Positions 1 to 64,000 of a stretch of 64,000 bases of DNA are shown here, piece by piece. The notes under the pieces are model-generated. The model was not told where the DNA came from. It saw only the letters and a list, made by a program, of their open reading frames with translations, and searched no databases. The DNA lies in the NCBI RefSeq assembly GCF_003096995.1, contig NZ_QENU01000006.1:1-64000 (forward strand), read 5' to 3'. Numbering within the stretch: the stretch's first letter is position 1; every line of letters starts with the position of its first letter. A program made the translations under genes and the position numbers. Origin of the DNA: Alitibacter langaaensis DSM 22999. GTDB lineage: Bacteria; Pseudomonadota; Gammaproteobacteria; Enterobacterales; Pasteurellaceae.

Positions 1-99
<99 letters not shown>

Positions 100-118
100 T
101 CAGTTTCCTTGTATTGAG

Positions 119-145
119 CCCCCAAAGTGCGGTGCAAATTGGGGG
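119..145 (-). terminator. Stem-loop between fusA and tuf with a USS in the loop
   Basis: CCCCCAA (119-125) pairs with TTGGGGG (139-145), and the loop carries AGTGCGGT. There is no strong T-run, so it may attenuate or process the fusA-tuf transcript and not end it fully. Confidence 0.5.
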
Positions 146-162
146 AGTTTTAGTTAATTAAA

Positions 163-2265
163 TTATTTTTTACGTGCTTCGATAACTGCATCAGCAACGT
201 TTTTCGGTGCTTCAGCATATTTCAAAGGTTCCATTGAATATGATGCACGACCTTGAGTTTGTGAACGTAAGTCTGTTGCATAACCGAACATTTCTGCTAA
301 TGGAACTTCAGCATTGATTTTAACCACGAATTCGTTAGCTTCTTGGCCGTTCACCATCGCACGACGACGGCTTAAGTCACCAATTACATCACCAACGTAT
401 TCAGGTGGAGTTTCCACTTCTACTTTCATGATTGGCTCAAGAAGAACTGGGTTTGCTTTTGCGAACGCTGCTTTAAATGCTAAAGAAGCGGCAAGTTTAA
501 ACGCTAATTCAGATGAGTCAACATCATGGTATGAACCGAAGTGTAAACGAACACCAATATCTTCTACCGGATAACCTGCTAATGGACCAGATTTAAGTTG
601 TTCTTGGATTCCTTTATCAACAGCTGGGATAAATTCACCAGGAATTACACCACCTTTGATTTCGTTCACGAATTCGTAACCAGGACCTTCTGGATCTAAT
701 GGATACAAGTCGATAACAACGTGACCATATTGACCGCGACCACCAGATTGTTTTGCGTGTTTACCTTCAACATCGTTTACACGAGTACGGATTGTTTCAC
801 GGTAAGATACTTGTGGTTTACCGATGTTCGCTTCAACTTTGAATTCACGACGCATACGGTCAACGATAATATCTAAGTGCAATTCACCCATACCTGAGAT
901 GATAGTTTCACCTGACTCTTCATCTGTGTGAACACGGAATGAAGGGTCTTCTTGTGCTAAACGACCTAATGCAAGACCCATTTTTTCTTGGTCTGCTTTA
1001 GTTTTTGGTTCAACCGCAACTGAGATAACTGGATCTGGGAATTCCATACGCTCAAGAATAATTGGCGCATCTTGTGCACATAATGTGTCACCAGTACCAA
1101 CATCTTTTAAGCCGATTGCCGCAGCAATATCACCAGCACGAACTTCTTTGATCTCTTCACGTTTATTTGCGTGCATCTGTACGATACGACCAAAACGTTC
1201 ACGTTTATCTTTTACTGAGTTTAATACGGTTGCACCAGACTCAATAACACCAGAATATACGCGGAAGAAAGTCAAGTTACCAACGAATGGGTCAGTTGCA
1301 ATTTTAAATGCAAGAGCCGCAAATGGTTCATCATCACTTGCGTGACGTTCACCTTCAGTTTCATCTGGATTGATACCTTTAATTGCAGGAATATCAGTCG
1401 GTGCTGGTAAATAGTCAATCACGGCGTCAAGCATTGCTTGAACACCTTTGTTTTTGAATGCTGAACCACAAGTCACCAAGATGATTTCGGTTGCTAAAAC
1501 ACGTTGACGAAGACCAGCTTTGATTTCTTCTTCTGTTAAATCTTCACCGCCTAAGTATTTTTCCATTAATTCTTCTGAAGATTCTGCAGCAGCCTCAATG
1601 AGGTTTTGATGCCATTCTGCACATGCATCTTGCATATCAGCAGGAATATCTTCATAAGTGAACGTCATACCTTGATCAGCTTCGTTCCAGTTGATTGCTT
1701 TCATTTTTAACAAATCAACAACACCAGTAAAGTTATCTTCTGCACCGATTGGAAGTTGTAAAGGAACGGCATTTGCACCTAAACGTGTTTTAATTTGTTC
1801 AACTACGCGCAAGAAGTTTGCACCAGTACGGTCCATTTTGTTCACAAACGCGATACGTGGAACATGATATTTATTCGCTTGACGCCATACTGTTTCTGAT
1901 TGAGGTTGAACACCACCAACCGCACAGTAAACCATTACCGCACCATCAAGAACACGCATTGAACGTTCAACTTCGATTGTGAAGTCCACGTGTCCTGGAG
2001 TATCGATAACGTTGATACGGTGTTGTGGATATTGTTGAGACATACCAGACCAGAATGCAGTTGTCGCCGCAGAGGTGATTGTGATACCACGCTCTTGCTC
2101 TTGTTCCATCCAGTCCATTGTTGCTGCACCATCATGTACTTCACCGATCTTGTGACTTACACCAGTGTAGAACAAGATACGCTCAGTAGTTGTAGTTTTA
2201 CCCGCATCGATATGCGCACTGATACCGATATTACGGTAAAGTGAAATAGGGGTTGTACGAGCCAT
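163..2265 (-). CDS. fusA: Elongation factor G
   Basis: This is the full-length 700-residue translocation GTPase that moves mRNA and tRNA through the ribosome after peptide transfer. The G1 P-loop AHIDAGKT is at residues 17-24, followed by the EF-G switch sequences RGITI and DTPGHVDF and the NKMD guanine-specificity motif. Domains II-V follow without a break. The start [12 protein letters not shown] matches the family's usual N-terminus. It lies about 100 bp downstream of rpsG and before tuf, and is presumably transcribed mainly from the rpsL promoter near 3420-3448. Confidence 0.98.
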
Positions 2266-2364
2266 TATTATTACCTTGTTTTGGTTTAATATTGAAATTC
2301 TTTATAAGGGTAAGGCTTCATCGCAAATATTGTGATGAAGCCCTTCAATATATTTATTAATTGA

Positions 2365-2928
<564 letters not shown>

Positions 2929-2968
2929 TTAATAATTTAGACGTTTGGCCTTACTTAACGGAGATCCA

Positions 2969-3346
<378 letters not shown>

Positions 3347-3419
3347 TTAAGCTCCAGTTAATAAAATTCTAAAAGAATGATTTGTTCAAAATCTATTCCA
3401 TAAAGGAAATAGACGTTGA

Positions 3420-3448
3420 ATTTTAATCGCAAAAATAGAAGATGTCAA
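3420..3448 (-). promoter_or_regulatory. str operon promoter (sigma-70 type)
   Basis: On the minus strand the sequence reads TTGACA (3448-3443), a 17-bp spacer, then TAAAAT (3425-3420). This is a perfect -35 box and a five-of-six -10 box, about 75 bp before the rpsL start codon. Confidence 0.85.
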
Positions 3449-3590
3449 GTTTTAAGCATCCTTACGACATAAGGATAAAATTTCAGAATTTCCCATTAAC
3501 TAGGATGAAATTTATACTCTCTTAAAATGACATTTAACACCGCCACAAATAAGAATAACTCTCAAAAACATTCCTGAATCATGCTAATTT

Positions 3591-3606
3591 TGTGATCTTC
3601 ATTCCA
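3591..3606 (+). promoter_or_regulatory. Candidate CRP site upstream of tfoX
   Basis: TGTGA-N6-TTCCA matches the CRP consensus TGTGA-N6-TCACA in 8 of 10 arm positions. A TATATA -10-like element lies about 28 bp downstream of its right edge. CRP control of sxy/tfoX is known in Pasteurellaceae, but this assignment rests on motif and position only. Confidence 0.45.
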
Positions 3607-3627
3607 AAAATTCTCTGCAAAGATTGT

Positions 3628-3645
3628 CAACCTTATATAAGGTTG
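3628..3645 (+). promoter_or_regulatory. 18-bp perfect palindrome upstream of tfoX
   Basis: CAACCTTATATAAGGTTG reads identically on both strands. It overlaps the likely -10 region (TATATA) and ends 49 bp before the tfoX start codon. It could be an operator, or if transcribed, a hairpin in the leader. H. influenzae sxy is known to be limited by secondary structure at the 5' end of its mRNA, but the function here is inference. Confidence 0.5.
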
Positions 3646-3694
3646 GCATAGTGGAGCTAGTATTTTATAAACTAATTCATAGCAAGGAGATTTT

Positions 3695-4369
3695 ATGCAA
3701 TTTTTAAAAAGCTGCACAGATAAAGTTCGCCAGTTAATGACTAGTATTCTTGATGACAGTGTCATCATCAAGCCTTTATTTATAGGAAGCGGCATTTTCT
3801 ATGATGGATTTATGTTCGCTATCTATATCAATAACGCATTTCATCTCAAAGCGACAGGAAAACTTGCTGAAAAATTAATAGAAAATGGCGCAATACCTTG
3901 GGTTTACGCGATAAGGAAAGAAAGAGACACGGAACCAACCTACTACAGGTTACCAGATATTATTTATAACGATCCAATTTTTTTACAAAAATTCGTACTC
4001 TTATCTATTAACCAAATGAAGGCTCAAAAACTTCTTGATGAATTAAAACAACTATCTAGCATTCGAAAATTGCCCAATCTTAGCGTAAAACATGAGCGCG
4101 CTTTAGAAAAAATCGGCATTCCTACAGTTCAAAAATTAAAAGCGATTGGTGCGATTCAAGCGTTCATTCTACTTAAGAAATCAGGGCGAGACATCAATAT
4201 TTCTTGGTTTTGGGCTATGCTAGCCGCCTTAGAAAATAAGCATGTACACGTTCTAACCAAAGAAGAGCGAGAAAATGCATTTCACAAATTAAATCAAGCA
4301 CTCAAAAAGGCGAATATGCGCGCTATTCGAGATGCTGCATTATATGATAATCGTGCAGATCGACCTTAG
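3695..4369 (+). CDS. tfoX: Competence regulator TfoX/Sxy
   Basis: This 224-residue protein has the two TfoX domains in order: an N-terminal domain (about 15-110, with LFIGSGIFYDGFMFAIYINN) and a helical C-terminal domain (about 125-215, starting RKLPNLSVKHERALEKIGI). In Pasteurellaceae Sxy works with CRP at CRP-S sites to switch on genes for natural DNA uptake. A good ribosome binding site (AAGGAG) precedes the ATG. It seems well diverged from H. influenzae Sxy as I remember it, mostly in the N-terminal half, while the PNL-KHERAL-KIGI block is conserved. The abundance of USS in the window agrees with a functional competence system. Confidence 0.9.
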   Translation: MQFLKSCTDKVRQLMTSILDDSVIIKPLFIGSGIFYDGFMFAIYINNAFHLKATGKLAEKLIENGAIPWVYAIRKERDTEPTYYRLPDIIYNDPIFLQKFVLLSINQMKAQKLLDELKQLSSIRKLPNLSVKHERALEKIGIPTVQKLKAIGAIQAFILLKKSGRDINISWFWAMLAALENKHVHVLTKEERENAFHKLNQALKKANMRAIRDAALYDNRADRP

Positions 4370-4385
4370 GGATAGATATAAATGT

Positions 4386-4425
4386 TTAAGTGGATAATAG
4401 GGTAAAAATATTATCCACTTAATTT
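4386..4425 (+). terminator. tfoX transcription terminator
   Basis: A perfect 14-bp stem (TTAAGTGGATAATA at 4386-4399 with its complement at 4409-4422) and a 9-nt loop are followed by a short T-run, 16 bp after the tfoX stop codon. Confidence 0.8.
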
Positions 4426-4483
4426 CATACAATCTAGCTTGTGCTTAATCTTCAAAGTATGTGATGTTTCTTATTCTTCCGCG

Positions 4484-4990
4484 CCTTAAAAACTGGACAT
4501 AATCATTCTATGAAAAGCTGTATCGCTTAGCGATGATGGATTTAGCAAACCGTGAAATTATCGCCTATCAAATCGGGTGGCGACAGAGTTTTGGTTTAGT
4601 ATCCAAAACGCTCAAAGAAACCTTGTCAAAACGTGCTTCGGAAGCAGTTTCGATGATTCATAGCGACCAAAAGGTTACCTTTCTCAAGTGGCAGTGTGAC
4701 ATGAAATGCTTGTGTATAAAAAGGGCGAATAGAAGGCGGTTCAGAGCATGAGCTGCAAGGGAAATTGCTACGATAATGCCGTGATAAAGAGCGTTTTTAG
4801 TATCTTGAAATCGGAATGCTTTATCCAAACCGCTTTGCCAATGTGGCAGAACTGGAGATAGCGCTGCACGGGTATACTCATTATTATAACAAGCTGCGAA
4901 TTAAGCCCACTTTAAACGACTTAAGCCCTGTGCAATACAGAGCTCAATATTTACCCTCTAGCTATCCTAGGATTTTAGGGAGGCTCAAAT
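4484..4990 (+). mobile_element. Decayed IS3-family (IS150-like) insertion sequence, transposase pseudogene
   Basis: Pieces of an IS3-type OrfB transposase appear in shifting frames. LANREIIAYQIGWRQS and a segment ending MIHSDQ (first part of the DDE core) lie near 4533-4670, then GNCYDNAVIKSVFSILKSE near 4757-4815, then VAELEIALHGYTHYYNKLRIK near 4843-4905 with the family's usual C-terminal end. Frameshifts break the gene at about 4670, 4745 and 4820, the 5' half of OrfB and OrfA are gone, and no intact terminal repeats are visible. It separates tfoX from glpX. The 3' part is recognisably similar to a second remnant at 53350-53470. Confidence 0.8.
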
Positions 4991-5020
4991 TAACCGCACT
5001 TTTGTCTATTATGTTTAACG

Positions 5021-6034
5021 CTATTCACTTAAAAGCTGATAAATTTCTTCATCTTTACGATCTAGATAATGCATAGATTGAATGCGGCGGATTGTACGAG
5101 ATTTGCCTCGGATTAATAAGGTTTCCGTGGTGGCTAAGTTGCCTTTGCGGTGAATGCCTTTTAGCAAATCGCCATTGGTAATGCCTGTTGCCACAAACAC
5201 TAAATTATCGTCTTTGGCTAAGTCTTCCAATTTCAAAACTTCATTCACTGCGGCGCCACTTTGTTGGCAACGCTGAATTTCCTGTTCCGCAATGGCAATG
5301 TTTTCTGGCGTGTCGCCTTTCACTAGATTACGTGGCAATAAACGGGCTTGCATATCGCCACCTAAAGCTCGTACCGCTGCGGCAGTGACTACGCCTTCGG
5401 GAGCGCCGCCAATTCCATAGAGCATATCTACTTCGCCATCAGGTAAACAGCATAAAACAGAGCCTGCTACATCGCCATCGGGAATACAGATAACGCGCGC
5501 ACCGAGTTGTTGGATTCGTTTAATCACTTCGTCATGACGTGGTTTAGCCAATACCATGACTGTTAATTGTGAGATGGATTTTCCTAAACGTGAAGCGACA
5601 CGGCGGCAATTTTGTTCAATCTCTAAATTTAAGTCGATCATGCCTTTTAATTCAGGTCCCACGACTAATTTTTCCATATACATATCGGGTGCACGCAAAA
5701 AAGTGTCTTTGCCACCCGCGGCTAATACCGAAATTGCATTCGCCTGCCCCATTGCGGTCATACGCGTGCCATCGATGGGATCCACCGCAATCGCAATGGG
5801 CTCGCCTTTGCCTGTGCCTAATTTTTCACCAATATAAAGCATTGGCGCATGATCAATTTCCCCCTCGCCGATGACGATTTCTCCGTCCATATCAATTTGG
5901 TTCAACATAAAACGCATTGCCTTTACAGCGGCATCATCGGCAGCATTTTTGTCGCCACGCCCTAGCCATGTAAAACCAGCCAATGCAGCCGCTTCAGTAA
6001 TCCGAGAAAATTCAATTGCTAATGCTCTATTCAT
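5021..6034 (-). CDS. glpX: Fructose-1,6-bisphosphatase, class II
   Basis: This 337-residue lithium-sensitive type phosphatase hydrolyses fructose 1,6-bisphosphate to fructose 6-phosphate in gluconeogenesis. The family's metal and substrate motifs GEGEIDHAPMLYIGE and VDPIDGTRMTAMG are intact, as is the IGGAPEGVVTAAA loop. The frame is open to 6067, but MNRALAIEFSRITEAAALAG at 6034 is the normal GlpX start, with an AAGGAAAAG ribosome binding site. The stop lies about 30 bp from the edge of the IS remnant, so the gene's 3' neighbour has probably been changed by that insertion. Confidence 0.95.
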   Translation of the reverse strand: MNRALAIEFSRITEAAALAGFTWLGRGDKNAADDAAVKAMRFMLNQIDMDGEIVIGEGEIDHAPMLYIGEKLGTGKGEPIAIAVDPIDGTRMTAMGQANAISVLAAGGKDTFLRAPDMYMEKLVVGPELKGMIDLNLEIEQNCRRVASRLGKSISQLTVMVLAKPRHDEVIKRIQQLGARVICIPDGDVAGSVLCCLPDGEVDMLYGIGGAPEGVVTAAAVRALGGDMQARLLPRNLVKGDTPENIAIAEQEIQRCQQSGAAVNEVLKLEDLAKDDNLVFVATGITNGDLLKGIHRKGNLATTETLLIRGKSRTIRRIQSMHYLDRKDEEIYQLLSE

Positions 6035-6199
6035 ATTCTTTTCCTTATTCGATGAAATTTTTCTCATTTTAACACTCAGCTAAACGATTGCGGAAAAATA
6101 TTTCTGTCATGGCGAAAATTTGTGTTTTAGCCTTTTAAATTAGATCAAATCTAGGGTAGAATGACCGCACTTTTCATATTTTCATTAAAGGAAGTTCAT

Positions 6200-6418
6200 A
6201 TGTCATTAGAAATTTTAGATCAATTAGAAGGCAAAATTCGCCAAGCTGTTGAAACTATTCAATTACTTCAATTAGAAGTAGAAGAATTAAAAGAAAAAAA
6301 TACTCAAGTACAACATGCTAACGATGCATTGCGTAACGAAAATGAGCAATTAAAAGTTGAACACAATAACTGGCAAGAACGTTTACGTTCGTTATTAGGT
6401 CAAATTGATAACGTTTAA
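6200..6418 (+). CDS. zapB: Cell division protein ZapB
   Basis: This 72-residue protein is predicted to be almost wholly coiled coil (heptads of Leu/Ile with Glu and Lys from residue 4 to about 60) and matches ZapB, which stabilises the FtsZ ring through ZapA. The start MSLEILDQLEGKIRQAVETI at 6200 has an AAAGGAAG ribosome binding site; the open frame begins further up at 6161 inside a USS and is not likely to be used. It is divergent from glpX, with a USS in the shared promoter region (about 6163-6173). Confidence 0.93.
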   Translation: MSLEILDQLEGKIRQAVETIQLLQLEVEELKEKNTQVQHANDALRNENEQLKVEHNNWQERLRSLLGQIDNV

Positions 6419-6436
6419 TTCCCCAATAAAATAATG

Positions 6437-6463
6437 AAAGCGACCGTTGTAGTCGCTTTTTTT
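6437..6463 (+). terminator. zapB terminator
   Basis: AAAGCGAC (6437-6444) pairs with GTCGCTTT (6452-6459), followed by a run of T. Confidence 0.85.
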
Positions 6464-6553
6464 ATGACAGAAAGTAATGGCTAACTATCATTAACGTCTA
6501 TTTAAGCCGCAATTAATCAGGAAGATTTTGTACTATTAGATATATCACTAAAA

Positions 6554-6569
6554 ATGCAAACGTTTTCCT
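6554..6569 (+). promoter_or_regulatory. Candidate PurR operator upstream of gpt
   Basis: ATGCAAACGTTTTCCT matches the PurR consensus ACGCAAACGTTTGCGT in 13 of 16 positions, with the central GCAAACGTTT intact. It lies 106 bp before the gpt start. Purine control of a purine-salvage gene makes sense, but this is motif evidence only. Confidence 0.6.
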
Positions 6570-6611
6570 GCTTAATTCCCCTCCTTCCATTAGAAAAACT
6601 GGCAAAATCTC

Positions 6612-6637
6612 TACCACTTTTCCCTCGGAAAGTGGTA
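6612..6637 (+). promoter_or_regulatory. Leader stem-loop of gpt
   Basis: TACCACTTT (6612-6620) pairs perfectly with AAAGTGGTA (6629-6637) across an 8-nt loop, 37 bp before the start codon. There is no T-run, so it is not a simple terminator. The role is unknown. Confidence 0.45.
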
Positions 6638-6674
6638 TCCTTACGCAATTTTTAAATTCAGCAAAGGAAATATT

Positions 6675-7133
6675 ATGAGCGAAAAATATGTGGTGACTTG
6701 GGATATGTTTCAAATGCACGCACGCAAATTAGCAGAGCGTTTATTGCCAGCGTCACAATGGAAAGGCATTATTGCCGTGAGCCGTGGGGGCTTATTCCCA
6801 GCAGCAGTATTAGCACGAGAATTAGGTTTGCGCCATGTGGAAACTGTGTGTATTGCAAGTTATGACCATGATCAACAAGGCGAACTACGCGTATTACATG
6901 CGGCAGATACAGACGGCGAAGGTTTCATTGTGGTAGATGATTTAGTGGATACAGGCAACACGGCTAAAGAAATTCGCAAAATGTATCCTAAAGCAAAATT
7001 TGTTACTGTTTTTGCAAAACCTGCTGGTGCGCCATTAGTTGATGACTATGTGATTGATATTCCACAAAATACTTGGATTGAACAGCCTTGGGATTTAGGC
7101 TTAGGTTTTGTGCCACCCATTGCACGCAAATAA
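6675..7133 (+). CDS. gpt: Xanthine-guanine phosphoribosyltransferase
   Basis: The enzyme transfers the phosphoribosyl group of PRPP to guanine, xanthine and hypoxanthine in purine salvage. The 152 residues match the length of the enterobacterial enzyme. The PRPP-binding motif [13 protein letters not shown] is at about residues 84-96, and the [11 protein letters not shown] loop that binds pyrophosphate is at 33-43. The C-terminal [14 protein letters not shown] base-binding segment is present. A GCAAAGGAAA ribosome binding site precedes the ATG. It appears monocistronic, with its own terminator, and may be under PurR through the box at 6554-6569. Confidence 0.96.
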
Positions 7134-7143
7134 TAAAAAATAG

Positions 7144-7170
7144 AAACACGGGCTGAGCTCGTGTTTTTTT
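7144..7170 (+). terminator. gpt terminator
   Basis: AAACACG (7144-7150) pairs with CGTGTTT (7160-7166), followed by further T residues. Confidence 0.8.
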
Positions 7171-7235
7171 AACTTCATTTTCGTTATATAAAAATTTACT
7201 ATTATTAATATTTAACATTCTCTTTTGACATAAAA

Positions 7236-8528
7236 ATGAATAAGAATACCTTTATTGTTGGTTTTATGCTGTTTGCCATTTTTTTTGGCGCAGGCAATCT
7301 CATTTTCCCACCTAAGTTAGGGTTTGAATCTCATTCTGAATATTTTCCAGCTACACTGGGCTTTATTGTGACAGGGGTAGGCTTGCCATTGCTAGGCATT
7401 ATTGTGAGCTCATTTTATCCCGGTGGATATACAGAAAGTCTGAAAAAAATTCACCCTTGGTTTTCTGTGATTTTCTTGAGTGCGATCTATTTAAGCGTTG
7501 GGCCTTTTGTGGCGATTCCACGAACAGCAGCAACCTCTTATGAATTATCCCTTTTGCCATATTTAACGAATCCAAGTGGCGTTTCTTTATATATTTTTAG
7601 TGGCATTTATTTTATCGCAGCCCTTTGGCTCGCGTTGAATCCCTCTAAAATGGTGGAACGAGTAGGCTCAATCTTAACTCCTGTCTTATTGTTTGCATTA
7701 GCCGCACTCGTTATCAAAAGTGCAATGCTATTAAACCATGAAAGCGCCCCGCTTATTCCCCAAGAACCTGTATTTTTCAAAGGCTTTGTGTCGGGTTATT
7801 TAACCATGGATGCCTTGGCTTCGATTGCTTATTCCGTGATCGTAATTTCAGCCATTCAGTCTAAAGGTGTGAGTAAGCAAGAGTTGCCGCGACAAACTCT
7901 ATTCGCGGGTATCATTGCAGCAAGCGCACTGACCTTAATCTATCTCTCACTTTCTTGGTTAGGCAGCAAAATTCCATTGAGCGCAGAAACCCTCGATATG
8001 TTGCAACAGAAAAACTTAGACCTCGGCACTTATATTCTCAATGCCTTATCATTACAGGCGTTTGGTGAGTTGGGGCACATTGTGCTAGGCATTGTTGTAA
8101 CGCTTGCTTGTTTAACCACCGCAATTGGTTTGATCGTCTCGGTGAGTGAATATTTTTATAGTTTATATCATAAAATTTCCTATAAATTGTATGCACTGTT
8201 TTTCACGGTATTGAGCTTTTTGATCGCCAATCAAGGCTTGAATACGGTGTTGAGTAAATCTATTCCTGTCTTGTTGACCTTATACCCTATTGCGATTACC
8301 GTTATCTTGCTTATGGGAATTAACTTGTTAGTGAAAGTACCATTAATCGCACAACGCTGCGCGATTTTCTTGGTAGCGATCGTTTCGTTAAGTTCAACGC
8401 TGGAATTAGACTTTACACAATTATTACCATTGAAAAATTATTCGATGGAATGGGTGCCAGTTGCTTTGGGTGGTTTGCTTATTGGCTATTTACTTTCACT
8501 GGTAAAACGCAGCAACGTTGTAGAATAG
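7236..8528 (+). CDS. brnQ: Branched-chain amino acid:cation symporter BrnQ
   Basis: This 430-residue inner-membrane protein has about 12 hydrophobic segments and the family's N-terminal signature FMLFAIFFGAGNLIFPPKLG (about residues 10-29), plus GPFVAIPRTAATSYE in the third segment. BrnQ imports leucine, isoleucine and valine with sodium or protons. The start MNKNTFIVG fits, though no strong ribosome binding site precedes it. Only 12 bp separate its stop from modB, so the three genes brnQ-modB-modC may share a transcript even though their functions differ. Confidence 0.93.
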   Translation: MNKNTFIVGFMLFAIFFGAGNLIFPPKLGFESHSEYFPATLGFIVTGVGLPLLGIIVSSFYPGGYTESLKKIHPWFSVIFLSAIYLSVGPFVAIPRTAATSYELSLLPYLTNPSGVSLYIFSGIYFIAALWLALNPSKMVERVGSILTPVLLFALAALVIKSAMLLNHESAPLIPQEPVFFKGFVSGYLTMDALASIAYSVIVISAIQSKGVSKQELPRQTLFAGIIAASALTLIYLSLSWLGSKIPLSAETLDMLQQKNLDLGTYILNALSLQAFGELGHIVLGIVVTLACLTTAIGLIVSVSEYFYSLYHKISYKLYALFFTVLSFLIANQGLNTVLSKSIPVLLTLYPIAITVILLMGINLLVKVPLIAQRCAIFLVAIVSLSSTLELDFTQLLPLKNYSMEWVPVALGGLLIGYLLSLVKRSNVVE

Positions 8529-8540
8529 CTGCATTAACTA

Positions 8541-9263
8541 ATGCTTATGCTTGAATATCTTTCCTTATCTGACGCCGAACTCAATGCGGTTTACTTAAGT
8601 TTAAAAGTCGCATTTTGGTCTATTTTATGTAGTTTGCCCGTGGCAATTGCCACCGCTTGGGTGCTGGCTCGTTGTCAGTTTTGGGGAAAATCTATTCTAA
8701 ACAGCATCATTCATTTGCCCTTGGTTTTACCCCCCGTGGTGATTGGTTATTTATTACTCACAACAATGGGACGCAATGGCTGGCTTGGAAAACATCTGAT
8801 GGAATGGTTTGGTTTTAGCTTTGCCTTTAGCTGGCATGGTGCCGCATTAGCTTCTGCGGTGGTCACTTTTCCCTTAGTCGTGCGCTCTATCCGCCTAGCC
8901 ATTGAAAGTGTGGACATAAAATTAGAGCAAGCGGCTCGCACTTTAGGCGCTTCTGCATTACGCACTTTTTTCACCATCACCTTGCCCCTTTCTAGCGCAG
9001 GGATTTTAGCGGGCGTTATTCTCGGTTTCGCACGTTCTTTAGGCGAATTTGGGGCAACCATTACCTTTGTTTCCAACATTCCAGAAGTGACGCGGACAAT
9101 TCCGCTTGCGATGTATTCTTTCATCGAAACCCCTGGTGCCGAAGGCGCAGCCGCACGTTTATGCGTCATCGCTATTATCATTTCGCTGATTTCCTTACTG
9201 GCTTCAGAATGGCTTGCCAAACGCACGCAACAACGCTTAGGACAATATCATGCTCGAAATTAA
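8541..9263 (+). CDS. modB: Molybdate ABC transporter permease
   Basis: This 240-residue permease has five to six membrane segments and the EAA loop that contacts the ATPase ([27 protein letters not shown], about residues 130-155). ModB forms the molybdate channel with ModC. Two ATG codons (8541, 8547) are in frame; neither has a strong ribosome binding site. The gene for the periplasmic molybdate-binding protein (modA), normally just upstream, is absent here and brnQ takes its place. The 3' end overlaps modC by 14 bp, showing translational coupling. Confidence 0.88.
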
Positions 9264-9936
9264 TGTCAAAAAAACGCTCGGCGAAACACAATTGGAAGCA
9301 GATTTACAAATTCCAGCGCGCGGTGTAACCGCTATTTTCGGCGTGTCTGGCTCGGGTAAATCCTCTTTGATTAATCTGGTCAGCGGCTTGCTAAATCCCG
9401 ATTGGGGATATATTCGCTTAAACGGCAAAACCCTTGTGGACACGGATAAAGGCATTTGTTTAGCCCCCAATAAACGCCACATTGGTTATGTCTTTCAAGA
9501 CGCGCGTCTGTTTCCCCATTATTCCGTAAAAGGCAATTTGTATTACGGCATAAAGGACAAAAGTGCGGTCAATTTTGACGCAATTTTAAAATTATTAGGC
9601 ATTGAACACCTGCTAAAACGCTATCTTTTCAGCTTATCTGGCGGAGAAAAACAACGAGTCGCCATTGGGCGCGCGTTACTTTCCAGCCCCGATATTCTGC
9701 TGATGGATGAACCGCTTTCTGCCTTAGACTTGCCACGCAAACGCGAGCTATTAGCCTATTTAGAAAAATTATCCCAAGAAGTTGAGATCCCAATTTTGTA
9801 TGTTACCCACAGCGTAGATGAGCTGACCGCGCTGGCAGAACGTGTCATTTTGCTCGATAGTGGCAAAGTGATCGCCTATGATGATGTACAGAACGTGCTG
9901 CGTAGCCCATTTTTTTCTAAGTGGAAGCCACAATAA
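9250..9936 (+). CDS. modC: Molybdate ABC transporter ATP-binding protein, short form lacking the Mop domain
   Basis: The ATPase domain is complete: Walker A GVSGSGKS at residues 31-38, Q-loop in [10 protein letters not shown] (80-89), signature LSGGEKQ (129-135), Walker B ILLMDEP (149-155) and the H-loop in YVTHSVDE. It powers molybdate import through ModB. At 228 residues it stops soon after [10 protein letters not shown], whereas typical ModC is about 350 residues and carries a C-terminal molybdate-binding Mop domain that senses substrate. No remains of that domain are visible in any frame before yqgE at 9981. It may be a natural short form or a truncation. Confidence 0.85.
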
Positions 9937-9980
9937 ATTTGCGCTAAACTGACCGCACTTTTCTTCAATTAACACAACTT

Positions 9981-10537
9981 ATGAATTTACAAAATCAGTT
10001 GCTCATCGCAATGCCAAATTTGAACGATGACTATTTTTTCCGCACCGTGATTTACATTTGCGAGCATAACGACAAAGGCTCAATGGGCTTGGTAATTAAC
10101 CAGCCCACAGATTTAACCCTTACCGAACTGGTGGCAAAACTCCATTTTATGATGATTTCTGACCGCACTTTTCCAAACGAATATGTGCTGGCAGGCGGCC
10201 CTGTGAGTATAGCGCGCGGTTTTATTTTGCATCGCCCAACAGCACAAACTTTTCAACAGAGTTACAAAATTAGCGATCAGCTACAATTAACCACCTCTGC
10301 GGATATTATTGAAACCTTTGGCACGGCGCAAGCACCAGAAAAATATCTAGTGGCATTGGCTGTGCAAGCTGGAACCCTAATCAATTGGAACAGGAAATTG
10401 CAGACAATGCTTGGCTGGTGATGCCGGCGAATGAACAGCTGATTTTTGATGTGCCTTATCCAGAACGTTGGCTAGCGGCACAAAAATCGTTAGGGTTTGA
10501 TAGTTACAATTTAGCCGACCAAGCGGGGTATTGTTAA
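9981..10537 (+). pseudogene. yqgE: YqgE/AlgH family protein, disrupted by one frameshift
   Basis: The first frame (MNLQNQLLIAMPNLNDDYFFRTVIY onward) is typical YqgE/AlgH (DUF179) as far as EKYLVAL, then runs to an early stop at 10421. In the +1 frame the expected C-terminus resumes at once: ASWNPNQLEQEIADNAW, continuing to LADQAGYC and a stop at 10537. One extra G at 10358-10359 (TTGG to TTGGG) would restore a protein of about 185 residues, the family's normal size. The restored stop overlaps the ruvX start (TAATG), as expected of an intact operon, so this is either a very recent mutation or a sequencing error. The function of YqgE is not established. Confidence 0.85.
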
Positions 10538-10959
10538 TGGGAATGACGGTTATCGCTTTTGATTTTGGCACAAAAAGCATTGGCTGCGCTGTTGGGCAGA
10601 GCATTACAGGCACGGCGCAAGCGCTCCCTGCCTTTAAGGCGCAAGATGGCATTCCCCAATGGGAGGCGATTGAAAAATGTCTGAATGAATGGAAACCTGA
10701 TGTGGTGGTGGTGGGGCTGCCGTTCAATATGGACGGCACAGAGCAAGATCTCACTCACCGCGCGCGCAAATTTGGCAATCGTTTAAACGCGCGTTTTGGC
10801 GTGAAAATTGAATGGCAAGATGAACGCCTCACCACCACCGAAGCCCGTTCAGAAATTTTCGGGCGCGGTGGTTTTCGCGCGTTAAAAAAAGGCAAAGTGG
10901 ACGGTATTTCCGCCTGCCTTATTTTAGAAAGTTGGTTTGAAAATTATACGGGTGCATAA
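10537..10959 (+). CDS. ruvX: Putative Holliday junction resolvase / pre-16S rRNA nuclease YqgF
   Basis: This 140-residue RNase H-fold protein starts [20 protein letters not shown], with the first catalytic Asp in AFDFGTKS. It continues with [14 protein letters not shown] (second acidic strand region) and [11 protein letters not shown], and ends with the helix containing [11 protein letters not shown]. YqgF matures the 5' end of 16S rRNA and was earlier proposed as a resolvase. The start at 10537 overlaps the stop of the upstream yqgE frame (TAATG). An in-frame TTG at 10531 is less likely. yqgE-yqgF pairing is usual in gamma-proteobacteria. Confidence 0.92.
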
Positions 10960-10988
10960 AAAAATCGGTGAATTATCACCGATTTTTT
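10959..10988. terminator. Bidirectional terminator between ruvX and ygfZ
   Basis: AAAAATCGGTGA pairs with TCACCGATTTTT around a 4-nt loop, with A and T runs on both sides. It serves both convergent genes. Confidence 0.9.
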
Positions 10989-10990
10989 GA

Positions 10991-11812
10991 TTAATCTAAG
11001 CTGTAAGGTAAACTTTGCAATTCAAGTGCAACGTGGTTTTCTGGCAAACGGAAGGTTGGGTTATCTTCCATTTTATTTAGCACCACCTGCAGCCACAAAA
11101 CATCATCAATATTGACCGCACTTAGCACCGTCCCTGTCTTGCGCCAACCGCTTTCCAATTGCATTTCAATTTCAGAACCGAGCTCAGGCGTGATGTTCGT
11201 TGCAGCTTTAAAGGCATACATTGCCCGTTTATTCGCGCCACGATATTTTGCGCGCGCCACGGTTTCTTGCCCGATATAACAACCTTTTTGGAAAGAAATC
11301 GCCTGTTCAATGGCTTGTAAATTTAAGGCTTGTGGAATAAATTCGTTTTGTGCTTTATCGCTCAAAATCGGATAACCTTGCTGAATATCCGCCAAATCCC
11401 ACGCGGAAAAATCTGCGTTAAAATCGACCGCACTTTTGGGATTAATCACAATCGCGCGGTTACCAAATTTTATCTGTTCCGCCAAATCGGTTTCGCCGAT
11501 GACGCCGACAATTTCCGCATCATCTAATGGATTAAAACTGATTTTAGAAAAAACCGCGTATTTTTTCAGCTGATCAAGGGCGGTGGGTAGCAACGATGTT
11601 CTGACCAACATATAAAATTGCTCGGCTTCCACGCGAATTAAGCGAAAAATTGAACTCATTTTACCTTTCGGATCGCAATGTGCCGTCAAGGTAGAACTGC
11701 CGATTTCCAGATTGGTAACATCTGCGGTGACCTGCCCTTGCAAATATTTTTCTGCATCAATCCCCGTGATCTCAATCAGAGAATATTGTGATAACGCAAT
11801 AAATTGTGTCAT
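10991..11812 (-). CDS. ygfZ: tRNA-modifying protein YgfZ (folate-binding, Fe-S cluster assembly)
   Basis: This 273-residue protein of the GcvT-like fold carries the YgfZ signature KGCYIGQETVARAKYRG in its C-terminal half, including the conserved Cys. YgfZ uses tetrahydrofolate and supports maturation or repair of some iron-sulphur enzymes, including MiaB that modifies tRNA. The start MTQFIALSQYSLIEITG is 2 bp from the yicC stop, so the two genes are probably cotranscribed. A USS lies within the coding region near 11427. Confidence 0.9.
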   Translation of the reverse strand: MTQFIALSQYSLIEITGIDAEKYLQGQVTADVTNLEIGSSTLTAHCDPKGKMSSIFRLIRVEAEQFYMLVRTSLLPTALDQLKKYAVFSKISFNPLDDAEIVGVIGETDLAEQIKFGNRAIVINPKSAVDFNADFSAWDLADIQQGYPILSDKAQNEFIPQALNLQAIEQAISFQKGCYIGQETVARAKYRGANKRAMYAFKAATNITPELGSEIEMQLESGWRKTGTVLSAVNIDDVLWLQVVLNKMEDNPTFRLPENHVALELQSLPYSLD

Positions 11813-11814
11813 GG

Positions 11815-12678
11815 TTACTCCAAGTTTTGAATTTGTTCGCGCATTTGCTCGATTAATACTTTCAATTCCACCGCAGAAGCCGTGATCTCTGCATTGATCG
11901 ACTTAGACGCCAACGTGTTGGATTCGCGATTCAATTCTTGCATCATAAAGTCCAGTTTGCGCCCAACTGCACCACCTTTTTTCAAGATCGAAGCGGTTTC
12001 TTTCACGTGCATTTGCAAACGATCAAGCTCTTCTGCCACATCCACCCGTTGCGCTAACAAAATCATCTCTTGTTCTAAACGGGTTGGATCTGGCTGAATT
12101 TGCACTTCTTCAAAACGTTGCAATAAACGCTCACGCTGCCATTGTAAAATCTCTGGCATTTGCGACCGCACTTTATCGGCTTCGACACTAATCGCATCTA
12201 AACGCTGCTGAATAATCGCCTGTAATTTTTCCCCTTCACGACCGCGCATCGCAATAAAGTCTTTCAACAACGCATCAAACGCCGCCAATAAATCTTGGCT
12301 GATGACATCCATATCTTGCTCTGGGGTTTCCACCACGCCAGGATAACGCAACACGTCAGTAAGATTAATTTCGCCTTCGCCCGCTTGTGCTTTAAGCCAT
12401 TTTAAGGATTGAATCACTTGGCTCGCCAATTCTTGATTAAGGTTTAATTCTGAGCTGACGACTTTTTTGCTATCAATACGCAGGCTACATTCAATTTTGC
12501 CGCGTGTGAGATTTTGGCGTAATTTTTCTCGTAGGGTATTTTCTAAACCACGGAATTGTTCGGGCAGACGAAAGAAATTTTCCAAATAGCGTTGGTTAAC
12601 AGAACGAATTTCCCACACGGCATCGCCCCAATCTTTCTTAATCTCATGGCGTGCAAAAGCGGTCATACTGTAAATCAT
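11815..12678 (-). CDS. yicC: YicC family protein (endoribonuclease YicC)
   Basis: The 287 residues show the family's N-terminal start MIYSMTAFARHEIKKDWGDAVWEIRSVNQRYLE and the C-terminal DUF1732 segment with GRKLDFMMQELNRESNTLASKS. YicC of E. coli has been reported as an endoribonuclease acting on the small RNA RyhB. The centre (about residues 120-215) is highly charged and helical. A GGAGAACA ribosome binding site precedes the ATG. It is divergent from rph across 114 bp, as in many gamma-proteobacteria. Confidence 0.92.
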   Translation of the reverse strand: MIYSMTAFARHEIKKDWGDAVWEIRSVNQRYLENFFRLPEQFRGLENTLREKLRQNLTRGKIECSLRIDSKKVVSSELNLNQELASQVIQSLKWLKAQAGEGEINLTDVLRYPGVVETPEQDMDVISQDLLAAFDALLKDFIAMRGREGEKLQAIIQQRLDAISVEADKVRSQMPEILQWQRERLLQRFEEVQIQPDPTRLEQEMILLAQRVDVAEELDRLQMHVKETASILKKGGAVGRKLDFMMQELNRESNTLASKSINAEITASAVELKVLIEQMREQIQNLE

Positions 12679-12792
12679 ATTGTTCTCCTAAATTTGCATA
12701 TCAATTTACGGGCTGTATTGTACTGGTAAATTTCACGGATGTCATTTTGCGTGCTAAAATGACCGCACTTTTATGGCAAATAAGGAATAACT

Positions 12793-13509
12793 ATGCGTCC
12801 AAATAACAGAGCAAACAACGAACCTCGTGCAATTAAAATTACCCGCAACTACACAAAACACGCGGAAGGTTCGGTGTTAGTAGAATTCGGTGACACCAAA
12901 GTGCTTTGTACCGCAAGTGTGGATGAAAGCGTGCCGCGCTTTTTGAAAGGTCAAGGGCAGGGCTGGGTTACCGCAGAATATGGTATGTTGCCACGCTCAA
13001 CCCATAGCCGCATGCAGCGTGAAGCCGCCAAAGGAAAACAAGGCGGGCGCACGATGGAAATTCAGCGTTTAATCGCGCGCTCATTACGCGCGATGGTAGA
13101 TTTGGAAGCCTTGGGCGAACGTTCAATCACCTTAGACTGCGATGTGATTCAAGCCGATGGCGGCACGCGCACCGCGTCAATCACAGGCGCTTGTGTAGCA
13201 TTAACCGATGCGATTCATACATTAGTGGAAAATGGCACCTTAAAAACCAATCCAATCAAAGGCTTAGTCGCAGCAATTTCCGTGGGGATCGTGGACGGCA
13301 CGCCTGTTTGTGATTTGGAATATATCGAAGACAGCGCAGCAGAAACGGATATGAATGTAGTGATGTTGGAAGATGGGCGAATGATTGAAGTGCAAGGCAC
13401 CGCAGAAGGCGAACCATTCAGCCACGAAGAATTATTAACGCTGTTAGACTTAGCCAAACAAGGCTGTGAACACATTTTCGTTGCTCAGCGTGAAGCGTTA
13501 AATTGTTAA
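12793..13509 (+). CDS. rph: Ribonuclease PH
   Basis: The 238-residue phosphorolytic exonuclease trims the 3' end of tRNA precursors. The start [20 protein letters not shown] and motifs [37 protein letters not shown] and [38 protein letters not shown] are those of RNase PH, including the phosphate-binding GGTRT. No frameshift is seen at the C-terminus. A USS lies just upstream (12762-12771), and pyrE follows after 27 bp, the usual rph-pyrE arrangement. Confidence 0.96.
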
Positions 13510-13536
13510 AAGTGCGGTCAAGAATTGGAGAATTTT

Positions 13537-14178
13537 ATGGAAAATTATAAATCAGAATTCATTAAATTTGCCTTAAGCCGCAATGTGTTACGCTTCGGCG
13601 AGTTTACCTTAAAATCAGGCCGTAAAAGCCCATATTTTTTTAATGCGGGATTGTTTAATACGGGCGCAGATTTGGCCCGTTTAGGCGAGTTTTACGCTGC
13701 GGCGATTCAATTCAGTGGCATTGATTATGATGTGATTTTTGGCCCTGCCTATAAAGGCATTCCTATTGGAACCACCGTTTCTGTGGCGTTGTTTAACCAA
13801 TTCGGTTTAGACAAACCTGTGTGCTTTAATCGTAAAGAAGCCAAAGATCACGGCGAAGGCGGCAATTTAATCGGCTCACCGTTGCAAGGCAAAGTGCTGT
13901 TGGTCGATGATGTGATTACTGCTGGCACAGCAATTCGTGAAGCAATGGATATTATCGCGGCAAACGGCGCCAATCTAAGTGCGGTGTTAATTGCACTTAA
14001 TCGCAAAGAGCGCGGCAAGGGCGAATTATCAGCCATTCAAGAAGTCGAGCGCGATTATCAATGCACCGTGCTGTCTATCGTGGATTTAGACGACTTAATG
14101 CAATTTATTGAAAACGACAGTCAATACAGCCAATATTTACCTGCAATGAAAGCCTATCGTGCTGAATTTGGCGTGTAA
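13537..14178 (+). CDS. pyrE: Orotate phosphoribosyltransferase
   Basis: The enzyme makes orotidine 5'-phosphate from orotate and PRPP in pyrimidine synthesis. It has 213 residues, the usual length, beginning [36 protein letters not shown]. An in-frame TTG at 13525 lies within the ribosome binding region (TTGGAGAATTTT) and is not the likely start. The PRPP motif [13 protein letters not shown] and the catalytic loop [13 protein letters not shown] are intact. It is cotranscribed with rph, and in E. coli is attenuated by pyrimidines through the rph leader; no such attenuator is evident in the 27-bp gap, which contains a USS. Confidence 0.96.
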
Positions 14179-14190
14179 CGCGATCGAAAT

Positions 14191-14216
14191 GATAGAACGA
14201 TAGAATGATAGAATGA
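14191..14216 (+). repeat. Octanucleotide tandem repeat downstream of pyrE
   Basis: The unit GATAGAAY occurs three times in a row followed by GAT, with a degenerate fourth copy (GATCGAAAT) just before. It lies between the pyrE stop and its terminator. Confidence 0.75.
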
Positions 14217-14222
14217 TGGTAT

Positions 14223-14250
14223 AAAGGGCGGATGCAATTCGCCCTTTTAT
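14223..14250 (+). terminator. pyrE terminator
   Basis: AAAGGGCG (14223-14230) pairs with CGCCCTTT (14240-14247), followed by a T-rich stretch. Confidence 0.85.
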
Positions 14251-14296
14251 TTTTCACGAAAATTGCCTTTCAGTAACCTATTTTTCTCAAAGCCTT

Positions 14297-14731
14297 TTAT
14301 ATATTTAACCAAAACGTGACTGGTCCATCATTGACTAATGAAATCTGCATATCTGCGGCAAATTGCCCAGTAGAAACCTTGATTTTTTGACCGCACTTTT
14401 GTGTGAAATATTGGTAAAGTTCATTCGCCAAATCGGGGGAAGCGCCTTTTGAGAAACTTGGGCGCAACCCTTTTTGTGTGTCTGCGGCTAAAGTGAATTG
14501 AGAGACAATTAATAATTCGCCTCCCGCCTGTTGAACGTTTAAATTCATTTTGTCATTTTCATCGTTAAACACTCGATAATTCAACACTTTTTCAGCAAGT
14601 TTGTCGGCTTTTTCTTGATTGTCTTTTTTTTCCACGCCGAGCAACACCAATAATCCTTTGCCAATTTTGCCTACGGTTTCGTCCTGCACATCCACCCGTG
14701 CTTGGGTAACACGCTGAATTAATGCGATCAT
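14297..14731 (-). CDS. dtd: D-aminoacyl-tRNA deacylase
   Basis: This 144-residue enzyme removes D-amino acids wrongly attached to tRNA. The catalytic [17 protein letters not shown] motif and the C-terminal NDGPVTFWL motif (the Gly-cis-Pro loop) are both intact. The start codon overlaps the stop of the upstream yihY gene (ATGA), so translation is coupled. The genes ychJ, yihY and dtd form one minus-strand operon. Confidence 0.95.
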
Positions 14732-15600
14732 TGTTTTCGTTCCTTAATTGTTTGTAAATCTAATTTTCCTTGTTTGAGCCAATATATATCATCCAACACC
14801 GCTGCCAATTGCGCGCCAAGCAGGATAAATAGCCAGCTGAGTTGCAGCCATAATAGCATTAAGGGCAGGGTTGCCATCGCACCGTAAATCACTTGATAGG
14901 ACGGAAAGGTGACGATATACCAAGCGAATGCCTTTTTGCCAAGGGTGAAGAAAATCGCCGCGACCAACGCCCCCCAAGCGGCGTGTTTAATATTCACTTT
15001 TTTATTCGGCACCACGGCATAAATAAAGGTGAAGCCCAACCAAGTGAGCAAAAAAGGAACGAAACTGAGCAAGGTTACCCCAAAGGGCAACGCTAACTCG
15101 CTGTTAAACATGGTGATGCTCGAAACATAGCGGCTCACCGCAAAGCTCGCGCCCATTAAAATAGGGCCTAGCGTGAGAATCGCCCAATAAATCGTAAAGG
15201 AGAAAATCGCGCCGCGTGGCTGCGCATTCCAAATCGCATTAAGGGTGCTATTAATGGTGTGAATCAGCAATAATGCCACCGCAATCAAGCTCACGATCCC
15301 AATGGCACTCATTTGTTTAGAATTATTGACAAATTCATCAATGTATTGCCCCACGATATCACTGGCGGCAGGCGCAAAGTTGGTGAAGATAAATTCTTTT
15401 GCGGCGCCAGCCATTTCGTTAAAGATAGGGAATGCAGTGAAAATCGAGAAGATCACCATCACCAATGGCACAATAGCAAGCATCGTGCTGTACGTTAGTG
15501 CACCTGCCGCCTGCGTTAGCTTGTTTTGATTAAACCGCCACCAGAAAATTTGGCTAAAGCGTCTAAGTGCGGTGGAAATTGACAGAGTTTTTTCGCTCAT
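14728..15600 (-). CDS. yihY: YihY/BrkB family inner-membrane protein
   Basis: This 290-residue protein has six predicted membrane helices and the family's conserved segments [16 protein letters not shown] (about residues 30-45) and [20 protein letters not shown] near the C-terminus. Members were once annotated as tRNA-processing RNase BN, which proved wrong; the true role is unknown. The start [15 protein letters not shown] at 15600 overlaps the ychJ stop (ATGA), and the 3' end overlaps dtd in the same way. Confidence 0.9.
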
Positions 15601-16061
15601 AGAAAAGCTCCACAACAATGTTTAAATTTTTTGCCCGAGCCGCATAGGCAAGGCTGTTTTTGAGAAGGTAAATCGACCGTTGGATCCACAAAATACCAAC
15701 GTTCATTTAATTTCACAAATAAGGAATGTTCGTGATGCGCTTGCTCGCCTTGTTCGTTAGTAAAAAATGCCTTAAATTCCACCGCACTATGGATTTTTGA
15801 GATTTTTGCTAAATGGCGCACAATGGTTAATCCTGTCCAATGAGTCGTTTCCGCCCAATCTAATAACAAAGCTTTGTCCAGCTGCGCCTGCTGGCTTGGC
15901 ACCGTGGTGGCGATGATGTAATCAATATTTTTCATTGTGTAGGCACAATAGCGTGATCGCATTAGCTGTTCAGCGGTTTGCGGCAAGGCGGTCTGCTGAT
16001 GAAACGGCTGGCAACAATCAACATAATTTAAGCCCGACTGACAAGGGCAAAGTGCGGTCAT
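15597..16061 (-). CDS. ychJ: YchJ-like SEC-C motif protein (UPF0225)
   Basis: The 154-residue protein has a zinc-binding SEC-C motif at each end: [13 protein letters not shown] near residue 5 and [13 protein letters not shown] near the C-terminus, with a YchJ core between. The open frame reaches 16118, but [10 protein letters not shown] at 16061 has a GGAGAAATT ribosome binding site and is the normal start. A USS overlaps the start codon (AAAGTGCGGTCAT), so the first residues MTAL are encoded by the uptake sequence. The function is not established. Confidence 0.9.
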
Positions 16062-16133
16062 AATTTCTCCTTTTTTCTCGTGGTAGGATAGCATAAAATA
16101 TGGCAAAAATGACCGCACTTAAAAGGATAGTTT

Positions 16134-17636
16134 ATGAGCATTTATGAAATTGCACGCAACGCCAATGGCGATGTATTCGGTATTCACAGCAAAATGGCAA
16201 ACCGCCATGGTTTAATCGCAGGGGCAACGGGGACGGGGAAAACCGTGACCTTACGGAAATTAGCCGAAGCGTTTAGCGATGACGGCGTGCCTGTTTTCTT
16301 GGTTGATGTAAAAGGGGATTTATCAGGGCTTTGCCAAAAAGGGGCGTTACAAGGCAAAATTGCTGAACGTGTCGAACAATTTAATTTAGGCGGCGAGAGT
16401 TATCTAGCGGGCTATCCTGTGTCATTTTGGGATGTGTTTGGTACAACAGGCATTCCGTTGCGCACCACCATTTCTGAAATGGGGCCGATGCTGCTTTCTC
16501 GCTTATTAAATTTGAATGATACGCAAGAGGGGTTGTTAAATATTTTATTCCGTGTTGCCGATGATAAAGGTTTACTACTCATAGATCTCAAGGATTTACG
16601 CGCGATGTTGAAATATCTTGCCGACAATGCCAAAGCATTTCAACTGCAATACGGCAACATTTCTGCAGCCAGTGTGGGCGCCATTCAGCGTGCATTGCTT
16701 ACCCTTGAAAATGAAGGCGCGGATCAATTATTCGGCGAACCTGCGTTGAATTTAGAAGATTGGTTACAAACGCGCGATGGTCGTGGCGTGATCAATGTGC
16801 TCAATTCGGAAAAACTGGTTAACTCGCCGAAAATGTACAGTGCATTTCTGTTATGGTTAATGGCGGAATTATTTGAACGCTTGCCAGAAGTCGGCGATCC
16901 TGACAAACCAAAATTTGTTATGTTTTTTGATGAAGCACATTTATTGTTCGATGGCGCGCCGTCAGTGTTGGTGGAAAAAGTTGAACAAGTGGTACGCTTA
17001 ATTCGTTCCAAAGGCGTTGGAATTTATTTTGTTACGCAAAACCCATTAGACTTGCCTGAAACGGTGCTTGGTCAGTTAGGAAACCGTGTACAACATGCGT
17101 TGCGTGCATTTACACCACGCGATCAAAAAGCGGTGAAAACCGCGGCAGAAACATTCAGAAGCAATGCTGACGTGAATGTTGTTGAAGCCATTACAACATT
17201 AGGCGTGGGCGAAGCGTTAGTCTCATTCCTTGATGAAAAAGGCATGCCAACGCCTGTGGAAATTGCGATGATTTATCCGCCGAAAAGCCAGCTTACGCCA
17301 CTCACAGAAGAACAACGTCAAGCTTGGGCGCAAGATGATGAATTGTTCTCTCATTACAATGCTTATGTGGATAATGTTTCTGCCTTTGAAATGCTACAAG
17401 AACAAGCCAATCTCGATGCAGTGGCTGAACAGCAGGCAAAACAAGCCCAAGAGGAACAAGAAAATGGGCTCATTGGTAGTCTAAGCCGTATGATTTTTGG
17501 TAGCAAAAACCGTGGAGAGAAATTATCGCCAACCGAGGAAATTGTAAGTGGTGTGGTAAAATCCGTTGGACGTAGCATGCGCAGCCAAATCACCCGACAA
17601 ATTATGCGTGGCATTCTAGGCGCACTGAAGAAGTAA
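16134..17636 (+). CDS. yjgR: HerA-like ATPase YjgR (DUF853)
   Basis: This 500-residue protein has Walker A GATGTGKT at residues 30-37, Walker B FVMFFDEAHLLF in mid-protein, and the segment GIYFVTQNPLDLPETVLGQLGNRVQHALRAFTPRDQKAVK that is typical of the YjgR/DUF853 branch of HerA-FtsK ATPases. The tail (about 420-500) is Gln/Glu-rich and then basic. The cellular role is not known. The gene is single, with a USS immediately upstream (16110-16120) and a terminator after it. Confidence 0.9.
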   Translation: MSIYEIARNANGDVFGIHSKMANRHGLIAGATGTGKTVTLRKLAEAFSDDGVPVFLVDVKGDLSGLCQKGALQGKIAERVEQFNLGGESYLAGYPVSFWDVFGTTGIPLRTTISEMGPMLLSRLLNLNDTQEGLLNILFRVADDKGLLLIDLKDLRAMLKYLADNAKAFQLQYGNISAASVGAIQRALLTLENEGADQLFGEPALNLEDWLQTRDGRGVINVLNSEKLVNSPKMYSAFLLWLMAELFERLPEVGDPDKPKFVMFFDEAHLLFDGAPSVLVEKVEQVVRLIRSKGVGIYFVTQNPLDLPETVLGQLGNRVQHALRAFTPRDQKAVKTAAETFRSNADVNVVEAITTLGVGEALVSFLDEKGMPTPVEIAMIYPPKSQLTPLTEEQRQAWAQDDELFSHYNAYVDNVSAFEMLQEQANLDAVAEQQAKQAQEEQENGLIGSLSRMIFGSKNRGEKLSPTEEIVSGVVKSVGRSMRSQITRQIMRGILGALKK

Positions 17637-17646
17637 ATGAAATCAG

Positions 17647-17683
17647 CATAGTAGGCAGGATTAAATCTTGCCTACTATGTTTT
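17647..17683 (+). terminator. yjgR terminator
   Basis: CATAGTAGGCA (17647-17657) pairs perfectly with TGCCTACTATG (17669-17679), followed by TTTT. It may also stop ogl transcripts arriving from the other strand. Confidence 0.85.
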
Positions 17684-17721
17684 AGAGCTGTGAGCTGATT
17701 TGCTGAACTTATCTTTTTTGG

Positions 17722-18885
17722 TTAGTCTTTTACGACACTAATATCTGCGAGATAAATCGCTGGTTTTCCTTCAAAATCACTACCAAATAACACCGCAGAA
17801 TCATCTGGCGTAAATGATGGATGAGGATGTGTAATTTGGCGATCTCCATCTAACACCTTCCAAGATGAACTATGTTTAGCTAATTTAATGATCTTTTGTT
17901 TTTCAATGTTGAATAAATATAAAAACGGATCGTTTTCAATATTGTAGCTATGGCTATCTGCAACATCTACTGGCGAATCACAACCATCACCTATCAATAA
18001 ATTGCCATTAAAATTACTCATTAAATGTGAGCAAGGTGGCATTGTAATTAAACGAGTATTTTCCAATGTATTTGGATCGACACTGTAAATCACACGTTCT
18101 GTTTGCCCTTTAAAATAAGAAACATAAACCATTTTAGAACCATCAGGTACCCAAAATTCATGTGTGCAAGATTCACCTACTTGGTGTTCTTTAGCCTTGC
18201 GAATATTCGTTCCATATTCATTAATAAACCACATACGAGCATCGACTAAATCATGAGGACCTTCATGGCAGAAACCAATTACAGAATCATCAAACGGACG
18301 ATAAGTTGGATGGCCTAACCAAGTGTTGTCTTGGTGTACGACCTCTAATTCACCTGTTAAAATATTGACTTTAATTAAACGACAAGTTGGATTAGTGTGA
18401 TAAAACGCCTTAAATTTATCCCAATCCGTTAAGGGTTGCCAACAAGATTTTAAGATTTCAATACCAACTAATTTGGTACAATCAGAATTAGCTACCCATG
18501 TACCATAACCTTTCCAATTTTCATCTACCGTATAAATAATTTTTTCTTCTAATGTTTCAAGGTTTACTTGCCGCAATGTTAATTCATTTTTCACATAGAA
18601 AAACGACTTATCATCATGAGAAATAAATCCACCAAAAGTATTATCGCCCTTTCCTTCTGTTAATTGGGTGGCAATTTGTGTTTGCATATCCAGTAAATAG
18701 TAGTTTCGATTTCCATCAAAATCACCTGCAAACAATAACTTAGAACCATCTTTAGTAAAACATTTCTGATAAAAATAGTTACGATGACAGGTTATCTCTT
18801 TGGGTGTTAAACGTGTCACTTTAACTTGAGTATCTGAATCAATAAAAGATTCAAATGTAAATTGAATTTGCTTTCCTTTAGCCAT
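17722..18885 (-). CDS. ogl: Oligogalacturonate lyase (PL22)
   Basis: Ogl cleaves unsaturated digalacturonate and short oligogalacturonides in the cytoplasm to 5-keto-4-deoxyuronate. The 387 residues match the enterobacterial enzyme's length. The seven-bladed propeller's metal site is intact: His287 (CSHLM), His353 and His355 (THPHPSF), and His242 (CTHEFW) occupies the proposed catalytic-base position, the same numbering as I recall for the Yersinia enzyme. The frame opens at 18936, but MAKGKQIQF at 18885, after AGAGGTTAT, is the family start. It is the last gene of the PL9-symporter-ogl group. I found no exact USS in it. Confidence 0.93.
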   Translation of the reverse strand: MAKGKQIQFTFESFIDSDTQVKVTRLTPKEITCHRNYFYQKCFTKDGSKLLFAGDFDGNRNYYLLDMQTQIATQLTEGKGDNTFGGFISHDDKSFFYVKNELTLRQVNLETLEEKIIYTVDENWKGYGTWVANSDCTKLVGIEILKSCWQPLTDWDKFKAFYHTNPTCRLIKVNILTGELEVVHQDNTWLGHPTYRPFDDSVIGFCHEGPHDLVDARMWFINEYGTNIRKAKEHQVGESCTHEFWVPDGSKMVYVSYFKGQTERVIYSVDPNTLENTRLITMPPCSHLMSNFNGNLLIGDGCDSPVDVADSHSYNIENDPFLYLFNIEKQKIIKLAKHSSSWKVLDGDRQITHPHPSFTPDDSAVLFGSDFEGKPAIYLADISVVKD

Positions 18886-18912
18886 AACTATAACCTCTAC
18901 TTTTACGTACAA

Positions 18913-18944
18913 AGCAATAAATGGAGCTTTCCCCATTTATTGCT
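18913..18944 (-). promoter_or_regulatory. Intergenic stem-loop between the symporter gene and ogl
   Basis: AGCAATAAATGG (18913-18924) pairs perfectly over 12 bp with CCATTTATTGCT (18933-18944) around an 8-nt loop. There is no real T-run, so it may be a processing or stability element that sets ogl expression relative to the symporter. Confidence 0.5.
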
Positions 18945-18953
18945 AAGTTAACA

Positions 18954-20690
18954 TTATTTTACTTCTGCGCTACGTTTCAAGCCATATCCTACAGCAAAGA
19001 TCGCTAATGAACAGCATGCAAATAATACTCTTCCCCATAATGGATTTGGAATTAATATCATCAGGAATAAACCACCAGACATGACTGTAACCAATGTACC
19101 TAATTTTTTACGTTGCAAGCGATCAATCTCATCTTGACCTTCCTCAGCAACACATTCTGTATCTACATCATTAAAGAATTCAATACGTCTTTCTTTATTG
19201 CCATCTTTTTCTTCATTATAGAAAAGTGTGGTTAAGCAGAAGAAACCTGCTGTAAAGATTAAATGTGCAGCGATGGTAATAATCACTTTTAATTCTGAAA
19301 GTTCACGTTTGGTTAAATCATCCACGCCAAACCAACTTGCAACATATTCTGGCGTAAATACTTTTACTACAGACCACGAAACAAACATACCAAATAATAC
19401 CGTTGCCCAAGGCGCCCATTTAGGCGTTTTACGGATAATAATTGCTAAGAATAGTGGTACTAAAATTGGCGATTGCAATAATGTTGCGACTTGCATCATT
19501 AAATCAAATAAACTTAGATGTTTTAATGAGTTAAAGAATTGTGCCATTAAAATGACAAGGAAACCATTGACAACGCAAACGATCTGACCAACACGCAATA
19601 ATTCCTTATCATCAGCTTTGTTTTTACGCATAATAGGTGCATAGAAACTACGCACAAATACCCCAGAATTGCGATTTAATGCTGAATCCATAGAAGACAT
19701 TGTTGCGGCAAATAAGCCCGCCATTAATAGTCCAATAGTACCTAATGGCATCACATTTCTAGCAAAAACTAAATATACTGCATCAGATGCTTTTTTGCCT
19801 AATTGTGGATAAAGCGTCGCTGCTTCAGGATAGATAATTGCTGTTACCCAAGGAGGAATAAACCAAATAATTGTACCTATCAGCATTAATACTAAAGCAA
19901 AGATTGCTGCTTTACTTGCATTTTTAGAATCTTTCGCATTTAAAAAGCGATAAGAATCTTGCATGTTATTAATACTTTGTAATTGTTTTACTATAAAGAA
20001 TAGGAATGTACAGACTAAGATCAATGGATAATTCATATCAGGGCCTGATACAAATCCACCAGGGAAGCGAGAAATAATTTCACCAGGTCCACCAATGACA
20101 ACTAAACCCACAACAGCACAAGCCACAGAAATGACGGCTACAACTAACATCTGTACAAAATCTGATGCTACAACCCCCCAAGCGCCACTTAATAATGAAA
20201 TTAATAATACGGCAATACCAGTAACATAGATTGTCATAGTGATATCCGCCTCAAACACAGCTGAGGCAAAGACAGATAAACCATTTAGCCAAACACCTGC
20301 ATTAATCACACTAAGTGGGATAATAATCCAAGTAAAAAATTGTTCATTAGCTCTACCAAATCGACGACCCACTGCTTCAGTTGGCGTATCTACTCGCATT
20401 TGTCTAAAGCGTTTTGCAAAATACCAGTAAGCTGCAAGATATGCCACCATGTTACCAACAAATACAGCAATAACAGATAAGCCATCCGTAAATGCTTTAC
20501 CCGCGGCCCCTGTGAAAGTCCAAGCCGAGAATTGTGTCATAAATGCAGTACCGCCAACCATCCACCAAAGCATTTTACCGCCACCGCGGAAGTAGTCACT
20601 GGTACTATTACTTGCCATTTTTTTAAACAATAGACTGATCGCTACAATTACGCAAAAATAGCCAGCCATAACTAAATAATCAACATTCAT
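18954..20690 (-). CDS. Sodium:solute symporter (SSS family), probable oligogalacturonide importer
   Basis: This 578-residue inner-membrane protein has about 14 hydrophobic segments and the SSS family pattern, including FRGGGKMLWWMVGGTAFMTQFSAWTFTG (about residues 32-60) and GLLMAGLFAATMSSMDSALNRNSG. A hydrophilic stretch rich in Asp and Glu (about 480-545) precedes the last two helices. The start MNVDYLVMAGYF at 20690 follows GGAGAAAAAAC. It sits between an exported pectate lyase and a cytoplasmic oligogalacturonate lyase with its own KdgR-like box, so import of unsaturated digalacturonate or galacturonate is inferred. Substrate is not shown by sequence. Confidence 0.85.
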   Translation of the reverse strand: MNVDYLVMAGYFCVIVAISLLFKKMASNSTSDYFRGGGKMLWWMVGGTAFMTQFSAWTFTGAAGKAFTDGLSVIAVFVGNMVAYLAAYWYFAKRFRQMRVDTPTEAVGRRFGRANEQFFTWIIIPLSVINAGVWLNGLSVFASAVFEADITMTIYVTGIAVLLISLLSGAWGVVASDFVQMLVVAVISVACAVVGLVVIGGPGEIISRFPGGFVSGPDMNYPLILVCTFLFFIVKQLQSINNMQDSYRFLNAKDSKNASKAAIFALVLMLIGTIIWFIPPWVTAIIYPEAATLYPQLGKKASDAVYLVFARNVMPLGTIGLLMAGLFAATMSSMDSALNRNSGVFVRSFYAPIMRKNKADDKELLRVGQIVCVVNGFLVILMAQFFNSLKHLSLFDLMMQVATLLQSPILVPLFLAIIIRKTPKWAPWATVLFGMFVSWSVVKVFTPEYVASWFGVDDLTKRELSELKVIITIAAHLIFTAGFFCLTTLFYNEEKDGNKERRIEFFNDVDTECVAEEGQDEIDRLQRKKLGTLVTVMSGGLFLMILIPNPLWGRVLFACCSLAIFAVGYGLKRSAEVK

Positions 20691-20770
20691 AGTTTTTTCT
20701 CCAACAAGTTTTGCCATTGAAGTGCAATCTACCACATTGGAACACAAAAAAATGTGATCAATGTCAACTA

Positions 20771-20786
20771 TTTGAAACATCGTTTT
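20771..20786 (-). promoter_or_regulatory. Candidate KdgR operator upstream of the symporter gene
   Basis: TTTGAAACATCGTTTT matches the KdgR consensus AATRAAAYRNYRTTTY in 14 of 16 positions. It lies about 80 bp upstream of the symporter start, giving this gene a possible promoter of its own besides read-through from the PL9 gene. Confidence 0.65.
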
Positions 20787-20854
20787 ATTTTTATAAACTT
20801 ATTGTTTTGTATTTACATCATTATAGTTAAGTTTTAGACATATAGTTTAAAAAT

Positions 20855-20882
20855 AAAAACAGCACGCAATGTGCCGTTTTTA
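20855..20882 (-). terminator. Terminator after the PL9 lyase gene
   Basis: On the minus strand, a GC-rich stem GGCAC/GTGCT-type hairpin is bracketed by AAAAAC and GTTTTT, immediately downstream of the lyase stop codon. The flanking A and T runs make it usable in both directions. Confidence 0.75.
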
Positions 20883-20903
20883 CTTAGTAATATTGACCTT
20901 TAA

Positions 20904-23117
20904 TTAATGTAATAATGCTTGGATTTCTTTTACTTCTTTTAAGCCATCATTGGTTTCATAAAATGAGATATTACTTAATTTATACAATTTTTGCAGTGTT
21001 TCAGAATCTATTTTTGTGAGTTCTGGCGCCATTAAGAATTGATTGTCTTTTAGTTCACTGCCATTTACAACATCTATATATTTACTCTCTTGATAAAAGC
21101 GATAAGAGCGGTTATTAGTAAATACACCTTGTTTTGGTCCATTTTCATATGGGCTTTTTCTAAATAGGAAATTGAAGCGTTTATTATCAATCGCGACATT
21201 ATTATCAACAGTAAATGAACCTGGATTAAAGTTATCAGTAAACCCATCCATGTTATTTCTAAAAGCGAGATTATTTCTAATAATATGATTTACAGGTAAT
21301 CCTTCTCCGCCTAATTTAAAACCATTACCAATGGAAGCGCTCTTACTTTTCATCGTTAATGTTTGACCATTCATAAATGCAATGGAATCAGTAATTGTGA
21401 CGACACCGTTTGGACCATCTTCTACTTTATTGAATAAATCCCAACCATCATCAACATTATGGTGTGAAATGCAACGGATAAATGTGTTCCCTTCACCAAT
21501 CCGCATTTTAGCTGCAAATCCATCAGCATTAATCTGAGAATCATCCATATTATTAAAACTAATACTATCAGTAACTACATTATAGCTTGCCCATAACGGT
21601 CTACCAATTTTCTCTGGTGAAGTAATTTGAAAGCCTGTGTCTGGTGCGTCATGTGTAATAATATTGCGCAGGTTATTATGGCTACCTTGAACAATTAAAC
21701 TAGCTCCAGCTACTTCAAGATTTTCAATATTCCAGAAACTTGCTTTATGAAGTAGTTCACCGACAAATTTTACTTGTCCATCTATACCTTTTAGAGTTTT
21801 AAGTGCGGATTTTAAACCACTATTTTCTGAAGTAATTGTTGTAGGTGGATATTCTCCTGCTTGTAACTGAATAGTTCCACCAGGAGGCAACAATTCAAGT
21901 GCGGTTGATAAATTTAATGGTTTTTCTATTGAGCCATCACCAACAGTTGTGCCATTAGGTGCAACATACACGAGCATAGGGTCTTTCAATGTATGTTTTT
22001 CAATAATAATCTGTTTAGAAAAGTGGTTATCTTTAAGTTCAACACTAGGAATAAATTGTATAGATAATTCAGTTTTATCCTTATCTAGTTTTATTTTATG
22101 TGAAACATATTCACCAGCTTTTGTTAGTGGAGATTTAAAGATTTGCTTGCTTTCTTTTGATAGTATGTAATATCCATCATAATTTGAACGAGCCTGAAAT
22201 ACATAGTCATTACTGACTGTTTTATTATTTGATTCTAAGTTGACAACTAAAGGTAATGCTTTAGTAACAAATTTTGCTGGATTCACTTTCTTACCATCTG
22301 TCAATTTTAGATCAACATTCTCAACTGTCATTTTGGCATTACGAGAGGCAAAAAAGCCTAGATATTGTTTTTGAGCATCTTGATTTGCCAAAATACCAGT
22401 ATCAACTTTATCTAACACTTTTTTATATGTTTTACCGTCTTGAGTATAAGCAGCGACAAAACCTTGATCATTTTTCTCTAGTATCAATCTTAATACTTTA
22501 TCTTTGAATTCAACGCCTTCTACATAATCTTTTCTGGTTAATTTATTGCCAGCGGTTCCCCAGGGATCATTGATACCTTCACGATAAGAAGCATTAATAT
22601 TAACTTTCCCATTATGCTCCCTTGCATTGACACGTAGTAAATTCATCACCATATTAGATGCGGCTGGAAACTCTTCATAACCAACAGGTTGAGGTTCTGC
22701 TCGAGGTTTTCCAATAATATCGCGAACCATAATGCCAACACCTTCTTGTCTGTTTGGCTTCGCTCCCGTTTCAGGACCTAATTGTTCTAAATGAATATCC
22801 GCAGAAATCACAAAATTAGTATCAATTGGTAATTCTGTATAATAATAAGTTAACCCTTCATGAGAATTAGCTAATTTCCCACCACGACTTTCAATTGTAA
22901 ATTTCGGTGCTATAGCTCCCTCTTTTATAGGTTTGCCATCAACAGTTGTATGATTTATCCCAACTTTTTCAGGTAGAATTGTTGAACCAAAATTAAGATC
23001 TGTGGATTGACCAAAAGCAATGCTCTTCCATGTGAGAGTGCTAGGCTCAACAGATGCCATACTTGAAGTTGAAAATAACGCACAACAAAAAATTGATGTT
23101 AATGTTTTTTTAGTCAT
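20904..23117 (-). CDS. Exported pectate lyase, PL9 family (PelX-like exopolygalacturonate lyase)
   Basis: This 737-residue protein has a Sec signal peptide (about 1-22, MTKKTLTSIFCCALFSTSSMA), a jelly-roll-like N-terminal region (about 25-280), a linker domain, and a right-handed beta-helix from about 390. PL9 catalytic and calcium residues can be placed: Asp532, Asp556, Asp557 and Asp560 (VDDGWDLF) and Lys601 (NGFKLGG), with Asp spacing identical to that in Dickeya Pel9A as I recall it. Layout and length resemble Dickeya PelX, a periplasmic exo-lyase that releases unsaturated digalacturonate. The ATG at 23117 has AAGGAG. One exact USS lies at 21897-21905. Confidence 0.9.
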   Translation of the reverse strand: MTKKTLTSIFCCALFSTSSMASVEPSTLTWKSIAFGQSTDLNFGSTILPEKVGINHTTVDGKPIKEGAIAPKFTIESRGGKLANSHEGLTYYYTELPIDTNFVISADIHLEQLGPETGAKPNRQEGVGIMVRDIIGKPRAEPQPVGYEEFPAASNMVMNLLRVNAREHNGKVNINASYREGINDPWGTAGNKLTRKDYVEGVEFKDKVLRLILEKNDQGFVAAYTQDGKTYKKVLDKVDTGILANQDAQKQYLGFFASRNAKMTVENVDLKLTDGKKVNPAKFVTKALPLVVNLESNNKTVSNDYVFQARSNYDGYYILSKESKQIFKSPLTKAGEYVSHKIKLDKDKTELSIQFIPSVELKDNHFSKQIIIEKHTLKDPMLVYVAPNGTTVGDGSIEKPLNLSTALELLPPGGTIQLQAGEYPPTTITSENSGLKSALKTLKGIDGQVKFVGELLHKASFWNIENLEVAGASLIVQGSHNNLRNIITHDAPDTGFQITSPEKIGRPLWASYNVVTDSISFNNMDDSQINADGFAAKMRIGEGNTFIRCISHHNVDDGWDLFNKVEDGPNGVVTITDSIAFMNGQTLTMKSKSASIGNGFKLGGEGLPVNHIIRNNLAFRNNMDGFTDNFNPGSFTVDNNVAIDNKRFNFLFRKSPYENGPKQGVFTNNRSYRFYQESKYIDVVNGSELKDNQFLMAPELTKIDSETLQKLYKLSNISFYETNDGLKEVKEIQALLH

Positions 23118-23182
23118 AATCACTCCTTATAATTTGGATATACTCATATAATTGGCGCAATGTACCATAAAATTATTCATTA

Positions 23183-23204
23183 TTTTGAGATCTATGTCTC
23201 AAAA
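23183..23204 (-). promoter_or_regulatory. Inverted repeat next to the KdgR box of the PL9 gene
   Basis: TTTTGAGA-N6-TCTCAAAA is a perfect 8-bp dyad with the same 6-bp spacing as a CRP site (TGTGA-N6-TCACA) but with TGAGA/TCTCA arms. It abuts the KdgR box. It may be a weak CRP site or an operator for another regulator. Confidence 0.5.
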
Positions 23205-23219
23205 ATAAAACATTGTTTT
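23204..23219 (-). promoter_or_regulatory. KdgR operator upstream of the PL9 gene
   Basis: AATAAAACATTGTTTT matches the KdgR consensus AATRAAAYRNYRTTTY at all 16 positions. It lies about 90 bp upstream of the lyase start codon, where it could block the promoter until a pathway intermediate (KDG in Dickeya) releases the repressor. Confidence 0.82.
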
Positions 23220-23240
23220 GAATTTGCATTCACGAAAATA

Positions 23241-23266
23241 AAAAGGCAATATGAACTATTGCCTTT
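23241..23266. terminator. Terminator after kdgF
   Basis: AAAAGGCAAT (23241-23250) pairs with ATTGCCTTTT (23257-23266). It lies about 50 bp past the kdgF stop and ends the kduD-kdgK-eda-kdgF operon before the PL9 promoter region. Confidence 0.82.
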
Positions 23267-23315
23267 TGAGGAGTTAAATATTATGAAAAAGTTAGTAAAG
23301 AAAATACGTTAAATT

Positions 23316-23639
23316 CTATTTAAGAAAATCTTTTCTCATCGGTGTAAAAGTATCTAATAACACGCCCTTTTCTAAACAAGTACATCCATGCATAACATTA
23401 GGCTGTTTATATAAAACATCGCCAGCTTTTACAATTTTAGTTTCATCACCAATTGTAAATTCAAAACTGCCAGATAATACATAAGTCAGCTGTTCATGTG
23501 GATGGCTATGTAATGTACCTACTGCGTTTTTCTCAAAATGTACTTCAACAGACATTATATTTTCACTATAGGCAAGAATCTTACGTTGAATACCATTACC
23601 CAAATCTTCTAATGGAATATCTTGATTATATACAAACAT
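23316..23639 (-). CDS. kdgF: Uronate-linearising cupin protein KdgF
   Basis: This 107-residue single-domain cupin carries the metal-binding motif HSHPHEQ at residues 44-50 and a later His84 (PNVMHG). KdgF speeds the conversion of 4,5-unsaturated monouronate to the linear ketone 4-deoxy-5-keto-uronate, a step that Ogl products need. It starts 9 bp after the eda stop, so it is the last gene of the kduD-kdgK-eda-kdgF operon. Other small cupins look similar, but length, motif and neighbourhood support KdgF. Confidence 0.87.
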   Translation of the reverse strand: MFVYNQDIPLEDLGNGIQRKILAYSENIMSVEVHFEKNAVGTLHSHPHEQLTYVLSGSFEFTIGDETKIVKAGDVLYKQPNVMHGCTCLEKGVLLDTFTPMRKDFLK

Positions 23640-23648
23640 AGCTTTTTC

Positions 23649-24287
23649 CTATTTGACTAAATCAAGCACTTCACGAACTAGGCGACCGATTTCATCCCAG
23701 TTTTGGTTAGAAATCAGCGATTTTTCCACAAACCATGAACCGCCACAGGCAATCACATTAGGGATAGCTAAGTAATCTTTAATATTAGCAGGTGAAATAC
23801 CACCTGTAGGCATAATTTCTAATTGAGAATAAGGGCCTAGTAACGCTTTAATCATTTTAACGCCACCTGACGCTTCAGCTGGGAAGAATTTTACTGCGGT
23901 GATTCCCATTTCTAATGCGGCTTCAATTGACATTGGGTTATTAATACCCGGTGTGACAGGAATTCCAAGTTGTTGACATAAACGAACGATATTTGGGTTA
24001 AATCCAGGGGTAACAATGCAATCGGCGCCTGCTTGTTTTGCTCTCACTACTTGTTCTGGCGTTAATACTGTACCTGCTGCAATGAGAATTTCAGGATTAT
24101 GTTGGCGCAATAATCGAATAGCTTCTTCTGCGGCTTCTGAGCGGAAAGTGATTTCAACAACAGGTAAGCCGTTTTCGCTTAATGTTTTTGCTAAAGGCAA
24201 AATATCGTCTGCACGATCTAAAGCGATAACAGGAACAACTTTTAACGCTCTTAATTTTTCAACAATTTGTGCTGTAGTATATTTCAT
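23649..24287 (-). CDS. eda: 2-dehydro-3-deoxy-phosphogluconate (KDPG) aldolase
   Basis: Eda splits KDPG to pyruvate and glyceraldehyde 3-phosphate, the last step of the pathway here. The 212 residues contain Glu45 (VVEITFRS) and the Schiff-base Lys133 (AVKFFPAEASGG), both at the family positions, and the phosphate-binding PTGGIS. It lies 9 bp downstream of kdgK and 9 bp upstream of kdgF, so it is operon-coupled. A genome-wide second eda for the Entner-Doudoroff route could exist elsewhere. Confidence 0.95.
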   Translation of the reverse strand: MKYTTAQIVEKLRALKVVPVIALDRADDILPLAKTLSENGLPVVEITFRSEAAEEAIRLLRQHNPEILIAAGTVLTPEQVVRAKQAGADCIVTPGFNPNIVRLCQQLGIPVTPGINNPMSIEAALEMGITAVKFFPAEASGGVKMIKALLGPYSQLEIMPTGGISPANIKDYLAIPNVIACGGSWFVEKSLISNQNWDEIGRLVREVLDLVK

Positions 24288-24296
24288 AACTCTTCC

Positions 24297-25235
24297 TTAA
24301 TTAAATTCTTGAACAAGGTGTGATGTGGCAGCTTTATCAATAATCGCACCTTTATGTTGGATAACAATTCCCGCAAGGCGATTCCCTCGTTGGCAACAAG
24401 TTATCAATGATCTATTTTGTAAATAACCATTAAAGAAGCCGGCATTAAATGCATCACCTGCTGAAGTGGTGTCAACGACAGATTCAACAATTTCAGTTGG
24501 CACATTGACAATTTCATCATTATGGCAACAAATTGCGCCATTTTTTCCTGATTTAACGACAATAGTTTCTATATTGTATTGTTTAAGGCGAGAGATTGTT
24601 TGTTGTTCATTTTCATCTTGCCAAACTAATTGTTCGTCATCAAAAGTAACTAAAGCCACGTCAACTAATGGTAACAAGGCTTGGTAACAGTTTTGGGTTT
24701 GTTGAAGATTATCCCATAAGGCTGGTCGATAATTGCTATCAAAGGCGATCTTAACCCCTGCTTTTTTTAAATCTGCTAATTGCTGGATGAATAAAGTGCG
24801 GTCATTTTCTGGCAAAATTGCAAGAGAAATACCACTCAGATAAATTACATCGACAGTAGATAATTGAGCTAATATTTCAGGGTAATTTTGATGTTGTAAT
24901 ACATAACGAGCAGCAGATTGATTTCGCCAATATAGAAAAGTTCTCTCACCAAATTTATCCAATTGGATAAGATATAATCCAGGCTGACGTGCTTTATCAA
25001 ATAATACCCAATCTGTTTTAATTCCGTCATTTTGCCAATGGGCTAACATTCCTTGGCTTAATTTATCTGTGCCGAGCGCTGAAATATAAGAAATTTCTAA
25101 TTGATTACCTTGGCTCACTCTGGCTAAATAAGTTGCTGTGTTTAATGTATCGCCGCCATAAGTTTGATGCATGCTCCCAAAGGGTTCCCCATTGAGTTCA
25201 ATCATGCATTCACCGAAGATTGCTATTTTTTTCAT
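24297..25235 (-). CDS. kdgK: 2-dehydro-3-deoxygluconate (KDG) kinase
   Basis: This 312-residue PfkB-family kinase phosphorylates KDG to KDPG. It begins KKIAIFGECMIELNGEPFGSMHQTYGGDTLNTATYLAR and carries the substrate segment PGLYLIQLDKFGERTFLYWRNQSAAR and the PfkB signature VDTTSAGDAFNAGFF with its catalytic Asp. An exact USS (24794-24802) is within the gene, showing long residence in this lineage or re-entry by transformation. It is separated from kduD by a 60-bp spacer containing a strong stem-loop. Confidence 0.93.
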   Translation of the reverse strand: MKKIAIFGECMIELNGEPFGSMHQTYGGDTLNTATYLARVSQGNQLEISYISALGTDKLSQGMLAHWQNDGIKTDWVLFDKARQPGLYLIQLDKFGERTFLYWRNQSAARYVLQHQNYPEILAQLSTVDVIYLSGISLAILPENDRTLFIQQLADLKKAGVKIAFDSNYRPALWDNLQQTQNCYQALLPLVDVALVTFDDEQLVWQDENEQQTISRLKQYNIETIVVKSGKNGAICCHNDEIVNVPTEIVESVVDTTSAGDAFNAGFFNGYLQNRSLITCCQRGNRLAGIVIQHKGAIIDKAATSHLVQEFN

Positions 25236-25252
25236 GACTAAAGCCCCAATTT

Positions 25253-25287
25253 AATTAACCCTACTTATCAAGTAAGTAGGGTTAATT
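25253..25287 (-). promoter_or_regulatory. 15-bp perfect stem-loop between kduD and kdgK
   Basis: AATTAACCCTACTTA (25253-25267) pairs with its exact complement (25273-25287) around a 5-nt loop. There is no T-run on the minus strand. It is likely an mRNA processing or stabilising element, or an operator-like dyad, between two cotranscribed genes. Confidence 0.55.
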
Positions 25288-25295
25288 ATATCGCA

Positions 25296-26051
25296 TTAAC
25301 GTGCTAACCAACCACCATCAACAGCGATTGTGTAACCATTCACATAATCACCCGCAGTTGAAGCTAAGAATACACAAGGACCTGCTAAATCATTTGGTGT
25401 ACCCCAACGTCCAGCTGGAATACGCTCTAAGATTTCTTTATTACGAGATTCATCTGCGCGCAATGCAGCAGTATTATCTGTTGCCATATATCCTGGTGCA
25501 ATCGCGTTGACATTAATATTATATTTTGCCCATTCATTCGCCATGGCTCGTGTAATACCCATTACCGCACTTTTTGATGCCGTATATGATGGAACGCGAA
25601 TACCACCTTGGAAAGAAAGCATTGACGCAACATTAATGATTTTACCGCCATTGCCTTGCGCAATGAATTTTTTCGCGACTAATTGAGAAAGGAAGAATAC
25701 AGTTTTTAAGTTAATATTAATAACATCATCCCAATCTTGTTCAGAGAAATTAATCGCATCTTCACGGCGAATAATACCTGCATTATTAACAAGAATATCA
25801 ATTTTGCCAAAAACATTAGCTGCTTTTTCAACAAGGTCTTCAAGCCCGTCTTGTTTCATTAAGTTTGCTTCAAGGTTCACAAATTTGCGACCAACCGCTT
25901 CAATTTTAGCTTTGGTTTCTAACGGTTCTACTAAATTAAGACCCACGATGTCACAACCAGCTTCCGCTAAGCCGACAGCCATTCCTTGACCCAAACCTGT
26001 GTTACAACCTGTTACAAGTGCTACTTTTCCAGTTAAATCAAATAAACTCAT
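25296..26051 (-). CDS. kduD: 2-dehydro-3-deoxy-D-gluconate 5-dehydrogenase
   Basis: This 251-residue short-chain dehydrogenase reduces 2,5-diketo-3-deoxygluconate (DKII) to KDG with NAD(P)H. The nucleotide-binding motif TGCNTGLGQG (residues 14-23), NNAG (89-92), and catalytic Ser143, Tyr156 and Lys160 (YTASK) are present. The frame opens at 26096, but MSLFDLTGKVALVTG at 26051, after AGGAGAATTCAC, fits the family. It is the first gene of the kduD-kdgK-eda-kdgF operon. The isomerase KduI, usually adjacent, is not in the window. An exact USS lies at 25564-25572. Confidence 0.93.
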   Translation of the reverse strand: MSLFDLTGKVALVTGCNTGLGQGMAVGLAEAGCDIVGLNLVEPLETKAKIEAVGRKFVNLEANLMKQDGLEDLVEKAANVFGKIDILVNNAGIIRREDAINFSEQDWDDVININLKTVFFLSQLVAKKFIAQGNGGKIINVASMLSFQGGIRVPSYTASKSAVMGITRAMANEWAKYNINVNAIAPGYMATDNTAALRADESRNKEILERIPAGRWGTPNDLAGPCVFLASTAGDYVNGYTIAVDGGWLAR

Positions 26052-26156
26052 GTGAATTCTCCTATAGAATATATGTATTAGAAATGACAAAAACATTATG
26101 CTAATGTTCCTGTTTTAAGCGCATCATACTCCAACAAAAAATACATTGCAATAATT

Positions 26157-26173
26157 ATGAAATAATATTTCAT
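26157..26173. promoter_or_regulatory. KdgR operator in the kduD-kdgR divergent promoter
   Basis: ATGAAATAATATTTCAT is a fully symmetric dyad (TGAAAT-N3-ATTTCA) with the geometry of the classical KdgR box TGAAAC-N3-GTTTCA. It lies about 110 bp from the kduD start and 90 bp from the kdgR start, so one site could control both directions, including autoregulation. Confidence 0.78.
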
Positions 26174-26262
26174 TTTTAAAACGGATATGAGTGAGTTTTA
26201 AAAATTAATCATTTGTGATAGTATGCAACCATTTATGATCTCAACACAAATCGCATATCAAC

Positions 26263-27075
26263 ATGGTACAGAATCCTATGGAAAAAGAAAATCAACCCGA
26301 GGCGGTTTCATCTGTATTAAAGGTTTTTGGTATTATTGAAGCCCTTGCAGAACAAAAAGAAATTGGCATTACGGATCTGGCTCAACGCCTTATGATGTCT
26401 AAAAGCACAACCTATCGTTTTTTACAAACAATGAGAACGCTAGGATTTGTTAAGCAAGAAGATGAAACGGAAAAATACAGCCTTACATTAAAACTCTTTG
26501 AAGTCGGTGCTAAAGCCTTAGAATATGTTGACCTTATTGCTTTGGCGAATCAAGAAATGTCATCTATCTCTAAGCAAACTAATGAAACGCTACATTTAGG
26601 CACCTTAGACGATTCTGAAATTATCTACCTACATAAAATTGACTCAAGCTATAACTTAAGAATGTACTCACGCATTGGGCGTAGAAACCCAATCTACAGT
26701 ACAGCAATTGGCAAAGTATTGTTATCAGGCTTGAGTGAACAAGAAATCACTGCTTTAATGGCGGATGTGACCTTTGTTAAACACACAGACAAAACCTTAG
26801 AAAATACATCTCAGCTCATTCAAGAAGTAGAAAAAGTCCGTCAGCAACATTTTGCTGAAGATAACGAAGAACAAGAGCCGGGTTTACGCTGCATCGCCGC
26901 ACCAATTTACAACCGTTTTGGTCGAATTATTGCCGGCGTGTCTATCTCTATCCCTACCATTCGTTTTGAAGAAAAAAAATTGCCTTATTTAGTCAATTTA
27001 TTACAAATTGCAGGCAAAAATATTTCAGAGCAATTAGGGTATCATGACTATCCAGCGCCTATTTCAATAGAATAG
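26263..27075 (+). CDS. kdgR: IclR-family repressor KdgR
   Basis: This 270-residue regulator has the N-terminal winged helix (about 16-75, recognition region LAQRLMMSKSTTYRFLQTM) and the IclR effector domain (about 90-265), with the family segments SAIGKVLL-type YSTAIGKVLLSG and EEQEPGLRCIAAPIYNRFG. KdgR of enterobacteria represses pectin catabolism and is released by KDG. Divergence from kduD, and KdgR-like boxes at this and two further promoters, support the assignment. Starts at 26263 or 26278 are possible. It is followed by a terminator, not by the PL8 gene as an operon partner. Confidence 0.9.
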   Translation: MVQNPMEKENQPEAVSSVLKVFGIIEALAEQKEIGITDLAQRLMMSKSTTYRFLQTMRTLGFVKQEDETEKYSLTLKLFEVGAKALEYVDLIALANQEMSSISKQTNETLHLGTLDDSEIIYLHKIDSSYNLRMYSRIGRRNPIYSTAIGKVLLSGLSEQEITALMADVTFVKHTDKTLENTSQLIQEVEKVRQQHFAEDNEEQEPGLRCIAAPIYNRFGRIIAGVSISIPTIRFEEKKLPYLVNLLQIAGKNISEQLGYHDYPAPISIE

Positions 27076-27116
27076 TTTTGTTGATTCATAATAATAGAAA
27101 ACTCAATATTCTCGAT

Positions 27117-27149
27117 AACTGTACTCTAAATTGAGTACAGTTCTTATTT
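27117..27149 (+). terminator. kdgR terminator
   Basis: AACTGTACTC (27117-27126) pairs with GAGTACAGTT (27133-27142), followed by CTTATTTT. Confidence 0.82.
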
Positions 27150-27327
27150 TCTAAGCTCTCGTTTCCACTATAAGTTTTATCCCCCCTTTCTTCAATTGCA
27201 ATTAAGCAAATACAAATCAAAACAAAGCTCGATAATGACTTCTTCTTATCAAGATCATCATAATTTAAGATAAATTGTGACCTATCCCGCAAAATATGAA
27301 ATTCCCCATACCAAACAAAATAAAATT

Positions 27328-27356
27328 TTACTAAAATCGAAAAGCTATTTTAGTAA
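27328..27356 (+). promoter_or_regulatory. Inverted repeat upstream of the PL8 lyase gene
   Basis: TTACTAAAAT (27328-27337) pairs perfectly with ATTTTAGTAA (27347-27356) around 9 nt. It ends 14 bp before the start codon, next to the ribosome binding site. It could be an operator or a leader hairpin that affects translation. Confidence 0.55.
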
Positions 27357-27370
27357 TTAGGGAGAATGGT

Positions 27371-29749
27371 ATGAAATTTACACGTAGAAAATTTATTCTT
27401 GGTACAACTAGCTTAAGTTTGACCGCACTTTTTTGTTCATCCTTTGGCTTTGCGGCAACAACCAAGCTAACATCTTCGCAATACAGCGATTTATGTGAAC
27501 GTTGGGGAGATATTATTACGGGGCGTAAAAATATTGATCCGAAAGATCCACGTTATGCAAAAGCACTCGCTGGTTTAGATAAAAGAGTAAAAAATGTCCT
27601 TGATGATCTCATACTCGATGAAAATAGAACCTCTATCTTAAAATCCGCTAATCTCAGCGAAGAAAAATCCCCTTTTATTACCAAAACAGCAAGAGCCGCA
27701 TTAACACTGGCAACAGGTTGGGCAACACCAGGCTCTAGCTATTATCAAAACAATGAAATTCTGCAACAAAGTATCCAAGCCTTATCTGATTTTTTACGCT
27801 TAAGATACAACCCAAGCCAAGAGGAATACGGAAACTGGTGGGATTGGGAAAGTGGTGCATCGCGTGCTGTGGCGGATATGATGTGCTTGCTCCATAAAGA
27901 ACTTCCAGCTGATGTGATGAATGCTGCCGCGCTTGGCATTGATCATTTTGTGCCAGATCCTTGGTATCTAAGAACGCAAAAAGCCTCTGGCTCATCTCAT
28001 AAAGAAAACGATAAAATCATTTCGACGGGGGCAAATAGATTAGATCTTTCAAGAGCGGTAATTTGCCGAGCCCTAGCCTTGCCAGACAAGGCTAAAATAC
28101 AGCACGCCTTATTGGGATTGTCGGCAACATTAACTATTGTTGAACAGGGTGATGGCTTTTACAAAGATGGCTCTTTTATTCAACATACCTCGATTCCTTA
28201 CACAGGATCTTACGGTGATGTGCTGATCGGCGGTTTAGCCATGCTATTCAGCTTAGTCAGTGGCAACGAATTTAATATTCCTCAGCAACAATTAAATGCG
28301 GTTTACTGGGCGGTAGATGAAGCATTTATTCCAACCATCATTAATGGGCAAGTGCTTGATAATGTAAGAGGGCGCTCGGTATCTCGTTATACTGAGCCGG
28401 GCTCTCTGCACGGTGCATCCATTATGAAAGCAATTTTACAATTGGCAGAAAAAGCACCGCCTGAAATATCCAACCGTTGGTACAATTTAACGAAAAGCTG
28501 GATTGAACAAAATAATTATAATCGCATTACGGATAACAATTCTCTCACTTACTTAGCATTAGTGATCCAAGCGCTAAACCACGCCTCAGGCTCGCCAATA
28601 AAACAAACCTCTAAAATGTTTAGTTCTATGGATAGGCTCGTGCATCGCACCAATAACTGGAGTGCCTCTATTGCAATGTGTAGTAACCGCATTGCTTGGT
28701 ATGAATGTGGCAATCAAGAAAATGAATGGGCGTCACGCACAAGCCTTGGTATGCGTTATCTCTATTTACCTAATGATATGGGGCAATATGAAGACGCATT
28801 CTGGCCTACACTCAATTATAACGCACCTACTGGCACCACAGTTGACACCACACCTCTTGTGCCTAAAGTTGCTGGAGAATGGGGGCATAGCACACCACAA
28901 AATGAGTGGACAGGCGGGCTAACGCAGGGTAATTTCTCTCTTGCCGCCATGCATCTCTTAAGCCCAGACGGTGATTTACACGCTCGCCGTTTCTGGTTTG
29001 GTACACCTGATGCAATAATTGAGTTTGTTGCAGATATCCATAGCAGCCAAGATGCACTAACCGTTATCGAACACCGTAACTTAGGTGAAAATAATTCTTC
29101 TGCCCATTGGGTGATCGATGGCAAAACGTTCAAAGAAAAAACCGCACTTGAGAATACAAAATGGGCATATTTAGACGGCGTTGGAGGCTATCTATTTTTA
29201 ACACCGCAACAAATTGAAGCTCAAATAGAACAGCGACAAGGTTCTTGGCTGCATATCAACCCTGCCCGCAAAGGGAAAGAAGCTGAAAAAGAACATAAAC
29301 GTCTATGGGCAACCCTACACACTTCGCATAAAAACCAAAATAATGCCGCTTGGGTCATCATTCCAAATGCCGATTTAAAAGAAATGGACAATATCGCCAC
29401 AAAATTCGGTGCGGAAACCAAACTTCTCCAAAATGATGCTAATGCACAAGTGCTCAAACAGGGGAATATCACTGCGTGGGCAGTGTGGAAAGCGGGTAAA
29501 TATGCCGATTGGTCTTTTGAACAGCCAACCATTGCACTGGCAAAAGCAGAAAACCAAAATGTTTACCTCACTTTAGCAGAGCCAACACAAAAACGGCAAA
29601 ACATTAAATTAAGCCTACCTGGCGAGTGGAAACTGGCTGCTTCCAATAACAAAGCCAAACTCAATATCGTCAATGGCAGCACACATTTAAGTATCAACAC
29701 ACAAAATCTGGCGGGTCAAAGTATAGACTTACAACTAATACGCCGATAA
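27371..29749 (+). CDS. Tat-exported polysaccharide lyase, PL8 family (hyaluronate/chondroitin lyase type)
   Basis: The 792-residue protein begins with a twin-arginine signal (TRRKFIL at residues 4-10, then a hydrophobic stretch to FGFA near 28). An alpha/alpha-toroid (about 40-400) and beta-sandwich domains (about 420-780) follow, the PL8 layout. Catalytic residues fit: Asn222 (TGANR), His272 (FIQH), Tyr281 (YTGSYG) and Arg335 (VRGRS); the spacing equals Asn349/His399/Tyr408/Arg462 of the S. pneumoniae hyaluronate lyase as I recall it. PL8 enzymes cut hyaluronan, chondroitin or xanthan; the sequence does not tell which. A USS (27422-27430) encodes Thr-Ala-Leu of the signal peptide; another lies at 29141-29149. 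Confidence 0.88.
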   Translation: MKFTRRKFILGTTSLSLTALFCSSFGFAATTKLTSSQYSDLCERWGDIITGRKNIDPKDPRYAKALAGLDKRVKNVLDDLILDENRTSILKSANLSEEKSPFITKTARAALTLATGWATPGSSYYQNNEILQQSIQALSDFLRLRYNPSQEEYGNWWDWESGASRAVADMMCLLHKELPADVMNAAALGIDHFVPDPWYLRTQKASGSSHKENDKIISTGANRLDLSRAVICRALALPDKAKIQHALLGLSATLTIVEQGDGFYKDGSFIQHTSIPYTGSYGDVLIGGLAMLFSLVSGNEFNIPQQQLNAVYWAVDEAFIPTIINGQVLDNVRGRSVSRYTEPGSLHGASIMKAILQLAEKAPPEISNRWYNLTKSWIEQNNYNRITDNNSLTYLALVIQALNHASGSPIKQTSKMFSSMDRLVHRTNNWSASIAMCSNRIAWYECGNQENEWASRTSLGMRYLYLPNDMGQYEDAFWPTLNYNAPTGTTVDTTPLVPKVAGEWGHSTPQNEWTGGLTQGNFSLAAMHLLSPDGDLHARRFWFGTPDAIIEFVADIHSSQDALTVIEHRNLGENNSSAHWVIDGKTFKEKTALENTKWAYLDGVGGYLFLTPQQIEAQIEQRQGSWLHINPARKGKEAEKEHKRLWATLHTSHKNQNNAAWVIIPNADLKEMDNIATKFGAETKLLQNDANAQVLKQGNITAWAVWKAGKYADWSFEQPTIALAKAENQNVYLTLAEPTQKRQNIKLSLPGEWKLAASNNKAKLNIVNGSTHLSINTQNLAGQSIDLQLIRR

Positions 29750-29763
29750 AGCGATAAATACAT

Positions 29764-29792
29764 AAAAACCACACTTTAAAAGTGTGGTTTTT
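29764..29792 (+). terminator. Terminator after the PL8 lyase gene
   Basis: AAAAACCACACTTT pairs with AAAGTGTGGTTTTT, followed by more T. It is 14 bp past the stop codon. Confidence 0.88.
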
Positions 29793-29878
29793 TATAGCTT
29801 GTCATATAACACGACAGTATTTTCTGGCTCTGATATTTCCAATTTCTAACGAATACTCATATCTATTTTTAGAGAGCA

Positions 29879-31000
29879 CTAAGCTAACAGTTTATTAATA
29901 GCGTTTAGTACTAAATGATATTTAGGTATCACAGAATCTATTAGCATATATTCTGTTTTTGCATGCATATTACCTCCAATTGGACCTAAGCCATCAATAG
30001 TCGGGCAACCAGCTGATGATGCTACATTCCCATCACTCAATCCACCAGCATCAACCCATTTCAAAGGATAATTTAATTCTTGTGCAGCTTCAGCAAATAC
30101 CGATTTAATCGTTGGTAGATTCACTTCGTCAATCATAGGTGCTTCGCTATTAATTAACACTTTCTTACTTGTTACTCCTTCAACAAAAGAGTGAGTCAGT
30201 AATTGTGCTAGTTTATCTTCAAAAAATGCAACAGATTCAGGATATTTGTAACGCATTTCGATAGTTAATGAAGCATAATCTGCAATTATATTATGTGCGG
30301 TTCCCCCATTCTTCATAACGCAATTAAAGGTATGCTGACGCTCAAAGTCATTATATTTTGAAAATTCAACAATGAAATTTGCCGCCTCAACTAGAGCAGA
30401 ACGTCCTTTTTCAGGGCAATTTCCTGCATGGGCAGCAATGCCAAAGAATTCAACATCATAGGTAACTAAACCTTTTCGGCTTGCTACCATTGATCCATCT
30501 TCGCGTGCAGCTTCCATAACAAAACAATATTTTGCCTTGCGCGCATACTCTCTGATACTCTCTTTCGCATACATGGAACCAATTTCTTCATGAGAATTGA
30601 GATAAATCGCAACATTGTATTTGCTTAAGTCTAAGGCTTGTATAATAGAAAAAGCCAATAAGCCACCAGATTTATCGTCAATTACACCCAATGCATTGAT
30701 CTGATTTCCTTCAATATTGAAAGGTACTGATTGCCCTGTTCCAACGGGAAATACGGTATCCATATGTGCAACAAATAAAATATCAAATTTCTCTGCCTGC
30801 AAATTATTACTAATTAAAAGACAATCTGCTACTTTATCTGTATTCATTGGAATTTTTCGATATTGCAACCCCTGTTTTTCCGCTTTTTTTATAAACCAAT
30901 TTGCTACCTGATTGACACCGTCAATAGAATAGCTTGGGCTTTCAATTTCAGTGAGTTCTTTTAATTCAGAAATAAATTGGGATAAATGTTGTTCATTCAT
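29879..31000 (-). CDS. M20-family metallopeptidase (glutamate carboxypeptidase-like)
   Basis: This 373-residue protein has the two-zinc M20 pattern: His79 (VAHMDTVFP), Asp108 (VIDDKSGG), Glu138/Glu139 (HEEIGS), Glu163 (VMEAARED) and a late His in NMHAKTEYM. A lid domain lies at about 175-290. It resembles carboxypeptidase G2-type enzymes that remove a C-terminal residue or split dipeptides. It has no signal peptide, so it acts in the cytoplasm. It is 9 bp downstream of a YjiG/YjiH-type membrane pair, suggesting that those genes handle its substrate or product. Exact substrate unknown. Confidence 0.85.
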   Translation of the reverse strand: MNEQHLSQFISELKELTEIESPSYSIDGVNQVANWFIKKAEKQGLQYRKIPMNTDKVADCLLISNNLQAEKFDILFVAHMDTVFPVGTGQSVPFNIEGNQINALGVIDDKSGGLLAFSIIQALDLSKYNVAIYLNSHEEIGSMYAKESIREYARKAKYCFVMEAAREDGSMVASRKGLVTYDVEFFGIAAHAGNCPEKGRSALVEAANFIVEFSKYNDFERQHTFNCVMKNGGTAHNIIADYASLTIEMRYKYPESVAFFEDKLAQLLTHSFVEGVTSKKVLINSEAPMIDEVNLPTIKSVFAEAAQELNYPLKWVDAGGLSDGNVASSAGCPTIDGLGPIGGNMHAKTEYMLIDSVIPKYHLVLNAINKLLA

Positions 31001-31009
31001 ATTTCCACC

Positions 31010-31462
31010 TTAAATAATAAATTTCATTACAAACATTGCTAAATAAGCATTGATCATACAAATACCAAATAGCACTAAATAATGTTTTCCCGGCACACCT
31101 AACACACCTAGAACACGCCCCATATATTGTACAGTGGAGCCAACTAAAGCCATTCCTGGTAATAAAATAGCAATATCTGATGCAGACAAAGAACCCGCCT
31201 GAACAAGTGCAACCAAAACACCGGCTGCGCCACCCCAACTCAGAAATGCAGCAAGAAACACTGCGATGGATTCACCTGGTAATCCAAGTGGTGCCATAAT
31301 AAACCCAACATATTCACCTAATAGTTTTAATAACCCCGAGGTATTTAGGATATAAATAATCACAAATGCCATTAATACATTTGGAATTGTACTATGAATA
31401 GCAATATTCCAACCTTTTCTTGCACCGTCAATAAAAATATCAGTGATTAATTTATTGCTCAT
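31010..31462 (-). CDS. yjiG: YjiG-like membrane protein (nucleoside-recognition/Gate domain)
   Basis: This 150-residue protein has four to five hydrophobic segments and the Gate-domain motif LGLPGESIAVFLAAFLSWGGAAGVLVAL, related to spore maturation protein B. In E. coli yjiG and yjiH lie beside the dipeptidase gene iadA, and here they lie beside an M20 peptidase, so a transport role for peptides or an amino acid product is plausible but unproven. Its start overlaps the yjiH stop by 4 bp. Confidence 0.8.
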   Translation of the reverse strand: MSNKLITDIFIDGARKGWNIAIHSTIPNVLMAFVIIYILNTSGLLKLLGEYVGFIMAPLGLPGESIAVFLAAFLSWGGAAGVLVALVQAGSLSASDIAILLPGMALVGSTVQYMGRVLGVLGVPGKHYLVLFGICMINAYLAMFVMKFII

Positions 31463-32097
31463 ACAACCCCCTCATCTTCTTTAACAAATTTGCTCACATA
31501 TAGACGCATTAAATTTGCCCCAAATATTTTAAATAGCAAAATTACGCCAAGACACATTGCAACTGAAACAGGAACAGACATTCCATTTTTATCAGTTAAA
31601 AGTAATAGTGGAGCAAAAGAAGCAAGAAAATTAGTGAGCATTGCACCTGCACTAAATTGGAAAGCTGCAAAAATTAGTAATTCTTTATAAGTAATTTTAC
31701 CTTCATCATATAAGGATTTTGTTGTAGAGCTCCCTGCATCAGTGCTTTGTGTACTCGCAATAAGAGAAATTGAACAATTTCCAGGTATGCCAATTAAAGG
31801 TTTTAAGATAGGGCTTAACCATTTAGATGCGGCAGCTAATGCACCAAAATGTTCAAAAATTGCAACAAATCCTAATGCAAGCATGACACTTGGCACTAAG
31901 GTTAGGGCAAATAAAAAACCACCTTTGGCACTTAAACCACCAGATGTTTTTAACCATTCAGGAAATTGCCCTGTCAGTTTACCAAAATCAAAAATCCCAC
32001 CTAAAAATTCCTTTGCGAATCCACCAAAGAAGATAATGGCGCAAATCAATGATATTGTTCCAACGAGCAGTGTTTTTAAACGAATGCCTTCTTTCAT
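31459..32097 (-). CDS. yjiH: YjiH-like membrane protein (nucleoside-recognition/Gate domain)
   Basis: This 212-residue protein has about five membrane segments and the Gate-like motif LIGIPGNCSISLIASTQSTDAGSSTTKSLYDEGKITYKELLIFAAFQFS. It forms the partner half of YjiG; together they look like the two halves of a spore-maturation AB-type membrane protein. It is the first gene of the yjiH-yjiG-M20 operon, with AAGGAGTATGT as ribosome binding site and a CRP box about 60 bp upstream. Confidence 0.8.
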   Translation of the reverse strand: MKEGIRLKTLLVGTISLICAIIFFGGFAKEFLGGIFDFGKLTGQFPEWLKTSGGLSAKGGFLFALTLVPSVMLALGFVAIFEHFGALAAASKWLSPILKPLIGIPGNCSISLIASTQSTDAGSSTTKSLYDEGKITYKELLIFAAFQFSAGAMLTNFLASFAPLLLLTDKNGMSVPVSVAMCLGVILLFKIFGANLMRLYVSKFVKEDEGVV

Positions 32098-32157
32098 ACA
32101 TACTCCTTATTAGTTATAAACTCAAAAAAGAATGTACAATAAAGAACAAAATAAAAC

Positions 32158-32173
32158 CGTGATGACTATCACA
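32158..32173 (-). promoter_or_regulatory. CRP binding site of the yjiH-yjiG-M20 operon
   Basis: CGTGA-TGACTA-TCACA matches the CRP consensus TGTGA-N6-TCACA in 9 of 10 arm positions and is flanked by A/T-rich sequence. It is centred about 68 bp upstream of the yjiH start, so catabolite activation is likely. Confidence 0.78.
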
Positions 32174-32189
32174 AAAAATATAAAAAATA

Positions 32190-32216
32190 ACCGCACTTTA
32201 TAAAATGCGGTTGTTT
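32190..32216. terminator. USS-based inverted repeat between the yjiH operon and glmU
   Basis: AACCGCACTTTA and its imperfect partner AAATGCGGTT form a stem, followed by GTTTT. It contains one exact USS. The surrounding 32098-32376 has no coding region; a second USS lies at 32358-32367 just before the glmU stop. Confidence 0.55.
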
Positions 32217-32376
32217 TAAGCTAAATAATTTTATGCTGTATTTGGTCAGAACCGATGCTAATCCACAAACCTAGTCCAATCCTAAACATTGAAATTTCAC
32301 TTCTAGCGATTGCTTAACACCTCCGCACCTTGCTAAACACAACAAAATCTCTAACAAAGTGCGGTCGGATTATTAA

Positions 32377-33741
32377 TTATTTCTTTTTAGTTGGGCGTTG
32401 CCAGCCTTGGATGTGGCGTTGTGGTACCCGGGTGATGACGAGTTCATTTTCCCCGATATCTTTAGTGATGGTTGAGCCTGCTCCGATGGTTGCGCCGTTT
32501 GCAATGAAAACGGGTGCGACTAATTGGCTGTCCGAACCCACGAAAACATCATCGCCAATAATAGTTTTGAATTTATTAGCACCATCGTAGTTGCAAGTAA
32601 TTACGCCAGCACCGACATTCACGTTCGCGCCCACTTCCGCATCGCCAATATAAGTTAAATGCCCCACTTTTGAGCCTTCGCCAATATGGGCTTTTTTGAT
32701 TTCAACGAAATTGCCCACGTGCGCTTTGGCGGCAAGTTCAGCCCCAGGGCGTAAACGAGCGAATGGGCCCACATCTGCGCCTTCGCCAATGCGGCTATCT
32801 TCTAATACACTATAAGGTTTAATTTCAACGAAATCAGCGATTTCCACATTTTTTAGCACGGCGCCTGCACCAATTTTTACTCCGTTTCCTAACCGCACTT
32901 TGCCTTCAATGATCACGTTAATATCAATTTCGCAGTCTTTGCCGTGCTCTAATTCGCCACGCAAATCAAAGCGTTCAGGATCCGCAAGGCTAACCCCAGC
33001 TAATAACAATGCCTTGGCTTGTTTACGCTGATAATAACGTTCTAATGCATTGAGTTGTAAGCGGTTATTGGCACCTTCCACTTCCATAATATCATCGGCA
33101 GGCACGGCGGCAACTTGGCATCCGTCTTGGTTCGCCAAGCCGATCACATCGGTCATATAATATTCGCCTTGCGCATTATTATTGTTTAAACGCGCTAACC
33201 ATTTTTTGAAACTTGCCCCGTCAGAAACCATCACGCCCGTATTCACTTCCGTGATTTTTAACTGTTCAGGAGTGCCGTCTTTTTGTTCCACAATCCCAAC
33301 AACTGAGCCATTTTCACGAATAATGCGCCCATAGCCTGTTGGGTCATCAAGATTCGCAGAAAGCAAGGCAATGCCATTAGCAGGTTTGGCGGCAATTAGT
33401 TTTTCAAGGGTTGCTTTGGTAATTAAAGGCGCATCGCCGTAAAGCATCACAATATTTTCATCGTCTTTGAAGAAGGGGGCTGCTTGTTGCATCGCGTGCC
33501 CTGTGCCAAGTTGTTCGGCTTGAAACACCCAATTCACCGGTTCATCAGCGAGATATTGTTTGAGTAAATCCGCCCCATGTCCATAAATTAAATGAATTTG
33601 ATCCGCACTTAATTGTTTAGCCGTATCAATAACATGTTTAACCATTGGTTTGCCTGCCACTTTGTGTAGCACTTTTGGCAAATCTGAATACATACGGGTG
33701 CCTTTGCCCGCGGCGAGAATTACAACGCTAAGTTTGTTCAT
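32377..33741 (-). CDS. glmU: Bifunctional UDP-N-acetylglucosamine pyrophosphorylase / glucosamine-1-phosphate acetyltransferase
   Basis: GlmU acetylates glucosamine 1-phosphate and then couples it to UTP, giving UDP-GlcNAc for peptidoglycan and lipid A. The 454 residues comprise the uridylyltransferase domain (about 1-229, [18 protein letters not shown] at the start) and the left-handed beta-helix acetyltransferase (about 250-450, hexapeptide repeats such as [18 protein letters not shown] and ICNYDG-type [10 protein letters not shown]). The length matches the family. A USS at 33762-33770 lies in the upstream region. Confidence 0.97.
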
Positions 33742-33795
33742 TGAAAGATCCTTATGATAAAAAGTGCGGTCATTTTACACACATTTTTTTACGAG

Positions 33796-34302
33796 TTAAA
33801 TTTGATATTTTGTTTTATCACCAATGTCAAAATGCAATGGCATACGGCATTTTTGAATAAATAGAATCGCCAGCAATAGCGCACAAATTGCGCTCATTAT
33901 TTGTAGCAACAATGCCGTTTGAGTCACAGCGCCCAGCCATAATAGCACCACAAAAATGGGCATAAAATTCAATGTGGGAATACGAAAGCAAAAATATTCC
34001 TTAAAGCACAATCCGCTTAAAGTGAGCAATGCACCGCCTAGTGCCAATTCAGGAAAACCGAACATTTGGCATAGCAGCGCAATCCAAGTGGCGGCTTGTA
34101 ACAACAAGCGGAAAGATTTGAGATAAAGATGCAATGACGATGCGCACATTGTGGCGGCGGTAAGCAAAGTGGAATAGCCGATCTCTGAACGATAAGGCAA
34201 TAATGCGACACCAATTGCTGCCGCAAGAAAGCCAAGGCGATAAACGCACACGGTGAGTTTGTCAAAAATATCCATTGGCGATTGAATATGGGGATCTGCC
34301 AT
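33796..34302 (-). CDS. DUF2301-like integral membrane protein
   Basis: This 168-residue protein has five to six predicted membrane helices and the N-terminal motif IFDKLTVCVYRLGFLAAAIG, which I recognise tentatively as the DUF2301 family of Haemophilus, Pasteurella and Vibrio. No function is known. It starts 9 bp after the yibQ stop on the same strand, so it is probably cotranscribed with yibQ and envC. Confidence 0.75.
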   Translation of the reverse strand: MADPHIQSPMDIFDKLTVCVYRLGFLAAAIGVALLPYRSEIGYSTLLTAATMCASSLHLYLKSFRLLLQAATWIALLCQMFGFPELALGGALLTLSGLCFKEYFCFRIPTLNFMPIFVVLLWLGAVTQTALLLQIMSAICALLLAILFIQKCRMPLHFDIGDKTKYQI

Positions 34303-34311
34303 TTAAACTCC

Positions 34312-35175
34312 TTAACGCGGAACGCCACGCAGCAACGGAATATTCTCAAACGGCGCACGATTGGTCGGCGCAGCCAAGTCACTAAATAACAAAATAAACG
34401 GTTTCGGCGGAACAATTTTCTCATTGCGCCATAAACTGCCCATACTCACTAATTGAATATCATCGGGCAGCTGGGCTAAACCTGCTTGCAACACCGCGAT
34501 AGTATTTTTACGCGGATGCCCAATAACAATCGCCGTACCTTGTTTTCTTGCATATTGTAAGGCGAGCTGAAATTGGTGTTGTACATCGTGAAGCGCATCG
34601 CTATCATCTAAAAAAATATGCCTATCGAGAGATCTCACGCCCTGTTCTTTGGCAATCTTTCCCGCCACGCTTTTGCCAATGGTTCGGCTGTCTAAAAAGA
34701 ACAAATGATGCTTATGCAGTTCGCTCATTAATGCTGTCATCAGTGGAGCATCCGCCGTTGCTGCGCTGCCCATATGATTATTCATACCAATCGCATTGCT
34801 GACAACATTTTTCGCGGCTTGCACCCGTTGAGTGACTTCATGTTGGCTCATGCCAACGAGCAAACCGCCGTTTTCAATTTTAATATTGCTAACTGGTTGC
34901 ATCGGCATATGGATTAGGATATCACGCCCCTGCGCCTTCGCTTGTTGATTGCGTTGCGGAGCATAGGGCGCCGATGGAATAATGGCGACAGAAATTTGTT
35001 TGGGCATTGCATACACCGCTGCATCTTCTTTAGGGTGATAGCCAATATCATCAATCACAATCGCCAATTTGGCAGTTTGCGCATAGCAAGAAAGAGAGAA
35101 AAGTGCGGTGAAAAAAATAAATGAATTTTTGACCGCACTTTGAAGATTCAAACGGGAAAAATGTAAACCGATCAT
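34312..35175 (-). CDS. yibQ: Divergent polysaccharide deacetylase family protein YibQ
   Basis: This 287-residue exported protein has a signal peptide (about 1-31, with FIFFTALFSLSCYAQ) and the divergent polysaccharide deacetylase domain starting AKLAIVIDDIGYHPKEDAAVYAMPKQISVAIIP. Two acidic residues of the NodB-fold (VIDD) and HMGS are kept. The gene follows envC with a TAATG overlap, which fixes the start at 35175 and not at the upstream alternative codon. The envC-yibQ pairing is common in gamma-proteobacteria. An envelope role is likely, but activity is unproven. Confidence 0.88.
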   Translation of the reverse strand: MIGLHFSRLNLQSAVKNSFIFFTALFSLSCYAQTAKLAIVIDDIGYHPKEDAAVYAMPKQISVAIIPSAPYAPQRNQQAKAQGRDILIHMPMQPVSNIKIENGGLLVGMSQHEVTQRVQAAKNVVSNAIGMNNHMGSAATADAPLMTALMSELHKHHLFFLDSRTIGKSVAGKIAKEQGVRSLDRHIFLDDSDALHDVQHQFQLALQYARKQGTAIVIGHPRKNTIAVLQAGLAQLPDDIQLVSMGSLWRNEKIVPPKPFILLFSDLAAPTNRAPFENIPLLRGVPR

Positions 35176-36407
35176 TAACGTAACCAATTCATTGGGTTAA
35201 CCGCGTTACCTTGGCGGCGAATTTCAAAATACAGTGCAGAACGACCTTGTCCGCCGCTATTTCCCACCTCAGCAATTTTTTGCCCTGCTTTCACTAAAGT
35301 GCCTGTGCGCACAAAAAGCGCTTGGTTATAGCCATACAAAGACATATCCCCTTTGCCGTGATCGATAACTACAACTTGCCCATAACCACTTAGCCAGTTT
35401 GCTAAAATCACGCGCCCTGCGGCAATGGCTTTCACAGCGGTTCCAGTCGAAGCGCTAATGACAATCCCTTTCCATTTCACTTCGCCCACTTGGGTTGAGC
35501 CATAATTATGCAAGATCGAACCATTTACAGGGCGTGGATATTTGCCAGCCAAACCGCTCCCAGAGCGAATGAGTTGCTGTTCCTGCTCTGTGGGCTGATA
35601 GGTGCGATTCGTGCGTTTTTCTTCTGCTTGTTTTTTCTGAGCTAATTGCTCGCGCTCTTTCTGTTCTTGTTCTCGAGCTTGTTGTGCCGCGCGATTAATT
35701 TCGTTGCGTAAAGCCGTTTCATTGGCTTTGAGCGTTTCCAATTTATTTTGATCACGCTCAAGAGTTTTGTTTAGCTGATTTAATGTGCTTTGCCGCGCAT
35801 TTTTGGCTTTTTGTAACGCTTGCTGCTGTTTCTTTTGTTCGGAAAGTTGGCTTTGTTGTTCTTGTTGTTGGCTCGACAAATAAGCTTTTTGTTCATCAAG
35901 CTGTGCCAACGTCGCTTTTAGATCATCTAATAATGCAATGCGTGATTGGTTCATATGTTTCGCATAAACCATCATTCGATCATTATTTTGAGCCTCTTCC
36001 GACAACAAATGCTCTATCACAGAATTCGGATTGCCATTGCGATAAATCGCGTCTAATTGATCGGCAAGTTTGGCTTTCTGTGCTTTTTGTTGCTGCTCTA
36101 ATTGCTGAATTTGTTTATTCGTGTCGGCAATAATTTTCTTCGTTTCTTTTAAGCTGGTTTCGGTTTTACGCAAGTTTCCCACGATGTCATTAATTTGATT
36201 TTCGTGGCTTTTTAAGCTCGATTGCAGTTTATTTTGCTCACGCTTTTGTTCTGCTATTTTTTGTTCTTGCTGCTTAATTTGCTGTTGGATTTTGCTTAAA
36301 TCAGCCGCCTGCGCCCCAAATGCCAAGCATAAACTTCCGCATATTAAGCCTTGTGAGCAAAGTGCGGTCAATTTTTTGACAATTTTTAAGGAGAAAGGGG
36401 ACAGCAT
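35175..36407 (-). CDS. envC: Murein hydrolase activator EnvC
   Basis: The 410-residue periplasmic protein has a signal peptide ending near FGAQA (about residue 34), a long coiled coil (about 35-265, Gln-, Lys- and Glu-rich heptads), and a LytM/M23 domain (about 290-408). The M23 zinc ligands are missing: the usual HxxxD and HxH positions read as non-ligands (VKWKGIVI, SLYGYN), as in EnvC proteins that activate the amidases AmiA and AmiB at the septum and do not cleave murein themselves. FtsEX, its usual partner in the inner membrane, is also in this window (55860-57462). Confidence 0.93.
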   Translation of the reverse strand: MLSPFSLKIVKKLTALCSQGLICGSLCLAFGAQAADLSKIQQQIKQQEQKIAEQKREQNKLQSSLKSHENQINDIVGNLRKTETSLKETKKIIADTNKQIQQLEQQQKAQKAKLADQLDAIYRNGNPNSVIEHLLSEEAQNNDRMMVYAKHMNQSRIALLDDLKATLAQLDEQKAYLSSQQQEQQSQLSEQKKQQQALQKAKNARQSTLNQLNKTLERDQNKLETLKANETALRNEINRAAQQAREQEQKEREQLAQKKQAEEKRTNRTYQPTEQEQQLIRSGSGLAGKYPRPVNGSILHNYGSTQVGEVKWKGIVISASTGTAVKAIAAGRVILANWLSGYGQVVVIDHGKGDMSLYGYNQALFVRTGTLVKAGQKIAEVGNSGGQGRSALYFEIRRQGNAVNPMNWLR

Positions 36408-36562
36408 TTGATTTTTCCTTTAACGAATAAAATTGGTGTAAATATACCATTATTTTTGCGTAAGATCAGGAAACATTCGCTTTTCCCTTTTAAAACTACC
36501 TATTTTTTGCTATAAAGAGCGGCGAATGACGAATTCATTTTTACAAAACTAGGAGATCCCTT

Positions 36563-37246
36563 ATGCAATTAGTATTTATCCGTCACGGTTTCAGTGAATG
36601 GAACGCAAAAAACTTATTCACAGGCTGGCGCGATGTTAACTTAACAGAACGCGGTGTGGAAGAAGCAAAAACAGCAGGTCAAAAATTAAAAGACGCAGGT
36701 TTTGAATTTGATATTGCATTCACTTCAGTGTTAACTCGCGCAATCAAAACTTGTAACATCGTGTTGGAAGAAGCGGGTCAATTATGGATTCCACAAGTGA
36801 AAAACTGGCGTTTAAATGAACGTCACTACGGTGAATTACAAGGCTTAGACAAAAAAGCAACCGCAGAAAAATATGGTGACGAACAAGTTCACATTTGGCG
36901 TCGTTCATACGATACATTACCACCATTATTAGATCCAAACGATCCAAATTCTGCACACAATGATCGCCGTTATGCACACCTTCCAGCAGATGTTGTGCCA
37001 GATGGTGAAAACTTGAAAGTAACATTAGAACGTGTATTACCATTCTGGGAAGATCAAATCGCGCCAGCATTATTATCTGGCAAACGTGTTCTTGTGACTG
37101 CGCACGGTAACTCATTACGCGCACTTGCAAAACACATTGAAGGCATTTCAGACGCCGACATTATGGATTTAGAAATCCCAACTGGTCAACCATTAGTCTA
37201 TGAATTAGACGATAACTTGAAAGTTGTCAGCAAACGTTATCTTTAA
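36563..37246 (+). CDS. gpmA: 2,3-bisphosphoglycerate-dependent phosphoglycerate mutase
   Basis: GpmA interconverts 3- and 2-phosphoglycerate in glycolysis. The 227 residues carry the phosphohistidine motif IRHGFSEWN (His8), [13 protein letters not shown], and the second His in [11 protein letters not shown]. The ribosome binding site AGGAGATCCC is near ideal. A TATAAA -10 element lies about 47 bp upstream (36511-36516). Codon use is strongly biased, as expected of a highly expressed gene. Confidence 0.97.
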
Positions 37247-37262
37247 TCGTTAACCGAAAACA

Positions 37263-37290
37263 AACGCTGTGAGCAATCACGGCGTTTTTT
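37263..37290 (+). terminator. gpmA terminator
   Basis: AACGCTGTGA pairs with TCACGGCGTT (one mismatch) around GCAA, followed by a run of T. Confidence 0.8.
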
Positions 37291-37298
37291 ATTGCTTT

Positions 37299-37357
37299 GA
37301 TGAAAGATAAAGTGCGGTTAAAATAATTGCATTTTTAACCGCACTTTATCTTTCATC
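37299..37357. repeat. Long inverted USS pair between gpmA and waaF
   Basis: Two arms of 25 bp, each containing an exact USS core, are perfect complements (37299-37323 and 37333-37357) around a 9-nt loop. It lies in the promoter/leader region of waaF, ending 16 bp before the start codon. The match extends well past the USS core on both sides. Confidence 0.9.
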
Positions 37358-37373
37358 TTTGAAGTGGAATTCT

Positions 37374-38420
37374 ATGAATATTTTAATCATCGGCCCATCT
37401 TGGGTTGGCGATATGATGATGTCGCATAGCTTATATCAAGCCCTGAAAACACAATATCCTAATTGCCAAATTGATGTGCTGGCACCCAATTGGTGTAAAC
37501 CTTTATTGGCGCGTATGCCAGAAGTGCGCAATGCCATTGAAATGCCACTGGGGCACGGCGCGTTCGATTTAAAAACTCGTTATCAAATTGGTAAATCATT
37601 GCGTCATCAATATGATATGGCGATTATACTGCCTAATTCCTTAAAATCCGCCTTTATTCCGTTATTTGCCAAAATTGCCGTGCGCCGTGGCTGGAAAGGG
37701 GAAAGCCGTTATTTCTTTTTGAACGATTTACGCGCGAACAAAAATGATTATCCGATGATGGTTCAACGTTATGTTGCTTTGGCATACGAAAAAGGGAAAA
37801 TCCCTACGGCAGCCGACTTACCGATAGCCAAACCTTATCTCGCCGTGGATGAAAGTGCGGTCGAAAACACCAAAGAAAAATTTCAAGCGCAATTGGAATA
37901 TGCCGAGCATCGCCCTGCCATTGGTTTCTGCCCAGGTGCAGAGTTTGGCCCCGCCAAGCGTTGGCCCCATTATAATTATGCCAAATTAGCAGAAATGTTA
38001 ATCGAAAAAGGTTATAGCATTCGTTTGTTTGGCTCCGCTAAAGACGTGGAAGTTGGCGAGCAAATTCGTTCTACCTTGCCCGATGAATTACAGCGTTATT
38101 GCGTGAATTTAGCGGGTCAAACTCAGTTAAATGAAGCGGTGGATCTGATTTATGACTGCACCGCAATGGTCACCAATGACAGCGGTTTAATGCATATTGC
38201 CGCTGCAGTAAATCGCCCGTTAGTAGCCGTTTATGGCCCGACAAGTCCGCAATATACGCCCCCATTGTCCGACAAGGCAGTGATTATTCGTTTAATCGAA
38301 GGCGGGCTCATCAAAATTCGTAAAGGCGCAGATAGCGCCGAGGGCTATCACCAAAGTTTGATTGATATCACGCCAGAAATGGTGATGGAAAAGCTAACTG
38401 GCTTGCTCAATAATGCCTAA
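37374..38420 (+). CDS. waaF: ADP-heptose--LPS heptosyltransferase II
   Basis: WaaF adds the second heptose to the inner core of lipooligosaccharide at the cytoplasmic face of the inner membrane. The 348 residues begin MNILIIGPSWVGDMMMSHSLYQALK and include FCPGAEFGPAKRWPHYNYAKLAE and the GT9 donor-binding VTNDSGLMHIAAAVNRPLVAVYGPTSP. A TTG at 37359 is in frame, but the ATG at 37374 is the normal N-terminus. It stands alone, with a USS dyad on each side. Confidence 0.94.
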   Translation: MNILIIGPSWVGDMMMSHSLYQALKTQYPNCQIDVLAPNWCKPLLARMPEVRNAIEMPLGHGAFDLKTRYQIGKSLRHQYDMAIILPNSLKSAFIPLFAKIAVRRGWKGESRYFFLNDLRANKNDYPMMVQRYVALAYEKGKIPTAADLPIAKPYLAVDESAVENTKEKFQAQLEYAEHRPAIGFCPGAEFGPAKRWPHYNYAKLAEMLIEKGYSIRLFGSAKDVEVGEQIRSTLPDELQRYCVNLAGQTQLNEAVDLIYDCTAMVTNDSGLMHIAAAVNRPLVAVYGPTSPQYTPPLSDKAVIIRLIEGGLIKIRKGADSAEGYHQSLIDITPEMVMEKLTGLLNNA

Positions 38421-38468
38421 AACAATGCGTAAATAAAACAACGAATAAATTTTCTATCCAATAAAGCC

Positions 38469-38512
38469 AAAGTGCGGTCAAAATTCTTCAAGAAAATTGA
38501 CCGCACTTTTTG
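38469..38512 (+). terminator. waaF terminator made of inverted USS
   Basis: AAAGTGCGGTCAA (38469-38481) pairs with TTGACCGCACTTT (38497-38509), followed by T residues. Confidence 0.82.
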
Positions 38513-38556
38513 TTATAATCTCTCTAATTTTCCCATTCTAAAGCAAGAGAAATCTG

Positions 38557-41145
38557 ATGCAAGCAATCCAGAATTTTGAAAACCACACGCCAATGATGCG
38601 CCAATATTTGACGTTGAAAGCGGAAAATCCCGATATTTTATTGTTTTATCGTATGGGCGATTTTTATGAATTATTCTATGATGATGCCAAGAAAGCCGCG
38701 GCGTTGTTAGATATTTCATTGACAAAACGTGGGGCTTCAGCGGGCGAACCTATACCGATGGCGGGGGTGCCTTATCATGCTGTTGAAGGGTATTTGGCGA
38801 AATTGGTGCAACTTGGGGAATCGGTCGCGATTTGCGAACAAATCGGTGATCCTGCCTTGGCGAAAGGTCAGCCTGTGGAGCGCAAAATTGTGCGCATTGT
38901 CACCCCAGGAACGGTGAGTGATGAAGCCTTATTGCCAGAACGCCTAGACAATTTGCTTGCCGCCGTGTATCAGGAAAAGAATAAATTTGGTTTAGCCACC
39001 TTGGATATGAGTTCGGGGCGTTTTCAGATTTCAGAGCCTTCGGATACGGAAACCTTGCGCGCAGAATTACAACGTTTATCGCCTGCAGAATTATTGTATT
39101 GTGAAGATTTTGCCGAAATGGCATTAATTGAGCAAGCAAAAGGCTTGCGCCGCCGCCCAATTTGGGAATTTGAACTGGGTACCGCGGTGCAACTCTTGAA
39201 TCGCCAATTTGGTACAAAAGATTTAAAAGCCTTTGGTGTGGAAAAAGCGATTCTCGGGCTTTGCGCGGCGGGCTGTTTATTGCAATACGCCAAAGAAACA
39301 CAGCGCACCGCTTTGCCCCATATTCAAAGCATCAGTCTTATCCAAAATAATGAGAATATTCAATTAGATGCGGCAACACGGCGCAATTTAGAGCTCACTC
39401 AAAATCTGGCTGGTGGCACAGAAAATACCTTAGCTGCAGTGATCGATAAATGTGTTACCCCAATGGGAAGCCGCTTGCTGAAGCGTTGGATTCATCAGCC
39501 GATTCGCAATGTGCATAAATTGCAACAGCGCCAAAACATTATTAAAGCCTTGTTAGAACAGGATTTAATCGCAGAATTACAACCGTATCTGCAACAAGTG
39601 GGGGATATGGAACGGATTTTGGCTCGCGTGGCATTGCGCACCGCTCGTCCACGGGATTTGACTCGCTTGCGTACCGCTTTAGAACAATTGCCAGACATTA
39701 ATCAAATTCTGAAAACTTCGCCAATTTTGACCGCACTTTCGGATCCTTTGGGGGAATTCAGCCAACTTGTTGAACTTTTACAACGCGCCATTATTGACAC
39801 GCCACCACTATTAATTCGTGATGGCGGCGTGATTGCGCAAGGTTACAATGCCGAATTAGATGAATGGCGCGCATTGGCGCAAGGGGCTACTCAATATCTC
39901 GAAGATTTAGAACGCCGAGAACGCGAAACCACAGGGATTGATACCTTAAAAGTCGGTTTCAATGCGGTGCACGGTTACTACATTCAAATCAGCCAAGGGC
40001 AAGCGCACAAAGCGCCAATGCATTATGTTCGCCGCCAAACCTTGAAAAATGCTGAACGCTATATTATTCCCGAGCTAAAAACTTATGAAGATAAAGTGTT
40101 AAAGGCTAAAGGCGCAAGCTTGGCGCTCGAAAAGCAACTCTATGATGAAATTTTTGAACAAATTTTACCGCACTTAGGCGCGTTGCAATTATCAAGTATG
40201 ACCCTTGCCGAACTTGATGTGCTGACTAATCTCGCCGAACGTGCGGAAACATTAAATTATGTGCAACCCGAATTCAGCAACGAAATTACCTTGCATATTG
40301 AAAATGGTCGCCACCCCGTGGTGGAACAAGTCATTAAAGAGCCTTTCATCGCCAACCCTGTTGAACTCAATCAAAATCGGCATTTATTGATTATTACAGG
40401 GCCTAATATGGGGGGAAAAAGCACCTATATGCGCCAAACGGCATTGATCACATTGCTTGCGCATATCGGCAGTTTTGTGCCTGCAGAACGTGCGGTGATC
40501 GGGCAAATTGATCGCATTTTCACGCGTATCGGTGCTAGCGATGATCTCGCGTCAGGGCGCTCGACCTTTATGGTGGAAATGACCGAAATGGCGAATATTT
40601 TGCACCAAGCAACGGAAAAAAGTTTAGTGTTGATCGATGAAATTGGGCGCGGCACTTCCACCTATGATGGTTTATCGCTGGCTTGGGCGTGCGCAGAGTG
40701 GCTTGCCAAAAAATTGCGTTCACTCACGCTGTTTGCGACCCATTATTTTGAACTCACCGCCTTGCCCGAGCAATTAACAGGCGCTGCCAACGTGCATTTA
40801 GATGCGCTTGAACACAATAATTCCATCGCGTTTATGCATAGCGTACAAGATGGTGCCGCTAGCAAAAGTTATGGTTTAGCCGTTGCCGCGCTGGCTGGTG
40901 TGCCGCAAAATGTGATTAAACTGGCTAAACAAAAACTCGCTCATTTAGAAAAAATCAGCGGGCAAAGTGCGGATAAAAAGCTGCAAGATTTACGCAATTT
41001 ACACCAAAATCAAGGTGAATTGGCGTTAATGAAAGAAGATGACAGCAAAAACGCGCTGTTAGAAATGTTAGAAAAACTCGATCCCGATGAACTCACGCCA
41101 AAACAAGCGCTCGCTTATTTGTATCAGCTGAAAACCTTAATCTAA
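38557..41145 (+). CDS. mutS: DNA mismatch repair protein MutS
   Basis: The 862-residue ATPase recognises mispaired bases and recruits MutL. The mismatch-binding Phe-x-Glu lies near the N-terminus (FYELF, about residue 33-37), the clamp and lever domains are complete, and the ATPase has Walker A GPNMGGKS at 615-622 and Walker [14 protein letters not shown]. The C-terminal tetramerisation helix region is present ([27 protein letters not shown]). No disruption is visible, so no mutator state is suggested. A USS lies within the gene at about 39729. Confidence 0.98.
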
Positions 41146-41150
41146 ACAAA

Positions 41151-41177
41151 AAAGTGCGGTGAATTTCACCGCACTTT
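41151..41177. terminator. USS dyad terminator between mutS and fieF
   Basis: AAAGTGCGGTGAA and TTCACCGCACTTT form a 13-bp perfect stem; it lies 5 bp after the mutS stop and 5 bp before the convergent fieF stop, so it can serve both. Confidence 0.85.
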
Positions 41178-41182
41178 GCGTT

Positions 41183-42088
41183 TTAAAGGGTTTGTGTATT
41201 TTGCCCTAATTCTTTTTGTACGACAGAATGGGGTTCTTGATGAATGACAATTTTGGCATCAGCAAAATCAGCCAAAATATTTTGCTCAACCTGATCAGCA
41301 ATTTCATGGGCATCAATTAAAGGCAAGTGATCCTCTAATTCTAAATGCAGCTGAATAAATTTGGTATTCCCCACTTGGCGTGTGCCAATATCGTGAATGC
41401 CGATAACCTGCGGATGTTTTTCTGCCAACTGGATAATTTGTTGAATTTCTTCCTCTGGCAACGCGCGATCCAACAAAGTTTGTATGGCTTCCCAGCTCAT
41501 TTTTAGAGCACTAGCAAAAATATATAACGCAATGATAATGGCAAAAATCGCATCGGCATAAACAATACCATACAGACTAAACAGCATAGCGATTAAAATC
41601 GCCGAATTCATCAGCAAATCAGTTTGGTAATGCAATTTATCTGCTTGAATCGCGGGGCTTTGCGTGAGTGAAATCACTTTGCGTTGATACATTAACAGGG
41701 CGAAAGTCAGCAAAATAGAAATCACACAAACGATGACACCAAAGCCATTATTTTCAGTAGCAACAGGATTTGCCAAGCGTTGGATACCTTGCAATAACAA
41801 GAATACGGCAGAACCCGTGATAAACGCACTTTGCGCCAAGGCGGCAAGGGATTCTGCTTTGCCGTGCCCAAAATAATGGTTTCTATCCGCAGGCTGCAAA
41901 GCAAAACGTAACACTAGCATATTGGTGCCAGAGGCTAATAAGTCCACTAGGCTGTCGGTCATTGCCGCGAGAATGGCTAGCGAGCCTGTTTTCCACCACG
42001 CAATCCCTTTCACGATAATCAATGATGTTGAGACTATCACCGCAAAACTGGCTGCACGTTTTACATAATGTTGATATTGTTGTTGCAT
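41183..42088 (-). CDS. fieF: Cation-efflux pump FieF/YiiP (cation diffusion facilitator)
   Basis: The 301-residue protein has six membrane helices and a cytoplasmic C-terminal metal domain (about 210-295). The transport-site motif is LAAMTDSLVDLLASGTN in helix 2, with a further HYQTDLLMN in helix 5 and the interfacial HYFGHGKAESLAALAQS. It exports zinc or ferrous iron in exchange for protons. A GTG at 42097 is in frame upstream, but the ATG at 42088 gives the family length and follows GGTGGA. Confidence 0.9.
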   Translation of the reverse strand: MQQQYQHYVKRAASFAVIVSTSLIIVKGIAWWKTGSLAILAAMTDSLVDLLASGTNMLVLRFALQPADRNHYFGHGKAESLAALAQSAFITGSAVFLLLQGIQRLANPVATENNGFGVIVCVISILLTFALLMYQRKVISLTQSPAIQADKLHYQTDLLMNSAILIAMLFSLYGIVYADAIFAIIIALYIFASALKMSWEAIQTLLDRALPEEEIQQIIQLAEKHPQVIGIHDIGTRQVGNTKFIQLHLELEDHLPLIDAHEIADQVEQNILADFADAKIVIHQEPHSVVQKELGQNTQTL

Positions 42089-42203
42089 AAATTCCACCGT
42101 TATGGCGTAGTTTGAATGATTTTAATAATAAAAACGCTGTACCTTTGCTGACTTATCTATCCCGATAAAAGCAAATAAACATCGGTTTTCACTGGGTTGA
42201 TAA

Positions 42204-42233
42204 AAAAGTGCGGTCAATTTAACCGCACTTTTC
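42204..42233. terminator. ilvA terminator, inverted USS
   Basis: AAAAGTGCGGT (42204-42214) pairs with ACCGCACTTTT (42222-42232) directly after the ilvA stop codon. Confidence 0.82.
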
Positions 42234-42235
42234 CG

Positions 42236-43774
42236 TTAGCCTAAGAAATATTTGTAAGATGGGCTGTTTGTGGCGTCTTCATAGCCATAGCCGAGTTCTT
42301 CAAGGTATTGATTAAAGGCAGGTAGATCTTCGTCTTCAATTTGGAAACCTGCTAGCACATCGCCGTAATCTGCGCCATGTCCACGATAATGGAACAATGA
42401 AATATTGGCACGGGTTGTGCCAAGGGTTTCAAGGAATTTTAACAATGCCCCTTTGTGTTCTGGAAATTCAAAACTATAAAGATGTTCGTTTAACTGTGTC
42501 GATGGGCGTCCACCAATCATATAGCGAATATGGGTTTTGGCGATTTCGTCATCAGACAAATCTTCCACATCATAGCCGCCCTGTTGTAATTGGCTTAAAA
42601 TTGCACTTTTTTCATCAGCACCAGTAATGCGAACCCCAACGAAAATACGGGCTTTTTGTTGATCCGCATAACGATAATTAAATTCGGTCACCGCTTTTTG
42701 CCCTAAAATCTGACAGAATTTTAAGAAACTACCACGTTGCTCAGGAATGGTGACGGCAAATAATGCTTCGTTTTGTTCGCCAATTTCGCAGCGTTCAGAC
42801 ACATAACGCAAGGTGTGGAAGTTCAAATTCGCGCCAGACAGCACATTGACTAAGGTTTCCCCTTTAATGTTATGCTCTTTAACATATTTTTTCAGCCCCG
42901 CCAACGCCAGTGCGCCAGAGGGTTCTGACACAGCTCGGACATTTTCAAACATATCTTTCATTGCCGCGCAAATTTCATCGCCGTCCACTGTGATGACATC
43001 ATCAACGTATTCTTTGCAAACACGGAAAGTTTCATCACCGATACGTTTTACCGCAACGCCATCGGCAAATAAGCCCACACGTTCAAGATCCACAGGTTTT
43101 CCTGCTTTCAGTGCGGCATATAAGCATGCGCTGTCTTTGCTTTCCACACCAATCACCTTAATTTCAGGGATCAATTGTTTGATTAATACCGCAATTCCTG
43201 CGAGCAAACCGCCGCCGCCCACAGGCACGAAAATGCGATCAATATGGGTATTTTGTTGCAACAATTCCAAGCCGATAGAGCCTTGTCCAGCAATTACCGC
43301 AGAGTGGTCAAAGGGCGGAATAAAGGTCATTTTTTTGGTTTCTGACAATTCAATGGCTTTTGCCTTGGCTTCATCAAAATTAATGCCATGTAACAGCACT
43401 TCGCCACCGAAACTACGGACAGCATCCACTTTAATCGCTGGAGTATTTTGTGGCATTACAATTAAAGCGCGAATCCCTGCATTTTTAGCAGACAACGCCA
43501 CGCCTTGCGCATGGTTGCCCGCAGAGGCTGTGATCACTCCTGCTTCTTTTTGCTGTTGGCTTAAACCTGCGATCATGGCATAAGCACCGCGCAATTTGAA
43601 ACTATGGACTGGCTGGCGATCTTCCCGTTTCACAAAAATTTGATTGCCTAATTTATCCGATAATTTTTCCATCGGCTGTAACGGGGTGACAACCGCTAAT
43701 TCATACACTTTTGAGCTTAAAATGGCGCGCAAATATTCTGCGCCCGTTGGTTGAGTTGGAATGGTGTTCGTCAT
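42236..43774 (-). CDS. ilvA: Threonine dehydratase, biosynthetic
   Basis: IlvA deaminates threonine to 2-oxobutanoate, the first step to isoleucine. The 512 residues include the PLP-lysine motif HSFKLRGAYAM (about 57-67), the glycine loop VGGGGLLAG, and two C-terminal ACT-like regulatory domains (about 330-415 and 425-510) through which isoleucine inhibits. It is the last member of the ilv cluster and is separated from ilvD by the ZIP transporter gene. Confidence 0.96.
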   Translation of the reverse strand: MTNTIPTQPTGAEYLRAILSSKVYELAVVTPLQPMEKLSDKLGNQIFVKREDRQPVHSFKLRGAYAMIAGLSQQQKEAGVITASAGNHAQGVALSAKNAGIRALIVMPQNTPAIKVDAVRSFGGEVLLHGINFDEAKAKAIELSETKKMTFIPPFDHSAVIAGQGSIGLELLQQNTHIDRIFVPVGGGGLLAGIAVLIKQLIPEIKVIGVESKDSACLYAALKAGKPVDLERVGLFADGVAVKRIGDETFRVCKEYVDDVITVDGDEICAAMKDMFENVRAVSEPSGALALAGLKKYVKEHNIKGETLVNVLSGANLNFHTLRYVSERCEIGEQNEALFAVTIPEQRGSFLKFCQILGQKAVTEFNYRYADQQKARIFVGVRITGADEKSAILSQLQQGGYDVEDLSDDEIAKTHIRYMIGGRPSTQLNEHLYSFEFPEHKGALLKFLETLGTTRANISLFHYRGHGADYGDVLAGFQIEDEDLPAFNQYLEELGYGYEDATNSPSYKYFLG

Positions 43775-43874
43775 ATTATTTCTTCTATTTTCGTTATTTG
43801 ATTGATAGATGCTGTTTATTTTTTGCTAAACAGACCGAGTAAAAATTTTGCGTTTTTTGACCGCACTTTGTGCC

Positions 43875-44705
43875 TTAGCTAAGGGCGACGTCTAAAACCA
43901 TCATCAGTGCAAAGCCCAGCATTAATCCCATTGTGGCGCTATCGCTATGGCCGCTGCTTTGTGATTCTGGAATCAATTCTTCCACCACCACAAAAAGCAT
44001 CGCCCCTGCGGCAAAGGCTAATGCATAAGGCAAAATGCTGGTCATCGACATCACAAATGCCGCGCCAATCACCGCACCGATAGGCTCCACAATGGCGGAC
44101 ATCGAACCATAGTAAAAGCCTTTCCAGCGGCTGTTGCCCTCGGCGCGAATTGGCAAGGAAAGTGCCGCTCCTTCGGGAATGTTTTGTAAACCAATCCCGA
44201 GCGCAAGGCTAACCGCGCCCAGAATGGATAAATCAATGTTGCCCACCTGCGATGCAAGCGCGCCAAAGGTGACGCCAACGGCTAACCCTTCGGGAAAATT
44301 ATGAATAGTAATCGCTAAAAAGAGCAAGGTGGATTTCGATAATTTCTTATTTAAACGCGCAGAGCCTTCTGCTTCTTCAATTGGTTTGTTTAAATGCAAA
44401 TGGGGAACGAGCTTGTCGATGATGCGTAAAAAATATCCCCCTGCCAAAAAGCCGATGACAACGGGCAACCACGCCAAGCTGCCATAATCGCTTTCAGCGT
44501 ATTCCAGTGCAGGTTTGAGTAACGACCAAAATGACGCCGCAATCATCACGCCAGCTGCTGCGCCCATTAAGGTGTCGAGCAACTTGCGGTTCACCTGTTT
44601 GAAGAAAAAGACAAACGCCGCGCCTAAAATGGTGCAACCCCAAGTGAATAGCCCAGCGATAAATGCAAGCCAAACGGGATTGAGAGCTAAAAGATAATCG
44701 GTCAT
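43875..44705 (-). CDS. ZIP-family metal transporter (GufA/ZupT-like)
   Basis: This 276-residue protein has eight predicted membrane helices and the ZIP metal-site motifs in helices 4 and 5: HNFPEGLAVG and QNIPEGAALSLP (the second His replaced by Gln, as in the GufA branch). A His-containing loop (LVPHLHLNK) lies between helices 3 and 4. It probably imports zinc or another divalent metal. It sits between ilvD and ilvA on the same strand, with a USS dyad separating it from ilvD, so it may have its own transcript. Confidence 0.87.
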   Translation of the reverse strand: MTDYLLALNPVWLAFIAGLFTWGCTILGAAFVFFFKQVNRKLLDTLMGAAAGVMIAASFWSLLKPALEYAESDYGSLAWLPVVIGFLAGGYFLRIIDKLVPHLHLNKPIEEAEGSARLNKKLSKSTLLFLAITIHNFPEGLAVGVTFGALASQVGNIDLSILGAVSLALGIGLQNIPEGAALSLPIRAEGNSRWKGFYYGSMSAIVEPIGAVIGAAFVMSMTSILPYALAFAAGAMLFVVVEELIPESQSSGHSDSATMGLMLGFALMMVLDVALS

Positions 44706-44723
44706 CCTTTTTCCTTACAACAA

Positions 44724-44760
44724 AAGTGCGGTCAAAAAATGCAAAATTTTGACCGCACTT
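44724..44760. terminator. Inverted USS dyad between ilvD and the ZIP gene
   Basis: AAGTGCGGTCAAAA (44724-44737) pairs with TTTTGACCGCACTT (44747-44760), a perfect 14-bp stem 7 bp after the ilvD stop. It would reduce read-through from ilvD into the ZIP gene and ilvA. Confidence 0.78.
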
Positions 44761-44767
44761 CGTGCCA

Positions 44768-46612
44768 TTAAAGTTTCGTTTTATCGCGTACTGCGCCTTT
44801 GTCTGCGGAAGTAGCAAAGTGGCCGAAGACTTTCAAGGCAAATGACACTTCACGCTCACGAGCAACTGGCTGCCACGCTTTTTCACCACGGGCTTCCATT
44901 GCAGCCCGGCGAGCCGCGAGTTCTTCCGCTGAAATCGCTAAATTGATCGCACGATTTGGAATGTCGATTTCAATGGTATCGCCGTCTTCGATTAAGCCGA
45001 TAGCACCGCCTGATGCCGCTTCGGGCGAAGCATGGCCGATGGATAAACCTGATGTGCCACCAGAGAAACGACCGTCCGTTAATAAGGCACATTTTTTGCC
45101 TAAGCCCATCGATTTTAAGTAGCTAGTTGGGTACAACATTTCTTGCATGCCCGGGCCGCCTTTCGGACCTTCATAGCGAATCACCACAACGTGGCCTTCT
45201 TTCACTTTGCCGCCTAAAATTCCTGACACCGCGTCTTCTTGGCTTTCAAATACGATGGCTTTGCCGGTGAATTTCCAAATAGATTCATCCACGCCAGCGG
45301 TTTTCACGATGCAGCCGTCTTCAGCGATATTCCCGAATAATACGGCTAATCCACCTTCTTCTGTTACTGCGTGAGCGCGGTCACGGATACAACCATTGGC
45401 GCGGTCATTATCTACACTGTCCCAACGGCAATCTTGAGAAAAGGCTTGTGTGGTGCGAATGCCCGCAGGCCCTGCACGGAAGAATTTGTCTAATTCCGCA
45501 TCATCATTGCGCATAATATCGTATTGATTGAGCTGCTCTTCTAGGCTTAAGCCCAGAATCGTTTGGGTATTGCGATGGATTAAACCTGCGCGATCTAATT
45601 CGCCCAAAATCCCCATAATCCCACCTGCGCGGTGTACGTCTTCCATATGATATTTATTAGTGTTCGGCGCAATTTTGCTCAAACAAGGCACCACACGGGA
45701 CAAACGGTCAATATCCGCCATTTTGAAATCAACGCCCGCTTCTTGTGCGGTGGCTAATAAATGTAAAACCGTATTACTTGAGCCGCCCATTGCAATATCT
45801 AAACTCATTGCGTTTTCAAAGGCATCAAAGGTGGCAATAGAACGCGGCAACACGCTTGCGTCATCTTGTTGATAATAACGTTTGCACAATTCAACGATTT
45901 GGCGACCTGCTTGTAAGAAGAGTTCTTTACGATCAACGTGAGTGGCAAGCATAGAGCCATTGCCTGGCAAAGAAAGCCCCAATGCTTCGGTTAAACAGTT
46001 CATTGAGTTTGCGGTGAACATTCCAGAACAAGAACCACAAGTTGGGCAAGCGGCTTTTTCGATAGCATCAACATTGGCATCAGACACATTGCTGTCTGCG
46101 CTTTGGATCATCGCGTCAATTAAGTCTAAACGAATGAGCTGATCCGATAACTTGGTTTTGCCCGCTTCCATCGGGCCGCCAGATACGAAAATAGTTGGAA
46201 TATTCAAGCGCATCGCCGCCATTAACATTCCTGGGGTGATTTTGTCGCAGTTTGAAATACACACCATTGCATCGGCGCAGTGGGCATTCACCATATATTC
46301 CACGCTGTCAGCAATTAAATCGCGGCTCGGCAGCGAATAAAGCATACCGCCGTGCCCCATTGCGATACCATCGTCCACCGCAATAGTATTAAATTCTTTC
46401 GCCACGCCACCCGCTTTTTCAATTTCTGTGGCGACTAATTGCCCAATATCTTTTAAATGAACGTGCCCGGGCACGAATTGAGTAAATGAATTGACCACGG
46501 CAATAATTGGTTTACCAAAATCGCCTTCTTTCATTCCTGTTGCGCGCCATAATGCACGCGCGCCTGCCATATTGCGACCTTGTGTTGATGTCGCTGAACG
46601 TAATGCTGGCAT
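44768..46612 (-). CDS. ilvD: Dihydroxy-acid dehydratase
   Basis: IlvD dehydrates the dihydroxy acids in valine and isoleucine synthesis and needs an iron-sulphur cluster. The 614 residues hold the cluster cysteines in [10 protein letters not shown] and [17 protein letters not shown], the [21 protein letters not shown] segment and the normal N-terminus [36 protein letters not shown] ribosome binding site is present. It lies downstream of ppa in the interrupted ilv cluster. Confidence 0.97.
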
Positions 46613-46751
46613 AGAGTTCTCCGAGTAAATTATCAGTTGTGTTTGAGATTGCTTATATTAGCACATCGATGGGTAAATAATAAAAAAGTGCGGTCAGAAT
46701 ATGCAAAATTTTGCGAAAATTTGTCCATAAACTTTCGATAAACCAAAAAGA

Positions 46752-46785
46752 AAGGCAGTTCATTTTCTGAACTGCCTTGAAAGCT
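46752..46785 (-). terminator. ppa terminator
   Basis: AAGGCAGTTCA and TGAACTGCCTT form an 11-bp perfect stem around 5 nt; on the minus strand it is followed by TTCTTTTT. Confidence 0.85.
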
Positions 46786-46797
46786 AAAAATGAACGC

Positions 46798-47331
46798 TTA
46801 TTTTTGTTCGTTCCAACGTTTGATTGATTCACGAATCACTTGTTTCGCTTCTTCAATGTCGCCCCAGTGTTGCACCACGGTTGAACCTGGTTTTTTGAGC
46901 GCTTTGTAATTGTTAAAGTGGAATTCGATTTGTTTGATTAATTGCGCTGGCAAGTCGGCTAATGTTTGATAAGCGTTGCCTGTGTCGCGGTCATCGGCTG
47001 GCACACACACGATTTTGTCATCAACTTCGCCATCGTCTACGAATTTCATCACGCCGATCACTTTCGCTTCAAGGAATACGCCTGTTGCTAATGGTTCGCG
47101 AGTGATTAATAACACGTCTAATTCATCGCCATCTTCGTCTAATGTTTGTGGGATAAAACCGTAGTTTGTTGGTTTTGCGAAGATTTTTGGCTCTACACGG
47201 TCTAATTGGAATGCACCTAATTTACGGTTCCATTCGATTTTGTGGCAGCTGCCTTCTGAAATTTCATTCACTACGTTGATGATACCCGCATCAACATCGC
47301 CTGGAGTTAAGATTTGGTTAAAATCTGCCAT
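46798..47331 (-). CDS. ppa: Inorganic pyrophosphatase
   Basis: This soluble type I enzyme hydrolyses pyrophosphate to phosphate and drives biosynthetic reactions. The 177 residues contain the metal-binding DEDGDELDVLLI and the conserved KIEWNRKLGAFQLDR and NYGFIPQT segments. It lies between ilvM and ilvD on the same strand, which is not the enterobacterial arrangement, and has its own terminator, so it is probably expressed separately at high level. Confidence 0.97.
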   Translation of the reverse strand: MADFNQILTPGDVDAGIINVVNEISEGSCHKIEWNRKLGAFQLDRVEPKIFAKPTNYGFIPQTLDEDGDELDVLLITREPLATGVFLEAKVIGVMKFVDDGEVDDKIVCVPADDRDTGNAYQTLADLPAQLIKQIEFHFNNYKALKKPGSTVVQHWGDIEEAKQVIRESIKRWNEQK

Positions 47332-47404
47332 GAGTTTTCCTTTTTATTAACAAGTTGTAAAACGGCAAAATTATATCAGTTTTTGCCTTATTGTATAAAA
47401 TTAT

Positions 47405-47638
47405 TTACTCGTCACTTTCGCAAGTGACATCCACCACATCATAAAGTTTTTTCAGTTGATTAACTAATAAGCACGTATCCCGCGTGCTTGCTATGGTGAA
47501 ATCAATCCAAACTTTATTATTTTCTAATGCCATTTTCATTTCGGTGACAGTATAACCGCGATGACGCACCACGCGCAAAATCCGTTCTAGCACTTCTGGG
47601 CGGTGATTGGCGACAACAGTAAATTCAGTATAATTCAT
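47405..47638 (-). CDS. ilvM: Acetolactate synthase isozyme II small subunit
   Basis: This 77-residue protein is one ACT domain (NYTEFTVVANHRPEVLERILRVVRHRGYTVTEMKM) as in IlvM, the small partner of the IlvG catalytic subunit. The frame is open upstream to 47719 inside ilvG, but the ATG at 47638 follows GGGAGAAATTTT and gives the family length. It is 26 bp downstream of ilvG, separated by a USS. Some IlvM subunits confer little feedback inhibition. Confidence 0.9.
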   Translation of the reverse strand: MNYTEFTVVANHRPEVLERILRVVRHRGYTVTEMKMALENNKVWIDFTIASTRDTCLLVNQLKKLYDVVDVTCESDE

Positions 47639-47664
47639 AAAATTTCTCCCAATTTGACCGCACT

Positions 47665-49320
47665 TTATAGGCTTTCTAACATATTTGTATTTGGCGCCCC
47701 AGCTGGAACCAATGGCCACACATTTTCATCGGCAGGAATGCAGACATGTAAGAAATACGCGCCTTCTGCGGCTAATAAACGGTCCAACGCAGCGTTCACT
47801 TCGCTGGCTTTTTCGATACGTTCGCCTGAAATGCCGAATGCGGAAGCCAAAGTCACGAAATCTGGATTGTCATCTAAAATGGTTGAACTATGGCGACCAT
47901 GGAAAAATAGCGATTGCCATTGACGCACCATACCAAGGCGTTGATTGTCGAGCAGCAGAATTTTCACGGCTACCTTGCCAGATTTTACCGCGCCCAATTC
48001 TTGGATATTCATCATAATAGAGCCGTCGCCGGTGACTAAAATCACTTGATCCTGCGGGCGCACTTTTTTCGCGCCAATCGCGGCAGGCAAGCCAAAGCCC
48101 ATCGAGCCAAAAGCCGCGGAGCTGATAAAGTTTTCGGGCGCGTTATGTTGCATATGCTGAGCTGCCCACATTTGATGCTGCCCCACATCGGTCACCACCA
48201 CGGTGCTATCCGCTTTTTTATTGGATAGCGTGCGCAACAACCAAGCAGGGTGAATATCGCCATCGCCGCTGTTTTCCGCATAGGTGAATGCGAAATCATT
48301 GATTAAACCTTGCACTTTTTCACGCCAAGGTTGAATGTCTAGCGTCATTGTTAGCGCGGCTAACACTTGGCTTAAATCGCCCCTTAATGCCACATCCGCT
48401 TTGCGCAATTTGCCAATTTCGGCAGCATCAATGTCGGCGTGGATCACTTTTGCGCCTGCGGCAAAGCTGGCTAAATCGCCGGTGACTCGGTCATCGAAAC
48501 GTGCGCCGAGCGTAATCAATAAATCGGCATCTTGAGTGGCGTAATTGGCGGCTTTGGTGCCGTGCATGCCGATCATTCCCATATAATACGGGGTTTCCGC
48601 CAAGATAGAGCCTAAACCTTTTAGGGTGGCAACGCTTGGAATTTGCGCCGTGGCAAGGAATTTGCGCAAGGCTGGAACAGCATTGGCAATGCCCACACCG
48701 CCGCCCACATAGACCACAGGGCGTTTAGATTCTTGCAATAATTTCACCGCACTTTCAATAGATTGGGCGTTAAGTGCGGTCGGTTTTTCCACCGTTTTTA
48801 CAATCGGCGAAAGCTTGGTTTCTGCAAATTGCACATCTTTAGGAATGTCAATCAATACAGGGCCTGGTCTGCCGCTGACGGCAATTTGGAACGCTTGCGC
48901 AAAAATTTCTGGCAATTCATCGACATTTTGCACGATAAAGCTATGCTTGGTGCAAGCTAGCGATAGCCCTAACACATCTGCTTCTTGGAATGCGTCTGTG
49001 CCGATTAATGGGCTGCCCACTTGCCCTGTAATCGCCACCACAGGCACGCTGTCCATCAACGCATCGCCTAACCCCGTGATTAAATTGGTCGCGCCAGGGC
49101 CTGACGTGGCAATGCACACACCCACAGTGCCATTGCCCGCCGCACGAGCATAACCAACGGCTTCCATTGCTGCACCCTGTTCGTTGCGACAGAGAAAATG
49201 CTCCAAGCCGCTGTCATAAAGGGCATCATAAACTGGCATAATTGCGCCGCCGGGATAACCAAAAACGGTTTTTACTCCGTGCGCTTTTAAACATTCTGTA
49301 ACTAATCTTGCTCCATTCAT
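47665..49320 (-). CDS. ilvG: Acetolactate synthase isozyme II large subunit
   Basis: IlvG condenses two pyruvates, or pyruvate and 2-oxobutanoate, to start branched-chain amino acid synthesis. The 551 residues begin [36 protein letters not shown] and include the catalytic Glu in [16 protein letters not shown] and the thiamine diphosphate motif [30 protein letters not shown]. The frame is open 33 codons upstream, but ATG 49320 with CAGGAACCA is the usual start. The gene is unbroken, unlike ilvG of E. coli K-12. I found no clear leader peptide with Ile/Val/Leu runs. Confidence 0.96.
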
Positions 49321-49471
49321 GATTGGTTCCTGTAAATCGTTTGCATAGTCGAAAAGATGAAATTTATTATATCGATCTTTTTTATTATTCCTATCATTTA
49401 TTAAACTAAGTACGGTCAAATTTCAACAAATTTTGCTATAATTCAAACAATTTTGATGATAGGAAACAAAA

Positions 49472-50290
49472 ATGGCAAATTTACCCTTTAGCGCCTTTGT
49501 GTCAGATATGGACGGCACTTTATTAAATGGCAACCATATTATCGGCGATTTTACCCGAGATACCTTGGAAAAATTAGCTCGGAAAGGCGTGGATATTATA
49601 TTGGCAACGGGGCGTGGCTATGTGGATGTGGCAGCGCAGTTAAATAATATGGATATTGAAAATGCAGCGATGGTGACTTCTAACGGCGCAGAAGTGCATG
49701 ATTTAAAAGGGAATTTAATTTACAGCAATTATCTGCCAGAAGATGTCGCATTTGAAATTATGCAAGAGCCATTTGATCGCCAAAATATTTGCTTAAACTC
49801 CTATCAAGGCAATGATTGGTTTATTAATATCGATGTGCCTAGTTTGGCGAAATATCATAAAGAATCGGGGTTTAGCTACCAAGTGGTTGATTTTGCTCAA
49901 CATCATGGGGGCAACACGCAAAAAATATTTTTCATCGGTCGCTCTTTAAACGATTTATTGCCATTAGAAAAACGCCTAAAAGAAAAATATGGCGCGCACA
50001 TCAATGTGATTTATTCCACGCCGCAATGTTTAGAAGTGATGAACAAAAATGTGTCAAAAGCGACCGCACTTGCTCAGTTGGTTGCCCATAAAAATTATGA
50101 ATTAACGGATTGCATTGCCTTTGGTGACGGCTTAAATGATGTGGAAATGTTGGCTGAAGTGGGCAAAGGGTTGGTCATGGGCAACGCAGATCCACGTTTG
50201 CTTAAATTAATGCCGCAGCTTGAACGCATCGGCAATCATCAGCATGAAGCGGTTGCCAGCTATGTGCGTGCGGTGTTTGGAATTTACTAA
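49472..50290 (+). CDS. HAD-superfamily Cof-type phosphatase
   Basis: This 272-residue haloacid dehalogenase-like hydrolase has motif [10 protein letters not shown] (Asp12, Asp14), motif II ATGRG, a Cof-type C2 cap (about 85-190), a conserved Lys and motif [13 protein letters not shown]. These enzymes dephosphorylate sugar phosphates or cofactors such as PLP; the exact substrate is not clear. A TATAAT -10 element lies at 49437-49442. Its stop overlaps the crcB start (TAATG). Confidence 0.9.
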
Positions 50291-50670
50291 TGTGGCAATC
50301 TATTTTACTGATTAGCAGCGGCGCCGCCCTTGGGGCAACGGCACGTTGGGGCTTAGGGTTGTGGTTTAACGCTTGGTTCAGCACGTTAGCCTTTGGCACC
50401 TTGATCGCCAATTATCTCGGCTGTTTTTTAATTGGCATTTTGACCGCACTTTTTTGGCAATTTCCGTCTTTCAGTTCGTCAGCAAAATTATTCCTAATCA
50501 CGGGTTTTCTCGGCAGTTTAACCACATTCTCTTCTTTTTCCGCGGAAGTGGTGGAGAATTTAATTCACGGTAAAATCCCCGAAGGGCTCGCTGTGATGGG
50601 GCTGCATCTTATCGGCTGTTTGGTTTTCACCTTTATCGGGATTTATCTTGCAGGGCTTATTTTCAAATAA
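50290..50670 (+). CDS. crcB: Fluoride ion channel CrcB/Fluc
   Basis: This 126-residue protein has four membrane helices and the Fluc signatures [14 protein letters not shown] (with the polar Asn of helix 2) and [15 protein letters not shown], which holds the phenylalanine-rich fluoride pore. It exports fluoride as an antiparallel dimer. It is translationally coupled to the HAD phosphatase gene upstream and lies 8 bp before rarD. An exact USS is within the gene at about 50441-50450 and encodes Leu-Thr-Ala-Leu of a membrane segment. Confidence 0.94.
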
Positions 50671-50678
50671 GGAACGCT

Positions 50679-51572
50679 ATGGCGTCTAACGCAAAACTTA
50701 AAGGCTGGCATTACGCCTTTTTATGTTACTTCACTTGGGGAACCTTTCCCATTTATTGGTATCCGCTCAATCAATCAGCCATGCCAGCGGAACAAATTTT
50801 GGCGCAACGTATTGTCTGGTCTGCGGTGTTTGCCTTGTTGTTATTGGTTATTTTTAGACAGGGGCGCACGGTTCTTAATGCCTTTAGAAAACCACGAATT
50901 ATCGGCATTTTCTCGCTCACCGCTTTTCTCATCGCACTAAACTGGCTTATTTATTTGTGGGCGATCACAAATCATCATGTATTAGACGCCAGCCTTGGCT
51001 ATTTTATTAACCCATTATTCAACGTTTTTCTTGGCTGGTTAGTTTTTAAAGAACGGCTTAATAAAGCCCAATTAACCGCACTTTGCTTGACGATTGCAGG
51101 CATTTTATGGCTTGCCATTCCCGCCGGGCAAATTCCTTGGGTGGCATTATCCCTTGCGGGCAGTTTTAGTTTGTACGCCTTAATCCGCAAACTTGCGCCC
51201 ATGGAACCGTTGGCAGGGCTAACCCTTGAAACCTTATTATTATTTCCTTTTGCCCTTGCCTATTTAATTTTCTGCGCGGCTCAAGGCAATCTTGTGTTTG
51301 GCGACTTAACGGGCTTACAACTTGCGGTATTATTGGGCTCGGGCATCGCCACAACCATTCCCTTGCTTTGGTTTGCCATTGGCGCGCGCCAAATTTCGAT
51401 GTCATTGTTAGGGATGTTGCAATATATTTCCCCTAGCTTGCAATTTTTATGCGGTTGGCTAGTGTTGGGCGAACAACTTTCTATGGGGCGTCTTATTGGC
51501 TATACTTTTGTTTGGGCTAGCGTTATCATTTTTCTAACGGCAATGCGGCAAAAAGCAAAACAATCAAAATAG
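50679..51572 (+). CDS. rarD: EamA-family permease RarD
   Basis: This 297-residue protein has ten predicted membrane helices in two EamA repeats and the RarD opening KGWHYAFLCYFTWGTFPIYWYPLNQSAMPAEQILAQRIVWS. RarD proteins are drug/metabolite transporters of uncertain substrate, first tied to chloramphenicol sensitivity. It follows crcB by 8 bp after an AAGGAACGCT ribosome binding site, so HAD phosphatase, crcB and rarD probably form one operon. A USS lies in the gene near 51074. Confidence 0.92.
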   Translation: MASNAKLKGWHYAFLCYFTWGTFPIYWYPLNQSAMPAEQILAQRIVWSAVFALLLLVIFRQGRTVLNAFRKPRIIGIFSLTAFLIALNWLIYLWAITNHHVLDASLGYFINPLFNVFLGWLVFKERLNKAQLTALCLTIAGILWLAIPAGQIPWVALSLAGSFSLYALIRKLAPMEPLAGLTLETLLLFPFALAYLIFCAAQGNLVFGDLTGLQLAVLLGSGIATTIPLLWFAIGARQISMSLLGMLQYISPSLQFLCGWLVLGEQLSMGRLIGYTFVWASVIIFLTAMRQKAKQSK

Positions 51573-51636
51573 AAAATTTTGCAAATTTTGACCGCACTTT
51601 TAACGATGATTTCTCTTAATTTACACGTTTAACATT

Positions 51637-53028
51637 ATGCAGCACGATCACACACAAACCAGCTTTCGCGCAAAAATGCGCTTTTTTATTCATAAAAAAC
51701 TACGCCAAAGTAATCGCATTTCCCGCAAATCTATTGAATTTACCTGTTTGCTCATAGGCGCATCGCTGGTGGCATTGTTTTCCCTTGGCTTTGCCAAACT
51801 GGCGGATATCGGGCTGGAATGGAACACCTACTGGTCAACAAAATATCCGATCGCACCTTGGATTGTCTTGCCGCTCGGTTTAGCCTTGCTTGCGTGGTTT
51901 ACGTCAAAATATACCCCTTATGTATCGGGCAGTGGTATTCCGCAGGTGATTGCCTCTTTAAGCCTGCCTTACGGCGCGCAGAAAAATCGTTTACTTCAGT
52001 TTGTACAAACCTTATGGAAAATTCCATTAACCTTTTTCGCTATGTGTATTGGCGCATCGGTGGGGCGTGAAGGCCCTTCCGTGCAGGTGGGATCGGCTGT
52101 GATGTTAGCTTGGGGGGATTTATGCCGCCGTTATGGCATTGCCTTTACAGGGCTAAGTGCCAATGAATTAATGGCAACAGGCGCAGGTGGCGGTTTGGCT
52201 GCCGCCTTTAATGCACCGTTAGCAGGGGTGATTTTTGCCATTGAAGAAATTGGGCGTGGCGTGTTGTTGCGCTGGGAACGCCGCGTATTGCTCGGTGTGC
52301 TTGCCGCAGGTTTTATTTTGGTTGCCATTCAAGGTAATAACCCTTATTTCTCGCAATATCACGGCGCTTCTCAAGCGGAAAATATGTTGATATGGGTACT
52401 TATTTGCGGCGTGGTAAGTGGCATTTTCGGTGGAATTTTTGCCAAACTGCTTGCCAAAGGTGCTGCGGGTGTTTGCCCACAAGCAATTCGTGGCTGGGTT
52501 CGCCGCCATCCAATTATGGTCGCCGCTATTTTAGGCTTAATTCTTGCAGCACTCGGTGCTTATACCAGTGGGCAAACTTATGGCACGGGTTATCACGTTG
52601 TTGACAATGCGTTAAATGGCGAACGAATCTCGCCAGAAACAGTAGGAATTGCGAAATTATTTGCCACGGTCGGCACCTATTGGACAGGCATCGCTGGGGG
52701 GATTTTCACCCCATCGCTCACCGTTGGCGCAGGCATTGGCGCACAAATTGCAAGCTTTACCGGCGGCATTGTGGATCAACGTTTGCTAGTTTTACTCTGC
52801 ATGGCGGGCTTTTTGGCAGGCGCAACCCAATCGCCACTAACCGCTAGCGTGGTGGTCATGGAAATGACCGGCAGCCAACCTGTGCTGATTTGGTCGTTGA
52901 TCGGTGCGCTGATTGCCTCTTTCGTTTCACGACAAATTATGCCAAAACCGTTCTATCACTTCGCCGCAGCACGTTTCCGCCAACGTGTGCGTGAAGAAAC
53001 CAAACTGGAAGAAGCAAAAAACGAATAA
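51637..53028 (+). CDS. CLC-family chloride transporter, probable H+/Cl- exchanger
   Basis: This 463-residue membrane protein carries the CLC selectivity motifs GSGIP (98-102), GREGP (143-147, gating Glu145) and GGIFTPSLTVG. A second glutamate at the place of the proton-transfer Glu203 of E. coli ClcA is present (FAIEEIG, Glu204), so a proton-coupled exchanger is more likely than a channel. The C-terminus is short and lacks CBS domains. Such exchangers support acid resistance in enteric bacteria. A USS lies just upstream (about 51590-51600). Confidence 0.9.
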   Translation: MQHDHTQTSFRAKMRFFIHKKLRQSNRISRKSIEFTCLLIGASLVALFSLGFAKLADIGLEWNTYWSTKYPIAPWIVLPLGLALLAWFTSKYTPYVSGSGIPQVIASLSLPYGAQKNRLLQFVQTLWKIPLTFFAMCIGASVGREGPSVQVGSAVMLAWGDLCRRYGIAFTGLSANELMATGAGGGLAAAFNAPLAGVIFAIEEIGRGVLLRWERRVLLGVLAAGFILVAIQGNNPYFSQYHGASQAENMLIWVLICGVVSGIFGGIFAKLLAKGAAGVCPQAIRGWVRRHPIMVAAILGLILAALGAYTSGQTYGTGYHVVDNALNGERISPETVGIAKLFATVGTYWTGIAGGIFTPSLTVGAGIGAQIASFTGGIVDQRLLVLLCMAGFLAGATQSPLTASVVVMEMTGSQPVLIWSLIGALIASFVSRQIMPKPFYHFAAARFRQRVREETKLEEAKNE

Positions 53029-53106
53029 CACTAGAGATATAGCCTGTCATCATTGAAAAGAAAGTCTGAGAATGTAGGATTATTGAGCAAAAAAGTGCGG
53101 TCAAAT

Positions 53107-53480
53107 TAATCTGCTCCCAAAAGTTGGACACCATAACCAACCTATTAAGGAGCAGATTTTTTATGGGAAAACATTATTCAACAGAATTCAAACTATAGTC
53201 AATTTCTGCTTTCTCTATTACTGAACGTGGCGAACCTATCTCATGCTACCTTTTATTATTCTAGGAAAATCAAAGTATTAGATGATATTGATCACTTGAT
53301 AATAATTCTGTTTTGCGAAAGTAAAGGGAGAGAGGGTTATCTTTATCAACTGGCGGCGTGGCATAACTGGAAGTGACACTGCACGAGTATATTATTGTAA
53401 CGAACGGCAAAGTAATCCCACTTTAAACAACTTGAACTTCATACGATACAAAGCTCAATATTTAATAGCTTAGCAGTCTA
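53107..53480 (+). mobile_element. Decayed IS3-family element, second copy
   Basis: The remnant begins with AATCTGCTCC (53108-53117), whose complement GGAGCAGATT (53149-53158) makes a left-end dyad around AAAGTTGGACACC. A 12-codon OrfA start (MGKHYSTEFKL, 53163-53198) then stops early. The middle is lost, and the 3' end of OrfB from about 53345 is recognisable in nucleotide alignment with the copy at 4840-4970 (shared pieces such as CTGCACG.GTATA, CCCACTTTAAAC and ACAAAGCTCAATATTTA). It fills most of the 455-bp gap between the CLC gene and pldB; nothing else is seen there except one USS near 53093-53102. Confidence 0.78.
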
Positions 53481-53483
53481 GGA

Positions 53484-54434
53484 TTAATCAGCTTGGCGAA
53501 AAAAAGCTAAAATTCGTTGCATCGCTTGTTCACGAATGGGATCGCGTTCAAACAAAATTTCATGTTTAGCTTGAGCAATATTTTCAATATTGCCATTGGG
53601 CAAAAGTGCAGTCAATTTTGTGAGATTTTTATTGGACACAATGCGCTCACGTTCTGATTGCAAAACGAGCACGGGAATTTCAATGCGTGGCAAAATTTTC
53701 GGTAATTGCTTAATGGCATTCATGCACAAATGCACCCAGCGGAACGTTGGGCCGCCTAAATGAATGGCGGGAAATTTGCGATTAACGCGGTTCATCCATT
53801 TCATTCGCGTGCGGCAGCCGCTCAATTCATTATTATCCAAATTCGCAGGCTGATACGCCGTTTTACCAAACACATAATCCGAACCCTTGCCCAAGAGATT
53901 CATCAATGCCACCACCAGCTGATCACGCACAGGGTGTTTCAAAGGCATTCCCCAAAATGGCGCAGAAAAAACCGCACTTTTGATATGATGATCATAGTTC
54001 GCAAGATAGAAACTCGAAATGAGCGCACCCAGAGAATGGGCGACAATATGTTGTTGCTGATAGTCATAAAGTGCGGTCACTTTTTCGATAATTTTTGCCA
54101 TATCCTCCGCATAAAAGCGGAATTCGTCCACATATCCTTTCTCGCTATCTTTTAATAAACGCTGAGAATAGCCTTGTCCACGGTGATCAAAAATCAACAC
54201 ATCATAACCTGATAAAAAGAAATCATAGGCGATCTCCGTCCATTTCAGAATATTCTCCGCCCGCCCATTCACTAAAATAACCAATTTGCGCGGGGTTTCT
54301 TCATCACGCACAAAGTGGCGATAAGCTAGCTGGCAGTTTCGTTGCCCCTTGATATATTGAATAGGAAAATGTTCAGCAAAGGGCTGTAATTGGCTAAGAG
54401 CAAATCGATGAAAATGGGCTTCGCGATGTATCAT
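53484..54434 (-). CDS. pldB: Lysophospholipase L2 (alpha/beta hydrolase)
   Basis: This 316-residue alpha/beta-hydrolase has the nucleophile elbow AHSLG, an oxyanion region LVNGRAENILKW, and DHRGQGYSQR, matching PldB/monoacylglycerol lipase-like enzymes. PldB degrades lysophospholipids at the inner membrane. No signal peptide is visible. The stop lies just beside the IS remnant. Within the family, sequence alone does not fix the lipid substrate. Confidence 0.87.
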   Translation of the reverse strand: MIHREAHFHRFALSQLQPFAEHFPIQYIKGQRNCQLAYRHFVRDEETPRKLVILVNGRAENILKWTEIAYDFFLSGYDVLIFDHRGQGYSQRLLKDSEKGYVDEFRFYAEDMAKIIEKVTALYDYQQQHIVAHSLGALISSFYLANYDHHIKSAVFSAPFWGMPLKHPVRDQLVVALMNLLGKGSDYVFGKTAYQPANLDNNELSGCRTRMKWMNRVNRKFPAIHLGGPTFRWVHLCMNAIKQLPKILPRIEIPVLVLQSERERIVSNKNLTKLTALLPNGNIENIAQAKHEILFERDPIREQAMQRILAFFRQAD

Positions 54435-54544
54435 ATTGTTGAGTTTTATTATTTAGGATTGGGACGATTTAGCATTTATGCCGCTAATCACAATAGAATT
54501 TTTTTGCTGACAAGGTTTGTTTCGCAAAAATGGGAAAATAAAGC

Positions 54545-54576
54545 AAAAGTGCGGTCAATTTAACCGCACTTTTTTC
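54545..54576 (-). terminator. asd terminator, inverted USS
   Basis: AAAAGTGCGGT pairs with ACCGCACTTTT around 7 nt, 8 bp past the asd stop. A and T runs flank both sides. Confidence 0.85.
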
Positions 54577-54583
54577 GCCTAGA

Positions 54584-55696
54584 TTAAGCCACTAATTGTT
54601 TTAAGATACGGCGCACTGGCTCTGCGGCGCCCCATAATAATTGGTCGCCTACGGTAAAGGCAGCTAAGTATTCTGGGCCCATTGCCAATTTGCGTAAACG
54701 ACCCACTGGCACACTTAATGTACCTGTGACTTTCGCTGGTGTGAGTTCGCGCAATGTGGTTTCTTTATCGTTTGGAATCACTTTCACCCATTCATTATGC
54801 GCGGCTAAAATTTGCTCAATTTCTTCTAATGGAATGTCTTTTTTCAATTTAATGGTGAATGCTTGGCTGTGGCAACGCAATGCCCCGATGCGCACGCATA
54901 AACCATCCACAGGGATTGGGTTATCAGATAAACCTAGAATTTTGTTGGTTTCAGCATAACCTTTCCATTCTTCTTTGGTTTGGCCGCTTGGTAATAATTT
55001 GTCGATCCAAGGGATGAGACTTCCGCCTAATGCAGCACCAAAGTTATTTGTTGGGAAATCATCTGCACGCATTTTCGCGGTTACTTTGCGTTCAATCTCT
55101 AAAATTGATGATGCAGGATCCGCCAATTCTGCGCTTACTGCGTTTTCTAATTGTCCCATTTGGCTTAACAATTCACGCATATTTTTTGCGCCAGCGCCTG
55201 ACGCTGCTTGATAAGTGGCAACGGAAATCCATTCCACTAAATCTTTTTCAAATAAGCCGCCAATCGCCATAAGCATTAAGCTCACTGTGCAGTTGCCACC
55301 GACGAAAGTTTTAATGCCGTTTTTTAATCCTTCAGAAATCACGTGTTGGTTTACAGGATCTAACACGATAATCGCATCTTTTTCCATACGCAAAGTGGAA
55401 GCGGCATCAACCCAATAACCATTCCAACCTGCGGCTTTCAATTTTGGATAAACTTCGGTGGTGTAATCGCCACCTTGGCAAGTAACGATAATATCTAATT
55501 TTTTGAGTTCTTCGATATCAAAGGCATTTTTTAATTCGCCAGCATCTTTACCCGCAAAAACGGGGGCTTTTTGACCTGCCTGAGAAGTGGTAAAAAAGAT
55601 AGGATTAAGGTTTGCAAAATCGTTTTCTTGAACCATACGATCCATTAAAACTGAACCAACCATTCCACGCCAACCGATAAAACCGACATTTTTCAT
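54584..55696 (-). CDS. asd: Aspartate-semialdehyde dehydrogenase
   Basis: Asd reduces aspartyl phosphate to aspartate semialdehyde, leading to lysine, diaminopimelate, methionine and threonine. The 370 residues carry the nucleotide-binding [10 protein letters not shown], the active-site Cys136 in [10 protein letters not shown], and the substrate segment [19 protein letters not shown] with the catalytic His. The Cys136 position is the one described for the H. influenzae enzyme. It is monocistronic, with its own terminator. Confidence 0.97.
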
Positions 55697-55859
55697 AGTA
55701 ATTTCCTTATGTTGTGTATTTTTAAATAGAGATGGCTCTAATTAATTACAGAATGAGCCAATAAAATCAAGCCTAATTTTTCAAAAATCCAAAAAAAATG
55801 ATGAAAATCTGAAATATTTCAAATTTTCATCATTAAATTTTGTATTTTGCTAAGATTGG

Positions 55860-56786
55860 TTATTTTTCAATTAAGCGAATATGCCGTGTAGCAGCAATCC
55901 AAGCTGAAGCATAGCCAACAATCGAACAGATGATGAATAAAAATAACACTTCACCAAAACCTAATCCCCCAAGCTCAAAATTCACAGAGAAAATATCGGT
56001 AACATATTTCACCGCGCTGGTGAAATAACCAATTAACAAGGCACTAAAGAAACAAGCAAAAAACGCGCCTAAAAGCCCGTAAATAATGCCTGTCCATAAG
56101 AATGGGCGTAAAATAAATTGGTCTGTTGCGCCTAGCAATTTCATCACTTGAATTTGCGCTTGGCTGCTATATACATCAGAGCGAATGCTGTTTCCGATCA
56201 CCAAGAACACAGCTAATGTCATCAACACCGCGCAGAAAATAGCTACATGCGCCACTAACCAAGACAACGCCGTAAATTTTTCCAGCCAATTATTGTCCAT
56301 TCGCACTTCTTCTACGCCTTTAATTTTCATTAAATTATCGCGTAATTCTTGGCGTTTTTCTGAAGGTTGAAATTCTTTTGTCGGCTTAATCATCACCACC
56401 GCCGGTAATGGATTATCATCTAAAATATCTAATTCTTCGCCAAATCCCGACCAATTTTGAAATTGTTTTAAACTTTCTTGGCGTGAAACATAATTTAGGC
56501 TCTCAATGCCTTCTTGACTACGAATTTTTTCCACCACCATATTGGTATCGTCTTCGCTAAGATTTTTATGCAAATACACGGTCAATTCACTTTCAGGATA
56601 AAACTGCGTAGTCGCTTGGTGGATGTTTTTCCACAATAAAAAACTCACTGTTGGAATAGTTAAAGACACGGCAATCACCAAAATGGTTAATAATGTCGCA
56701 TATTTTTTCTTAATCAGATCAGCCCACACGTTGCGCAATACATATTGCATTCGCACCAAAAATGAAGCGTTTTGTGTTGAATTCAT
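55860..56786 (-). CDS. ftsX: Cell division protein FtsX
   Basis: FtsX is the membrane half of the FtsEX complex, which controls septal murein hydrolases through EnvC. The 308 residues have a short cytoplasmic N-terminus, helix 1 (about 30-50), a large periplasmic loop (about 55-175) and three further helices. The start is 25 bp after the ftsE stop. The usual upstream gene ftsY is not adjacent here. Confidence 0.94.
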   Translation of the reverse strand: MNSTQNASFLVRMQYVLRNVWADLIKKKYATLLTILVIAVSLTIPTVSFLLWKNIHQATTQFYPESELTVYLHKNLSEDDTNMVVEKIRSQEGIESLNYVSRQESLKQFQNWSGFGEELDILDDNPLPAVVMIKPTKEFQPSEKRQELRDNLMKIKGVEEVRMDNNWLEKFTALSWLVAHVAIFCAVLMTLAVFLVIGNSIRSDVYSSQAQIQVMKLLGATDQFILRPFLWTGIIYGLLGAFFACFFSALLIGYFTSAVKYVTDIFSVNFELGGLGFGEVLFLFIICSIVGYASAWIAATRHIRLIEK

Positions 56787-56811
56787 GCAAATTTCTCCGT
56801 TCTTGCTGCCA

Positions 56812-57462
56812 TTAACGTAAATGACCTTGTTCTAAAACAAGGCAAGGCTTTGGTTTTTGATTAATTAAATTCACATCGTGAGTGGCGATTAACACCGTCA
56901 TTCCCATACGGTTAAAATCTTCAAATAAATTGAAAATATCTAAAGAAAGTGCGTTATCGAGATTTCCTGTTGGCTCATCGGCGAGTAATAATTGGGGTTT
57001 ATGCACAACCGCACGCGCAATATCAACACGTTGTTGTTCACCACCAGAAAGATGAATAGGCGAGTATTTCGCGCGATCATATAATCCAACACGATCAAGA
57101 GCGGAAAGCGCACGTTCTGCGGCAATTTTGGGATTCATACCGTTAATAATCAACGGCAACGCCACGTTATCCACAATTGGACGGTCTGGCAACAAACGAT
57201 AATCTTGATGCACCATGCCAATTTGGCGGCGCAAAAAAGGCAATTCATAATGAGAAAGGCGCGTAATGTCATGGCCATTAAACCAAATCTGCCCACCGTT
57301 TGCACGCTCCATACCCATAATCAATTTCAGTAACGTGCTTTTCCCTGCGCCAGAATGCCCTGTTAAATAAGTCATACTGCCTATGGGTAAATGGAATGAT
57401 AAGCCCTGCAATGCAGGTTTTCCTCCCAAATAAGCTTTACTGACATTTGCAAAACGTATCAT
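56812..57462 (-). CDS. ftsE: Cell division ATP-binding protein FtsE
   Basis: This 216-residue ABC ATPase drives FtsX. Walker A GHSGAGKST is at residues 35-43, Q-loop GMVHQDYRLL follows, then LSGGEQQRV and Walker B LLLADEPTGNLD. It begins the ftsE-ftsX pair; 156 bp without a gene precede it, which include the terminator of the DUF533 gene. ftsY, usually first in the operon, must be elsewhere. Confidence 0.95.
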   Translation of the reverse strand: MIRFANVSKAYLGGKPALQGLSFHLPIGSMTYLTGHSGAGKSTLLKLIMGMERANGGQIWFNGHDITRLSHYELPFLRRQIGMVHQDYRLLPDRPIVDNVALPLIINGMNPKIAAERALSALDRVGLYDRAKYSPIHLSGGEQQRVDIARAVVHKPQLLLADEPTGNLDNALSLDIFNLFEDFNRMGMTVLIATHDVNLINQKPKPCLVLEQGHLR

Positions 57463-57560
57463 CTTTTCTTCTCTATTTTGTTCAATATTTCGCTGATTAT
57501 ACAGAAAAGCTCGCCCTGATAAAACGCCCGATTAGCGCAGAGCTGTCGATTTGACATAAA

Positions 57561-57605
57561 AAAGTGCGGTCAATTTCAAAACTTTTTTGAAAACGACCGC
57601 ACTTT
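57561..57605 (-). terminator. Terminator of the DUF533 gene, inverted USS
   Basis: AAAGTGCGGTC (57561-57571) pairs with GACCGCACTTT (57595-57605), and an inner TTTCAAAA/TTTTGAAA pairing extends the hairpin. Confidence 0.8.
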
Positions 57606-57618
57606 GTATAAATGAAAA

Positions 57619-58245
57619 TTAGAAACCCGCTTGTTTTTCTAACTCTTCCACTAATTGATCATCCAAACCTAATGCTTGCGCAAGTTCTGCTAAAAAGACA
57701 ATTTCTTTGCGCTCTAAATCCGCACAAACTACACGTGCAGCCAAATAAACTTGTGCTGCCAAAGCAGGATTATTGCCCACTTGACGAGCGATGTCTGCCA
57801 CGCTTGCAGGTTGAGCCATTTCTTGCTGAACCCATTGTTGCACTTCAGCATTATCACCCACTTCAGCGAGAATAGCTTGTTTTTCTGCATCAGTAATCGC
57901 GCCATCAGCTGCTGCGGCTGCGATCATAGCTTGTAAAATCACTTGGCTTGCACTTGCATCTTGTTGCGCTTGCGCAAAATGTTCTTCTGGCACGGGTGCA
58001 ACAGCTTGTTGTGATTGATATTTTTGGTATGCTTGATATGCCAACGAACCCAAAGCGGCAAGCGAACCTAATTTTGCCAAACCAGCACCGCCATTACGCC
58101 CGAAAATCATTGATAAAATCCCAATCGCCGCCGCGCCACCACCTGCTTTAGTCACTTTATCCAACGTTGAATTGCCACTCATCGTGTTTTTTACTTGTTC
58201 CTGCGCGACATTCAAAACTTGGTTTAAAATTTTGCTGAAATCCAT
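57619..58245 (-). CDS. DUF533 (YebE/TerB-like) membrane-associated protein
   Basis: This 208-residue protein has a glycine-rich hydrophobic segment (about 30-75, GGGAAAIGILSMIFGRNGGAGLAKLGSLAALGSLAYQAYQKY) and a C-terminal helical TerB-like domain (about 100-205, with ILQAMIAAAAADGAITDAEKQAILAEV). It matches the DUF533/YebE inner-membrane family, which has no established biochemical role and in E. coli responds to envelope stress. An AGGAGCAAC ribosome binding site precedes the ATG. Confidence 0.87.
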   Translation of the reverse strand: MDFSKILNQVLNVAQEQVKNTMSGNSTLDKVTKAGGGAAAIGILSMIFGRNGGAGLAKLGSLAALGSLAYQAYQKYQSQQAVAPVPEEHFAQAQQDASASQVILQAMIAAAAADGAITDAEKQAILAEVGDNAEVQQWVQQEMAQPASVADIARQVGNNPALAAQVYLAARVVCADLERKEIVFLAELAQALGLDDQLVEELEKQAGF

Positions 58246-58395
58246 CTTGTTGCTCCTTAAATAAATGAAATAGCAATACTTTGTCTATAAATTCATCATT
58301 TAGTTCGGCGTATTAATGTATTATTTTGTAAAGAGAGCGATATATTTTTTATTACACATTAGGTACTTTCACACACAAAGTGCGGTCAATTTTTG

Positions 58396-59127
58396 TTATA
58401 AGTCGCCAAAACAGACTTGTAATGCGGTAATGGCGGTGAGTGCGGCGGTTTCTGTGCGTAGCACTCGGTTGCCAAGAAGAATTTCGGTAAAGCCTTGGGT
58501 TTCTGTTTGTGCTATTTCTTGTGGGGATAATCCTCCTTCTGAGCCGATGAGTAAACGCACGCCTTCGGGGGGGATTTCAGGTAGGGTTTTGATGGAATAT
58601 TTGGCGCGAGGGTGTAGGTTTAATTTTAATGCGCCATCATTTTCTGCGCACCAATCTTGTAATTTCATCATCGGGCGAATTTCGGGTACCACATTTCTGC
58701 CGCATTGTTCGCAGGCGGCAATAGCGATTTTTTGCCATTGTTGAATTTTTTTATCTAAACGTTCGCCGTCTAATTTTACGCCGCAGCGTTCTGACCATAA
58801 TGGGGTAATAATGTTTACACCTAATTCAACGGATTTTTGAATGGTGAATTCCATGCGATCACCGCGCGAAATCACTTGCCCTAAATGGATTTTTAAGGGG
58901 CTTTCACGATCATCCAATTTTTGATCTTGAATTTCGACTTCCACAGATTTTTTACTCACATTGGTGATGATAGCGGGGTAAATATGATTGCTGCCGTCAA
59001 ATAGTTCAATCTGTTCGCCTATCTGCATGCGTAAAACGCGCCCAACGTGGTTTGCGCCATCTTCGCTTAATTGGCAAATTTTTTTATTTTCAAGGGATTC
59101 TGGGTGATAGATTCTAGAAATTCGCAT
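58396..59127 (-). CDS. rsmE: 16S rRNA (uracil1498-N3)-methyltransferase
   Basis: This 243-residue SPOUT-class methyltransferase modifies U1498 in the decoding region of 16S rRNA. The N-terminal PUA-like domain (about 1-70) begins [13 protein letters not shown], and the trefoil knot carries [14 protein letters not shown] and [17 protein letters not shown], the AdoMet-binding signatures. It stands alone on the minus strand with USS on both sides. Confidence 0.95.
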
Positions 59128-59188
59128 AATTGGCTGTGTTTAATCAAAAGTGCGGTCGATTTTACAAATGTTTTTACAATTTGCAAGT

Positions 59189-59213
59189 ATTGGGCTGGTG
59201 CAAAATCAGCCCT
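59189..59213 (-). terminator. Weak hairpin between rsmE and the HAD phosphatase gene
   Basis: GGGCTG (59192-59197) pairs with CAGCCC (59207-59212) 10 bp past the phosphatase stop. The T-run is poor. Confidence 0.45.
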
Positions 59214-59222
59214 TATCGTCAA

Positions 59223-60002
59223 TTAACCAAATTCACGCGCTAAAATAAGTGCGATACCGTCTTCGTTATTGCTGGCAGTAACTTCTTTGGCGATTTGTTT
59301 TATTTCATTCGGCGCATTTCCCATTGCGACACTTAAACCTGCATATTCAAGCATATCAAGATCATTAAAATTGTCGCCAAAGGCTATCACTTCATCCGCT
59401 GTCACATTTAAATAACGCTCCATAAAACGAATTGCTTTTGCTTTGGTTGCCGCTTTATTCATAATTTCTAAGTATTCAGGTTTAGAGCGATGAATGCTTA
59501 AGTGCGGTAAATTTTCTTTTAGTTTTTGTTCGAGCGTTTGAATATCTGGCGCATCGCCCATTACCAGCACTTTGTGAACATTAGTCAAATGTTCAGGTAA
59601 TGAAGAGGCTTTAAGCCCTGTAATATGGCTTTCTTGCAATGCCCAAGGATTGGTTAAATCATTGGTTAACCAATCTAATCCTGAATAATGATTAATCGAA
59701 ATGTTGGGGAAGTTAAACAAAATTTGATTTAATGCGATGAGATCTTGCGGCTCAATGAGCACAGAATAAAGTGCGGTCAAATTTTTGTCTAAAATTAAAG
59801 CGCCGCTATAACAAATGATTGCCTGCTGTGTTTGCAGTTGCTCGGTATAAGGCGTGATAGCATAAGGAGGGCGCGCAGATACGGGGATAAAAGGAATGCC
59901 TTTAGCAATCACATTTTTTATGGCGGTTTCCGTTTTTGGGGTGATTTTATTTTGGCTGTTTAATAAGGTGCCGTCAATATCACTAAAAATGGCTTTATAC
60001 AT
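59223..60002 (-). CDS. HAD-superfamily Cof-type phosphatase
   Basis: This 259-residue enzyme shows motif I FSDIDGTLLNS (Asp8, Asp10), motif II PVSARPP, a C2 cap (about 80-185), and motif IV FGDNFNDLDML. It belongs to the same Cof family as the gene at 49472-50290 but is clearly a different paralogue. Substrate unknown; sugar phosphates are typical. It ends the block beside the atp operon and has a USS inside (about 59772-59780). Confidence 0.9.
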   Translation of the reverse strand: MYKAIFSDIDGTLLNSQNKITPKTETAIKNVIAKGIPFIPVSARPPYAITPYTEQLQTQQAIICYSGALILDKNLTALYSVLIEPQDLIALNQILFNFPNISINHYSGLDWLTNDLTNPWALQESHITGLKASSLPEHLTNVHKVLVMGDAPDIQTLEQKLKENLPHLSIHRSKPEYLEIMNKAATKAKAIRFMERYLNVTADEVIAFGDNFNDLDMLEYAGLSVAMGNAPNEIKQIAKEVTASNNEDGIALILAREFG

Positions 60003-60024
60003 AATTTTTTCCTTATTAAAAGAA

Positions 60025-60050
60025 AAGCCGCTCCTAGAGTGGAACGGCTT
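60025..60050 (-). terminator. ATP synthase operon terminator
   Basis: On the minus strand AAGCCGTTCC pairs with GGAGCGGCTT (one mismatch) and is followed by TTCTTTT, 14 bp after the atpC stop. A USS (60050-60058) abuts it. Confidence 0.85.
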
Positions 60051-60063
60051 AAGTGCGGTCGAA

Positions 60064-60492
60064 TTAGCGTTTGTTTTTGACTAATTTTTCCGTTAATTCG
60101 TAAGCACGAAGTTTTGCAAGTTCTTTTGAAAGTTTCGCAGTAAGCATTTCGTGGTTAAGATCGCTAGATTTCGCCACGATATTTTCTTCTGCTTTTTTCT
60201 TCGCTGCTAAGATACGTTCTTGATCCAATTCTGAACCACGAATTGCGACATCAGCAAGTACGGTAACAATGTTAGGCTGAACTTCTAAGAAGCCGCCTGA
60301 TACATAAATTACTTCTTCTGTGCCATTTTCCTTGGTTAATTTAATGATACCTGGTTTAATGGCTGTAAGTAGAGGGGTGTGCCCAGCTAAAATACCGAGC
60401 TCACCTTCCATACCTGTTGCTTGTATACTTTTTACAGCGCCTTCAAAAATTTTATCTTCAGCACTTACAATAATTAAATTGAATGTTGACAT
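60064..60492 (-). CDS. atpC: ATP synthase epsilon subunit
   Basis: This 142-residue F1 subunit joins the rotor to the catalytic head and restrains ATP hydrolysis. It has the N-terminal beta-barrel (about 1-85, with [20 protein letters not shown]) and a C-terminal helical hairpin (about 90-140). It is the last gene of the atp operon, 37 bp after atpD. Confidence 0.95.
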
Positions 60493-60529
60493 ATGTGTTC
60501 TCCTTCAATCTGGTAATCAGTTGAAGTGA

Positions 60530-61921
<1,392 letters not shown>

Positions 61922-62791
61922 TTAAATTGCTGCAGCGCCTGCAACAATTTCATTTAATTCATTTGTGATACTTGCTTGACGGGCTTTGTTATACACCAAC
62001 TGCAAGTCGCCAATTAAGTTACCTGCATTATCTGTTGCTGCTTTCATCGCGACCATTCGAGCTGCCTGCTCTGAAGCTAAATTATCAACCACTGATTGAT
62101 AAACTTGAGATTCCAAATAACGAATGAGTAAACTGTCTAACAGTACTTTCGGATCTGGTTCATAAATATAATCCCAAGATTGTTGTCTTTCAGCTAATTT
62201 GTCCGTGTCAAGCTCTGGCAATGGAACTAATTGCGCAAACTTTGGTTTTTGCGACATAGTATTAACAAATTGGTTATATGCTAAATATAAAGCATCAATT
62301 TCACCATTTGTATAGGCTTCAAACATACCGTTTGCGATACCTAATAAATCTTCCATTGTAGGATTATCGCCCAAACCTGAATGTTGTACGCGAATTTTTA
62401 ATCCTAAAGAACGGAAGAATGCGATACCTTTTGAGCCAATTACGCCCACTTCAACAGTAATGCCTTTTTCTTTCCATTGTTTAATTTCATTTAACACGGT
62501 TTTGAATAGGTTAATGTTTAAACCACCGCACATACCACGGTCTGTTGAAACAATTAATATCCCCACTTTTTTCACTTCACGTTCAACTAAAAATGGGTGT
62601 TTATAACCTATACTCGCTTTAGACACATGGCTAATAACATTTCTAATGGTTTCAGAGTAAGGGCGAGATGCTGTCATACGATCCTGTGTTTTACGCATTT
62701 TCGATGTAGCCACCATTTCCATTGCCTTAGTAATTTTCTGCGTACTTTGTACGCTGGCAATTTTGGTTTTTATCTCTTTTCCACTAGCCAT
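61922..62791 (-). CDS. atpG: ATP synthase gamma subunit
   Basis: The 289-residue rotor shaft of F1 has long N- and C-terminal helices that form the coiled coil: [35 protein letters not shown] at the start, and an end with [17 protein letters not shown]. The central Rossmann-like domain includes [13 protein letters not shown]. It is 18 bp downstream of atpA. Confidence 0.97.
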
Positions 62792-62809
62792 TGTCTTTCT
62801 CCGAACTTA

Positions 62810-64000
62810 TTACCAAGTATTATTTGCTTTAAAGTTATCCAAGATAGCTTTCAACTGCGCTTTAACGTCATCGTTGTAGTTACCTGTATTGTTTAACTCT
62901 TGCATAAATTCGGTATGGGTACGATTTGCGAAATCTAAAAGTGCGGTCTCAAAACTCGCAATTTTATCAAGTTCCACATCATCTAAATAACCAAATTCAA
63001 CAGCAAATAAAAGCACTGACTGTTCAGCCACAGATAATGGTGCATATTGTTTTTGTTTCAACAATTCAGTGACTTTTTCACCGTGTGATAATTGTTTGCG
63101 CGTTGCATCATCTAAGTCTGAAGCAAACTGCGCAAATGCTGCTAACTCACGGTATTGAGCAAGCGCCGTACGAATACCACCCGCTAATTTTTTCACTACT
63201 TTAGTTTGTGCTGCACCACCTACACGAGAAACCGAAATACCTGGGTTTACCGCAGGACGCACACCAGCGTTAAATAAGTTAGATTCTAAGAAAATCTGAC
63301 CATCGGTGATCGAAATTACGTTTGTAGGAACGAAGGCTGAAACGTCACCTGCTTGCGTTTCAATAATCGGAAGTGCGGTCAAAGAACCTGTTTTTCCTTT
63401 CACGGCACCATTAGTGAAACGCTCAACGTATTCTTCATTTACGCGTGCTGCACGTTCAAGTAAACGTGAGTGTAAATAGAATACGTCACCTGGGAATGCT
63501 TCACGACCTGGTGGACGGCGGAGTAACAATGAAATTTGACGATAAGCAACCGCTTGTTTTGAAAGGTCATCATAAATGATTAATGCATCTTCACCACGGT
63601 CACGGAAATATTCACCCATTGCACAGCCTGCATATGGTGCTAAATATTGTAATGAAGCCGCTTCAGAAGCTGATGCCACAACCACAATGGTGTTTTCTAA
63701 TGCGCCATTTTCTTCTAATTTACGCACTACGTTTGCGATAGTCGATGCTTTTTGACCAATCGCCACATAAATACATTTAATTCCTGAATTTTTTTGATTA
63801 ATAATCGCATCGATGGCTAATGCTGTTTTACCCGTTTGGCGGTCACCGATAATCAACTCACGTTGACCACGACCAATTGGTACCATCGCATCCACACCTT
63901 TATAACCCGTTTGAACAGGCTGATCCACCGATTTACGATCGATAACACCAGGGGCAATCACTTCAACAGGTGAGAAACCATCATTTTGGATTTCACCTTT
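62810..64000 (-). CDS. atpA: ATP synthase alpha subunit, C-terminal 396 residues
   Basis: The gene runs off the window at 64000; the visible part begins within the N-terminal half ([18 protein letters not shown]) and goes to the stop. Walker A GDRQTGKT and the sequence [22 protein letters not shown] with the alpha-subunit signature [14 protein letters not shown] are present. The GTG seen at 63961 is an internal codon and not a start. About 115 N-terminal residues lie outside. USS lie at 62937-62946 and 63371-63380. Confidence 0.97.

Follow-up and report, generated by a model that had tools for sequence, protein, structure and literature searches.

Introduction

The repressor KdgR is known from plant pathogens. 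The glycosaminoglycan (GAG) lyase HylB of Cutibacterium acnes is described, in the accessible part of the source, with the catalytic triad Asn222, His272 and Tyr281 (PMC10697930). Streptococci carry a GAG genetic cluster that, in the available portions of two reports, comprises hyaluronate lyase, UGL, DhuI, DhuD, KdgK, KdgA and a PTS (PMC6045597, PMC6837340). Gamma-proteobacterial PL8 enzymes with GAG activity are reported from Yersinia sp. 298, Citrobacter freundii and Vibrio alginolyticus, and are likened to the present protein by their description (PMC9105423, PMC9265501, PMC8222515).

Here we describe a PL8 gene in a 64,000-nucleotide stretch of the Alitibacter langaaensis genome (the window), where it stands beside kdgR and genes for pectin breakdown (Table 1). 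We consider it probable that this gene encodes an active, Tat-exported GAG lyase whose products are used through a gene cluster on another contig (C2) together with the KduD, KdgK and Eda enzymes of the window, and that KdgR represses both GAG-lyase and pectin genes.

Table 1. Coordinates of the features discussed, in window positions
Feature	Position	Strand	Basis or remark
ogl, oligogalacturonate lyase	17722..18936	-	PF14583
Sodium:solute symporter	18954..20780	-	comparison with L138 makes 20690 the probable true start
Predicted KdgR operator upstream of symporter-ogl	20771..20789		score 20.2; rank 2
pelX-like exo-pectate lyase	20904..23123	-	NF041903, 655 bits, below cut-off 1490
KdgR-like site upstream of pelX	23204..23222		score 14.1; rank 3
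eda, KDPG aldolase	23649..24287	-	sole PF01081 match in genome
kdgK, 2-keto-3-deoxygluconate kinase, PfkB family	24297..25235	-	domain match and synteny
kduD, 2-keto-3-deoxygluconate dehydrogenase	25296..26096	-	only close copy in genome; coordinates of the longest ORF, with a probable internal start
Predicted KdgR operator between kduD and kdgR	26156..26174		score 23.5; rank 1 in window
kdgR, IclR-family repressor	26263..27075	+	NF011671, 447 bits versus cut-off 275
Further weak KdgR-like site before PL8	27314..27332		score 9.14; rank 5 in window
Weak KdgR-like site just upstream of PL8	27336..27354		score 9.39; rank 4 in window; p 0.06 versus promoter shuffles
PL8 polysaccharide lyase, hyaluronate/chondroitin-AC type	27371..29749	+	792 aa; catalytic N222, H272, Y281, R335
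Twin-arginine signal peptide, about 29 residues	27371..27457	+	RR motif; cleavage site placed by eye (inferred)

A predicted Tat-exported PL8 lyase beside kdgR

The PL8 ORF is full-length, and its product exceeds the cut-offs for the N-terminal alpha (PF08124, E 3.7e-82), super-sandwich (PF02278, E 1.5e-51) and C-terminal (PF02884, E 6.7e-5) domains of the family, the last only narrowly (23.7 versus a cut-off of 22). All four catalytic residues are present and, like the tryptophan pair W156/W157, do not vary among the 16 PL8 proteins aligned, which were drawn from the 33 in the PL8 tree. The nearest solved structure is a C. acnes hyaluronate lyase, matched over residues 38-791, a similarity that leaves no doubt about the fold. 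The protein scores below the cut-off of the HylB equivalog (NF053732, HyalteLyHylBENTFA; 371.8 bits versus 1350), and by sequence it belongs to the same broad family as HylB and is not that named enzyme.

The PL8 family includes xanthan lyases. It is conceivable that this protein acts on a plant or microbial polysaccharide, such as a xanthan-like acidic glycan, and that the window is a plant-glycan locus; the adjoining pectin genes and the matches to xanthan lyase structures (6f2p, E 6e-61; 2e24, E 1.2e-56) are compatible with this. However, the matches to hyaluronate and chondroitin AC lyases are far stronger (8fnx, E 5.5e-230; 1rw9, E 2.7e-150), and the genome also has sulfatases, GalNAc-type genes and three more PL8 genes, which makes such a substrate very improbable. 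For the PL8 protein encoded on C10, the C-terminal part matched no Pfam family up to E 0.1, and to call that protein an autotransporter would be a guess.

The N-terminus of the window PL8, MKFTRRKFILGTT, is a twin-arginine signal with the motif TRRKFI. TatC, by which the presence of the translocase was judged, is encoded in the genome (C1:173497). An RR-x-F-L signal is found in all 10 clade relatives of the protein. These features support Tat export, and the lyase is thus a predicted Tat substrate. The sequence-only reading had named a PL8 lyase with Asn222, His272, Tyr281 and Arg335, a clear twin-arginine motif and a kdgR neighbour, and each of these holds; what fell was the wider reach of a hydrolase gap that it had also noted.

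A GAG cluster elsewhere in the genome

That reading had reported the expected GH88 hydrolase to be missing, which is true of the window. However, the genome contains a single PF07470 match (GH88/GH105 unsaturated-uronyl hydrolase) at C2:229886-230890, with 244 bits against a cut-off of 26.6. Thus, the missing hydrolase is an effect of the window, and a true lack of GH88 is ruled out. Sulfatases and a disaccharide-type PTS are present in the genome as well. The part of the earlier interpretation that invoked Tat export and convergence on KduD-KdgK-Eda is retained, and a lack of these partners is not supported.

The hydrolase gene is part of a cluster spanning C2:222.9-234.5 kb. This cluster encodes a Tat-signalled sulfatase, KbaZ (PF08013), an AgaS-like SIS protein, PTS components IIB, IIC, IID and IIA, the hydrolase, a DhuI-like isomerase, a radical-SAM/SPASM protein and a second sulfatase, after which come a DeoR regulator, a NagA-like amidohydrolase, a LacD/DeoC-family aldolase and KduI. 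Both sulfatases carry the C-x-P-x-R motif. The IIB component is of the GalNAc type (NF008508, 184 bits versus a cut-off of 180); IID scores under its NCBIfam equivalog cut-off, and no such cut-off is reached by the hydrolase or by the sulfatases. Among solved structures, the hydrolase best matches 4ce7 (E 8e-65), an unsaturated rhamnoglycuronyl hydrolase that we take to be a GH105 member, followed by 5noa (labelled family 88; E 2.7e-50), and it matches streptococcal UGL only at E 5e-4. It is the gene context that suggests a role for this hydrolase as the GAG partner.

The genome has one Eda and one close KduD (its next relative is 41% identical), both in the window, and a single match each for the DhuI and KduI families, both located by the GAG genes. 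Thus, the two loci complete each other. GAGs and pectin yield the same unsaturated uronate, according to the accessible part of PMC6045597, and the products of PL8 and of pectin breakdown should therefore meet at KduD-KdgK-Eda, as was first proposed from the window.

These observations suggest the following route. The lyase, whose substrates would be hyaluronan and probably low-sulfated chondroitin, may fold in the cytoplasm, be exported by Tat and, in this diderm cell, be left in the periplasm. There it would cut imported GAG oligosaccharides to unsaturated disaccharides, while the Tat-signalled sulfatase would strip sulfate. The GalNAc-type PTS of the C2 cluster could then import the disaccharide for cleavage by the PF07470 hydrolase. 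The amino sugar would be used by the AgaS-like protein, the NagA-like amidohydrolase, KbaZ and the LacD/DeoC-family aldolase. The unsaturated uronate would pass through the DhuI-like isomerase or KduI and then through KduD, KdgK and Eda of the window to yield pyruvate and glyceraldehyde-3-phosphate. KDG, the intermediate common to pectin and GAG breakdown, would release KdgR, which in Pasteurellaceae would repress GAG-lyase genes as well as pectin genes. The symporter beside ogl, judging from its context, may take up uronates or oligogalacturonides.

PL8 is found in 9 of 149 genomes, including that of A. langaaensis. Among the hydrolase matches listed, the close relatives of the C2 hydrolase (family f1) come from those nine genomes only, and no other Pasteurellaceae among the 149 has one. 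Also among the hydrolase matches are four g15 genomes in which kdgR-kdgK-eda adjoins the GAG cluster. Tissue spreading rather than nutrition could be the purpose of the lyase, since the available part of one source (PMC5620648) ascribes roles of this kind to bacterial hyaluronate lyases. However, the genome holds a route for disaccharide uptake and breakdown, the hydrolase co-occurs with PL8 in all nine PL8 genomes and the Tat signal points to the periplasm. We therefore regard this purpose as improbable, and the two roles could coexist.

KdgR-like sites upstream of PL8 genes

A scan with the plain KdgR consensus is unspecific genome-wide, giving 71 matches versus 53 for the reversed pattern. 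One of its two best matches falls in a mutM-like ORF. The scan was uninformative, and therefore a motif model was built from relatives by training on their kdgR promoters; training took the best-matching sites, so the model leans towards the consensus.

After three pectin operators, the two best sites in the window both lie within 60 bases before PL8. They are weak, and thus KdgR control of this gene is likely and no firmer than that. Its promoter is the weakest of 10 positives (9.39; empirical p 0.087).

The test on which we rely took all 19 PL8 genes, each represented by the 220 bases directly before it (180 in one case). Ten of these regions have a motif score of at least 9, versus a mean of 0.93 for permuted motifs, of which none in 1000 reaches 10. 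A score of at least 11 is found in seven (permuted mean 0.41; 1 of 1000 reaches 7). The nine genes whose own upstream region has no site include all four of the abc2 type and the abc1 gene of G038.

In all three Spirabiliibacterium genomes a putative KdgR operator precedes PL8, with scores of 14.7-18.1, and each time it is the best match of the locus. PL8 and kdgR are on different contigs in each of these genomes, and the KdgR recognition helix is identical to that encoded in the window. There is no good site in the three Spirabiliibacterium kdgR promoters, and the two Tat-sulfatase promoters scored from this genus reach only 4.7 and 7.5.

When the remaining genes of the loci all serve as background, even the strong PL8 sites have an empirical p of only 0.03-0.04, because this background contains real or shared targets. 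A first background test of 18 PL8 genes versus 299 other genes gave a Mann-Whitney p of 0.0003; its background included porins, the symporter and genes whose promoter is shared with probable targets. A second test found 12 of 17 transcription units at a score of at least 9, and it favours the result because G076 and G019 were scored before the porin ahead of PL8, and C10 from the start of its signal peptide, by choices made after seeing the first test; it also left out the G054 and C8 genes. The 19-gene test involves no such choices. PL8 loci of other phyla form a weak negative control, with a different base composition and with regions taken before the match start rather than the gene start. 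Judging from the PL8 promoters scored, several related bacteria probably also have such lyases under the control of KdgR.

Origin of the lyase gene and its place in the regulon

The window PL8 falls in an otherwise actinobacterial clade of Tat-signalled PL8 proteins in the tree of 33. In nine clade relatives (L002, L005, L006, L008, L009, L010, L012, L052 and L054, the last two being the L003 and L004 regions; L007 was left out), no gene of the uronate/GAG reference set was seen near PL8, and thus PL8 as part of a fixed cluster with such genes was not seen. In Cutibacterium (L009), for example, PL8 is followed by a LacI-type regulator and ABC-transporter genes. Synteny had been offered as a way of assigning PL8 to another gene cluster, and the outcome in these nine does not count against the earlier reading. 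With 42.6% GC, PL8 is near the window mean (41.3%) yet above its pectin neighbours (33.6-40.1%), so foreign origin is neither shown nor excluded by base composition.

Perhaps PL8 is an independent, horizontally acquired gene that lies beside kdgR by accident and is expressed without regard to KdgR. The actinobacterial character of its clade, the unrelated genes around it in relatives, its absence from the five congeneric genomes listed by the searches and the weakness of its promoter sites all fit this account. However, KdgR-like sites precede PL8 in all three Spirabiliibacterium genomes, where the gene is on another contig than kdgR, and, apart from the pectin operators, the best two sites in the window are concentrated just before PL8. 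We therefore consider an accidental neighbourhood unlikely.

The new part of the finding is regulatory, namely the KdgR motif at PL8 genes. The available portions of the literature on KdgR with chondroitin, hyaluronan or glycosaminoglycan describe no KdgR motif at GAG-lyase promoters. With no hydrolase missing, a false puzzle is removed, and in its place is a testable link in which the breakdown of plant pectin and that of animal GAGs within one bacterial family share a repressor and a set of cytoplasmic enzymes. Should KdgR repress these lyases, the cell would sense pectin and host matrix through one metabolite, and the role of KdgR would extend to the regulation of host-matrix degradation. 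We lean slightly towards a broader proposal, in which the KdgR of Pasteurellaceae has become a general sensor of unsaturated uronates, acting through KDG and controlling host-GAG lyases along with pectin genes, and in which an actinobacterial lyase gene has been wired into its regulon. If so, plant pectin could prepare the cell for the sugars of connective tissue, and vice versa.

Comparison with known systems

C. acnes HylA and HylB (8fyg, 8fnx), as far as the available parts of their descriptions go, share the catalytic Asn, His and Tyr of the window PL8, with numbering identical to that of HylB. An RR signal is likewise present in the two Cutibacterium relatives retrieved, whereas the window protein belongs to a Gram-negative cell in which Tat would lead to the periplasm. 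Counted along the alignment, Gln449 corresponds to Ser452 in HylA and Gly448 in HylB, and thus the product pattern cannot be read off.

As in the streptococcal cluster, in so far as the excerpts describe it, PTS EIIA-D, a uronyl hydrolase and a DhuI-like isomerase are together on C2, although the hydrolase bears only a remote resemblance to streptococcal UGL. Every component from lyase and PTS through uronyl hydrolase and isomerase to dehydrogenase, kinase and aldolase is encoded in the genome, split over C2 and the window. In contrast to streptococci, KduD, KdgK and Eda are in a pectin locus, and sulfatases and GalNAc-type genes are added. Haloarchaeal PL8 proteins, in the accessible part of their report (PMC13260240), also have a predicted Tat/SPI signal and a proposed horizontal origin from actinomycetes; they differ in their hosts and plasmid location, and are outside our PL8 tree.

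The pectin locus itself resembles the KdgR regulon of pectin-using gamma-proteobacteria, with KdgR, kduD-kdgK-eda, a PelX-like lyase, Ogl and operators similar to the published consensus. Unlike that regulon, the motif here is also found in the promoters of predicted GAG lyases.

The PL8 lyase of the window

The lyase matches all three PL8 Pfam domains above their cut-offs in a profile search. Its top match among solved structures is the Cutibacterium acnes hyaluronate lyase 8fnx (E 5.5e-230, residues 38-791); the chondroitin AC lyase 1rw9 is also near (E 2.7e-150), and lower in rank come a lyase from Streptomyces, hyaluronate lyases from streptococci and xanthan lyases. The four residues named in the sequence-only reading, Asn222, His272, Tyr281 and Arg335, are all found and are each invariant in 16 of 16 aligned PL8 proteins. 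The same holds for Glu450 and the Trp pair 156/157. Asn222, His272 and Tyr281 are given as the catalytic triad of HylB in PMC10697930.

The twin-arginine motif reported earlier is likewise confirmed: the sequence MKFTRRKFILGTT at the N-terminus forms a twin-arginine signal with no lipobox visible by eye, and the genome has a TatC gene. Because Tat export ends in the periplasm in a diderm, the lyase would most likely act there. The other genes around it are kduD, kdgK, eda, a PelX-like exo-pectate lyase gene, a sodium:solute symporter gene and ogl. Of the two small membrane proteins encoded 3' of the lyase, one carries PF07670 (Gate), and this stretch with its M20 peptidase has no visible tie to uronate use. 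The lyase gene also contains two copies of AAGTGCGGT, which we take to be the Haemophilus-type uptake signal; there are 65 signals of this type in the window versus 1 of the other type.

Coordinates of PL8 lyase genes and associated features
Feature	Location	Positions	Strand	Remarks
kdgR	window	26263-27075		adjoins PL8 lyase
PL8 lyase	window	27371-29749	+	ORF, 792 aa
Uptake signals in PL8 gene	window	27422 and 29141		
M20 peptidase, two small membrane proteins	window	29879-32097	opposite to PL8	3' of PL8
PF07470 hydrolase	A. langaaensis contig C2	229886-230890		244 bits
Second PL8 lyase	A. langaaensis contig C10 (L050)	3299-6608		
Relative of second PL8 lyase	genome G076 (L055)	7161-10484		one reading frame
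PL8, autotransporter, barrel protein	A. langaaensis contig C3 (L151)	5386-11635		PL8 1017 aa; autotransporter 705 aa, PF03797
Porin, ABC-type PL8	A. langaaensis contig C8 (L150)	254-4320		
Porin, ABC-type PL8	L165	2234-6356		KdgR-like site 12.2
Porin, ABC-type PL8	L169	3016-7249		KdgR-like site 21.0
Two KdgR-like sites	genome G002, same genus (L138)	10617-10677		24.6 and 19.0
Regulator and transporter genes 3' of PL8	Cutibacterium namnetense (L009)	13597-18215		

The uronyl hydrolase and a glycosaminoglycan cluster

The expected GH88 hydrolase had been thought absent, which is true of the window and untrue of the genome (1.99 Mb, 29 contigs), where PF07470 has one match, on contig C2. What looked like the chief puzzle comes from the edges of the window. 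Of the functions to be sought in the genome (GH88, sulphatases and a PTS), this hydrolase, two sulfatases and PTS IIB-IIC-IID-IIA lie together on that contig. In this glycosaminoglycan (GAG) cluster (L049), the hydrolase has as neighbours a sulfatase bearing a Tat-type signal, the KbaZ protein, a SIS-domain protein similar to AgaS and the four PTS components, of which IIB is barely above the cut-off of its GalNAc model, IID is under its own, and IIC and IIA are named by gene order and appearance. Also in the cluster are an RpiB-type isomerase, a radical-SAM/SPASM protein that we infer to be of the sulfatase-maturing kind, and the second sulfatase. The best solved matches of the isomerase are 3ono (E 7e-101), 2ppw and 4u8e (S. 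agalactiae gbs1892, E 4e-76), the last of which we take to be DhuI. Farther along C2 (L051), the genes encode a regulator of the DeoR type, an amidohydrolase resembling NagA, an aldolase of the LacD/DeoC family, KduI (NF002091, 411 bits versus a cut-off of 250) and the binding protein of a TRAP transporter. Genome-wide there are four PL8 genes and nine matches to PF00884, a family broader than the sulfatases.

The hydrolase is nearest to 4ce7, an unsaturated rhamnoglycuronyl hydrolase (E 8e-65), then to 5noa (E 2.7e-50), which is annotated as family 88; the streptococcal UGL is remote (E 5e-4). Thus, it is best written GH88/GH105, with its GAG role resting on context. Its GalNAc-type genes point to chondroitin as the chief diet of the cluster, while the lyase of the window bears more resemblance to a hyaluronate/chondroitin AC enzyme. 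The disaccharides would be imported through the PTS; a streptococcal PTS is shown to import the unsulfated disaccharide in PMC6837340, and such uptake fits the exported sulfatase of A. langaaensis.

Two loci that probably share one pathway

The window copy of Eda is its sole match in the genome, and the one close copy of KduD is also in the window, the next relative being 41% identical. The DhuI and KduI families have one genome match each, both on C2 close to the GAG cluster. The pectin locus of the window and the C2 cluster need each other. In four relatives (G002, of the same genus, G029, G072 and G023) the kduD operon is eda-kdgK-dhuI-kduD; among the window ORFs of A. langaaensis, there is no room for a dhuI-type gene between kdgK and kduD. 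A different genus (g15) has four genomes among the matches, and in these kdgR-kdgK-eda adjoins the GAG cluster; in G038 kduD lies within it. Unsaturated uronates are the same compound whether they come from GAGs or pectin, according to PMC6045597, and hence a common KduD-KdgK-Eda route is proposed. With the single Eda and close KduD in the window, the claim that PL8 and pectin products both enter this route is well supported, and the earlier metabolic interpretation holds.

KdgR-like sites upstream of PL8 genes

The pattern that we take to be the KdgR consensus gives 21 window matches with at most three mismatches versus a shuffle mean of 18.9, and is unspecific genome-wide (71 matches versus 53 for the reversed pattern). 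A symmetric weight matrix was therefore built: from the top sites upstream of 30 kdgR genes, the genome's own was set aside and, of the 29 from relatives, the 18 with no more than two mismatches were used for training. The three highest matrix sites of the window are at kduD/kdgR (23.5), the symporter (20.2) and pelX (14.1). Ranks 4 and 5 (9.39 and 9.14) are both within 60 bases upstream of PL8, at a score for which chance would give 6.45 matches of at least 9.14 per window.

In the three Spirabiliibacterium PL8 loci (L002, L003 and L004), the top match of each 22-kb locus is directly upstream of PL8 (18.1, 14.7 and 18.1), with no reference-set genes near PL8. The palindrome of these sites is conserved and the flank varies largely, not entirely; the KdgR recognition helix is identical to that of the window. 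The C10 lyase, taken from its signal peptide, and its G076 relative both score 19.2, and KduI scores 16.7. In A. langaaensis and the four g15 genomes, the gap between the Tat-sulfatase and KbaZ has a site of 11.2-13.1, close to a conserved element (TGTGA-N6-TCACA) resembling a CRP site. Two Spirabiliibacterium Tat-sulfatase promoters score just 4.7 and 7.5. Separately, the two strong L138 sites lie between a porin gene (PF13609) and a trpB-like gene by kdgR, suggesting a candidate KdgR-controlled porin.

Enrichment was tested on all 19 PL8 genes found, each with 220 bases of its own upstream region (one, at a locus edge, with 180) and no post-hoc choices. Sites precede 10 of the 19 at scores of at least 9 and 7 at scores of at least 11; matrices with permuted half-sites average 0.93 and 0.41, reaching the observed counts in 0 and 1 of 1000 permutations. 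By transcription unit (n = 17, with some regions chosen after the first test in a way that favours the result), the counts are 12 and 9, reached by 0 and 2 of 1000 permutations. PL8 genes lacking a site include all four of the abc2 type and the abc1 gene of G038. In the 27 loci L005-L031, which carry PL8 genes of other phyla, differ in base composition and were scored before the match start, the top upstream score is 10.8 and one exceeds 9. As related genomes are not independent observations, these counts overstate the true weight. KdgR control of GAG lyases in Pasteurellaceae is supported by predicted sites in three genera, the flagged window gene being the weakest, and is the point worth pursuing. 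Literature found by pairing KdgR with chondroitin, hyaluron- or glycosaminoglycan contained, in its available parts, no KdgR-GAG lyase link; an earlier mention in the 2004 regulon paper of Rodionov and colleagues is possible.

Other PL8 genes and their neighbours

The C10 lyase is of the same broad type as that of the window, with its signal peptide and lyase domain in separate reading frames. Its C-terminal extension of about 300 residues has no Pfam match and looks like an outer-membrane barrel. On C3, a chondroitinase-ABC-like PL8 gene lies 3' of genes for an autotransporter and an outer-membrane barrel protein, possibly as one operon for surface GAG breakdown. In three genomes a porin gene (PF13609) is immediately 5' of an ABC-type PL8 gene, and since a KdgR-like site precedes the porin in L165 and L169, the two may form one unit.

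Distribution and origin

PL8 (PF02278) is found in 9 of 149 genomes including A. langaaensis, with 19 genes in total, and in none of the five other genomes listed for its genus (G001-G005). Hydrolase relatives (E up to 1e-10) occur in 12 of the 149, namely the nine PL8 genomes and three from other families of the order, one close (61%) and two remote (29%). In a tree of 33 proteins, drawn from a pattern search that under-samples remote members and built with program warnings of long branches and uneven composition, the window PL8 groups with three Spirabiliibacterium genes (99/98). This group falls within an 11-member clade (100/100), the remaining seven members being from Corynebacterium, Actinomyces and Cutibacterium. 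In the Cutibacterium namnetense locus, PL8 is followed by genes for a LacI-type regulator and an ABC transporter, possibly the uptake route for PL8 products there. An RR-x-F-L signal is present in all 10 clade relatives of the window PL8 and in 0 of 20 other loci (one has RRRAV), so Tat export looks like a trait of this clade. In haloarchaea, PMC13260240 already describes a Tat-PL8 for which an origin in actinomycetes is proposed.
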